From an uncultured Bacteroidota bacterium (GTDB lineage Bacteria; Bacteroidota; Bacteroidia; Bacteroidales; VadinHA17): a stretch of DNA of 42,660 nucleotides. Under the pieces are notes generated by a model. That model was not told where the DNA came from. It worked only from the letters and a program-made list of their open reading frames with translations, and made no database searches. Shown in pieces: positions 1-42,660 of the stretch; within the stretch, counting starts at the first letter, position 1; each line of letters starts with the position of its first letter. The stretch lies in NCBI GenBank assembly GCA_903824785.1, contig CAIJYD010000114.1:1-42660 (forward strand), written 5' to 3'. The position numbers were made by a program, and so were the translations under genes.

Positions 1-15
1 CTTTACTTATCGAAA

Positions 16-45
16 CAAATATAACAAAAAAAATGAATAAAACAA
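16..45 (-). promoter_or_regulatory. Leftward Bacteroidota-type promoter for a gene outside the window
   Basis: Read on the minus strand, a TTG (43-45) lies 19 bases before TATATTTG (16-23). This is an exact match to the Bacteroidota -7 consensus TAnnTTTG with normal spacing. Transcription would start near base 9 and run out of the left edge. It is divergent from gcvH. The surrounding A/T richness makes chance matches possible. Confidence 0.45.
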
Positions 46-215
46 CTTATATTATTGATATTCAAAGTAATATCGTAATTTTTATGTAAAAATAATTTAT
101 TAAATCCGTTCGCACCGACTTTTCGGAGTGGACTCAATATTGTTTAACTTAAGTACCATAAATCTTAATAATCCAAAAAAAAGCTTTTGTCAACTTTTTT
201 AAGCAAAAAAAATTC

Positions 216-223
216 TATTTTTG
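216..223 (+). promoter_or_regulatory. Candidate -7 element for gcvH
   Basis: TATTTTTG matches TAnnTTTG exactly. A transcript would start near 230, leaving about 48 bases of leader before the chosen gcvH ATG at 278. No good TTG/TTTG is found at the usual -33 distance; the nearest TTTG (186-189) is 26 bases upstream, so the assignment is tentative. The rest of 1-247 holds no gene that I can support. Confidence 0.4.
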
Positions 224-277
224 GCACGCTTATCATAAAGAATTTAATTGGTATATTTATTAAAACCCATATCAGAT

Positions 278-652
278 ATGAATGTTCCTGCAGATTTATT
301 GTACACCAAAGACCACGAGTGGCTTCGCGTTGAAGGGAATACAGGTTATGTCGGCGTTACTGATTTTGCTCAGGGCGAACTGGGTGACATCGTTTTTGTT
401 GAAATAGAAACCGGAGGGGAGTCTCTGAATATAGAAGAGGTATTTGGAACGATCGAAGCTGTCAAGACAGTTTCAGATATGTTTATGCCTGTTTCCGGTG
501 AGATTCTTGAAGTCAATCCTGCCCTTGAGGAGAGCCCTGACGTTGTTAACAAGGATCCTTATGGCAAAGGATGGATGGTTAAAATAAAGATAACCAATCC
601 GTCTGAACTCAATGACCTGCTGTCAGCTGAAAAATATTCAGCTTTGTTATAG
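278..652 (+). CDS. gcvH: Glycine cleavage system H protein
   Basis: GcvH is the lipoylated carrier that shuttles the aminomethyl group between the P, T and L proteins of the glycine cleavage complex in the cytoplasm. The product is 124 residues, normal for the family, and includes the lipoyl-attachment motif EAVKTVSD with the acceptor lysine at residue 63. The frame is open to a TTG at 248, but that would add 11 atypical residues. The ATG at 278 gives the usual H-protein start ([10 protein letters not shown], then the KDHEWL motif) and is preferred. The gene stands alone: no gcvP or gcvT is in the window. Its 3' end overlaps the end of the convergent infB by 6 bases, leaving no room for an ordinary terminator between them. 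Confidence 0.96.
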
Positions 653-3600
653 TGTCTTTTTTACTTCAAATTCTTTGTAACCTTCAACGATATCACCTTC
701 GCTGATGTCGTTGAAATTGTGAATATTGAGTCCGCATTCGTATCCGCCTACAACCTCTTTAACATCATCTTTGAAGCGTTTGAGTGAGCCCAGTTCCCCG
801 GTATAAATTACGATACCGTCACGAATAATCCTGACACGTGTATTCCTTGTAATTTTGCCCTCTTTAACATAGCAACCGGCTACAGTTCCAACCTTTGTGA
901 CTTTGAATATTTCGCGTATTTCAAGTGTGGCAACGATTTCCTCTTTAACTTCTGGCATAAGCATCCCTTCCATGGCAGATCTGATCTCTTCAATGGCGTT
1001 GTAAATTATGGAATAGAGGCGAACATCAATCTCCTCTTTCTCAGCCAGTCTTCTTGCACTTACCGACGGTCTGACCTGGAACCCAACGATAATGGCATTT
1101 GATGCTGCAGCAAGGAGAATATCCGATTCGGAGATTTGCCCTACAGCCTTATGTATTATATTAAGCTGAATTTCAGGAGTTGAAAGTTTAATAAGTGAGT
1201 CGCTCAAAGCTTCAACAGAGCCGTCAACGTCACCTTTAACAATGATATTAAGCTCCTGGAAGTTGCCAATGGCTATTCTTCGTCCGATCTCATCAAGAGT
1301 AATATGTTTCTGAGTTCTAAGACCCTGTTCTCTCTGAAGCTGTGCTCTTTTAGTTGCAATATCTTTTGCTTCACGGTCGCTCTCCATAACATTGAACTTA
1401 TCACCTGCCTGCGGAGCACCGTTTAATCCAAGAATAAGGGTAGGAGTGGCAGGGCCAACAAACTCAACCTTATGCCCTCTTTCGTTGTACATTGCCTTGA
1501 TATGCCCGAAGCAACTGCCTGCCAGCATAATATCACCTATTCTGAGTGTCCCGGCTTTAACCAGAACAGTGGCAGTAAATCCTCTTCCCTTATCGAGAGA
1601 TGATTCAATAACTGTTCCCAATGCCGGCTTATCCGGGTTTGCTTTCAGATCGAGCATTTCAGCTTCAAGCAGGATCTTGTCGAGAAGAATATCAATATTG
1701 AGACCGCTTTTGGCAGAAATCTCCTGAGATTGATATTTGCCTCCCCAGTCTTCAACCAGATAGTTCATTGTAGCAAGTGCCTCTTTGATCTTATCGGAGT
1801 TCGAACCCTGTTTGTCAATTTTGTTTATTGCAAATATTATAGGTACGCCTGCTGCTGAGGCATGGTTAATAGCCTCCCTGGTCTGTGGCATAACACCATC
1901 GTCAGCTGCAACAACAATAATTGCTATATCTGTAATCTGTGCTCCACGGGCACGCATTGCAGTAAATGCTTCATGGCCCGGGGTGTCAAGGAAGGTTATC
2001 TGGCGTCCGTCCTGTAGGATAACTCCGTAAGCACCAATATGCTGTGTAATACCTCCTGCTTCACCGGCAATAACATTTGTATTGCGTATATAGTCGAGCA
2101 ACTTTGTTTTACCATGGTCGACATGGCCCATTACAGTTACAATAGGAGGCCTTGGTTTAAGGTCTTCCACTTCATCAACTATTTCTCTTACTGCTTCCTG
2201 TAATTCAGCACTTACAAATTCAACGGTGTATCCGAATTCATCAGCCAGAAGTGCCATTGTTTCAGCATCCAGTCTTTGGTTAATAGAGACAAAAAGGCCG
2301 AGATTCATACATGTTGAAATGATATCGGTAACAGGTGTGTTCATCATAGAAGCCAGTTCATTAACTGAAACGAATTCGGTTACCTTGAGAATGTTTTTGT
2401 CGAGTTCCTGTTTGTCAACTACTTCTTTGTGCTTCTGACTTATAGCTTCCCGTTTATCTCTTCTGTATCTTGATCCTTTTGATTTACCTTTTGTGGTAAG
2501 CCTTGCCAGGGTCTCTTTAATCTGTTTCTGGACCTCTTCTTCATTAACCTCAGCCCTGACCGGTCTCTTTTTCACAACCTTTTTAGTGCCGGGTTTCTCT
2601 TTTTTATCAGTAGTCACAGGTTTAACGACAGGGGTTCCCTCTTTTTCCTTGAGGATTCTCTTTCTTCTTTTCTTTCTTCTGAAATCAGAATCGCCGCCTT
2701 GTCTTACAGGCTGAAATGGGGTACTCTTCTTTTTTTCTTCAACAGGCAGGTCTATTCTGCCAACAACTCTTGGGCCTGCAAGTTTTTTAAAATCTGTTTT
2801 ATACAGAGCAACAACATCTTCTTCCGGCTCCGGTATAAGAATTTCTTTTATGATATTTTCGACTACGATCTCAGGGGTTACAGGCTCCGGAATAATCTCA
2901 GCAATAACTACCGGTTCTGTCTTTTCTGCAGCTTTCGGCTCTTCCTGTATTGCAATCTCTTTCTCTACAGGGGTTTCAACGGGTGTAACCTCTGGCAGCT
3001 TTGCCTTAGGCTTTATTTTCTGCTCCTCTTTTCTTGCCTGTTTCGTCTCTTTGGAAGTGGGAGGGAGGTCGATTTTACCTACAATGCGAAGGTCGATATT
3101 TGATTTGATTTTTATTTCTTCTACCGGAGGAACAACAACTGGAACCTCAGCCTCAGCAACAGGTTTTTTCTTTTCAGGTTGTTCCACTTCTGCCGGAGGA
3201 GCGGTGATCTGCGCCACAGGTTCAGGTTTCTGAGGAACCACCTTTGGTTTTAAAGTTTGTTCGAGATCAATTTTTCCGACAAGTTTGATATCAGGTTTCT
3301 TGATCTCAGTTTTTATGTCAACAGTTGTTTTGGCACCTGAAGAATCCTTAACAAGAATTTCGTCATCCTTTTCAGTATCTTCTGATTCCGGTTTTTCTGA
3401 AAAATCATCAATAGAGACAGATTCCTTTTTCCGGTGAAGGTCTTTAAGGATAAGTTTCTCTGATTCCTTTTTTACGCTGATATCTGTGCTATATTCTTTT
3501 AAAAGCCAAATATAAGCTTCATGCGGAAGTTTAGTATTTGGGTTGGGATCAAGATCAAACCCTTTTTTGTGCAGAAACTCCACAATAGTGGATATCCCCA

Positions 3601-3655
3601 CATTGAATTCGCGGGCTGCTTTGCTTAATCTTGTAACCTTGATATCCTCTGTCAT
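647..3655 (-). CDS. infB: Translation initiation factor IF-2
   Basis: IF-2 is the GTPase that brings initiator tRNA to the 30S subunit and promotes subunit joining. The 1002-residue protein starts with an IF2_N helical domain (about 5-55). A long charged Pro/Lys/Glu-rich linker follows (about 60-420). The G domain holds GHVDHGKT at 510-517, then DTPGHEAF and NKID, and IF-2 domains II-IV reach the C-terminus. The linker carries three spaced copies of a VGKIDL-like motif (125-131, 191-197, 297-303). It is longer than the roughly 890-residue E. coli protein, the excess lying in the N-terminal linker, as is common in Bacteroidota. It is the last gene of the rimP-nusA-infB operon, 63 bases after nusA. 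Confidence 0.98.
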
Positions 3656-3718
3656 AAATATGCCTTGCCTTTATTTAAATTTCAATAACACTCTGTTGGT
3701 GAATAGTATCTGTTCGTT

Positions 3719-4957
3719 TTATTCAAACTCAGCCCGGAGAATATTAACAACCTCTTTAACGGTTTCTTCTTCAAGATCAGTTCTTTTTACAAGATCACTG
3801 ATAGATAGATTCAGAACACTTCTGGCGGTATCGCAGCCAATGGCTTTAAGTTCATCGATAATCCAGTCTTCAATTTCATCGCCAAATTCTTCAAGATTGA
3901 CATCTTCTTCATCTTCTCCTCCCGGCTCCCTGTAAACATCAATCTCATAGCCGGTAAGCTGGCTGGCAAGCTTAATATTCAAACCTCCTTTACCGATTGC
4001 AAGCGAGACTTCATTAGGCTTCAGGTATATCTGTGCCCTGAGTGTTTCTTCTACAATTTTTATTGAAGTTATTTTTGCGGGGCTCAGTGCTCTCTGAATA
4101 TAAAGCTGATTGTTTGAGGTGAAGTTGATGACATCGATATTTTCATTGCGTAACTCCCTTACGATACCATGAATCCTCGAGCCTTTCATTCCAACACAGG
4201 CTCCGACAGGATCAATTCTTTCGTCGTACGACTCAACAGCTACCTTGGCCCGTTCGCCAGGTACCCTTACAATTTTTTTAATGGTTATAAGGCCATCAAA
4301 GATTTCAGGAACTTCCAGTTCGAATAACCTCTCAAGGAATACAGGTGAGGTGCGGCTTAAAATGATGAATGGAGTATTGTTTCTCATTTCAACCTTGATT
4401 ACAACTGCCCGTATCGAATCTCCTTTGCGGAAATGATCGGAAGGGATCTGGTCGCTTTTAGGGAGAATAAGTTCATTCCCGTCATCATCAAGAACAAGAA
4501 TCTCTCTTTTCCATACCTGGTACACTTCCCCGGTAACAATTTCACCTATCCTGTCTTTATACTTGATATAGATATTATTTTTCTCAAGATCGAGGATCCG
4601 TGCAGTAAGATTCTGCCTTAACGATAGAATTGCTCTTCTTCCGAAATCAAGAAATTTAACCTCGTCCGAAACCTCTTCACCTACTTCATAATCTTCATCA
4701 ATCTCTTTGGCCTTCGAGAGGGGGATCTGCATTACAGGATCTGTAAGCTCCTTATCGTCAACAACAACCCTGTTTCTCCATATTTCAAAGTCTCCTTTAT
4801 CGATATTGACGATAATATCAAAATTATCAGCTGAACCGTACTTCTTTGCAAGCATGCTTCTGAATACATCTTCAAGAACACTCATCATAGTAGGGCGGTC
4901 AATGTTTTTCAGCTCCTTGAATTCCGAAAAAGTGTCGATCAAATTAACGTTTTCCAT
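3719..4957 (-). CDS. nusA: Transcription termination/antitermination factor NusA
   Basis: NusA binds RNA polymerase and nascent RNA and modulates pausing, termination and antitermination. The 412-residue protein has the expected order: an N-terminal polymerase-binding domain (about 1-125), an S1 domain (about 130-200, around GEIVTGEVYQV), and KH1 and KH2 domains (about 205-345; GMKGSRIHGI and IGKGGLNIKLAS are the KH loop signatures). A short acidic C-terminal stretch follows (GGEDEEDVNLEEFGDEIEDW) and then a helix-hairpin-helix-like end. It sits between rimP (20-base gap) and infB (63-base gap), the classic bacterial arrangement. It lacks the two long acidic repeats of the E. coli protein, as most non-proteobacterial NusA proteins do. 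Confidence 0.98.
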   Translation of the reverse strand: MENVNLIDTFSEFKELKNIDRPTMMSVLEDVFRSMLAKKYGSADNFDIIVNIDKGDFEIWRNRVVVDDKELTDPVMQIPLSKAKEIDEDYEVGEEVSDEVKFLDFGRRAILSLRQNLTARILDLEKNNIYIKYKDRIGEIVTGEVYQVWKREILVLDDDGNELILPKSDQIPSDHFRKGDSIRAVVIKVEMRNNTPFIILSRTSPVFLERLFELEVPEIFDGLITIKKIVRVPGERAKVAVESYDERIDPVGACVGMKGSRIHGIVRELRNENIDVINFTSNNQLYIQRALSPAKITSIKIVEETLRAQIYLKPNEVSLAIGKGGLNIKLASQLTGYEIDVYREPGGEDEEDVNLEEFGDEIEDWIIDELKAIGCDTARSVLNLSISDLVKRTDLEEETVKEVVNILRAEFE

Positions 4958-4977
4958 CTGGTGTAAACCTCTTATTA

Positions 4978-5430
4978 TTACTTAATTGTTAAAATTACTC
5001 TTGTCGATTTTACCTGGTCAAAATTGAAAGAAATATCCTTCACCTCTTTTGATTTCCCTTTAATCTTAAATTCGGCTTCAAGTTCAAAGCCTCCAGGGGT
5101 CACATTTTTCAGTTTTCCTGAATATTTCGATCCTTCATTATCAATAACTTCTGTTTTTCTTCCTTCATTCTTTAAATATTGTTCAAAAACAATAAAGGGT
5201 AAATCAAGGCCGGGGGAAGATACCTGCAATTCAAAATCCTCTTTTTCGCGGTCAAGACTGTTCTCAATATGACGGTGTATTGCTCCGCATTCATCTATTG
5301 TAATTCCTTCATTTTTATCGGCCAGAATAGTGATCCTGTTGCTGTTACTAACTTTTACAGCAACAAGGAAAAGAGAGGTTCCTTTTATGAATTCTTCAAC
5401 TAATTCCTGTATGGTCTGCTTATCTGTCAT
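4978..5430 (-). CDS. rimP: Ribosome maturation factor RimP
   Basis: RimP assists maturation of the 30S ribosomal subunit. The 150-residue product has the two-domain RimP layout: an N-terminal alpha/beta domain with the conserved stretch ELQVSSPGLDLPF (about 87-99), and a C-terminal Sm-like beta domain. It is the first gene of the rimP-nusA-infB operon. It lies directly downstream of a clear promoter (5482-5512) and a 5' hairpin (5453-5472). The ATG at 5430 is the only sensible start, about 45 bases from the predicted transcription start. Confidence 0.95.
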   Translation of the reverse strand: MTDKQTIQELVEEFIKGTSLFLVAVKVSNSNRITILADKNEGITIDECGAIHRHIENSLDREKEDFELQVSSPGLDLPFIVFEQYLKNEGRKTEVIDNEGSKYSGKLKNVTPGGFELEAEFKIKGKSKEVKDISFNFDQVKSTRVILTIK

Positions 5431-5452
5431 TCTTTAAAAACCGATAACAAAA

Positions 5453-5472
5453 TAGGGGACTCCGGTCCCCTA
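5453..5472 (-). promoter_or_regulatory. Perfect 5'-end hairpin in the rimP-nusA-infB leader
   Basis: Bases 5453-5460 pair perfectly with 5465-5472 (8 bp, six of them G-C or C-G) around a 4-base loop, CGGA in the transcribed strand. The predicted transcription start (about 5475) puts this hairpin at or within a few bases of the very 5' end of the mRNA, 22 bases before the rimP start codon. It is not followed by a T run in the transcribed direction that would make a convincing terminator. A 5' stabiliser or a site for translational control are the likelier readings. Confidence 0.6.
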
Positions 5473-5481
5473 ATGCGAATG

Positions 5482-5512
5482 CAAAGGTATGTATTTATAT
5501 CAATCTACCAAA
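5482..5512 (-). promoter_or_regulatory. Promoter of the rimP-nusA-infB operon
   Basis: On the minus strand TTTG (5509-5512), a 19-base spacer and TACCTTTG (5482-5489) match the Bacteroidota -33/-7 consensus exactly, including the common TACCTTTGC extension. The expected start of transcription is near 5475. Confidence 0.8.
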
Positions 5513-5562
5513 GAAAATATTAATAATCTTGAACTTTTATGCTTGTGGCTCAAAGATGTAGC

Positions 5563-5591
5563 TTGAAAATCATCAAACAATCCGATATTTG
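5563..5591 (+). promoter_or_regulatory. Probable promoter of the radical SAM gene
   Basis: TTG at 5563-5565 is followed after 18 bases by GATATTTG (5584-5591), one mismatch from TAnnTTTG. Transcription would start near 5598. This makes the in-frame TTG at 5589 impossible as a start codon on this transcript and favours the GTG codons at 5634 or 5643. Confidence 0.45.
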
Positions 5592-5633
5592 CGAATTACT
5601 TTAAACTTCAGTATTATCTTTAAATATTTATCA

Positions 5634-6617
5634 GTGATTACTGTGAAACAGACAGATATCTATGACCCGGCAGACCGGTTAAATTTTGAGGAGTGTACCT
5701 TGTGTCCGAGAGATTGCCACGCTGACAGGTTAAGCGGGGGAGGCGGGTATTGCGGAACTGATGCCGGGCTGAATATTTCAGCAATCTGTTTGCATAAAGG
5801 GGAGGAGCCTTCAATAAGCGGTACAAACGGGATCTGTAATATTTTTTTTGCAGGATGTAATCTTCAATGTATTTTTTGCCAGAACCATCAGATAAGTCAT
5901 AATGGTTTGGAGAGCAGAAATGGGTTATCTGACCTGAATCCGGTGCTTGACCGGATAGAGGAAATCCTTTCACAGGGGGCTTCGTCTATTGGTTTCGTTT
6001 CCCCTTCGCATGTTGTACCGCAGGTAAAGGCAATCATCAATGGGCTGAAAACAAGAGGACTTCGTCCGATAACAGTTTATAATACAAATAGTTATGAAAA
6101 GGTCGAGACAATACGCAGCCTTTCCGGATTAATTGATGTGTATCTTCCCGATTTTAAATATGTTACTCCGGGAATTGCTTCAGCTCTTTCCGACGCTGTC
6201 GATTATCCCGCGGTGGCTCTGCGGGCTCTCAAAGAGATGTATTATCAGAAAGGTTCTGTTTTAAGGAGAGATGACAATGGCATTGCCGAGAACGGGATGG
6301 TGATAAGGCATCTTGTTCTTCCGGGCCATGCTGAAGAGAGTAAAAATGTTTTGAGAACAGTGGCAGAGGAGTTGTCTCCCGGGGTTCATCTTTCTCTAAT
6401 GTCTCAATATCACCCTGTCGGCCGGGTTAAAAATCATCCGGTTCTGAATCGTAGTCTTTACAAAGAAGAGTATGATTCAGTTGTTGCAACAATGGAAGAA
6501 CTGGGTTTCAGAAACGGATGGGTACAGGAGATGGATAGCCAACTCAACTACCGGCCCGACTTCAGCCGTAATCAGCCATTTGAGCAGGATCTAAACCACA
6601 ATGAGTTTATATACTGA
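5634..6617 (+). CDS. Radical SAM protein, PflX-like (COG1313 type)
   Basis: This is a radical S-adenosylmethionine enzyme of the pyruvate-formate-lyase-activase-like PflX group. Substrates of the group are not established. From the GTG at 5634 it has 327 residues. It begins with a Cys-rich segment (CTLCPRDC) and a GYCG motif, then the conserved HKGEEPSISG. The radical SAM cluster motif CxxxCxxC follows (C75, C79, C82 in FFAGCNLQCIFC). There is no nearby ATG: GTG 5634 or GTG 5643 are the plausible starts, while the upstream TTG at 5589 lies inside the apparent promoter. No pfl gene is adjacent, so a role in activating a glycyl-radical enzyme cannot be claimed from context. Its stop lies 3 bases before the stop of the convergent ABC permease gene. 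Confidence 0.88.
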   Translation: MITVKQTDIYDPADRLNFEECTLCPRDCHADRLSGGGGYCGTDAGLNISAICLHKGEEPSISGTNGICNIFFAGCNLQCIFCQNHQISHNGLESRNGLSDLNPVLDRIEEILSQGASSIGFVSPSHVVPQVKAIINGLKTRGLRPITVYNTNSYEKVETIRSLSGLIDVYLPDFKYVTPGIASALSDAVDYPAVALRALKEMYYQKGSVLRRDDNGIAENGMVIRHLVLPGHAEESKNVLRTVAEELSPGVHLSLMSQYHPVGRVKNHPVLNRSLYKEEYDSVVATMEELGFRNGWVQEMDSQLNYRPDFSRNQPFEQDLNHNEFIY

Positions 6618-6620
6618 GGA

Positions 6621-7340
6621 TTACATGAATTTTTCCCGTTTCTGCAGATTATAAAGTGCAGACAACAGGAAAATTATTGATCCGGTTATCAGGATAATCC
6701 GGTTTTTAAGTGTGATAATCGCCCAGGTTGTCTCATTTAAATCGTAGGGAAGATCATAAGGATTGAGGAAAATATTCCACTGGCTTTTACGGAGAGAATC
6801 ACTCAGTATCATAAAAATCAAACCAAAAATGATCATCAGAACTGCTGTCCCGTTTCCGTTTCTGATAATTGTCGACAACATAAAGGCCATTAATCCCAGA
6901 AATATAACAGGTAACATAATCTGAGCTGTCATATTAACGAATCTGAATTTCACAATCAGAACAGAAGAGACAAAGGTAAAAACAACCATAATAAGGAAAG
7001 CAATCACAAAGATCAGGAGTACCCTTACGAGCCAGACTTTATATCTGTAGTTGGGAATTCCGAAAAGGATCTCAATGGTTCGGGCATCCTGATCGTTCTG
7101 AATTCCGAAAGCTGAAGGATAAAAAACAAGAAGAAGGCCGGAGAAGAGAAAGACACCATAAAGATCTTTCATGTTTGGGACGTCCACATCAAAGACATAG
7201 ATGACTGATAACCCCATGTAAAACAGAATGGAACCTGCCAGAAACCAGATGAATTTATTTGCAAAGATTATCCTCAGGTTATATACTATCATTTTGTAAA
7301 TGAGAGTAGAAATATTGTATAAGTTATTAGATTTCATCAT
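6621..7340 (-). CDS. ABC-2 type transporter permease, small
   Basis: This 239-residue protein is almost entirely membrane, with about six transmembrane segments (near 29-50, 60-80, 105-130, 140-160, 165-185 and 210-230). A cytoplasmic stretch reading DARTIEILFGIPNYRYKVWL resembles the coupling-helix region after TM2 of ABC-2 permeases. It is the last gene of the seven-gene export operon, and its ATG overlaps the stop of the RND-ABC fusion gene (ATGA), which implies translational coupling. The natural inference is that it is a membrane partner for the ATPase domain at the C-terminus of that fusion, perhaps pairing with the permease part of the 1154-residue protein. The substrate is unknown. 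There is no signal peptide or extracytoplasmic domain. Confidence 0.85.
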   Translation of the reverse strand: MMKSNNLYNISTLIYKMIVYNLRIIFANKFIWFLAGSILFYMGLSVIYVFDVDVPNMKDLYGVFLFSGLLLVFYPSAFGIQNDQDARTIEILFGIPNYRYKVWLVRVLLIFVIAFLIMVVFTFVSSVLIVKFRFVNMTAQIMLPVIFLGLMAFMLSTIIRNGNGTAVLMIIFGLIFMILSDSLRKSQWNIFLNPYDLPYDLNETTWAIITLKNRIILITGSIIFLLSALYNLQKREKFM

Positions 7341-10300
7341 TTAACGGTTTCATTATTTTCAGACCCCTTATAATCTTTTCTTCTCAGAAGCCACAGGTAA
7401 GCGTCCTCCAGACTTGGGTTTGCGTTAATGGCTCCATCCCAGGGTGAAGATTCGGAAATAACTCTTACTCTCACATTGTCGCCTTCCGACATGTGATGAA
7501 CGACGAGGTTCTTTTCGACAAAAGCTCCAAAATCTTTAGCCGGAATATTGAACTGCCAGACATGACCCTCGGCCTCTTTTGTCATTTCGATTGGTTTGCC
7601 GAAGTATCTCAGTTTGCCTTTATTCAGAACTGCTACCTGATTGCAGGAGCTTGATATGTCCTCAATAATATGTGTTGAAAAGATTACAACTCTTTCGCGG
7701 CTCAGTTCAACAAGAAGATTCCGGAACCGGATACGTTCTCTCGGGTCGAGCCCGGCAGTTGGCTCATCGACAACGAGAATTCGGGGCAGGTGTAACAGGA
7801 TTTGTGCAATACCCATCCTCTGCTTCATTCCGCCTGAATATGAACCGATTTTATCGTTCCTGCGATCTTCCATATGCACTGCTTTCAGAACGTAGGTAAC
7901 TCGCTCATCTCTGATCTTTACATCGATTATGTTTTTCAGCATAGCCTGGTAATGCAGATATTCATGTGCTGTCATATTTTCGTAGCTGCCGAATTCCTGT
8001 GGCAGATAACCGATAAGGCCCTGCAGCTCTTCTCTCATCTTCTGTGTGTCGAGGCCATTGATCCAGACCTTCCCGTAACTCTGCTCCAGAATTCCGCAGA
8101 TTATTCTCATCAGAGTGGTTTTTCCTGCACCGTTGGGGCCAAGAAGACCAAACATTCCATTCCCTATATTCAGAGAAACACAGCTTAATGCTTTAAATGG
8201 CTTCTTCTTTTTTCCGATAAGCGGAACAGCTGCAACAAGTTTATATATTGCCTTTCTGATCCCTTTAAATCTGCCTTCAAGCCGGTATATATCAATATTT
8301 TCACGGGTCAGTTTCTGGCCGGTCTTATAGATAAACAGACCGGAGAACCACAGAAATCCAAGTATCAGAACAATTACAATATTTTCCCACGATTTCCAGA
8401 ACCATATCAGGTTAAGGAGAGGGATTATCCAGAAAAACAGAAAATCGGCAAACATGGATATTTTTATCAGCCATTTTTTTTCTCCGTTTGCTGAAAGGCT
8501 GGCAAAGAGTTCCTTCAATGCCGTCCATACTCCTGAGAGGAAGAACCATGTTCCTATGCTGAAAAGAAAAATCCAGAATCCTTTTGTCAGATAGAAATAG
8601 GTGAAATAGATAATGAATCCAAGCAATGGCAACTGCCACATTATCTGATTCATATCTTTCCACGATTTGTATTCTTTTTCAAGGCCGAGCCGTTTTCTGA
8701 TTCTTGCACCTGCTTTCCATTCCCTTGTCCAGCGGTTTTCCCTTTCATATATTTTAACCAGACTCTGAACATAAATGTTTATATTCTCGCTGTTTGGGAT
8801 AACTGTCTCTCTCGCTTTTCGCAGGCTGTTCATTACGAACCATGTACCTGCCGGGATTATGATCAGAACCAGGATTGATGTTATGAGCTTCCAAAGAAAT
8901 TTATCTATAGAGGTGTAAATAATAAATATCATCAGGAAAAACAGAAGGAACTGTATCGCTTTATTTTTCCAGCCGAGTGAATAGAACCATTTCAGGGCAT
9001 TCTCAAGACCCGTATAAAAAGTTGGAATGAATACCAGTGTAAGAAGAGTGCTGAGAGTTAATCCTCCGATAACTGTTATTGCAAATGAAGCTCCGATTGC
9101 CGAAACAAATTCAGCCTGGCCCATTGCAAGAGGAACCATTGCAATTACTGTTGTTGAGGCAGTTATCAGGATGGGCCTCAATCTTGCCACTCCGGCTGTC
9201 ATGAGTGCCCGCTGTACACGGTTACCTCTTTTCCGGAGAATATTGGTATAGTCTATCAGTATTATCCCGTTATTCACCACTACCCCAAGGAGGATAAGGA
9301 ATCCTGTAAGAGTATTTGCATTGAGGAGGGAATTTCCGGTAAGTATCAGTGCAATAAGCGATCCAAGGGCAGCAAGCGGGATGCTGAACATCAGAACTAC
9401 CGGCGTTGCAAGTGATTCAAAAACAGCAGCAAGAATCATAAAAATAAGAAGAAACGCAACTCCGATGAGATAGTAGAAATCTTTCAGCTGATCCTCCTCA
9501 TGAACGATCTCAACAGCAATTCCTGAAGGGATATTAAGCCCGGCAACAATTGATTCTATTTCAGCCCTTGCTCCTTCAAGAAGATCTTTGGAGTTTTTGA
9601 TCTCCTCGGTGAAATTATAGGTAACTGTAACCCTTTTTTCCTGGTTCTCCCTGTGTATGTTTCCCATTCCGGAAGAGAAGACGATTCCTGAAAGTTCTTC
9701 CATCTCCATCACCGCCCCGTTGGCTGCATTCACTTCAAGGTGTTTGAGATCGTCAATTGTTTTATCTCTGTTTTCGTTTGTCAGGCTGTCCTGCACGGCG
9801 TACTTAATCATTATGTCGTAGTTCTCTGTTCCCTGCTTGAAAGTTGCACCGGAGGAATATTCTTTTCCGAATGCCGACAGGGAAGAGGAGAGGTTGCTCA
9901 GGGTAAAGTTATTTCTTCCCATATAATCCATATCGAAAAGAAGATGCACTTCCGGCTTATTATCCTGAACATTGATATTGGAGCTGTTTATTGTTGAAAG
10001 ATCGTCGACATAAGTTTTAATATCGTCAGCCAGATTTTTCATCTGCTCGAAGTTCTGTCCTTTGATAATCACACTCTCTTTTGCCGAACCGATACCGAGA
10101 AGGTTCATAAAATCCGACCCCGGATTATCTGTCTCCCCACCGCCTCCGCCACCTGTAAAACCACCGGCTGTAGAAAGTTCATCCATGGTGACTTCAGCGG
10201 AAGAGATTTTTGCTGTCTTCTCCGAGATCTCATTTTTAATTTCAGGGAGCGATCTTTTGCTTTTTTTATTCCAGTCTTTTGAAAGATTGATTGTTACGGT

Positions 10301-12103
10301 TGCTTTTTCTTCTTCGATACGGCTTACGATATCTTCTTTTTCAGGGAGAGATTTAAGTCTCGATTCAATTTCTGCCACAACCGCGTCTGTCTTTTCAAGG
10401 GTGGCTCCTCCGGGCATTGTTACACTCAATCTGAAGTTGGGCGTTTCTACCTCCTGTGTGGTACTTATACTTAAGGTAAGGCTGATAAGTAGTGCGGCAA
10501 AGAAAATTACAAGAGTTCCGATTATGGTAGATGCCGGATTTCTCATACTTGCTTTTAACACAAGATGATATCCCTGTATGGTTCTGTCGTGAATGGAGAG
10601 TTTTTTAAATATATCAGAATCGCTTTTTGAGGATCTTGTAAGAAGAAAATATGTTGCCATCGGAATAAACAGCAAGGCAATAATAAGAGATATTGTAAGT
10701 GTTGATATGATTGATACACCTATATTCTTTCCAATCATTTTCACCATAAAATTGTCAGAGAAAATGAAAGGCATGAACACAATAACTGTAGTGAGAGTTC
10801 CTGCAAATATGGATCTCCAGACTTCAGTAGTACCTTGTTTTACAGCTGTCTCGTTGTCTTTTCCCTGACCCGCCAGCCGGTAGATATTCTCAAGAACAAC
10901 CACTGAGTTATCGACGAGCATCCCTATTGCAAGTGCCATTCCTATAAGAGTAAGGCTGTTAATGGAGATATCAAATGCATAGAAAAAGTTGAAAGCAGCA
11001 TATACTGAAACAGGAATTGAGACTGCAATGATTGCAACCAGCCTGATATTTCTGAGAAAGAACCACAGAATCATTATCGCCAGAAACCCTCCCGTAATTG
11101 CGAGATTAATTATCTGATTAATATTCTTTTCCATTATTTCGGCAGTATTGTTCTGGACAACTACCTCTACTCCTGAAGGTTCAAGTTTTTTGTTCAGCTC
11201 CTTAACCTGCTCAATTGCATCATGGGAAAGATCTATCAGGTTAGCCTGATTATCATTTACAAGGGTTATTGTAACAGCATCGAGACCGTTAACTCTGCTA
11301 TAAGAGCTCTGTTCCTTTACTCCGAAAAAGATCTCTGCCACATCGCGCAAAAGAACCGGCCCGGATTTTTTAACAATTATATTTCCTATTTCCCTCACAT
11401 CGGTATATTCTGATGTGACATTTACAAATAATTCATTGCTGCCTTCAGTTACTTTCCCTGCAAAAGTTTTGTTTGCACCATTGTTGTTCAGCAGGTTTCT
11501 GATCTGCCCCATTGTAATGCCATTAGCCTTGCAGGCGTTCTCATTGAGCCTTATCTCTATTGAGTTCTCCTGTCCGCCGTAAACCTGAACTCCGGCAATA
11601 CCGTCTATATTTTCAAGTTCGGGTTTAATCTCTCTGTCGGCAATATTCCTGATCCTGTCAATACCTCCTTCTCCTCTCACCTGAAGCTCCATGAACTGGT
11701 TGGTGAGCTGTTCAAGATCGATCTTGATTACATTAATAATAAATTCAGCCGGGATTGAGCTTTTAACAATATCTATCTTTTCCTGCAGCTTAAGGTTGGC
11801 ATATTTGAGATCGGCCTTCTGGTTGTAGTAGATCATTATTGTGCCAAACCGCGATGAGATATTCGATTCTATCTTTTCAATCCCCTCAAGTGTTCCTATT
11901 GCCCCCTCAATAGGGATAATAGCCTGGTTCTCAATATATGAAGGATCCATTTCAAGAGGAGTTCCGACCTGAACTATTAATGTTGGAAGCTGTGCATTCG
12001 GAAACAGTTCAACAGCAAGTTTTTTATACGAGACATAGCCAAGCATAGTTAGCCCCAGAAAGAGCATACTGATAAAAATTCTTCTTTTTAAAATAAAATC
12101 CAT
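7337..12103 (-). CDS. RND efflux pump fused to a membrane linker and an ABC ATPase domain
   Basis: One uninterrupted frame of 1588 residues. Residues 1-1040 form a complete RND (HAE-type) pump: TM1, two large periplasmic loops and twelve expected membrane segments. TM4 holds VDNS with Asp398, but the second acidic residue of AcrB is Asn399. In TM10 the AcrB lysine position is Asn944. Residues about 1045-1290 add roughly six membrane segments in three hairpins, with a basic amphipathic stretch between the first pair and the rest. Residues about 1296-1588 are a full ABC ATPase: Walker A GPNGAGKTT (1322-1330), Q-loop YLPQ, signature YSGGM (1422-1426), Walker B with Asp1446/Glu1447 and switch His1478. 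A short Gly run lies in the second periplasmic loop (about 647-657). The ATPase resembles the separate ATPase at 21324-22217. A dual-energy exporter, or a scaffold tying an ABC transporter to an RND pump, is inference. Confidence 0.9.
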   Translation of the reverse strand: MDFILKRRIFISMLFLGLTMLGYVSYKKLAVELFPNAQLPTLIVQVGTPLEMDPSYIENQAIIPIEGAIGTLEGIEKIESNISSRFGTIMIYYNQKADLKYANLKLQEKIDIVKSSIPAEFIINVIKIDLEQLTNQFMELQVRGEGGIDRIRNIADREIKPELENIDGIAGVQVYGGQENSIEIRLNENACKANGITMGQIRNLLNNNGANKTFAGKVTEGSNELFVNVTSEYTDVREIGNIIVKKSGPVLLRDVAEIFFGVKEQSSYSRVNGLDAVTITLVNDNQANLIDLSHDAIEQVKELNKKLEPSGVEVVVQNNTAEIMEKNINQIINLAITGGFLAIMILWFFLRNIRLVAIIAVSIPVSVYAAFNFFYAFDISINSLTLIGMALAIGMLVDNSVVVLENIYRLAGQGKDNETAVKQGTTEVWRSIFAGTLTTVIVFMPFIFSDNFMVKMIGKNIGVSIISTLTISLIIALLFIPMATYFLLTRSSKSDSDIFKKLSIHDRTIQGYHLVLKASMRNPASTIIGTLVIFFAALLISLTLSISTTQEVETPNFRLSVTMPGGATLEKTDAVVAEIESRLKSLPEKEDIVSRIEEEKATVTINLSKDWNKKSKRSLPEIKNEISEKTAKISSAEVTMDELSTAGGFTGGGGGGETDNPGSDFMNLLGIGSAKESVIIKGQNFEQMKNLADDIKTYVDDLSTINSSNINVQDNKPEVHLLFDMDYMGRNNFTLSNLSSSLSAFGKEYSSGATFKQGTENYDIMIKYAVQDSLTNENRDKTIDDLKHLEVNAANGAVMEMEELSGIVFSSGMGNIHRENQEKRVTVTYNFTEEIKNSKDLLEGARAEIESIVAGLNIPSGIAVEIVHEEDQLKDFYYLIGVAFLLIFMILAAVFESLATPVVLMFSIPLAALGSLIALILTGNSLLNANTLTGFLILLGVVVNNGIILIDYTNILRKRGNRVQRALMTAGVARLRPILITASTTVIAMVPLAMGQAEFVSAIGASFAITVIGGLTLSTLLTLVFIPTFYTGLENALKWFYSLGWKNKAIQFLLFFLMIFIIYTSIDKFLWKLITSILVLIIIPAGTWFVMNSLRKARETVIPNSENINIYVQSLVKIYERENRWTREWKAGARIRKRLGLEKEYKSWKDMNQIMWQLPLLGFIIYFTYFYLTKGFWIFLFSIGTWFFLSGVWTALKELFASLSANGEKKWLIKISMFADFLFFWIIPLLNLIWFWKSWENIVIVLILGFLWFSGLFIYKTGQKLTRENIDIYRLEGRFKGIRKAIYKLVAAVPLIGKKKKPFKALSCVSLNIGNGMFGLLGPNGAGKTTLMRIICGILEQSYGKVWINGLDTQKMREELQGLIGYLPQEFGSYENMTAHEYLHYQAMLKNIIDVKIRDERVTYVLKAVHMEDRRNDKIGSYSGGMKQRMGIAQILLHLPRILVVDEPTAGLDPRERIRFRNLLVELSRERVVIFSTHIIEDISSSCNQVAVLNKGKLRYFGKPIEMTKEAEGHVWQFNIPAKDFGAFVEKNLVVHHMSEGDNVRVRVISESSPWDGAINANPSLEDAYLWLLRRKDYKGSENNETVK

Positions 12104-12125
12104 TTTCAGTCTTTTAAGAATAATA

Positions 12126-15100
12126 TCAGAGCTTTACAATATCTTTATCTGCCCCTCGGAGCCATCTGCTGAAACTGTCGAAAACCCAGTAGACACATGG
12201 AATTACTACAAGTGTCAGGAGGGTGGAAGAGACCAGTCCTCCGATAACAGCCAGAGCCATTGGAGCTCTGAGAGAAGCGCTTTCGCCGATACCGATTGTA
12301 AGAGGAAGAAGTGCAAGGATTGTTGTCAGACTGGTCATTAATATTGGTCTTATTCTCTGAGTACCAGCAATAACAATTGCCTCTTTTTTATCCATCCCGG
12401 TTTCTCTCAGCTGATTTATACGGTCAATAAGCAGAATGGCATTATTCACGGCAATTCCTCCGAGCATAATTATCCCGATATATGCCATCATATTCAGTGT
12501 TTCTCCGGTGATGAAAAATGTGAGAATAGTGCCAACGCCTGCCAGTGGAATGGTAAGCATTATTACAAATGGCTGAATTATTGATTCAAATTGTGCTGCC
12601 AGAACCATAAATACAAGAATAAGTGAAAGTATCAGGGCAAAGGAGAGATTTGAGGTGGATTCTTTCCTTTTCAGCTCCTCGCCGGTAAATTCAAGCTTGT
12701 AATCCACAGGGAGTATTACTGCTTTAAGTGCTGTCCCGGCTTCTTTAATCACCTGATCGAAAGCTGCGTTTGCATTTACCATGGCATAGATGTAGCATGT
12801 TCTCGACTGGTTCCTTCTGGTGATCTCCCTGGGGCTGATAATTGTCTTGATCACAGCAAGTTCGCTGAGAGGCACTTTAACGCTTCCGGCAGTGATCATC
12901 AGATCGCGAAGCTGTTTCAAAGAGAGATCTCCAAGCTTTATGGTGATATCTTTCATTTCGCCGTCCTTCTCAAAGCTTCCGGCTGAAGAACCCGATAAAT
13001 AACTTTTAATCTGGTTTATAATGCTCTCTACGGTAACACTGTAGTAGCTGGTTTTAAACCTGTCGATAGCCACTTCTACTTCAGGCGTCCCCTCATCGAG
13101 AGAGGTTGTAATATTATAGAGGCCGGGGTTACTTACCAGTATGTCTTTTGATTCATTCACTATTCTCTCCAGTTGGCTGTAATCTTCACCAGATACCTCA
13201 AGAGAGAATGGGGCTCCTGTTGTGCCAAGAGAAGACTGAAGAGCTGTTTCATCTCTTGCGAAAGATATTTCGATGCCGGGGATTGTCTTCAGATAATTGC
13301 CAATAATTGCAATTGCCTGTTCCGTTCCGGAGGCAAAATCATCAGCGAGAATAACCTTGATTGAAGCGGTATTTTCCCCTTTGGCAGCAGAGGTCTGGTT
13401 TAGCGATGAGTTATTGTCGGATCCGGCCTGGCAATAGATCATTTTTACCTTATTCCCGAGCAGCTCCTTTATTATATCACCTGTTTTGGAAACTGTACTT
13501 TCGGTACGCAGGAGGGAGGTGCCTTCCGGAAGTTTAATATCTACACTGAACTCGGCTGATTCAGATTTTGGCATGAATTCGCTTCCCAGCTGTGGTATAA
13601 GCAAAGCAGATGAAACCATAAGTAAAACAGATAAAAAGATGACGAGGATCCTCTTCTCAATTGTCTTTCTGAGAAATTTCTCATACCATTTGAAACGCAT
13701 GGGAGCCGCTATCTCAGACTTTATCTTTTTATCAGAAAAAAGTGTTGATACCAGCATTGGAATAACCAGCATGGCAACCACTAAAGATGAAATGAGGGAA
13801 AACGCCACTGTCCATGCCTGATCTTTGAACATCTCACCTGATGCCCCATGGAGATAAACAATCGGAAGGAAGACAACAATTGTGGTAACGGTAGATGCCG
13901 TAATTGCACCACCAACTTCTCCGGTACCTCTTATAACTGCCTCTTTCAGAGCGACTCCCTCTTCACGGAGGCGTGTTATATTTTCAAGAACAACGATAGC
14001 ATTATCGACAAGCATACCGGCTCCCAGAGCCAGCCCTCCCAGTGTCATTATGTTGAGGGTGAGATGATTGAAATACATAAGGTTGAATGTAGCAATGATA
14101 GAGACAGGTATTGCTACACTGATAACCAGTGTGGTGCCAATTCTTCGGAGGAAGATGTAAAGTATAAATACTGCGAGAAGAATTCCGATCAGAAGTGTAT
14201 TCTTTACTTCCCCAATTGCATTATTGATGTATGCCCCCTGATCCTGTACCCTGATAAATTCATAACCGGGTAAAGCTTTTTCAAGATCGGTAATTGCTGT
14301 TCCCAGACTCTTTACCACATCAACGGTATTGAATTTCGGTTCTTTGTAGATTGAGAGACCGACACATCTTTCTCCATTGATTGTTACAATATTATCAGGC
14401 TCTTTGTTTGCGAATTTTATCGTGGCTATATCTCTCAGATAAACCGGCACTCTTCCGGATACTGTGGCTGATGCAGAGCCGGTTGCCGCTGTTTGACCGG
14501 TAGCTGTTGCCTGTTTAAAGCCTACGACTATATTCTCCAGATCATCAATATCTTCAAGGACGCTTACCCCTTTTACGGTGTATTTTAATCCCATATCCAC
14601 AATTGATCCGCCTGAGACATTCCGGTTATAATTAGTGATCTGGGCAGCTATGGCGTCTGAAGTAAGTCCAAACGATTCGAGAATATATTTGTTTGTTTCA
14701 ATAACCACTTCGCTTTCCTCGGTGCCGGTAAGTTTGACATCGGCAACTCCTTCAATCCGTACCAGCTCATTTCTGATATAGTTTTCCCCAACTTTCCTTA
14801 GTTCATCCATATTGTTAATGGCGGGGTTTTTCAATCCAACAACCATAACCGGGGCGGCATTGGGATCGTATTGCGAAATGGTAAAATCCTCAAGATCTGA
14901 ATTCTGGCTGAATGAGTTCAGCTCTTTCTGAAGATCAAGGAAAGCTTCATCCATATCCTTATTCCAGTCGTATTCAACCGTAATAGTAGCTGATCCGACC
15001 TGTGCCACTGAAGAGACCTGAACCACATCGCTCTGCCGCATAGCGAGCGATTCGATCTGATCAACATAGTTCTTTTCAATCTCTTCAGGTGGTTTTTCGC

Positions 15101-15257
15101 CTGCTTTTAATTCGATATAGATCTTTGGATTGTTGAGATCAGGGAACAGATCGGTTCCCAGTTTGCCAAAGGAGATAAACCCCAGAAGTGCTATCCCCAG
15201 CACAAACATTAAGACCGTAACGGGATATTGTACAGCGAATCGGGCAATCCTGTTCAT
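12126..15257 (-). CDS. RND family efflux permease
   Basis: A standard-length (1043-residue) RND pump of the HAE type, expected as a trimer in the inner membrane that passes substrate to the adaptor and TolC-like channel encoded beside it. It starts with TM1 at about 10-32. Two large periplasmic loops (about 35-340 and 570-870) and twelve membrane segments follow. The proton-relay region differs from AcrB: TM4 reads GMLVDNAIVV with Asp418 followed by Asn419, and TM10 reads AVNNAIL with Asn938 where AcrB has lysine. As far as I know this pattern is typical of SwrC-like and Bacteroidota RND pumps and does not by itself mean inactivity. It lies 5 bases after the adaptor gene and 22 bases before the RND-ABC fusion gene. 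The two RND proteins may form a mixed pump, as MdtB/MdtC do, but this is unproven. Confidence 0.95.
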   Translation of the reverse strand: MNRIARFAVQYPVTVLMFVLGIALLGFISFGKLGTDLFPDLNNPKIYIELKAGEKPPEEIEKNYVDQIESLAMRQSDVVQVSSVAQVGSATITVEYDWNKDMDEAFLDLQKELNSFSQNSDLEDFTISQYDPNAAPVMVVGLKNPAINNMDELRKVGENYIRNELVRIEGVADVKLTGTEESEVVIETNKYILESFGLTSDAIAAQITNYNRNVSGGSIVDMGLKYTVKGVSVLEDIDDLENIVVGFKQATATGQTAATGSASATVSGRVPVYLRDIATIKFANKEPDNIVTINGERCVGLSIYKEPKFNTVDVVKSLGTAITDLEKALPGYEFIRVQDQGAYINNAIGEVKNTLLIGILLAVFILYIFLRRIGTTLVISVAIPVSIIATFNLMYFNHLTLNIMTLGGLALGAGMLVDNAIVVLENITRLREEGVALKEAVIRGTGEVGGAITASTVTTIVVFLPIVYLHGASGEMFKDQAWTVAFSLISSLVVAMLVIPMLVSTLFSDKKIKSEIAAPMRFKWYEKFLRKTIEKRILVIFLSVLLMVSSALLIPQLGSEFMPKSESAEFSVDIKLPEGTSLLRTESTVSKTGDIIKELLGNKVKMIYCQAGSDNNSSLNQTSAAKGENTASIKVILADDFASGTEQAIAIIGNYLKTIPGIEISFARDETALQSSLGTTGAPFSLEVSGEDYSQLERIVNESKDILVSNPGLYNITTSLDEGTPEVEVAIDRFKTSYYSVTVESIINQIKSYLSGSSAGSFEKDGEMKDITIKLGDLSLKQLRDLMITAGSVKVPLSELAVIKTIISPREITRRNQSRTCYIYAMVNANAAFDQVIKEAGTALKAVILPVDYKLEFTGEELKRKESTSNLSFALILSLILVFMVLAAQFESIIQPFVIMLTIPLAGVGTILTFFITGETLNMMAYIGIIMLGGIAVNNAILLIDRINQLRETGMDKKEAIVIAGTQRIRPILMTSLTTILALLPLTIGIGESASLRAPMALAVIGGLVSSTLLTLVVIPCVYWVFDSFSRWLRGADKDIVKL

Positions 15258-15262
15258 GTCAG

Positions 15263-16315
15263 TTATTTAATAATTTTAACCTTCGACTTGTTGCTAAGTG
15301 TTTCAAAACCACTTGTTACAACACGCTCATTTTTAGCCAGTCCCCTGGTGACTTCAACATCGGTCAGGTTTTCAAGACCTGTTTCAATAACTCTTTCAGC
15401 AGCTACTCCCCGGTCGACGATAAAAACAGTTTTCCCCCTTTGGCGCGAGAGAATAATGCTTTTTGCTATAACAATTACAGAATCTTTATGGTTTGTAACT
15501 ATGTCGGCTTTAACAAACATACCGGGACGAAGAAGCAGATCGGGGTTATTGACGGAAATTTTTCCTTTAAATGTCCGTGTATCAGAATCAATGGCCGGTG
15601 ATAATTGCGTTATACTTCCGATAATCGTATCATCAGGAATTGTATAGTTTGTAAGGTTCACTGTCTGTCCGGGTTTAATGGCAGAGATATATTTTTCAGG
15701 AAGCTGCACATCCATATACATTATCTGATAGTCCATTATTTTAGCGATTTTTGAACCTGTTGCAATCTGGGTACTCTGGGTATAATATGGCAGGTCGACA
15801 ATAACACCATCTATCGGAGCAACTATTCTTGTTTTTTCGAGCTGAAGTTTTGCATTTTCAACTGTTGTTTTGGCATTTGCAAAGTTTATACTTGCTGTCT
15901 TGAGATCCTTCAGGGTAACCCCACCCTTTTCGTAAAGCGACTCCTGTTTTTTAAGTTCGCTTTCCGATAGTTCAAGATTGAGTTCATTGGTTTCGAGCTT
16001 AATGGAATTTACATATTCCTTATCCTCGAGCCTGGCAATAAGCGCGCCTGCCTTAACCCTGTCGCCAAGCTGCCATGGCCTGCCTGCTGACGGGTTGTTT
16101 TCCAGATAATAGTATGCAGTAATCTTTGAGGTTAGTTCAATCTCCCCCTTTGGCAAAGCAGTACCTGTTGTATTAATGAATTCTTCAATTGGCCTCAGTT
16201 TAAGGTCATCGACCGAAACAGGTATTTCAACATCGGCATTCAGGTTCTGGTCGGTATTCTTGCAGCCGGTAAATATCATCAGCACAACTGCAATAATGGA
16301 AATACTTTTCTTCAT
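15263..16315 (-). CDS. Membrane-fusion protein (periplasmic adaptor), lipoprotein
   Basis: A 350-residue HlyD/AcrA-type adaptor linking inner-membrane pumps to the outer-membrane channel. The N-terminus is a lipoprotein signal with lipobox FTGC and Cys18 as the expected lipidation site. Next come a split barrel-sandwich (lipoyl-like) region, a helical hairpin (about 100-160, rich in Lys/Glu/Leu), the second lipoyl half (RIVAPIDGVIVDLP) and a beta-barrel with a membrane-proximal domain (DTRTFKGKISVNNPDLLLRPGMFV is the usual signature region). It is the only adaptor gene in the operon although there are two RND genes, so both pumps presumably share it. It lies 18 bases after the TolC-like gene and 5 before the RND gene. 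Confidence 0.93.
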   Translation of the reverse strand: MKKSISIIAVVLMIFTGCKNTDQNLNADVEIPVSVDDLKLRPIEEFINTTGTALPKGEIELTSKITAYYYLENNPSAGRPWQLGDRVKAGALIARLEDKEYVNSIKLETNELNLELSESELKKQESLYEKGGVTLKDLKTASINFANAKTTVENAKLQLEKTRIVAPIDGVIVDLPYYTQSTQIATGSKIAKIMDYQIMYMDVQLPEKYISAIKPGQTVNLTNYTIPDDTIIGSITQLSPAIDSDTRTFKGKISVNNPDLLLRPGMFVKADIVTNHKDSVIVIAKSIILSRQRGKTVFIVDRGVAAERVIETGLENLTDVEVTRGLAKNERVVTSGFETLSNKSKVKIIK

Positions 16316-16333
16316 GGATTTATTATTTATCTG

Positions 16334-17818
16334 TTATTTTTCAATGGTCATAACCGGTGAAACGGCTGTTTTTTTCTCAAAGTCATAAAGAGTCTGAATC
16401 TTAAGATTAAGAAGTTCAAGCTTATAAGAGATCAGCGAGTTTGTATAGGTAAGCTGTTTCTCGGAGAGCTGGTTCTGATATATATTAAGGTCCATGCCGG
16501 TAAGATCGCCATTTTTATATTTCTCAAGATTGAGGTCGTAGGTAAGCTGGGCATTGGTTACAGATTGCCTTGCAATTATAATCTGGTTCTGAAGGTTGAG
16601 GAGGTTCCTGTAAACTTTTCTGACATCGAGAATGATATTATTCTGTTCCTCCTCAAGGGTTATATTTGCGGTTTCAATTGAAGCTTCAGAGGCCTTTATT
16701 CTTGATTTTCTTTCGCCCCAGTCCCATAGTGGTATGGTAAGAGAGAGGGAAACAGTTTCATTATCAGTCGGGCTGGCATAGACATCCCTGAATTTCTGGT
16801 TGTCTCCGAAAAGTCCCAGAGAGAGCCCCAGGCTTCCTTTGAATTCATTTAATGCTTTGGTCTGAATAAGATCGAATTGCGATGTCTCAATATTAATGGC
16901 TCTCTGCCGTAGTTCCATCCTGTTCGAAAGCCCCTGTTCAATAGCAAATGAGATATCAACATCCACAGTATCAACAGCAATGTTTGGTATAACAAGGATG
17001 TCATCATAAAGACTCATCCCTATCATTAGTTTAAAATCGTCTTTTGCATTTTCGAGTAAAACCTGTTTGTTCTCAAAATCTGATTTTGTTGTTGCAAGAT
17101 TCAGTTCTGCCTGAAACATCTCTTCCCTGGCAGAGATCCCTGCCTCTACTTTGTTTCTTGAAACTTCGTAGCTTTTCTGCATATTCTGATAAGCCTGGTT
17201 GGCTATATCGAGACTCTGCTGCTGCTGATATACAAAATAGAAGGCTTGCGTTACAAGTTTTTCGAGTGAAAGCAATTGAATGGCATAATTAAGCTGTGCA
17301 TTCTCAAGCGCTAACTGGAGTTCTTTAAGCTGAATACGTGTCCTGTTATAGGTGAAGAGGGGCTGGTCAATATTAAGCGAAAGATTATTACTGAATCCTT
17401 TTGTGGATGAACCGGAGTATTCACTGTAAGAATCTGTATAACCGAATCTGTTTGTCAGCGAGATTCTTGCATCAGTAAATACAATTGGCTGGGAAACGGT
17501 AAATAACCCGTAGCTCTCTTTAGTTGTTCTTGAATTCCATTTTGAGATAAGGTCATTGAACTCCCGGCTCTGGGTATATCCTATCGGATTTAATGTAAGT
17601 GAAAAGTTAGATTTGAGGGAGGCATTCTGGGCATTCAGGTTCTCCTGACTTCTTATCAGGCTCAGTCGGGTCTTTTTCATTGTCGGACTATTTGATTCCG
17701 CAACCGCCAGCGACTGGTCAAGCGTCAGCCCTTGCTGGGAAAAGAGAGTAGAAATGCAGATAACAGCCATAAACAATATTAAAAGCTGTGTTTTGAAAAT
17801 TCTGCCGGAGTGTTTCAT
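16334..17818 (-). CDS. TolC-like outer-membrane efflux protein
   Basis: A 494-residue outer-membrane factor that would form the trimeric exit duct. It has an N-terminal signal peptide (residues about 1-27, hydrophobic core LLILFMAVICIS, cleavage near FSQQ). Two OEP repeats follow, each with long alternating helices (for example LEKLVTQAFYFVYQQQQSLDIANQAYQNM cut between repeats) separated by beta-strand regions (SLSLTIPLWDWG is the usual equatorial/strand signature). The C-terminus has no obvious terminal aromatic insertion signal but ends in a short disordered tail. It is encoded 26 bases after the large ABC permease and 18 before the adaptor. It is the only outer-membrane channel in the operon. 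Confidence 0.93.
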   Translation of the reverse strand: MKHSGRIFKTQLLILFMAVICISTLFSQQGLTLDQSLAVAESNSPTMKKTRLSLIRSQENLNAQNASLKSNFSLTLNPIGYTQSREFNDLISKWNSRTTKESYGLFTVSQPIVFTDARISLTNRFGYTDSYSEYSGSSTKGFSNNLSLNIDQPLFTYNRTRIQLKELQLALENAQLNYAIQLLSLEKLVTQAFYFVYQQQQSLDIANQAYQNMQKSYEVSRNKVEAGISAREEMFQAELNLATTKSDFENKQVLLENAKDDFKLMIGMSLYDDILVIPNIAVDTVDVDISFAIEQGLSNRMELRQRAINIETSQFDLIQTKALNEFKGSLGLSLGLFGDNQKFRDVYASPTDNETVSLSLTIPLWDWGERKSRIKASEASIETANITLEEEQNNIILDVRKVYRNLLNLQNQIIIARQSVTNAQLTYDLNLEKYKNGDLTGMDLNIYQNQLSEKQLTYTNSLISYKLELLNLKIQTLYDFEKKTAVSPVMTIEK

Positions 17819-17844
17819 ATTAATGTTTTTTTATTCTTAATTTT

Positions 17845-20800
17845 TCAATTCTGTTTCACCCATTTTATTGCATCGCCAATAACAGTTTTGCCGGTAGTCA
17901 GGTTTGTAAGCATAACTTTGGCAGTATCGCGAGAGAGGTAATATCTGCCAAGAATATTCCATCCGCTCTCTGCTTTTTCATAATCAACTGTTATCTCTTC
18001 CATGCCATCATCGTGGTAGACTTTATAATGCATCTCTTTGTAAGGTGATTCTGCCTGCTGCTCTCCCATTGGCCCTCCGGGACCGCCCGGACCTCCACCT
18101 CCCCCAGGTCCTCCTCTTGTTCTTGGCATTCTGTCAGCACCCTTGCCGATATAGCAAAAAACGTCATAATAACCCGGCTCTGTGATAATAGCAGCCCAGG
18201 TAATTGTTTTATCGCCTTTCCCTCCCCGTGTATAAACGGCAGACCGGACATATTTCCCAAAGTAAGAAGATAGTACAACAGGCTGCCAGTATTCAGGAAT
18301 GTCCCAAACGCTTACCTGTTTATATGTTTGTCCATATCTATTTTCCAGTTTGAAAAGTTTTTTAAGAGGACTTACAGCGTTTTGTCTGCCTGAAATAAAT
18401 CCGGAATCCTCATTATCAACAACTATTTCGGAAGGATCAATAAACGGAGGGGTTGATGAGAGAAGCTCTTCTCCTGTAAATTCTTTTGTGGTTCCTTTAG
18501 TTTTTATTATGTCATTTATCGGCATATTGATCTCTCCGGGTATGTTTTTCGCAAACAGGGTATTTATCAGCATTGCCCTTGGCCTGGAATCGAGCACAAT
18601 CCCTACTTTTTTTGATTCGCGCGGACCCATAAGCACTATCCTTGAAATATCAGAAGCTTCCATGCCACGGCCCTGTGACGAAATGTTAAAATTTCCACCG
18701 CCGGGGCCTCCTCCCTGCTGCATTGGTCCTCCCATCTGACCCCGGCCTCCACCTCCCGGCCCCCCTGTGCGAAATGAAATGTTAAAGAGACCTGCAACCG
18801 GTTCAGGGTTTGAAGCAACGAACATTACCTGGAATCTTGATCTGTCGCCAACGATAATCTCATTTACTTTTAAATCTGTGAACAGAAATCCGGGTTGCTC
18901 TTTCCCTGTGAACCAATTACTCAGGTAGGGGTAGAAATCAAATCCGAATTTATCCTTAATGGTGCTGTTGAACTGTTGAATATCAATTGCTTTGAAACGC
19001 GAGATCTCCATATATTCCGAAAACCATGTCTTAAACTCTTCAATCCCTGCTTTTGATCTTAAAAGATTAAAAAGCCAGTCGCCTTTTACAGCCAGAACTG
19101 TTCTTACAGTATCGCCGCGGGGGTTTTTTGCTAGAAGATCCTTAAAACTGATCTCTTTAAGGATAAGATTCGCTTTGTCATTATCGGAAAGAGTCCCAAG
19201 CATCGCCTGAAATCCTCCGCGTGGTCCCAGTGGGGATATCTGCTGAAGATGCGATTCAAAAACAGCATTTATTACAGGGTATTCGGTGGAGTAGAAATTA
19301 TTTTTAAAGAAATAGAAGCTGGGCCCCAGCCGGTATCTTGTGGGTTCATTTGAGGCGACTCCGTTTATGAACCTGAAGTTTTCGCCACTGATAAATGTAT
19401 TCCTGATAAAATTATTAAAGATCCTTACCTTCAATTCTTTATCTGTAATGATCTGATTATTCCTTGCCATTCTTTTCTTCTGGCTCGTAAATTGTCTGAG
19501 GAACCCGGCTTCATTAATTGTCGATAACTTCTCAGGCAACAGTACCATTGACGGCTGCACTTCCGCCCGTGTCTGAGTATTCTTCTTTGGAAATGAATAG
19601 AATTGAACAGGGACTTCAACCAGACTCAGCGTTTTAAATGGATATTTTGTTGAGAAATTTGTTTCAAGCTCTCTCATAATCCCTGAAATCAGATTCGGTA
19701 ATGTATCTTTTATCTCTTTTAAATCTTTTTTATAATAGTCGTGCCCCGGGAAGTAATAGCTTATATAATTTATTGAGTCGACCCTGATTGTATCCGACTT
19801 GTAATTTCCCAATACCAGTGTAAGTCCTGTCAGAGGGCTGTCAGTCTCGAAAAGATCATATCCATCTTCAGATTTCATCCGCCCCTGCGAAACTGCAGAG
19901 AGACCGTTTTCTTTTTTGACGCGAAGGGTATAATTGGTGAAATTAATTGATATCCTGGCCGGGTTTGAGGGATAATAGTTAAGAGAAGTGACAGGATACC
20001 AATGAGTCTCAGGGGTTAAGAGAACAAAGTTATTCTTCAGGAAAGACTCTCTTTTATTAACGTTGAGCATCGCAATCCTGTATGGTGACTCTTTGACATT
20101 GTCGCTGTAATTAGGATAGCAGAACGATTCACTTATTGATCCCTGGTATGAAATAAGGATACTGTCGCTTTCTCCCTGATTCAGAGACCTTCCCGGGTCA
20201 ATTTCAATTATGTGATTTGTCTTTTTGAAGCTCAGATCCTTTCCCTGAGTGGTGATCCTGATAACTTTCAGAGATGGGTTAAGAGAAAAAAGATAACGAT
20301 CGAGAGGCTCCCTGTTATTGTTTTTTATCTTAAGTCTTGCAGAAGCTTCAAATGATTCTCCTTTATGGCTGAATTCAATTGAGGCATCAGTAAGGGTTGC
20401 AAAATTCCTGTTTTCAAACTGCCTGTTAGTTTCGATGGTAATATTCTTCTCTTCAACATCTTTCCTGTGAACAGAATAGGTGTTGAATGCGCAGACTACT
20501 GCACCCGCAAGAAAAGTGATAAGGAATCCGATTGTAAGGTTCCGGTGTATTATTGATTGTGGTAATCGCTTGAAAAGAAGCACTGTTGTAAGAACAAGTG
20601 CCAGACCAAGAAAAAGATAGAGCAGCCTCTGGTTTATGATAAAGCTGAGGTTGTCAAAGCCAATAACTCCGGATTTGAAAACGGGAAGACCGAAAGCCAT
20701 ATAATCGAAAATGGATCCCATTCTGAACCAGAGATAGAACATATTCAGTGCAGCTGTTCCAAGAAGTAACAGGAAAGTAAGGGCCTGATTTCTGATAATC

Positions 20801-21309
20801 GACATCAGCACAAAGGCAAGGCCTAGGCTGAATACAATTGTAGGGACGGAAATGATGAGAAGATAGTAGATATATGCCATGAAATCAACCGACATGTTTT
20901 TCGAAATGATATTCACGGTAAGGCCTATGGAAAGGATTATCAGATCAAGTCCGAGGAAGAGGCGAAGGATTCCCCATGTCTTACCTATAATATATTCAAA
21001 ATTTGACATCGACCGGGTATAGAGTACTTCATTGGTATCCAGCTTCTTATCCCTTTTAAGAAAATCGGCGGCCAGAAATATTACAACAATAGCCTGCCCT
21101 ATATTGAGCAGGTACAGGTTTATGAGGGGAAGAGAGGCAGGGATTGAGACCATATCCCATGATTCATCTCCGATTGGAGAATAGAGTCCGATATTTAAAA
21201 AGGTGAAGATAAAGAGGGCCCCGATTGAAAAAAGCCTGAAGAACCAGCTTCGCCTCAATGTCTTTGCTTCATATTTTGCAACTGTAGTTATGTTATGAAG
21301 AAATGCCAT
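17845..21309 (-). CDS. ABC-2 permease with M1-peptidase-like (degenerate) and golvesin/Xly-like domains
   Basis: A 1154-residue protein with three parts. Residues 1-275 carry about seven membrane segments with an ABC-2 permease pattern (DTNEVLYTRSMSNFEYIIGK after TM2). Residues about 285-840 resemble the extracytoplasmic M1-aminopeptidase-like module often fused to ABC-2 permeases (TPETHWYP resembles the family's WYP region). No HExxH zinc site is present, so it is probably not a peptidase. Two Gly/Pro-rich inserts follow (849-872 and about 1066-1080). The last 140 residues or so (GYYDVFCYIGKG ... SGWNILGRYYL ... GDAIKWV) match my memory of the golvesin/Xly carbohydrate-binding-like fold, with the second Gly insert inside it. 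It lies 14 bases after its ATPase gene. An extracytoplasmic ligand-binding or chaperone role is inference. Confidence 0.82.
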   Translation of the reverse strand: MAFLHNITTVAKYEAKTLRRSWFFRLFSIGALFIFTFLNIGLYSPIGDESWDMVSIPASLPLINLYLLNIGQAIVVIFLAADFLKRDKKLDTNEVLYTRSMSNFEYIIGKTWGILRLFLGLDLIILSIGLTVNIISKNMSVDFMAYIYYLLIISVPTIVFSLGLAFVLMSIIRNQALTFLLLLGTAALNMFYLWFRMGSIFDYMAFGLPVFKSGVIGFDNLSFIINQRLLYLFLGLALVLTTVLLFKRLPQSIIHRNLTIGFLITFLAGAVVCAFNTYSVHRKDVEEKNITIETNRQFENRNFATLTDASIEFSHKGESFEASARLKIKNNNREPLDRYLFSLNPSLKVIRITTQGKDLSFKKTNHIIEIDPGRSLNQGESDSILISYQGSISESFCYPNYSDNVKESPYRIAMLNVNKRESFLKNNFVLLTPETHWYPVTSLNYYPSNPARISINFTNYTLRVKKENGLSAVSQGRMKSEDGYDLFETDSPLTGLTLVLGNYKSDTIRVDSINYISYYFPGHDYYKKDLKEIKDTLPNLISGIMRELETNFSTKYPFKTLSLVEVPVQFYSFPKKNTQTRAEVQPSMVLLPEKLSTINEAGFLRQFTSQKKRMARNNQIITDKELKVRIFNNFIRNTFISGENFRFINGVASNEPTRYRLGPSFYFFKNNFYSTEYPVINAVFESHLQQISPLGPRGGFQAMLGTLSDNDKANLILKEISFKDLLAKNPRGDTVRTVLAVKGDWLFNLLRSKAGIEEFKTWFSEYMEISRFKAIDIQQFNSTIKDKFGFDFYPYLSNWFTGKEQPGFLFTDLKVNEIIVGDRSRFQVMFVASNPEPVAGLFNISFRTGGPGGGGRGQMGGPMQQGGGPGGGNFNISSQGRGMEASDISRIVLMGPRESKKVGIVLDSRPRAMLINTLFAKNIPGEINMPINDIIKTKGTTKEFTGEELLSSTPPFIDPSEIVVDNEDSGFISGRQNAVSPLKKLFKLENRYGQTYKQVSVWDIPEYWQPVVLSSYFGKYVRSAVYTRGGKGDKTITWAAIITEPGYYDVFCYIGKGADRMPRTRGGPGGGGGPGGPGGPMGEQQAESPYKEMHYKVYHDDGMEEITVDYEKAESGWNILGRYYLSRDTAKVMLTNLTTGKTVIGDAIKWVKQN

Positions 21310-21323
21310 AATCGTTTTTCCTT

Positions 21324-22217
21324 TTATTCAGTTAGATCAGCGTGCAGTTTATGCTCCATATAATAGACGTAAGCATGTTCAATATTCGGTATTATATTGG
21401 AGTAGCTGTACTCCGGAGTTTCGTCCGATACGATCTGAACTTCCCATCCTGTATCTGTTGGAATGGTTGAAATTACATTATACCGTTCTTTAACCTTTTC
21501 ATATTCATAAGACGTAAGGTTAAGTTTGAACACGTGACCTTCAGCATTTTTCACAAGATTCTCAGGTGAACCGGAAAATACCAGTTCGCCTTTGTTCAGC
21601 AGAGCCATCCCCTGACAGGTGGAAGAGATGTCACCAACGATGTGGGTCGAAAGGATGATAGTAACATCATGCTGACTCAGCTGCGAAAGAATATTTCTGA
21701 ATCGGATCCGTTCATCAGGATCCAGACCTGTTGTTGGCTCGTCAACAACAATTATTCTGGGATTCCCAATAAGTGCCTGCGCAATGCCGAGACGACGTTT
21801 CATCCCTCCTGAAAGCCGGTTAGCCTGCCGGTCGCGGACTTCCAGAAGTCCAACCTGATCAAGCAGCCTGTCAACCTCTGCAATTCTCTCTTTTTTGTTT
21901 TTCAGCCCGGCTAACGCTCCTGAATAATCAAGGAATTCCCATGTTTTAAGTGATGTAAAAAACCTGAAATCCTGTGGCAGATAACCAAGAATGCTACGGA
22001 TATCTTTCCTGTGTTTCTGAATATCCTTTCCATCAACCAGAACAACACCGGAAGATGGTTTCATGAGAGTAACAATTATTCTCATAAGAGTTGATTTTCC
22101 TGCCCCGTTTGGTCCGAGAAGCCCGAACATTCCTATTCCGAATTCAAGGTTGATATCTTTTAATGCATGGTTCCCGTTAGGATATATCTGGTTAAGTCCC
22201 TGAATCTCAATTTTCAT
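21324..22217 (-). CDS. ABC transporter ATP-binding protein, NatA type
   Basis: This 297-residue cytoplasmic ATPase powers an ABC-2 transporter. Motifs: Walker A GPNGAGKS (35-42), Q-loop YLPQ (Gln82), signature LSGGM (135-139), Walker B ending in Asp159/Glu160, and switch His192. The last 90 residues form the extra C-terminal domain common in this family (IEHAYVYYM near the end). It is the first gene of the export operon, 14 bases before its probable membrane partner. It shares unusual detail with the ATPase domain of the RND fusion: the lead-in GMFGLLGPNGAGK, the phrase GYLPQ followed by Asp/Glu-Phe, ERIRFRN after Walker B, and a similar end (NIEHAY versus SLEDAY). The two look like paralogues that could form a heterodimer. 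Confidence 0.95.
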   Translation of the reverse strand: MKIEIQGLNQIYPNGNHALKDINLEFGIGMFGLLGPNGAGKSTLMRIIVTLMKPSSGVVLVDGKDIQKHRKDIRSILGYLPQDFRFFTSLKTWEFLDYSGALAGLKNKKERIAEVDRLLDQVGLLEVRDRQANRLSGGMKRRLGIAQALIGNPRIIVVDEPTTGLDPDERIRFRNILSQLSQHDVTIILSTHIVGDISSTCQGMALLNKGELVFSGSPENLVKNAEGHVFKLNLTSYEYEKVKERYNVISTIPTDTGWEVQIVSDETPEYSYSNIIPNIEHAYVYYMEHKLHADLTE

Positions 22218-22544
22218 AAAAACTCATATTTGATTTGAACCTGTTGTCATCTGACTTTCATTTGACATGATAAAGACGGGTTTTATTTCAAGTGTGACAA
22301 AATATATATATGTTCTATAACATAATTACCAAAAGATTTGCATTACCGTGGCAACTGATTGTGATTATTGCTTTTTAAAACAGCTCTGCAGTTAAATGCA
22401 AAACTTAATGGTGACTGGTTTTAAATTATTCTGTATCATTCTGTTAATGTATTGTCTGAGAGACATTGTAACCGCAAATCAGAATAATCTGCAAACCGAA
22501 ATGTAACAATTAAATACGGATTAGCAGCTAAAACCTCAGGATTA
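22218..22544. other. Intergenic region between the divergent export operon and HD gene
   Basis: About 330 A/T-rich bases without a supportable gene. On the minus strand, which must hold the promoter of the seven-gene operon, no clean TTTG-N19-TAnnTTTG was found. The best candidate is TATATTTTG (complement of 22298-22306), one base too long, with a TTTG about 23 bases upstream (22330-22333). No regulator gene lies beside the operon. On the plus strand the promoter of the HD gene lies at the right edge. Confidence 0.5.
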
Positions 22545-22573
22545 TTGCATTATGAAACTAATTCCTATTTTTG
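22545..22573 (+). promoter_or_regulatory. Promoter of the HD-domain gene and probably the lpx genes
   Basis: TTG (22545-22547), an 18-base spacer and TATTTTTG (22566-22573, followed by CA) match the Bacteroidota consensus. Transcription should begin near 22580. The in-frame ATG at 22552 lies between the two promoter elements and therefore cannot start translation from this transcript. Confidence 0.65.
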
Positions 22574-22590
22574 CAGATAAAAATCTTAAG

Positions 22591-23844
22591 GTGGTTTATC
22601 TTACAAATAAGCGAAAGATAATTAACGATCCGGTTTATGGTTTTATCAGTATCCCGGGTGATTTTGTTTTTGACCTTATTGAACATCCCTGGTTTCAGAG
22701 ATTAAGAAACATCAAACAACTCGGTTTAACGAGTTTTGTTTATCCGGGTGCAAATCATAGCAGGTTTCAGCATGGACTTGGGGCGTTGCACCTGATGGAT
22801 ATGGCAATAAGCACTCTTAGAAGCAAAGGTGTTATAATTTCAGAAGAAGAGGAAGAGGCAACCTGTATAGCGATCCTTCTTCATGATGCCGGGCATGGCC
22901 CTTTTTCCCATGCACTGGAGAATTCAATTATCAGCGGTATTACTCATGAGGATCTTTCGCTTCTCCTTATGAGTAAACTGAATGAGGTATATCATGGCAA
23001 GCTTGATCTTGCAATAGAAATTTTCAGAGGAGTTTATCCGAGGAGGTTCCTGCACGAACTGATCTCAGGCCAGATGGATATGGACAGGCTGGATTATCTG
23101 CGAAGAGACAGTTTCTTCACAGGTGTTATTGAAGGGTCGGTTGGATCAGAAAGGATAATCAGGATGCTGAATGTTGTTGACGATTGCCTGGTTATTGATG
23201 AGAAAGGGATTTATTCACTCGAGAAATTTCTGATTGCCCGACGGCTAATGTACTGGCAGGTATATATGCATAAAACAGTACTCTCTTCTGAATGTCTGCT
23301 GGTTAATATTTTAAAGCGTGCGAAGGAACTTGCCGGTGACGGCGCCGACTTATATGCCACTCCTGCTCTCCGGTTCTTTCTTTATAATAAAATTGGCCAG
23401 GCAGACCTGAATGGCAAGGGGATCTTCACCCCCGGACTAATAGCTGCAAATTTTACAAGACTTGATGACAATGATATTCTGGTTTCTGCCAAATACTGGG
23501 CCGATAATTCCGATAAGGTTCTCTCAGACCTTGCCGGCCGATTATTGAGAAGAGACCTTTTTGCCATTGAGTTGCAGAATGAACCCTTTCCGGAAAAACG
23601 GGTAAAGGAGCTGAGAACTCTTGCGGCCACCCTTTTGAAAGTAAAACCCGAAGCGGAAGAGTATTATGCTTTTACTGATAGTATCTCAAATATGGCATAT
23701 ACACCTGATGCTCCTGAGGTAAAGATCTTGCTTAAAAATGGAAAAACAGCAGATATATCAACTGTGTCTGATATGTTCGATCATAGATTCCTTTCAGAAA
23801 GAATAACAAAATATTTTCTTTCCTATCCAAAAGAATGTCGTTAA
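22591..23844 (+). CDS. HD-domain phosphohydrolase (COG1078 type)
   Basis: A metal-dependent phosphohydrolase of the HD superfamily, SAMHD1/dGTPase-like group; the substrate in this subgroup is uncertain. The frame opens at ATG 22552, but that codon lies inside the apparent promoter. I place the start at GTG 22591, giving 417 residues that begin MVYLTNKRKIINDPVYGF, where the conserved region starts. Metal-site residues in this numbering: His56 and His61 (ANHSRFQHGLG), and the His88-Asp89 pair in LLHDAGHGPFSH. MDMDRLDYLRRDS holds the downstream conserved aspartate. It lies 16 bases before lpxD in the same direction and is probably cotranscribed with it, an arrangement I recall from other Bacteroidota. 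Confidence 0.9.
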   Translation: MVYLTNKRKIINDPVYGFISIPGDFVFDLIEHPWFQRLRNIKQLGLTSFVYPGANHSRFQHGLGALHLMDMAISTLRSKGVIISEEEEEATCIAILLHDAGHGPFSHALENSIISGITHEDLSLLLMSKLNEVYHGKLDLAIEIFRGVYPRRFLHELISGQMDMDRLDYLRRDSFFTGVIEGSVGSERIIRMLNVVDDCLVIDEKGIYSLEKFLIARRLMYWQVYMHKTVLSSECLLVNILKRAKELAGDGADLYATPALRFFLYNKIGQADLNGKGIFTPGLIAANFTRLDDNDILVSAKYWADNSDKVLSDLAGRLLRRDLFAIELQNEPFPEKRVKELRTLAATLLKVKPEAEEYYAFTDSISNMAYTPDAPEVKILLKNGKTADISTVSDMFDHRFLSERITKYFLSYPKECR

Positions 23845-23860
23845 CCAATACAAAAGTTAA

Positions 23861-24898
23861 ATGGAATTTACAGCCGAAACAATAGCCGGATTTTTGAAGG
23901 GCGAAATAGAGGGCAACCCTGGTGTCAAAGTCAATGCCGTTGCAAAAATCGAAGAGGGACATGAGGGCGCTTTGTCGTTCCTTGCCAATCCAAAATATGA
24001 GCAATTTCTGTACGGCACAAAGTCATCAGTAGTTCTGGTGAACAAAAGTTTTGTACCATCCGGACCGGTAAATGCCACTCTTATAAAAGTTGAAAATGCA
24101 TACGAGGCTTTTGCTTCCCTTCTGCGGCTTGTCGATCAGGCTCGTCCAAGGAAACAGGGAATCCATGCTTCTTCAGTAATTGAACCTTCTGCAACGATCG
24201 GGGGAAAAGTTTACATCGGAGCGTTGGCATATATAGGTGAGAATTGTATTATCGGCGAAGGTTCCTCCCTTTATCCTCACGTTTATATCGGCGACAATAC
24301 CACTCTTGGTAAAAATTGCATTCTCTTTTCCGGAGTAAAAATATATCACGATTGTGTTATCGGCGATGGCTGCATAATTCACGCCGGATCTGTTATCGGG
24401 AGTGATGGATTCGGGTTTGCACCCCAATCGGAAAGTGAATATATGAAGATCCCTCAACTTGGGAATGTCGTTATTGAAGATAATGTTGAGATAGGTGCAA
24501 ATGTAACTGTCGACAGAGCTACAATGGGTTCAACAATACTCCGGAAGGGCGTTAAACTCGATAATCTGATGCAGATCGGACATAATGTTGAGATTGGTGA
24601 GAACACAGTTATGGCAGCACAATCCGGTATCGCAGGATCAACAAAAGTGGGAAAAAATTGTATGATTGGCGGACAGGTTGGTATTGCAGGGCATATCAAA
24701 ATAGCAAATGGCACCAAGATCGGAGCACAGTCAGGCCTCCTCAGTCCGGTAAAACAGGAAGACACTATAATACTTGGTTACCCGGCAATAGATATGAAAC
24801 AGTTTTATAAATCTTCTGTGATCTTCAAGAAGTTACCAGAGCTTAGTACTAAAGTAGATTCTCTCGGAAAAGAGATAGAATTGCTGAAAAAAAAGTAG
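23861..24898 (+). CDS. lpxD: UDP-3-O-(3-hydroxyacyl)glucosamine N-acyltransferase
   Basis: LpxD carries out the third step of lipid A synthesis, adding a hydroxyacyl chain from acyl carrier protein to the 2-amino group of UDP-3-O-acylglucosamine. The 345-residue protein has the N-terminal uridine-binding domain (about 1-95). A left-handed beta-helix of hexapeptide repeats follows (about 100-310; many I/V-G-x-x repeats), with the catalytic histidine at 241 in [11 protein letters not shown] short helical C-terminus is rich in lysine (ELLKKK). The length is normal. It is followed after 122 bases by lpxC-fabZ and then lpxA, the usual Bacteroidota lipid A cluster. Confidence 0.97.
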
Positions 24899-24971
24899 TT
24901 TTATACTTCAGTCGGAAGTGAATATGTTGAAATAAATTTAGTTATAAGACAATTCTCTGTATTGTTCGAAA

Positions 24972-24979
24972 TATTTTTG
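24972..24979 (+). promoter_or_regulatory. Possible -7 element upstream of lpxC-fabZ
   Basis: TATTTTTG in the 122-base gap before lpxC matches TAnnTTTG, 41 bases before the ATG at 25021. No TTG is present at the normal -33 distance, so readthrough from the HD/lpxD promoter may suffice. Confidence 0.3.
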
Positions 24980-25020
24980 TTTTTTTTGTACCCGGAATCT
25001 AAAACTAATTTTTGATACTG

Positions 25021-26415
25021 ATGAGTGAAAAACAAAGGACACTTGCAAATGAAGTAAGCCTTACCGGAAAGGGGTTGCATACAGGAATTAATGTTACCAT
25101 TACTTTTAAACCTGCCCCGGCTAACCATGGATATAAATTTTGCAGAGTGGATCTTCCGGGCAAACCTGTTATTGATGCTCTTGCAGAGCATGTTACAGAT
25201 ACATCCCGAGGAACAACGTTGGTTCAAAATAATGCAACAGTTTCAACAATTGAACATGTCCTTGCTGCCTTTCATGGCCTGCGTGTTGATAATGCCCTTA
25301 TTGAATTAAACGGGCCGGAAGCTCCGATAATGGGGGGCTCATCATGGAAATTTGTTGAGGCAATAAAGGAGGCAGGTATTGTTGAGCAAAAAGAAGAGAG
25401 AAATTATTTTGTTGTAAAACAGAAGATTACTTTCTCTGATGAGGAGCACGGAGTAGACCTGATTGTTTATCCCGACGACCATTTCAGCATAAATGTTCTT
25501 ATTGATTATAACTCCAAAATACTCGGAAACCAATACTCTATTCTCGATAATATTAATGACTTTGAGGAGAAGATCAGCAAAAGCCGGACATTTGTCTTCT
25601 TTCATGAGCTTGAACCTCTTTTTAATATGGGGCTTATTAAAGGAGGAGATCTTGACAACGCAATTGTTATTCTTGAAAAAGAGGTGGAACAGTCTGAAAT
25701 AGACCGTATTGCCAAACTTTTTAATCGTCCCGGAATAAGTACACATACTGCAGGGGTTCTTAATAATACCGAGTTGCGCTATCCTAATGAGCCGGCCCGC
25801 CATAAATTACTCGACATTATGGGAGACCTTGCCCTGGTTGGTCATCCTATAAAGGGAAAAGTGGTCGCTACACGTCCCGGACACCATGCCAATACCCGAC
25901 TGGCAAGGATCATGAGGCAGGAGATGAAAAAAGCTCTTTCAAAACGCGATATTCCGGTATATGACCCTTCTCAGCCTCCTGTCTTTACTATTGAAGAGAT
26001 AAAGAAGCGTTTACCCCACAGGTTCCCTTTTCTTCTTGTCGATAAGGTAATTTCACTCGATGAAACATCCATTGTAGGTATTAAAAACGTTACCTTCAAT
26101 GAATCGTTTTTTCAGGGACATTTCCCGGAAGAACCAATTATGCCAGGCGTACTGCTGGTTGAAGCACTTGCCCAGACAGGCGGGTTGCTCGTGCTCAGTA
26201 CTGTTGAAGAACCTGAAAGATATTCCACCTATTTTCTTAAGATTGATAAACTTAAGTTTAAAAACAAAGTTGTTCCCGGAGATACGGTGATACTTAAAAT
26301 GGAGCTGACTGATTTAATCCGCAGAGGAATTATAACTATGTTCGGACAGGCTTTTGTTGGAAACAAACTTGTTCTTGAAGGAGAAATGACCGCTCAGGTA
26401 GTAAAAAATAAATAA
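25021..26415 (+). CDS. lpxC-fabZ: Bifunctional LpxC deacetylase / FabZ dehydratase
   Basis: A fusion typical of Bacteroidota. LpxC (about 1-310) is the zinc deacetylase that commits UDP-3-O-acyl-N-acetylglucosamine to lipid A. FabZ (about 320-464) is the 3-hydroxyacyl-ACP dehydratase of fatty acid synthesis, so the fusion joins the two pathways that compete for hydroxyacyl-ACP. Expected zinc ligands are His79 (STIEHVLAAF), His261 and Asp265 (RHKLLDIMGDL), with catalytic His288 (RPGHH). FabZ has PHRFPFLLVD, then catalytic His367 (GHFP) and Glu381 (LLVEALAQ). The frame opens at a TTG (25012), but the ATG at 25021 gives the standard start MSEKQRTL. It is separated from lpxA by 7 bases. Confidence 0.97.
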   Translation: MSEKQRTLANEVSLTGKGLHTGINVTITFKPAPANHGYKFCRVDLPGKPVIDALAEHVTDTSRGTTLVQNNATVSTIEHVLAAFHGLRVDNALIELNGPEAPIMGGSSWKFVEAIKEAGIVEQKEERNYFVVKQKITFSDEEHGVDLIVYPDDHFSINVLIDYNSKILGNQYSILDNINDFEEKISKSRTFVFFHELEPLFNMGLIKGGDLDNAIVILEKEVEQSEIDRIAKLFNRPGISTHTAGVLNNTELRYPNEPARHKLLDIMGDLALVGHPIKGKVVATRPGHHANTRLARIMRQEMKKALSKRDIPVYDPSQPPVFTIEEIKKRLPHRFPFLLVDKVISLDETSIVGIKNVTFNESFFQGHFPEEPIMPGVLLVEALAQTGGLLVLSTVEEPERYSTYFLKIDKLKFKNKVVPGDTVILKMELTDLIRRGIITMFGQAFVGNKLVLEGEMTAQVVKNK

Positions 26416-26422
26416 CGAAGAG

Positions 26423-27196
26423 ATGATCTCAAAATTAGCCTTTATACATCCCGATGCCAGATTAGGTAATGAGGTTATTATTGAACCTTTTGCCTATATC
26501 GCAGGAAATGTAATTATCGGTGACGGAACCTGGATTGGTCCCAATGCCACAATAATGGATGGTGCCAGAATTGGTAAAAACTGTAAGATTTTCCCCTCTT
26601 CAGTTGTTTCAGGTATTCCTCAGGACCTTAAGTTCAGAGGAGAGGATACTACCGCTGAAATCGGCGATAATTCAACCATAAGAGAAGGTGTTACCGTTAA
26701 CAGGGGTACTGCCGCCATGGGGAAGACGGTTGTTGGAAGTGGTTGTCTTCTGATGGCTTATTCTCATATAGGACACGATTGTTTTATCGGCAATAACTGT
26801 ATTATAGGCAATAGTTCCGGGCTGGCCGGCGAAGTAAAAGTGGACGACTGGGCTATCCTCAGCGGAGGCACTCTTGTTCATCAGTTCGCTCGTATCGGTG
26901 CTCATGTAATGATTGGCGGTGGCGCAAAAGTGAGAACGGATGTCCCTCCGTTTATTAAAGCCGACCGCGACCCTCTCTCTTATCTTGGCTTAAATTCAGT
27001 CGGACTGACCCGGCGCGGATTCGATAAAGAGAGGATAGATGAGATTCATAATATCTACAGGGTTATTTATCAGAGCGGCATGAATAATGCACAGTCATTG
27101 GAACAGGTGGAAAAGCAATTCATATCATCACCCGACAGAGATTATATTCTTGAGTTCATAAGAAAATCGGAAAGAGGAATAATCAGATCTAGGTAA
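26423..27196 (+). CDS. lpxA: UDP-N-acetylglucosamine acyltransferase
   Basis: LpxA catalyses the first lipid A step, transfer of a 3-hydroxyacyl chain from ACP to UDP-GlcNAc. The 257-residue protein is a trimeric left-handed beta-helix (about 5-190) of hexapeptide repeats, followed by a helical C-terminal domain (RGFDKERIDEIHNIYRVIY...). The catalytic histidine is His118 in YSHIGHDC. It begins 7 bases after lpxC-fabZ and ends the lpx cluster. Its stop codon is 7 bases from the end of the convergent thiL, with no hairpin terminator visible between them. Confidence 0.97.
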   Translation: MISKLAFIHPDARLGNEVIIEPFAYIAGNVIIGDGTWIGPNATIMDGARIGKNCKIFPSSVVSGIPQDLKFRGEDTTAEIGDNSTIREGVTVNRGTAAMGKTVVGSGCLLMAYSHIGHDCFIGNNCIIGNSSGLAGEVKVDDWAILSGGTLVHQFARIGAHVMIGGGAKVRTDVPPFIKADRDPLSYLGLNSVGLTRRGFDKERIDEIHNIYRVIYQSGMNNAQSLEQVEKQFISSPDRDYILEFIRKSERGIIRSR

Positions 27197-27203
27197 AACT
27201 TTT

Positions 27204-28238
27204 TTATTGCCCCCATCCCTGCGCAGTGATTTCAACTTCTGACCCATCATCACCGGCAATATGATAGCCGGAATCGGATGAAGTCATATATCCTATCACT
27301 TTAACTGATTCTATCATTTTTACCTTTTCAAACTGATCGGGGGGAACCGTGAAAAGCAGTTCATAGTCTTCACCTCCGTTAAGTGCAGGTGTAATGGGAT
27401 CAATATTAAACTCTTCAGCCACCCTTGATGTTTCGTAATCAACAGGTACTTTACTGTAGAATATTTTGCATCCGGTTCCTGATAATTTACATATATGAAT
27501 CAGGTCGGATGCAACTCCCTCTGTAACATCAATCATAGATGTCGGGAGTATTCCTGCCTGCCTGAGTTCATCCAGGGTTTTAACAGGAAATTCCGGTTTA
27601 AGCTGCCGGCCTATAACATATTCAAAACCTGCAAGATCGGGTTGCATTATTTTTTCTTTATCAAATAATCTTCTTTCCCGTTCCAGAAGCTGAAGCCCCA
27701 TAAAGGCTGCTCCGAAATCGCCTGTTACGCAAATTAGATCATTTGTTCCTGCAGTGTCTCTTCTGACAATACTGTTCTTTTCTGCAGAACCAATAGCTGT
27801 AACACCGATAGTTAGTCCGGTAAGCGAGCTGGTAGTATCTCCGCCCACAAGGTCGACCTTGTATTTTTCACATGCAAGATAGATCCCTTCATAGATATCT
27901 TCAATCTGTTCCACTGTGAATCTTGAACCGATTCCAAGGGAGATTAGGATCTGTTCCGGATTTCCGTTCATGGCATAAATATCTGATATCGCCCTGATAA
28001 CTGCTTTATAACCAAGGTGTTTTAATGGTGTATATATCAGGTTGAAATGAATTCCTTCAAGAAGCAGGTCTGTTGAAACAAGAGTCATTAATTGTCCCGA
28101 ATCAATTACAGCTGCATCATCTCCTATACCTGTAACCGTTGATCTGTTTTCAGGATTTGATCTCCTGGTAACATGTTTTATAAGCCCGAATTTTCCAAGC
28201 TCTCTTATTGACGTTTTTTTGTTTTCAGCGTTATTCAT
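27204..28238 (-). CDS. thiL: Thiamine-monophosphate kinase
   Basis: ThiL phosphorylates thiamine monophosphate to thiamine pyrophosphate. The 344-residue protein has the ThiL/PurM fold signatures: ELGKFGLI near the start, GIGDDAAVI (37-45), a metal-binding GGDTTSS, VTGDFGAAFMGLQLL, and DVTEGVASDLIHI with the C-terminal AIR-synthase-like domain (NGGEDYELLFTVP). The length is normal. It appears to be a single-gene unit, convergent with lpxA. The 118-base gap to the DUF4139 gene upstream contains no promoter I can assign with confidence. No thiamine-biosynthesis neighbours or TPP riboswitch were recognised. Confidence 0.95.
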   Translation of the reverse strand: MNNAENKKTSIRELGKFGLIKHVTRRSNPENRSTVTGIGDDAAVIDSGQLMTLVSTDLLLEGIHFNLIYTPLKHLGYKAVIRAISDIYAMNGNPEQILISLGIGSRFTVEQIEDIYEGIYLACEKYKVDLVGGDTTSSLTGLTIGVTAIGSAEKNSIVRRDTAGTNDLICVTGDFGAAFMGLQLLERERRLFDKEKIMQPDLAGFEYVIGRQLKPEFPVKTLDELRQAGILPTSMIDVTEGVASDLIHICKLSGTGCKIFYSKVPVDYETSRVAEEFNIDPITPALNGGEDYELLFTVPPDQFEKVKMIESVKVIGYMTSSDSGYHIAGDDGSEVEITAQGWGQ

Positions 28239-28356
28239 TTTGTTTGTTTTTATTAGCAGGAGTCAGCAGTATCAATGGGAAACTTAATGATAGTTCTTCC
28301 CTGTGATTTAGCAGATCAATGCATATTTTCAAAAGAGCAGGTAAGTGATAGTTCGG

Positions 28357-29973
28357 TTATTCAAGTATTACAGTTTTATCTTTTGGGTATCTGACAGAAT
28401 AAGTCAGTACTATCTGCCTGGTTTCCTGTGGCTTAATTTCAAGATCCCATTTTATTTCGCCGGTCTCTCCGTTATGCCGTCCTCCGGATAATTCAATTGG
28501 CTCAACAGTTATGCCGCTATTTGACGAAACAGGAATCTGATCGTTGAGTGTAATCTTAACAGTTGTTGCTTTATTATTTCTTACTGTCAGCAGGAATGAA
28601 TATGTCTCTGTTTTGTTTGAACCGATTACTTTTTTACTTGTGTAATCTTTCCGTTTTTCTCTTTTTACGAGTATGCTGTTGTCTGTTCCAAGAGAGAGGG
28701 TAAGAGTATCCGTAAGCTGGTTTACAGAAAGATTTGATTTCCCGACAAATGAATTTTCAAAATAGAGTGTAGCTTCACCATTCTGAAGGCTCAGTTTGGC
28801 CCAGTCGGTTATATTTGCTGTAAGGTATGCCAGAGATGATAATTTTGGCAGAGTAACATATTTGTATTCAGCCGGTGCCGTAAGTCGCTGAATTTCAATC
28901 GTCTGTATTTTTCCATCAGACGCGATGGAGCAGGGAATGGAAACGTCGAAGGTTATCGTAGTCTCACCTGTCTGTTTTTCAACAGGGGCAGGAACGGCTT
29001 CCAGAGCTCTGGTTTCTCTCCTGATATCAGCAGTCTCTTTTTGCATCATAACCTGCGCTTCGCTGATGTTTATAGCTGAGGCGGCTCCTTTCATCATTAG
29101 CTGAACAGGATAATTGAAATCGATCCACCAGGGATATAAAACCGGAATATCGCCGGCTACCCACGGGGTGGCATTTGAGAAACTGAGCCTGACATCTTTC
29201 CAAGAAACGCCGGAATTCTGATAAATATTGGCTTTATAAAATATGGTTACAGGATTCTTAATATCATCAACCCTGATATCGTATGACGGATACCAGCCGC
29301 AGTTTGTCACTACATAGCTGAAGAAGAATTTCCCTGAAACCTGTTTCTCAGATGTAACCGTTACTGAGATTTCGCCGGATGGCAACTGTTGACGGCCAAG
29401 TTTTTCTGAAATCTGCTGCTGAAGAGCAATTATCTGCTTTTCATACTCTTTTATTATCCGTGTCTTTTTAAGAGTTGTCATTGCAACCTGTTCCATGTTA
29501 CTGGTATACAGTTCCATTACATTTTTCAATTGTTCCATTGTAAAGGTTGTTTCCTTAACCAGAATTGCCCGGTTGGCAATAAGGAAAGCCTCTTTTTCCC
29601 TGAGGACACTCAATGAGGCCTTTTCGTCTTCAATTTTAATCTGAAGTGCTTCTGTCTGACTCCTTATGCTTTTTATTTCCGGAGCATCTTCCAGGTTCTG
29701 CAGATAATTGTTCTGATGATTGACTGAAAGAATGGTAAAATCTCCGGTTCCTTTCACCTGTATGCTCTGAACATCAATATAGGGAGAGAGTCCTGAAAGC
29801 TTAAGGATCGTTTTTCCTGTATTAAGCGAAACAACCGACTCCTGGTCGATCTGAGCCCGGTCAGGAAAAACAGTAACATGCTTTATTTCAGCCGATATAT
29901 CCTTGTCAGCCTGAGCGGAAAGGTTTAAAATAAATGAAAACAAAAATATTGAAGTGATGGCTGATTTATTCAT
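28357..29973 (-). CDS. DUF4139 / MuiA-family exported protein
   Basis: A 538-residue exported protein of the DUF4140-DUF4139 family, sometimes annotated mucoidy inhibitor MuiA; its biochemical function is unknown. It has a Sec signal peptide (about 1-21, ending LSAQA). The conserved N-terminal DUF4140 part follows (HVTVFPDRAQI ... LKLSGLSPYIDVQSIQVKG). A coiled-coil region lies at about 95-190 (EALQIKIEDEKASLSVLREKE). The C-terminal DUF4139 beta-rich domain contains VVTNCGWYPSYDIRV, SFSNATPW and a closing ETRQIVLTYSVRYPKD. No lipobox is present, so a soluble periplasmic location is likely. It is flanked by thiL and a divergent nitronate monooxygenase-like gene; neither explains its role. Confidence 0.88.
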   Translation of the reverse strand: MNKSAITSIFLFSFILNLSAQADKDISAEIKHVTVFPDRAQIDQESVVSLNTGKTILKLSGLSPYIDVQSIQVKGTGDFTILSVNHQNNYLQNLEDAPEIKSIRSQTEALQIKIEDEKASLSVLREKEAFLIANRAILVKETTFTMEQLKNVMELYTSNMEQVAMTTLKKTRIIKEYEKQIIALQQQISEKLGRQQLPSGEISVTVTSEKQVSGKFFFSYVVTNCGWYPSYDIRVDDIKNPVTIFYKANIYQNSGVSWKDVRLSFSNATPWVAGDIPVLYPWWIDFNYPVQLMMKGAASAINISEAQVMMQKETADIRRETRALEAVPAPVEKQTGETTITFDVSIPCSIASDGKIQTIEIQRLTAPAEYKYVTLPKLSSLAYLTANITDWAKLSLQNGEATLYFENSFVGKSNLSVNQLTDTLTLSLGTDNSILVKREKRKDYTSKKVIGSNKTETYSFLLTVRNNKATTVKITLNDQIPVSSNSGITVEPIELSGGRHNGETGEIKWDLEIKPQETRQIVLTYSVRYPKDKTVILE

Positions 29974-30212
29974 AATTCATATATTATTGGCAATATAAAG
30001 TTAAGGTTTTTTTTATACAATGAAATAGAGTTCTTCTGTTGCAGGAGGTATCAGCCTTCAGGCGTTAAGAATCAGAAAAGTAAAGACAGATTATATTTTA
30101 GAAAGGTGTTTTCGGGCAGGTAATAGAATCAGGTTAAGATATGTTAAATATCTCTTTCCATACTCCTGCTCGGGGAAAATGCATATATTCGCACTAAATT
30201 AATATACTCAAA

Positions 30213-31280
30213 ATGAATCGACTAAGAATAGGAAACCTTTCAATTGCAGTCCCAATAATTCAGGGCGGGATGGGGGTGGGAATTTCTCTCTCAGGGCTTG
30301 CATCAGCTGTTGCAAATGAAGGTGGGGCAGGGGTTATTTCAAGTGCCGGACTTGGTCTTCTGTATAAAGATTTTTCATCAGATTTTCTGGAAGCAAGTAT
30401 TCACGGCCTGAAAGAAGAGATTCGTAAGGCGCGTGAAAAGACTCTGGGTGTAATTGGGGTAAATGTAATGGTTGCTATGACCAATTTCACCGATATGATC
30501 AAGACCGCCATCTCTGAAAAGGTCGATTTAATTACTGCCGGTGCAGGTCTTCCTCTGGATCTTCCATCCTTTTTGAAAAAAGACAGTATCACAAAACTGA
30601 TACCCATTGTCTCATCAGCCAGGGCTGCAAAAATTATCTGCGAAAAATGGAAAGCAAACTACGATTACCTTCCTGATGCCGTTATCGTGGAAGGACCAAA
30701 AGCAGGCGGACATCTGGGCTTTAAAGAGGAGCAGATAAATGATATGGATTATTCGCTTGAAAAACTGGTTCCTGAAATAGTTCTCGAACTGAAAGTGTTT
30801 GAAGATAAGTATAATACAAAAATTCCCCTTATTGCTGCCGGGGGAATCTATACCGGTGAAGATATTCATAAGATCCTTAATCTGGGAGCTTCAGGAGTAC
30901 AGATGGGTACACGGTTTGTAACTACCGATGAATGTGATGCTTCTCTGGCTTTTAAGCAGGCTTATATTGATGCCGTAAGCACGGATATTGAAATTATTAA
31001 GAGCCCTGTTGGCATGCCGGGCAGGGCTATCCTGAGTAACTTCATAACCAAAGTGCGGGAGGGAAAGAAGCAACCCAAAAAATGTCCTTTCAAATGTATC
31101 AAAACTTGTGATATCTCAAAAAGCCCTTATTGTATAATAGTTGCGCTTATAAATGCACTTAAGGGTAATTTCGAACACGGCTATGCGTTTGCCGGTGCAA
31201 ACGCCTTTAGGGCAACAAAGATCTCTTCAGTAAAAGAGATCTTTCAGTCACTGATAAAAGAATACAAGGAGGTCAATTAG
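30213..31280 (+). CDS. Nitronate monooxygenase / FabK-like FMN oxidoreductase
   Basis: A 355-residue TIM-barrel FMN enzyme of the 2-nitropropane dioxygenase / nitronate monooxygenase family, which also includes enoyl-ACP reductase FabK. Sequence support: PIIQGGMGVG at the start, the glycine-rich AGGIYTGEDI and GASGVQMGTRFV phosphate-binding segments, and His167 in EGPKAGGHLGF at the usual catalytic position. A C-terminal cysteine cluster (C291, C295, C299, C307 in CPFKCIKTCD...YC) is spaced like a metal or Fe-S site and is absent from the simplest family members. I recall it in a subgroup found in several anaerobes. The substrate cannot be told from sequence. A weak -7-like TATATTCG lies at 30184-30191. 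Confidence 0.85.
   Translation: MNRLRIGNLSIAVPIIQGGMGVGISLSGLASAVANEGGAGVISSAGLGLLYKDFSSDFLEASIHGLKEEIRKAREKTLGVIGVNVMVAMTNFTDMIKTAISEKVDLITAGAGLPLDLPSFLKKDSITKLIPIVSSARAAKIICEKWKANYDYLPDAVIVEGPKAGGHLGFKEEQINDMDYSLEKLVPEIVLELKVFEDKYNTKIPLIAAGGIYTGEDIHKILNLGASGVQMGTRFVTTDECDASLAFKQAYIDAVSTDIEIIKSPVGMPGRAILSNFITKVREGKKQPKKCPFKCIKTCDISKSPYCIIVALINALKGNFEHGYAFAGANAFRATKISSVKEIFQSLIKEYKEVN
31217..31244 (+). other. Perfect hairpin inside the 3' end of the nitronate monooxygenase-like gene
   Basis: AAAGATCTCTT (31217-31227) pairs perfectly with 31234-31244 around a 6-base loop, an 11-bp stem. It lies about 35 bases before the stop codon, inside codons for TKISSVKEIF. There is no T run after it, so it is not a standard terminator. 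It may stabilise the 3' end of the message or be a chance result of codon choice. Confidence 0.4.
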
Positions 31281-31289
31281 TTTAAAAGA

Positions 31290-32696
31290 CTATTTTATCA
31301 GTTCAATATAGCTGACTGCTCCTGATACTTCCCCTTTATTAGCCATAGGGCAGCCTGGAACAGGGCAGTTGATTATTTTATGTTCTTTATTATCAGCAGG
31401 TTCCCAACCCATTATTAAATACAGAGTAAAAAATCCGATTACATAAGCTACAGCTACATGCCATCCGCTTTTTACCCATAGAATAACATTTCTCGATTCA
31501 GGAAACTTATTTGTTATTGCAACTCCTGCTGATGAACCGAACCAGATCATTGATCCTCCGAATCCTACACTGTATGCCAGCATTCCCCAGTCATAATGAC
31601 CCTGATCGAGGCAAAGCTTGGTGAGTGGAATGTTATCGAAGACAGCTGAAAGAAATCCGAGAGCCAGAGCAGTCATCCAGGAGGCATCAGGTAGCTCTTC
31701 AACAGGCATCAGTGAAGCACAAAAGACCAGACAAAGCAGGAAAATTGTTCCTTTAATTGCTCCGGGGATCTCGCTCCATGGGACAGGCCGAAGAAATGTT
31801 CCGATTAAAATGGCTATCCATACTCCCAGTGCAGGCATGTCGTAAAGGATATTGGAGATGATAGCACCGGCGAGGATAAGACCAACATTGAATATTTTTA
31901 CCCAGTCAATTTTTGCATCGGGACTTGCATCTTTTTGTATTCTCTGGTATTTGTCCTGCTGACGTGAAGCAAAATATGAAAAGAAGAGAAGAGCAATACC
32001 GGCAGCAATAAAACCGTGTAAAACATTAAATGCGCTTACTCCGTCAATCCACATCATGGTTGTTGTTGTATCGCCAACGACGCTTCCGCTGCCACCGGCA
32101 TTACTTGCAGCAACAATGGCTGCGACATAACCTATATGGACTTTTTTCCTGAAAACTACCAGGGCAATACTGCCTCCGATAAGTGCAGCAGCTATATTAT
32201 CAAGGAATGATGACAAAACAAATACGAAAATCAACAGGATAAATGGTCCTTTCCAGTCATCCGGAAGAAATCTTGGCAACACATCCGGAACACCTGACTC
32301 TTCAAATATTTTGGAAAGAATTGCAAACCCAAGCAGCAATCCCAGGAGGTTAAGAATAATACCCCATTCACCCTGACGTAATCCTTTATCCATAATTTGC
32401 TCACTCATAGGGTTCTCCCCGAAAATATGCTCCATAAAATGAAAGCCCGGGTCAAAAACCAGCTTAAAGGTCAGTAATACAGCAAGTCCTGTGACTGCAA
32501 CCCAGAATGTCTGCTTATGAAACAGCGCAACACCCAGAAGGATAAGTCCGAATATTATAAACTCTACTCTTACCGGTCCTATTGAAGGAACCGTTCCTCC
32601 TGCAGCAAAAAGAGAGAGGGGTGATAGTAAAATTACTGTCAGCATGAACAATTTTCTGCTGTTGTCCAAGATCAGTGGTTTAAAATAATTTTTCAT
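31290..32696 (-). CDS. Ion transporter (IT) superfamily permease, NhaD/citrate-transporter-like
   Basis: A 468-residue inner-membrane transporter with about 11-12 membrane segments. It has two copies of the superfamily's re-entrant motif: FLDNIAAALIGGS ... ASNAGGSGSVVGDTTTTMMW in the first half, and VFDNIPLTKL ... GFGGSMIWFGSSAGVAI in the second. These fit the NhaD Na+/H+ antiporter or citrate/dicarboxylate branches; the sequence does not decide between them. The N-terminus (MLTVILLSPLSLFAAGG) looks like a cleavable or first hydrophobic segment. The C-terminal tail holds CPVPGCP, a paired-cysteine motif outside the membrane. It converges on the nitronate monooxygenase-like gene with 9 bases between stops. 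The 439-base upstream region is shared with the suf operon. Confidence 0.82.
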   Translation of the reverse strand: MKNYFKPLILDNSRKLFMLTVILLSPLSLFAAGGTVPSIGPVRVEFIIFGLILLGVALFHKQTFWVAVTGLAVLLTFKLVFDPGFHFMEHIFGENPMSEQIMDKGLRQGEWGIILNLLGLLLGFAILSKIFEESGVPDVLPRFLPDDWKGPFILLIFVFVLSSFLDNIAAALIGGSIALVVFRKKVHIGYVAAIVAASNAGGSGSVVGDTTTTMMWIDGVSAFNVLHGFIAAGIALLFFSYFASRQQDKYQRIQKDASPDAKIDWVKIFNVGLILAGAIISNILYDMPALGVWIAILIGTFLRPVPWSEIPGAIKGTIFLLCLVFCASLMPVEELPDASWMTALALGFLSAVFDNIPLTKLCLDQGHYDWGMLAYSVGFGGSMIWFGSSAGVAITNKFPESRNVILWVKSGWHVAVAYVIGFFTLYLIMGWEPADNKEHKIINCPVPGCPMANKGEVSGAVSYIELIK

Positions 32697-32865
32697 TCAT
32701 CAGGTTTTAAAATGGATATTCTCACTTTTTGAAAATGCGCGGCAATTTAAAAATATTTTTTACTATTTCTGCAATTAATATTATTTCACATTAATAATAT
32801 TGGTGGGTAGCCTCCATTTATCTCAAATTTCCTGAAATTTTCTGTCGTAAATCTTCTGTTTTTTA

Positions 32866-32873
32866 TATTTTTG
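32866..32873 (+). promoter_or_regulatory. Candidate -7 element of the suf operon
   Basis: TATTTTTG followed by CA matches the Bacteroidota -7 consensus. The -33 region is weak (TTCTG about 21 bases upstream). If it is used, the leader before sufB is about 255 bases and contains the GGAAAT repeats. A second, weaker -7-like sequence, TCAATTTG at 33063-33070, would place the repeats just upstream of the start of transcription instead. Confidence 0.4.
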
Positions 32874-33019
32874 CATGTTTATTTAGATTAATTACAATTA
32901 AGGTGTTGGACGGGATTGGTTTCAGACTAAATAATTCTTGTGAAAACACTTGAGAGATTTTGTAAATAAGTTATTAAGCGCGGAATAAAAACAAAATTGA
33001 TTTTTTATATCCCTTTAAG

Positions 33020-33063
33020 ATGAGGGAAATAGCCGGGAAATATGAAGGAAATAGCCGGGAAAT
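33020..33063 (+). repeat. Tandem 22-bp repeat with four GGAAAT hexamers on an 11-bp period
   Basis: Two adjacent 22-base units (33020-33041 and 33042-33063) differ at one position. Each unit holds two GGAAAT hexamers, so the block has four, starting at 33025, 33036, 33047 and 33058, exactly 11 bases apart. That is close to one helical turn, so all four face the same side of the DNA. It lies 73-116 bases upstream of the sufB start codon. A cooperative regulator site is the natural inference; none is proven. Confidence 0.75.
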
Positions 33064-33135
33064 CAATTTGCAGAATAACAAAAGGATCAAAGGATTGTTC
33101 TTGTTATGTAGGTAAATGACCTTGAGAAATTAGAG

Positions 33136-34584
33136 ATGGAAAAAGATCAGGATAAGATATTAAGTGATGTAACCTCAGGTGAATACAAATACGGGTTCTA
33201 TTCCGATATTGAAATGGACCGGATACCCAAAGGATTAAGTGAGGAGGTGGTAAGAATTATCTCCTCAATGAAGAATGAACCTGAATGGCTTCTTGAATCC
33301 CGGCTGAAAGCATACCGCCACTGGCTTACAATGAAGATGCCCTCATGGCCAAATCTTAAAATACCTCATATTGATTATCAGGAAATTATATTCTATGCTG
33401 CACCGAAAAAAAGGCCTCTCCTTAACAGTATTGACGATATTGACCCCGAACTGAAAAGAACATTCGACAAACTCGGAATCCCACTTGAGGAGCAGAAACA
33501 TCTTGCCGGTGTTGCTGTTGACGCGGTTATTGACAGTGTTTCGGTAAAGACAACATTTAGAGAGACACTGGCTGAAATGGGAATAATCTTCTGTTCATTC
33601 AGCGATGCGGTTAAAGAATATCCCGATCTGGTTAAAAGATATATGGGCTCAGTTGTTCCATATACCGATAACTTTTTTGCCGCTCTCAACTCTGCTGTTT
33701 TCAGCGATGGTTCTTTCTGTTATATTCCAAAAGGGGTAAGGTGCCCTATGGAGCTCTCAACCTATTTCAGAATAAACTCAGCAAATACAGGTCAGTTTGA
33801 AAGGACTCTTCTGGTAGCTGATGAAGAGAGTTATGTTAGTTATCTCGAAGGTTGTACAGCTCCTTCACGTGATGAAAATCAGCTTCACGCTGCAATTGTG
33901 GAAATAATTGTTGAAAAAAACGCGGAAGTAAAATATTCTACTGTTCAGAACTGGTATCCGGGAAATAAGGAAGGTAAAGGGGGAATATTCAATTTTGTTA
34001 CGAAAAGGGGAATTTGCAAGGGAGAGAATTCAAAGATTTCATGGACACAGATTGAAACAGGCTCGGCAATTACCTGGAAATATCCTTCATGTATCCTTCG
34101 CGGCGACAATTCAATTGGTGAATTCTATTCGGTTGCTGTTACAAACAATCATCAGCAAGCCGATACAGGGACCAAGATGATCCATATCGGGAAAAATACA
34201 AAGAGCACAATTGTTTCAAAAGGGATCTCTGCAGGAAAGGGTCAGAATAGCTACAGAGGACTCGTTAAAGTTCTCAAAAATGCAGCATTTGCCAGGAGTT
34301 TTTCCCAGTGCGATTCTTTATTGCTTGGCGATAAATGCGGAGCTCATACATTCCCGTATCTCGAAGTTGATAACCAGACTGCCATTGTTGAGCATGAAGC
34401 TACTACTTCAAAAATAGGGGAAGATCAGATTTTTTACTGTAACCAGAGAGGTATTGCAACAGAGGATGCTATTGGCCTTATTGTTAACGGATATGCCCGC
34501 GAGGTAATTAATAAGCTGCCAATGGAATTTGCTGTTGAAGCTCAAAAGCTTCTGCAGATAAGCCTTGAAGGAAGTGTTGGATAG
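33136..34584 (+). CDS. sufB: Fe-S cluster assembly scaffold SufB
   Basis: SufB is the scaffold subunit of the SufBC2D complex on which iron-sulfur clusters are built. The 482-residue product is of normal length and carries the family's landmarks: [13 protein letters not shown], the [22 protein letters not shown] core, [22 protein letters not shown], and [10 protein letters not shown] near the C-terminal beta-helix. The ATG at 33136 follows a GAG just upstream and gives the expected start. It is the first gene of sufB-C-D-S-E plus a SufT-like gene and queG, all on the plus strand with gaps of -4 to 102 bases. No SufA or Rrf2-type regulator gene is adjacent. Confidence 0.97.
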
Positions 34585-34624
34585 TTAAGTCGAAGATGCT
34601 GACAAACGAAAGGCTCGTAAGTAT

Positions 34625-34659
34625 AAAATTCAAATAGCAAAATTCAAATATCAAATAGC
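34625..34659 (+). repeat. Short A/T-rich direct repeats between sufB and sufC
   Basis: AAAATTCAAATAGC (34625-34638) is followed at once by a copy with one change (34639-34652) and then a half copy, AAATAGC (34653-34659). It is the largest gap in the suf operon (102 bases). The block looks like slippage-type repeats and has no obvious hairpin. Confidence 0.6.
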
Positions 34660-34686
34660 AAAATTTAAAAGTAAGAAAGATATACT

Positions 34687-35451
34687 ATGTTGATTATTAA
34701 AAATTTGAAAGCCTCAATCGGAGGGAAGAGTATATTAAAAGGTATAACACTTGAGGTTAAGCCCGGGGAGATTCACGCAATTATGGGACCTAACGGATCA
34801 GGAAAAAGCACCCTGGCAGCCGTCCTTGCAGGGCGTGAGTTTGTTGAGGTTAATGAAGGAACAGTTTTATACCAGGGTAAAAACCTGCTTGGAATGGCAG
34901 CTGAAGATCGTGCAAAAGAGGGGATCTTCCTTGGTTTTCAGTATCCGATCGAGATACCGGGAGTAAGTATGGTGAATTTCATGAAAACAGCTGTTAATGA
35001 ACACCGTAAGCATAAAGGACTTGATCCTCTGTCAGCATCCGACTTCCTTAAAATGATGCGCGAGAAAAAAGAGATGGTGGAGATTGACTCTAAACTGGCC
35101 AACAGATCTGTCAATGAAGGTTTTTCAGGAGGGGAAAAGAAAAAGAACGAAATCTTCCAGATGGCAATGCTTGAGCCAAGCCTTGCAATACTCGATGAAA
35201 CAGATTCCGGACTCGATATTGATGCTTTGCGTGTTGTTGCCAATGGCGTCAATAAACTTAAAAGGTCCGACAACTCATTCATAGTTATTACCCATTATCA
35301 GAGATTACTCGATTATATAGTGCCTGATGTAGTGCATGTTCTATACGATGGACGTATTGTTAAAACGGCAGGAAAAGAGCTCGCCCTGGAACTTGAAGAA
35401 AAGGGATATGACTGGATTAAGAGAGAGGTCGAAAATAATGTAATAGCATGA
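34687..35451 (+). CDS. sufC: Fe-S cluster assembly ATPase SufC
   Basis: SufC is the ABC-type ATPase of the SufBC2D scaffold; it is cytoplasmic and not a transporter. The 254-residue product has Walker A GPNGSGKS (34-41), signature FSGGE (146-150), Walker B ending Asp170/Glu171, and the SufC-typical phrase ETDSGLDIDALRVV with the switch histidine in ITHYQRLL. Its stop overlaps the sufD start by 4 bases (ATGA), implying coupled translation of the two subunits. Confidence 0.98.
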   Translation: MLIIKNLKASIGGKSILKGITLEVKPGEIHAIMGPNGSGKSTLAAVLAGREFVEVNEGTVLYQGKNLLGMAAEDRAKEGIFLGFQYPIEIPGVSMVNFMKTAVNEHRKHKGLDPLSASDFLKMMREKKEMVEIDSKLANRSVNEGFSGGEKKKNEIFQMAMLEPSLAILDETDSGLDIDALRVVANGVNKLKRSDNSFIVITHYQRLLDYIVPDVVHVLYDGRIVKTAGKELALELEEKGYDWIKREVENNVIA

Positions 35452-36806
35452 ACGGGAAATCTGAAATAACAGAAAAGTATTTAGCTCTCTTCAAAGAAAA
35501 TATTGATAGGATTTCTGCAATATCCTCACCTTATATAAATTCTTTCAGAGAGGCAGCTTATGAGAAATTCAGCGAGCTGGGAATCCCGACAAAGAAAAAT
35601 GAGGAATATAAATATACCAATCTGAACATATTTTTCGACCACGACTATAAGAATTACTTTATTCCTGAAGAGGCCGATTTTGTAAAAGCCGAAGAGTTCA
35701 GGTGCGATGTTACCGACCTTGACACACACGGAATTGTTCTTCTGAATGGATTTTATCCCACAATAAACGAAAAGCTTCGTCAGCTTCCAAGCGGAGTATG
35801 GATAGGCAGCCTTAATGAAGCGGCTGCAAAATTCCCCGCTCTTCTTGAAAAACATTACGGGAAATATGCAAAAAGCGAAACTGACGGGCTCATCCATCTT
35901 AATACTGCTATGGCCTCTGATGGTGTCTTTGTTTATGTCCCCGAAGGAGTAACTCTTTCAAAACCAGTGCAGGTGGTTAACCTGGTTCAGTCTGATGAGG
36001 ATATGTTCAACCAGCACAGGAACCTGATTATCGTTGAGAAGAATGCAGAGTTTTCAATAATTATCTGCGACCACACCCTCTCCCCGAAAAAATTCCTGAC
36101 CAACGCGGTAACTGAGGTTTTTGTTGGCGAAAACGCCCATTTCGATCTGATAAGGGTTCAGAATGAGCATAATGCTGCCTGCAAGATTACCCATACATTT
36201 ATTCATCAGGAAAAAAACAGTGTGGCCTCTTCAAATAATATGACCCTTCATGGTGGCCTTATCCGCAACAGCACCTATCACTACCTTGGAGGAGAGGGAG
36301 CGGAAAGCAATTCCTATGGCCTGTTTCTGGCTGATAAATGGCAGCATGTCGATAATTTTGTAAATGTTGATCATGCTTTTCCTAAGTGTACAAGCAATCA
36401 GCTGTTTAAGGGGGTCCTTGATGATATGTCAACCGGTGCCTTTAACGGCAGGATCCTGGTCCGGCCGGATGCTCAGGGAACACTGGCCTATCAGAAAAAT
36501 AACAATATACTGCTTACCGATGATGCAAAAATGGATACCAAACCGCAACTTGAAATTTATGCGGATGATGTTAAATGCAGCCATGGCGCAACAATCGGAC
36601 AACTTGATGGTGAGGCCCTTTTTTATCTTCAGTCGCGTGGAATAAATAAACGCGAAGCAAGACTTATGCTGATGTTCGGGTTTGCTCATGAAGTAATACA
36701 GAATATTAAAATTGAAGCTCTCCGCGAGAGGATGGATAATCTGGTTATGCAGCGGCTGAAAGGCGAACTTTCACGATGCGCCAGCTGTATGGTAAAATGT
36801 GGATAA
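35448..36806 (+). CDS. sufD: Fe-S cluster assembly protein SufD
   Basis: SufD is the SufB paralogue that completes the SufBC2D scaffold and is linked to iron acquisition. The 452-residue protein shows the N-terminal helical part (GIPTKKNEEYKYTNL), the beta-helix core (GVFVYVPEGVTLSKPVQV), and the conserved C-terminal segment DDVKCSHGATIGQLDGEALFYLQSRGI with the histidine and cysteine of the SufB-SufD interface. An unusual end is the C-terminal CASCMVKCG: Cys444, Cys447 and Cys451 within the last nine residues. This could bind metal, but I am not sure how widespread it is in the phylum. It overlaps sufC by 4 bases and is 12 bases before sufS. Confidence 0.97.
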   Translation: MNGKSEITEKYLALFKENIDRISAISSPYINSFREAAYEKFSELGIPTKKNEEYKYTNLNIFFDHDYKNYFIPEEADFVKAEEFRCDVTDLDTHGIVLLNGFYPTINEKLRQLPSGVWIGSLNEAAAKFPALLEKHYGKYAKSETDGLIHLNTAMASDGVFVYVPEGVTLSKPVQVVNLVQSDEDMFNQHRNLIIVEKNAEFSIIICDHTLSPKKFLTNAVTEVFVGENAHFDLIRVQNEHNAACKITHTFIHQEKNSVASSNNMTLHGGLIRNSTYHYLGGEGAESNSYGLFLADKWQHVDNFVNVDHAFPKCTSNQLFKGVLDDMSTGAFNGRILVRPDAQGTLAYQKNNNILLTDDAKMDTKPQLEIYADDVKCSHGATIGQLDGEALFYLQSRGINKREARLMLMFGFAHEVIQNIKIEALRERMDNLVMQRLKGELSRCASCMVKCG

Positions 36807-36818
36807 ATTGAAATAAAG

Positions 36819-38036
36819 GTGAAGGATATTTCAGAAATAAGAGCCGATTTTCCGATTCTGGACAGGAAGGTTTATGAGAAGCAGCTAGTCTATTTCGACA
36901 ATGGTGCAACCACTCAGAAACCTCAATGTGTTATTGATGCAATGAATGATGTTTATACTACATATAACTCCAATATTCACCGGGGTGTTCATCTTCTAAG
37001 CGACTTGTCTTCTGAAGCTTACGAAAACGCAAGAGAAACAGTTAGGTCTTTTATAAATGCGGAGAAAAAGGAGGAGATCATTTTTACATCCGGAACAACC
37101 GGGTCAATAAACGGTATTGCCTTCTCCTTTGGCGAACGCTACATCAATACGGGAGATGAGATCATAATAAGTCATCTGGAACATCACGCAAACATTGTTC
37201 CCTGGCAGATGATGTGCGAAAGGAAAGGCGCTCTCTTACGTGTAATCCCGATAAATGATAAAGGAGAGATTATCATTGGTGAATACCTGAAATTACTCTC
37301 TTCAAAAACAAAACTTGTTTCTGTTTCCCAGGCATCAAATGCCCTTGGAACAATCACTCCTCTTAATGATATCATTTCTGCCGCCCACGAAATTAATGTA
37401 CCTGTTCTTGTCGATGGAGCACAGGGCGTTCAGCATGGAAACGTTGACATGAAAAAACTTGATTGCGATTTTTACGTTTTTTCCGGTCATAAGATTTACG
37501 GACCGGCAGGTACCGGAGTCCTTTACGGTAAAGAAAAATGGCTTTCAGAATTGCCTCCTTTTCAGGGCGGAGGAGATATGGTTGACAAAGTTACATTCGC
37601 AAAAACCACTTATAACGTACTGCCGTTTAAATTTGAAGCCGGTACAATGAATTATCCGGGTGCAATTGCACTGGGGAGAGCCCTTAACTATGTAACCGAA
37701 ACTGGTAGAGAGGCTATTGCCCTGAGAGAGAAAAGCCTCCTTTCATATGCCACCAAACGGCTTTCAGAAATAGACGGGTTGAAGATCTTTGGAACATCAG
37801 ACTCCAAGATTTCCACTATCTCTTTCCTTCTGAAGAATATTCACCCTTATGATGCAGGAATGATACTCGATAAAATGGGTATCGCAGTAAGGACCGGTAC
37901 ACATTGCGCTCAACCGGTAATGGACTATTTTGGTATTGATGGCACAATACGGGCATCTCTCTGTTTCTATAATACCAATGAGGAAATCGACTCACTCGTT
38001 GCCGGAGTTAATAAAGTAATCAGTATGTTCTCTTAA
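36819..38036 (+). CDS. sufS: Cysteine desulfurase SufS
   Basis: SufS is a PLP enzyme that takes sulfur from cysteine and passes it as a persulfide to SufE for cluster building. The 405-residue product is a group II desulfurase. It has SHLEHHANIVPWQ, the PLP-binding lysine in VFSGHKIYGP, and the catalytic cysteine Cys363 in RTGTHCAQP. It starts at a GTG (36819), which gives the usual N-terminus; there is no ATG nearby. It is 12 bases downstream of sufD and 7 upstream of sufE. Confidence 0.97.
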   Translation: MKDISEIRADFPILDRKVYEKQLVYFDNGATTQKPQCVIDAMNDVYTTYNSNIHRGVHLLSDLSSEAYENARETVRSFINAEKKEEIIFTSGTTGSINGIAFSFGERYINTGDEIIISHLEHHANIVPWQMMCERKGALLRVIPINDKGEIIIGEYLKLLSSKTKLVSVSQASNALGTITPLNDIISAAHEINVPVLVDGAQGVQHGNVDMKKLDCDFYVFSGHKIYGPAGTGVLYGKEKWLSELPPFQGGGDMVDKVTFAKTTYNVLPFKFEAGTMNYPGAIALGRALNYVTETGREAIALREKSLLSYATKRLSEIDGLKIFGTSDSKISTISFLLKNIHPYDAGMILDKMGIAVRTGTHCAQPVMDYFGIDGTIRASLCFYNTNEEIDSLVAGVNKVISMFS

Positions 38037-38043
38037 TAACGAT

Positions 38044-38466
38044 ATGACAATCAACGAAATACAGGATAGTATAATTGACGAGTTTTCTCTGTTTGACGAC
38101 TGGATGGATAAATATAACCTTCTGATCGATCTGGGCAGGGAGTTGCCTGTTATCGATCCGAAGTTTAAGGTTAAAGACTTTCTGATAGAGGGCTGCCAGT
38201 CAAAAGTATGGCTTCATCCGGAATACGATGGGAAAATAATAACTTTTACTGCCGACAGCGATGCAATAATAACACGAGGCATTGTTGCGCTCCTGATAAA
38301 AGTGCTTTCAGACCGCTCTCCTGAAGAGATATTATCTGCTGAGCTTTTTTTTATTGAGAAGATAGGACTGAGACAAAACCTCTCCCCGACGCGATCAAAC
38401 GGCCTTCTTTCAATGGTCCGTCAGATGAAACTTTATGCAATGGCCTTTAATGCAATAAACAAATAG
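38044..38466 (+). CDS. sufE: Sulfur acceptor protein SufE
   Basis: SufE accepts the persulfide from SufS and hands it to SufB. The 140-residue product has the expected fold signatures, including the acceptor cysteine Cys51 in LIEGCQSKVWL, and normal length. It sits directly downstream of sufS (7-base gap), consistent with the two proteins acting as a pair, and 8 bases before the SufT-like gene. Confidence 0.96.
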   Translation: MTINEIQDSIIDEFSLFDDWMDKYNLLIDLGRELPVIDPKFKVKDFLIEGCQSKVWLHPEYDGKIITFTADSDAIITRGIVALLIKVLSDRSPEEILSAELFFIEKIGLRQNLSPTRSNGLLSMVRQMKLYAMAFNAINK

Positions 38467-38474
38467 AATTTAAT

Positions 38475-38795
38475 ATGGATCCGGCTGAACAACTTGAAAT
38501 AGAAACACGTATCGGAGGAGTACTGAAAAGTATCTTTGATCCCGAAATTCCTGTCAATATCTATGACCTTGGTCTTATTTATGAGATTAGCGTTGATGAT
38601 GACCATGTGGCACATATAACTATGACACTCACTGCACCTAATTGTCCTATGGCAGAGGAACTTGTTGAGGAGGTAAAGTATAAAGTAGGTGGGACAAGAG
38701 GAGTGAAGGAGTGCGATCTGAAACTGACTTTTACCCCGGCCTGGGATAAAAGTATGCTAAGTGAAGAGGCAAAACTGGAGCTAGGATTTTTATAG
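38475..38795 (+). CDS. sufT: DUF59 / SufT-like Fe-S cluster maturation protein
   Basis: A 106-residue single-domain member of the DUF59 (MIP18/PaaD-like) family, of the type found at the end of Bacteroidota suf operons. It is thought to help deliver or mature Fe-S clusters. Sequence support: VLKSIFDPEIPVNIYDLGLIYEI at the start of the domain, and the conserved cysteine in TLTAPNCPMAEEL. It lies between sufE (8-base gap) and queG (12-base gap). The name sufT is by family and context. Confidence 0.88.
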   Translation: MDPAEQLEIETRIGGVLKSIFDPEIPVNIYDLGLIYEISVDDDHVAHITMTLTAPNCPMAEELVEEVKYKVGGTRGVKECDLKLTFTPAWDKSMLSEEAKLELGFL

Positions 38796-38807
38796 AAACA
38801 TCATTTA

Positions 38808-39752
38808 ATGACCACCTCAGCAGATAAACCAATTTCTGTTCTGATAAAAGAAAAAGCCGCGGACCTCGGCTTTGATCTGTGTGGTATTGCTCCTTCCGAT
38901 ATTTTAGTTGAACAGGAATCCGTTTTACGCGGCTGGTGCTCTGCCGGCATGAACGGAGATATGGGTTATCTGGAACGGGATATTGAGAAAAGGATCAATC
39001 CGGGCCAGCTTTTCCCGGGAGCAAAATCAGTTATTGTAACAGGATTGAATTATTATACAAGCAAGAAACAGAGAGGAGTAGGGGTTCCTCTGATTTCCAA
39101 GTATGCATATGGCATAGATTACCATGATGTTATAAAAGAAATGCTCTCAGAATTGCTCAGCTTTATTAAAGTTCTGTCCCCGGAAACAGAGGGAAAAATC
39201 TGTGTGGATTCCGCTCCTCTTCTTGAAAAAGCCTGGGCTCAGAAAGCAGGTCTGGGCTGGCCCGGACGACATTCCATTCTTGTAAACGATAAGATAGGGT
39301 CATATTTTTTCCTCGGTGTCCTTGTCGTTAATTCGAAGATGGAATATGATCTGCCTTCCGGAGAGGATCATTGTGGTAATTGCAGATTATGCATTGATTC
39401 GTGCCCTGCCTGTGCAATAAATAATAACAGAACAATTGATGCAAGAAAATGCATCTCCTATCTGACTACCGTAAGTAAGAGTCCTGTCCCTGAAGAACTG
39501 GTTCCAGAATTGAAAGGTATGGTCTTTGGATGTGATATATGCCAGGATGTTTGTCCTTGGAATAAAAATGCTCAGCAACATAAGATTCCGGAATTTGAAC
39601 TTCCCGAAAAAATCGAAATTATGAATTCGAACGAGTGGATCAGACTTTCAGAGGAACAATTTAAAGTTCTCTTCCGCAGATCCCCAATAGCAAGACGAAA
39701 ATACCACCTCTTCAGGGAAAATGTAACAAATGTTACAAAATTCAACGGCTGA
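38808..39752 (+). CDS. queG: Epoxyqueuosine reductase QueG
   Basis: QueG reduces epoxyqueuosine to queuosine in tRNA, the last step of the pathway, using cobalamin and two 4Fe-4S clusters. The 314-residue product has the N-terminal conserved part (PGAKSVIVTGLNYY, SKYAYGIDYHDV), the VDSAPLLEKAWAQKAGLGWPGRHS segment with the catalytic aspartate, and two ferredoxin-like cysteine sets (CGNCRLCIDSC and CDICQDVCPWN). It is the last gene of the suf operon, 12 bases after the SufT-like gene. An Fe-S enzyme encoded with the Fe-S assembly machinery makes sense but is not universal. Its 3' end contains an inverted repeat (39722-39737). Confidence 0.95.
   Translation: MTTSADKPISVLIKEKAADLGFDLCGIAPSDILVEQESVLRGWCSAGMNGDMGYLERDIEKRINPGQLFPGAKSVIVTGLNYYTSKKQRGVGVPLISKYAYGIDYHDVIKEMLSELLSFIKVLSPETEGKICVDSAPLLEKAWAQKAGLGWPGRHSILVNDKIGSYFFLGVLVVNSKMEYDLPSGEDHCGNCRLCIDSCPACAINNNRTIDARKCISYLTTVSKSPVPEELVPELKGMVFGCDICQDVCPWNKNAQQHKIPEFELPEKIEIMNSNEWIRLSEEQFKVLFRRSPIARRKYHLFRENVTNVTKFNG
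39722..39737 (+). repeat. Perfect inverted repeat at the 3' end of queG
   Basis: TGTAACA and TGTTACA, 7 bases each around a 2-base centre, lie in the last codons of queG and about 125 bases upstream of the ECF sigma gene. It could be an operator, but it also encodes the repeated NVTNVT, so its symmetry may come from coding. Confidence 0.4.
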
Positions 39753-39861
39753 TCTCTTCACAGTTTCTAGTTAAATTTATCGAATTTTCATAAAAAAGTC
39801 ACAATAAGATTTTACCTTGCTGTTATATTGACGTCTTAACAGTACAGAAGCAGATACTATT

Positions 39862-40407
39862 TTGATAGAAAAACAGATTATAGATGAGTGCAGGGGAGGA
39901 AATTTAAACAAATTCCGGATCCTTGTTGAACAGACCTCCCCAATTGCTTTCTCAGTAGCTTTCAGGATGCTCTGCGATGAGGATCAGGCTAAAGATGTTG
40001 TACAGGAGACTATGATTTCCATCTGGCAGAAGCTTAACAAAATCAGATCTGCTGAAAGATATAAATCATGGATGTACAGAATTGTAATAAACAAATGTTA
40101 TGATCAGCTAAGGAGAAGGAAGAAAAACCCTGAGTATAAAGCTGATGATAAGACCTGGGAACTTATTTCTGACCGGATTTCAGAACAACCTTCTTCAGAT
40201 CTTGAAAACGAGGAGACTGCCGTAATAATCAGTCAGCTGACTAACAGGTTGAGCCCAAAGCAAAAGGCGGTATTTGTATTGACCGAACTTGAGGAACTGT
40301 CTGTTGATGAGGTATCTGAAATAACAGGAATGAGCAAAACTGCAATAAAATCAAACCTCTGGTATGCAAGAAGGAGAATTTCGGAAATGGTAGAAAAATA
40401 TCTGTAA
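39862..40407 (+). CDS. ECF-type RNA polymerase sigma factor
   Basis: A 181-residue extracytoplasmic-function sigma factor. Region 2 (about 20-90) has the typical EDQAKDVVQETMISIWQKL and WMYRIVINKCYDQLRRRK segments. Region 4 (about 125-178) reads LSPKQKAVFVLTELEELSVDEVSEITGMSKTAIKSNLWYARRRI, a clear helix-turn-helix. It starts at a TTG (39862); the resulting MIEKQIIDEC is a usual ECF start. It is the first gene of a three-gene cassette, 2 bases before a putative anti-sigma gene. No clear vegetative promoter was found; self-activation is common for such factors but not shown here. Confidence 0.93.
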   Translation: MIEKQIIDECRGGNLNKFRILVEQTSPIAFSVAFRMLCDEDQAKDVVQETMISIWQKLNKIRSAERYKSWMYRIVINKCYDQLRRRKKNPEYKADDKTWELISDRISEQPSSDLENEETAVIISQLTNRLSPKQKAVFVLTELEELSVDEVSEITGMSKTAIKSNLWYARRRISEMVEKYL

Positions 40408-40409
40408 CA

Positions 40410-40955
40410 ATGAACCCGGAAACTGAAAAATACAGCAAAGTGGTTAATATTCTCAAAAAATCAAAACCGGTTTTGAATTCGACCACGGATATTGAGAGAG
40501 AAGTTATTAAGCGAATCTCAGGATCTTACAGAACAGACAGAGGGATTTCCGGCGCGATTGAATTTTTTTTCGGATGGGTTTATATCGGCTGGGTAAGGAG
40601 AACCCTGATAACCGCTTCAGTTTTATTGGTCCTGGTGTTTATATATCAACAGAATATTATTCTTAAGCAGATAAAATATCTGAGTAGTCAGGCAACTGTT
40701 GCCACTGAAGACAAGCTTATAAATACTTCGGACCGGATAGAGAAGAAGATGATGTTATATAAACTGGGAGGTCGCAGTCTTTCTTCTGAAGAGGTAACCA
40801 TATCTTCAGGGCAGCTGGAACAACTACTTGAGTCTGTAAATGAGTTGCAGGTTCAGTATAAAGACCTGTTGAAGCTTATCGGGGAGGATCCGGAGCTGAA
40901 GAAGCTGGTAGAAAAGAAGATGGAAGAAAACAGTCATAAAAAAACTAAACTATAA
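40410..40955 (+). CDS. Putative anti-sigma factor, single-pass membrane protein
   Basis: A 181-residue protein not recognised by name. It has a cytoplasmic N-terminal part (about 1-60), one membrane segment (about 63-80, TLITASVLLVLVFIY) and an outside part with heptad-like, probably coiled-coil sequence (QLEQLLESVNELQVQYKDLLKLI) and a charged end (VEKKMEENSHKK). This topology and its position 2 bases after an ECF sigma gene are what an anti-sigma factor shows. However, no zinc-binding HxxxCxxC anti-sigma motif is present. It is 4 bases before the lipoprotein gene. The role is inferred from context. Confidence 0.65.
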   Translation: MNPETEKYSKVVNILKKSKPVLNSTTDIEREVIKRISGSYRTDRGISGAIEFFFGWVYIGWVRRTLITASVLLVLVFIYQQNIILKQIKYLSSQATVATEDKLINTSDRIEKKMMLYKLGGRSLSSEEVTISSGQLEQLLESVNELQVQYKDLLKLIGEDPELKKLVEKKMEENSHKKTKL

Positions 40956-40959
40956 AGCC

Positions 40960-42000
40960 ATGACAAAGAAGCCGATTAAACTTATGGTATCACTTTTTCT
41001 TATTTTAGTGGTATCGTGTGAAGAGCCGGAAACCATTGTAACAAATATTATTCATCCCGACGGGTCGGTTACACGACGGATTGAGATGAGAAATAAAAAG
41101 AACAATTTCAAGCCTTCCTCTCTTCAGGTTCCTTACGACAGCACCTGGATTACAAAAGACACTCTTGAAATCGGCCCCAAAAATGATACAACCTGGATAA
41201 AGAGAGCAGAGAAATTTTACAAAAACGTGAATGAGATAAACAGTGAATATCTTTCAGACAAAGGAGGAAACAGAAAAATTTCACGGAATGCATCATTCAC
41301 AAAAAAATTCAGATGGTTCAATACAATATTCAGATTCTCGGAAAAGATCGATAAGAGCCTCCTTTATGGATATTCTCTTGAAGATTATTTTACGAAAGAT
41401 GAATTAGATTTTTGTTACCTTCCTGAAAGTGTCTCTCTTGAGAAATTGACAGGCTCCGATAGCGTAAAATACAAAGCATTAAGTGACACAATTGAGACAA
41501 AATCCAACCGATGGTTCTGGTTCTGTACAGCCTCGGAATGGATTGAGGAATTCACGAAGCTGACTGCAGGCAGAACAGGAATGGAATTATCACGGGAGAC
41601 ATTAAAGGCGAGAGAAAAAGAGGTTGTAGATACATTATTAAAAAATATGAGTTCGGACAGTGCTCTGATAAATAATTTTCTGGGAGAGAGTAACTATATG
41701 AAATACAGAGCGGAAGCAGATAGTTCAACGGAAATTATCCGAAGGCATCTTGATACGAATATTGAATTTCTCAAGTACACTGTTAAATTCATAATGCCAG
41801 GGAAAATAATAGGGTCCAACGGATTCCTAAACAGGGAAGGGGAGTTAATATGGCCGGTCAAATCTGAATTCTTTCTTTCACAGCCATACGAGATGTGGGC
41901 TGAATCGAAAATCCCAAATAGCTGGGCATGGGTTGTTTCCGGATTATTCCTGATTTTTGTATTAACAGGTGTCATTATAAGAAAAATTAAAAGAGGCTAA
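40960..42000 (+). CDS. Putative lipoprotein with C-terminal membrane segment, unknown function
   Basis: A 346-residue protein with no family that I recognise. It has a lipoprotein signal (about 1-20, LFLILVVSC lipobox; the residue after the Cys is Glu). A mostly hydrophilic domain follows, containing HPDGSVTRRIEM, a Trp/Phe-rich stretch (SNRWFWFCTASEWIEEF) and a long helical middle. A second hydrophobic segment lies near the C-terminus (about 322-342, WAWVVSGLFLIFVLTGVII), with a basic tail KIKRG. If both anchors are real it sits in the inner membrane held at both ends with the domain outside, a good arrangement for sensing. It follows the putative anti-sigma gene by 4 bases, so a regulatory partnership is likely but unproven. 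Confidence 0.72.
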   Translation: MTKKPIKLMVSLFLILVVSCEEPETIVTNIIHPDGSVTRRIEMRNKKNNFKPSSLQVPYDSTWITKDTLEIGPKNDTTWIKRAEKFYKNVNEINSEYLSDKGGNRKISRNASFTKKFRWFNTIFRFSEKIDKSLLYGYSLEDYFTKDELDFCYLPESVSLEKLTGSDSVKYKALSDTIETKSNRWFWFCTASEWIEEFTKLTAGRTGMELSRETLKAREKEVVDTLLKNMSSDSALINNFLGESNYMKYRAEADSSTEIIRRHLDTNIEFLKYTVKFIMPGKIIGSNGFLNREGELIWPVKSEFFLSQPYEMWAESKIPNSWAWVVSGLFLIFVLTGVIIRKIKRG

Positions 42001-42017
42001 AATACTCAGCCTCTTTT
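41989..42017. terminator. Bidirectional terminator between convergent genes
   Basis: AAAAGAGGCT (41989-41998) pairs perfectly with 42008-42017 around a 9-base loop. On the plus strand the stem ends in CTTTT. On the minus strand the tail is also T-rich, followed by AATTTTT. It overlaps the lipoprotein stop codon and lies 36 bases past the end of the minus-strand sigma gene, so it can serve both. Confidence 0.75.
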
Positions 42018-42053
42018 AACAGATAAACATGACTAACCTTTCAACAGAAATAA

Positions 42054-42560
42054 TTATTTAACGTAGTCCTTTAATGTCAGCATTAACTTCTGACGGGTAA
42101 AGAAAATTCTGCTCTTTACTGTCCCTATTTTTAACCCCAGTTCATCGGCAATCTCTTTGTATTTATAGCCTTCAATATGCATCCTGAATGGGATTCTGAA
42201 CTCATCACTCAAAGAATCTATAGCTTTTTCTATTTCACCTTCAGAGTAATTTGACTCCGGCGAAATAAATCCTTTGTCTCCCGGCTGGTTTATGTAATAG
42301 AGATCCTGAGTACCGTCAATAATGGTATTCTCTTTTACATTTCTCCTGTAGTTATTAATGAAAGTGTTTTTCATTATGGTAAATACCCATGCCTTAAGGT
42401 TGGTATAATCAACGAATTTATCTTTGTATGTGATAGCTTTTAAGTAGGTATCCTGAACCAGATCCAGAGCAGTATCACGATCAGATGTGAGACTCATCGC
42501 AAATCGTTGAAGATTGGTTTTCATTCCGATGAGGTTATTGTTAAATTCATATTGTGTCAT
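42054..42560 (-). CDS. ECF-type RNA polymerase sigma factor, Bacteroidales type
   Basis: A 168-residue sigma factor of the group common in Bacteroidales, with the recognisable start YEFNNNLIGMKTNLQRFAMSLT. Region 2 contains DLVQDTYLKAI and KAWVFTIMKNTFINNYRR. Region 4 contains LSDEFRIPFRMHIEGYKYKEIADELGLKIGTVKSRIFFTRQKL. No anti-sigma gene adjoins it within the window; its upstream side is cut by the window end. It has its own promoter (42586-42617), about 19 bases of leader, and a shared terminator hairpin. Confidence 0.94.
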   Translation of the reverse strand: MTQYEFNNNLIGMKTNLQRFAMSLTSDRDTALDLVQDTYLKAITYKDKFVDYTNLKAWVFTIMKNTFINNYRRNVKENTIIDGTQDLYYINQPGDKGFISPESNYSEGEIEKAIDSLSDEFRIPFRMHIEGYKYKEIADELGLKIGTVKSRIFFTRQKLMLTLKDYVK

Positions 42561-42585
42561 AGCTCTTAATTTTATATTGTTGAGA

Positions 42586-42617
42586 CAAATATAGACAGAT
42601 AAAAAAAGATAAACAAA
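42586..42617 (-). promoter_or_regulatory. Promoter of the second ECF sigma gene
   Basis: On the minus strand TTTG (42614-42617), a 20-base spacer and TATATTTG (42586-42593) match the Bacteroidota consensus. Transcription would start near 42579. Confidence 0.6.
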
Positions 42618-42660
42618 TCTTAATATCCTAATATATTAAAAATAAGGCTATATTTCTAAA

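Follow-up and report, generated by a model that had tools for sequence, protein, structure and literature searches.

The tripartite pump MacA-MacB-TolC is not known to contain an RND subunit. It is described as ABC-driven in the available parts of PMC8277102 and PMC5985334, with the MacB ATPase fused to its own permease (PMC8277102). MdtABC, an exporter without an ATPase, uses two different RND subunits assembled as an MdtB2C heterotrimer, according to the available part of PMC4338810. The part of PMC5719797 at hand keeps RND and ABC exporters apart as two classes, each with its own energy source.

Here we describe a locus, found in a 42,660-nucleotide stretch of DNA (the window) from an uncultured Bacteroidota bacterium, in which an RND subunit and an ABC ATPase are fused in a single gene, RND2::ABC2. 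The locus resembles those of AcrB/MdtB-type RND pumps (PF00873) in that ACR_tran scores over its cut-off in both RND1 and RND2 and that adaptor and TolC genes adjoin them, but differs in the fused ABC ATPase and in the position of AcrB Lys940, never Lys in 69 RND1 and 78 RND2 proteins. Like the MdtABC locus it has a pair of distinct RND genes next to each other, a likeness of adjacency, whereas MdtABC lacks an ATPase. With MacA-MacB-TolC it would have in common an ATPase, a periplasmic adaptor (MFP) and TolC in one exporter, although in MacB the ATPase is joined to a permease. Finally, separate-gene ABC-2 transporters (GldA-type, NosFY) have ATPases that ABC1 and ABC2 match, and six of eight PERM1 orthologs match ABC2_membrane_2 at E up to 1; the differences are the scores of the GldA model, which fall under its cut-off, and an ABC2 ATPase predicted to be split by membrane helices. 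Judging by titles and the beginnings of abstracts, we recognised no description of an RND-ABC fusion system among the open-access papers that our searches listed.

A conserved fusion of RND and ABC domains

The fusion gene is read on the minus strand, the plus-strand translation of 7337-12103 being full of stops. A preliminary description of this DNA, in which the strand was not stated, had claimed a single continuous frame of 1588 residues with a full RND pump in its N-terminal part, about six extra membrane segments and an ATPase, and all of these were borne out: Pfam ACR_tran covers residues 2-1031 with 548.8 bits (cut-off 28), ABC_tran covers residues 1311-1450 with 96.9 bits (cut-off 25), and the membrane segments are recovered both by hydropathy and as six helices in an AlphaFold2 model. 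The positions it gave for the ABC motifs are also correct (Walker A GPNGAGKTT at 1322-1330, signature at 1422-1426, Walker B D1446/E1447 and His1478). The protein is already present in databases, as indicated by source names such as 'multidrug efflux pump subunit AcrB/ABC-type multidrug transport system ATPase subunit'.

RND2::ABC2 is a real fusion, and a conserved one. When GTDB species genomes were scanned for relatives of the junction, 292 stretches came up, the best 80 of which were kept; all 80 are Bacteroidota by title. Among these best 80 of 292, 78 loci have the join in one frame and contig ends interrupt the remaining two; the linker is present, invariant residues included, wherever the join can be read. 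The search for relatives with the same join, many of which were found, five in strain-titled records, left the fusion standing. Whole-length identity to seven relatives (order, class and phylum) is 47.9-53.6%. By part, in seven distant relatives, the ATPase is best conserved (63-67%), followed by RND2 (48-54%) and the linker (29-36%). Nearly all of 27 relatives compared retain Walker A, signature, Walker B and H-loop; L027 is truncated, and L029 carries Arg in place of the Walker A Lys. Possible unfused versions were also seen: among 120 listed tail proteins, five without ACR_tran lie on contigs longer than 20 kb.

A block of seven genes

The fusion belongs to a conserved gene block, ordered ABC1, PERM1, TolC, MFP, RND1, RND2::ABC2, PERM2, whose members all lie on the same strand, 5-26 bases apart or overlapping by 4 bases (Table 1), and whose parts co-occur. 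Taking the loci with room for the neighbour in question (from the best 80 of 292), PERM2 is the next gene after the fusion in 70/70 and RND1 precedes it in 60/60 (56 by the strict rule plus four with overlapping stop-to-stop frames), while MFP is found in 56/56, TolC in 49/49 and the tail of PERM1 in 49/49. All seven genes stand in order in five loci (L048, L049, L054, L055, L057), and six of them in L051, L052 and L053, where the fetched stretch ends. Clear matches to the linker, PERM1 and PERM2 coincide in the same six of 395 genomes of the phylum; the linker count leaves out G256 and G412 (E 8e-4 to 1e-3), L056 and L058 showing no genes of the block, and the PERM1 count leaves out seven more genomes whose matches were weak (E 2e-6 to 5e-4).

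Table 1. Features of the locus; positions are those of the window.
Feature	Position	Strand	Basis or remark
PERM2, 239 aa, about six membrane segments, weakly identified candidate ABC-2 permease	6621..7340	-	start overlaps fusion stop by 4 bases
RND2::ABC2 fusion gene	7337..12103	-	1588 aa + stop, ATG start
Predicted remainder of ABC2 ATPase, residues 1303-1588 (Walker A, signature, Walker B, H-loop)	7340..8197	-	ABC_tran
Predicted insertion of ~183 residues (1120-1302), four predicted membrane helices, A-loop to beta-2	8198..8746	-	
Predicted beta-1 and A-loop of ABC2, residues 1110-1119 (IYVQSLVKIY)	8747..8776	-	profile, AlphaFold2 strand, structural alignment
Predicted two-helix hairpin, residues 1045-1098	8810..8971	-	AlphaFold2 (model of 1030-1588: helices 16-36 and 40-69); hydropathy
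RND2 domain, residues 1-1035	8999..12103	-	ACR_tran 2-1031
RND2 TM10 relay, Asn944-Asn945 (AcrB Lys940-Asn941)	9269..9274	-	NN in 77/78, SN in 1
RND2 TM4 relay, Asp398-Asn399 (AcrB Asp407-Asp408)	10907..10912	-	alignment; DN in 76/78
RND1, 1043 aa	12126..15257	-	ACR_tran 731.6 bits (cut-off 28)
MFP, periplasmic adaptor, 350 aa	15263..16315	-	TIGR01730 194.5 bits (cut-off 94.9)
TolC-type outer membrane factor, 494 aa	16334..17818	-	OEP 149.6 bits (cut-off 22)
PERM1, 1154 aa, with a membrane domain at the N terminus, a large periplasmic part and a Golvesin_C end	17845..21309	-	
ABC1 ATPase, 297 aa	21324..22217	-	ABC_tran 109.6 bits (cut-off 25)

ABC1 and ABC2 are sister paralogs, forming sister clades in the tree with support 100. 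The GldA model TIGR03522 (cut-off 402.6) gives 188 bits for ABC1 and 169.3 bits for ABC2, both under the cut-off. Membership of a defence system was rejected, as the models matched the ATPase proteins only, via their ATPase motifs.

By its orthologs, the N-terminal domain of PERM1 appears ABC-2-like and the protein a candidate ABC-2 permease. ABC2_membrane_2 matches six of eight PERM1 orthologs (E up to 1, best 2.1e-7) and exceeds the cut-off in one of five full PERM1 proteins (L048); the copy in the window matched no ABC2 family at E up to 1. The Golvesin_C end scores 47.1 bits. A weak M1 peptidase match, under the cut-off, was seen in one of five PERM1 orthologs (L054, 0.0038). HExxH is absent in seven of eight PERM1 proteins and lies elsewhere (residue 886) in L049; none of the eight has it in the presumed M1-site stretch, and a working M1 peptidase was rejected on these grounds. 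PERM2 is more weakly indicated as a candidate ABC-2 permease: ABC2 families match only 2/20 members, under the cut-off (best E 0.0017), and Acyl_transf_3 matches 4/20 (0.011). Next to 28 other ABC loci in the genome, a PERM2 profile gave no match (best E 0.4). Homology of PERM1 and PERM2 was rejected because their profile comparison was not significant.

Membrane helices predicted within the ABC2 ATPase

In the preliminary description a complete ABC ATPase followed the membrane linker. Its motifs stand as described, but its start does not, for the putative beta-1 strand and A-loop fall at residues 1110-1119, within the linker: the ABC2 ATPase is predicted to begin there, to be interrupted by about 180 residues and to resume near 1303. 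A beta-1 profile, anchored by hand and made from 25 of 28 distinct ATPases (L177, L181 and L184 were excluded because a clear A-loop aromatic was not seen), ranks the 1110-1119 segment first in 27/27 fusion proteins. The AlphaFold2 model of residues 1030-1588 places a beta strand at exactly these residues, and the structural alignment starts at residue 1108, such alignments spanning the ATPase range. This model was built on 82 rows, 64 fusion proteins and 18 ABC ATPases, the latter trimmed to begin past the A-loop and so unable to place beta-1; an earlier 26-row model (mean pLDDT 69.3) was set aside. A continuous beta-1 to beta-2 segment appears, by profile and predicted structure, to be absent from ABC2. 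With beta-1 and the A-loop in mid-linker, the extra part would consist of a two-helix hairpin and a four-helix insertion inside the ATPase.

The inserted region (1120-1302) matches no Pfam family over its cut-off, and a PDB sequence search found no relative of it; as the linker also has no profile match with PERM2, its being a degenerate ABC-2 permease was rejected at the sequence level. To our knowledge, four membrane helices within an ABC ATPase, between A-loop and beta-2, would be an unusual form of membrane anchoring.

A possible hybrid exporter

The reading that we favour, with a probability of about one half, is that an ABC transporter is integrated into an RND-MFP-TolC exporter, making a hybrid exporter across both membranes. 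ABC1-PERM1 and ABC2-PERM2 would be the two unlike halves of a single ABC-2-type transporter and, ABC2 being covalently within the RND2 subunit, this transporter would be docked at the inner-membrane end of the RND1/RND2-MFP-TolC duct. The hairpin and the four inserted helices may keep ABC2 against the membrane, ATP would drive export of substrate from the cytoplasm or the inner leaflet, and the RND-MFP-TolC part would receive it for passage through the outer membrane. We infer the ABC1/ABC2 and RND1/RND2 heteromers, as we do the pairing with PERM1 and PERM2, the docking and the hand-over. For a trimer of two RNDs MdtB2C is a precedent, and inner-membrane pumps that potentiate trans-envelope efflux are a further one (both in the available part of PMC4338810).

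The preliminary description had suggested either the coupling of two energy sources or the tethering of an ABC transporter to an RND/TolC duct. The tether fits the gene block, with its second ATPase, two candidate ABC-2 permeases, MFP, TolC and second RND. The predicted split of the ATPase, the two candidate permeases and the departure of both RNDs from the AcrB relay had escaped that description. Counted against the hybrid exporter were the weak identity of PERM2, the PERM1 of the window without an ABC2 match, the absence of the AcrB relay pattern and the Walker A Arg of L029.

Relay positions and other readings

By alignment, RND1 and RND2 depart from the Asp407-Asp408-Lys940 relay pattern of AcrB. 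The Lys940 position is Lys in 0/69 RND1 and 0/78 RND2, where Asn or Ser always stands instead; Asn also occupies the Asp408 position in 59/69 and 76/78, respectively, while Asp-Asp and Lys are found in 28/34 comparator RNDs. Transport by MexB is lost on charge changes such as D407N or D408N (PMC5719797, in the part at hand). The absence of the pattern makes proton drive of the second stage doubtful and would speak for a different reading, in which the ABC module is the motor of RND subunits that gave up AcrB-type proton coupling, with ATP binding and hydrolysis by ABC1/ABC2 cycling the RND via the hairpin and the inserted helices. The ATPase being the best conserved part of the fusion would agree with this. 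However, the Asp407 position is Asp in 69/69 RND1 and 78/78 RND2 and the TM11 Arg is kept, which may leave a proton path of some kind; six of the 34 comparators, all without the fusion, likewise depart from Asp-Asp/Lys or are gapped there; and PERM1 and PERM2 would be left without a clear role. We consider an ATP-driven RND unlikely.

It is also doubtful that the locus encodes two pumps in one operon, each acting on its own on the same or related compounds, with a fusion that does no more than fix their dose or co-location. The same-strand, closely spaced genes would suit such an arrangement, and a linker that is the least conserved part is what a mere tether would lead one to expect; yet that linker is kept, with invariant residues, in all readable joins (78 of the best 80 of 292), and the ATPase fold seems to be threaded through the membrane part. 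Still less probable is a regulatory ATPase, with ABC2 gating or assembling the RND trimer and ABC1-PERM1 a separate transporter: the weak identity of PERM2 would speak for it, but the ABC motifs are kept in nearly all relatives compared, and ABC1 and ABC2 have the sister relationship seen in heterodimers. An assembly artefact or chance fusion, which a source genome in 135 contigs might suggest, has a negligible probability and is refuted by the same join in 78 of the best 80 of 292 loci, strain-titled records (L132, L141, L149, L153, L155) among them.

Significance

The locus of RND2::ABC2, for which we prefer the hybrid exporter, appears to encode, in some Bacteroidota, an exporter across both membranes of a kind not yet studied. 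It joins RND and ABC in one polypeptide within a gene set kept together across part of a phylum, which makes it directly testable whether ATP drives or assists an RND/TolC duct, and culturable species such as Prolixibacter denitrificans, Mangrovibacterium marinum and Sunxiuqinia indica are among the carriers. If the ATP-driven reading were true, this would be an RND exporter powered by an ABC ATPase within its own subunit, with the coupling helices inside the ATPase fold.

Results

RND2::ABC2, the fusion of an RND pump, a membrane linker and an ABC ATPase, is a frame of 1588 codons with an ATG start, in which Pfam ACR_tran matches residues 2-1031 and ABC_tran residues 1311-1450, both well above cut-off. 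The motif coordinates that the preliminary description had given for its ATPase proved correct. The seven genes of the block are co-oriented, with intergenic gaps of 5-26 bases and a 4-base overlap between RND2::ABC2 and PERM2.

Genes of the block and their positions in the window
Gene	Position	Strand	Remark
ABC1	21324-22217	minus	
PERM1	17845-21309	minus	
TolC	16334-17818	minus	
MFP	15263-16315	minus	
RND1	12126-15257	minus	
RND2::ABC2	7337-12103	minus	
PERM2	6621-7340	minus	last of block

One flank of the block is rimP-nusA-infB (window 647-5430); the other (22552-27196, opposite strand) has matches to an HD protein, LpxD, an LpxC-FabA-like protein and an LpxA-like acyltransferase, and the HD and LpxD neighbours are retained at the same-genus locus L057. 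Beyond PERM2, on the plus strand, lies a 342-aa frame with a TTG start (5589-6617) and a Radical_SAM match below cut-off (E 0.00041, 21 vs 29.5 bits).

The candidate permease PERM1 consists of an N-terminal membrane domain, a large periplasmic part and a terminal Golvesin_C. ABC2_membrane_2 matches the membrane domain in 6/8 orthologs, with no such match in the window's own PERM1. PERM2 has about six membrane segments and only weak matches to ABC-2 families (2/20 members), so that its constant position after the fused ATPase is the stronger argument. One PERM1 ortholog shows a weak trace of an M1 peptidase, at most a hint that peptides might be exported.

Own genome apart, matches to the fusion with E = 0 were found in 23/35 same-genus and 5/24 same-order genomes. 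The linker, the junction region with four predicted membrane helices inserted within the ABC2 ATPase, is clear in 6/395 phylum genomes (own counted; two marginal linker and seven weak PERM1 matches left out), and clear matches to both PERM1 and PERM2 occur in the identical six. Gene order was read at eleven loci (L048-L058). Five (L048, L049, L054, L055, L057) have the complete seven-gene order, three (L051, L052, L053) have six block genes up to the end of the stretch read, and L050, whose contig starts within the fusion, has the fusion tail and PERM2. The marginal linker matches, L056 and L058, showed no block genes at their loci.

A scan of GTDB 220, one genome per species, matched 349 stretches, 292 of them encoding a relative, and the best 80 of these were retained. 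Going by record titles all 80 are Bacteroidota, five being strain-titled (Sunxiuqinia indica, Mangrovibacterium marinum, Prolixibacter denitrificans, P. bellariivorans, Gaoshiqia sediminis). The RND-ABC join lies in a single frame in 78 of the 80, L116 and L129 being cut by contig ends, and 60 frames are full-length. At every locus with room among these 80, PERM2 comes next after the fusion (70/70), RND1 precedes it (60/60: 56 by the strict rule plus L084, L100, L104 and L115, with overlapping stop-to-stop frames), and MFP (56/56), TolC (49/49) and the PERM1 tail (49/49) are found. Identity to the window's fusion in seven distant relatives is 63-67% for the ATPase, 48-54% for RND2 and 29-36% for the linker.

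Four fusion copies (L092, L098, L102, L110) are frame-broken in the RND half, through either decay or sequencing error, and in the same-genus fusion L029 the Walker A Lys is replaced by Arg. Among 120 tail-like proteins listed, five on contigs >20 kb lack an RND domain (P0180, P0194, P0208, P0214, P0235) and may be broken genes, called starts or true split versions. The tail protein P0198 (64% identity) carries the name of a Spirochaetales MAG, reflecting either mis-binning or transfer.

ABC1 and ABC2 form sister clades (support 100 jointly, 99 each) in a midpoint-rooted tree built from the cores of 6 ABC1, 6 ABC2 and 28 other ATPases, the latter from the own genome only. Apart from itself, the best own-genome match of ABC1 is ABC2, at 231 bits, the next reaching 137. 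Relatives of RND1 outside the block, at up to 437 bits, are closer to it than RND2 is (311 bits), so RND2 is no recent copy of RND1.

The proton relay of AcrB comprises Asp407, Asp408 and Lys940 (passages of PMC4403515), and in MexB D407N, D408N and like charge changes abolish transport (passages of PMC5719797). The Asp407 position is Asp in 69/69 RND1 and 78/78 RND2. At the Asp408 position, Asn predominates in RND1 (59/69; Asp 9, Ser or Thr 1) and in RND2 (76/78; Asp 1, Ser or Thr 1). Lys is absent from the Lys940 position: of 69 RND1, 56 carry Asn there and 13 Ser, and of 78 RND2, 77 carry Asn and one Ser. Asp-Asp plus Lys is found in 28 of 34 comparators without the fusion, a non-random sample of six own-genome RNDs and 28 loci topping the RND1 search; of the rest, three carry Arg (L006, L210, L216), two show other deviations (L002, L008) and one has a gap (L199). 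Set against these comparators, the relay change is a trait of the RND2::ABC2 system, although some other RNDs deviate as well.

The own-genome RND L008 (G000:C42:2984-9055) has D-N in TM4 and T-D in TM10, unlike AcrB, and near it lies another RND frame, 1109 aa long (G000:C42:8824-12066). The RND frame at L002 (G000:C52:37380-40466) is 1468 aa long, ~440 aa beyond domain length. Frames of ~1410-1500 aa are numerous in other genomes; the L002 frame may be a fusion of RND-TolC type, unrelated to RND2::ABC2.

Discussion

The component parts of this system are members of known superfamilies, and the fusion protein is already in databases under composite names. We know of no other instance of an RND-ABC combination, or of membrane helices within an ABC ATPase. 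Searches of an open-access library and passages of one review yielded no description of the system.

The gene block, the co-occurrence, the fusion and the sister ATPases most likely reflect one machine, a hybrid exporter. That the RND is instead driven by ATP seems unlikely, and two pumps sharing one operon are just as improbable; a regulatory role for the ATPase is very improbable indeed.

The hybrid exporter, whose stoichiometry, docking and hand-over we infer, would be a single machine spanning both membranes. A precedent for pairing RND1 with RND2 is MdtB2C (passages of PMC4338810); by this analogy one might guess that each trimer contains a single fused subunit, to match a single ABC1. 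ABC1-PERM1/ABC2-PERM2 would form a two-sided ABC-2 transporter, which the covalent ABC2-RND2 joint would hold on the RND1/RND2-MFP-TolC duct. ATP would drive the substrate from the cytoplasm or the inner leaflet, and the duct would then carry it outward.
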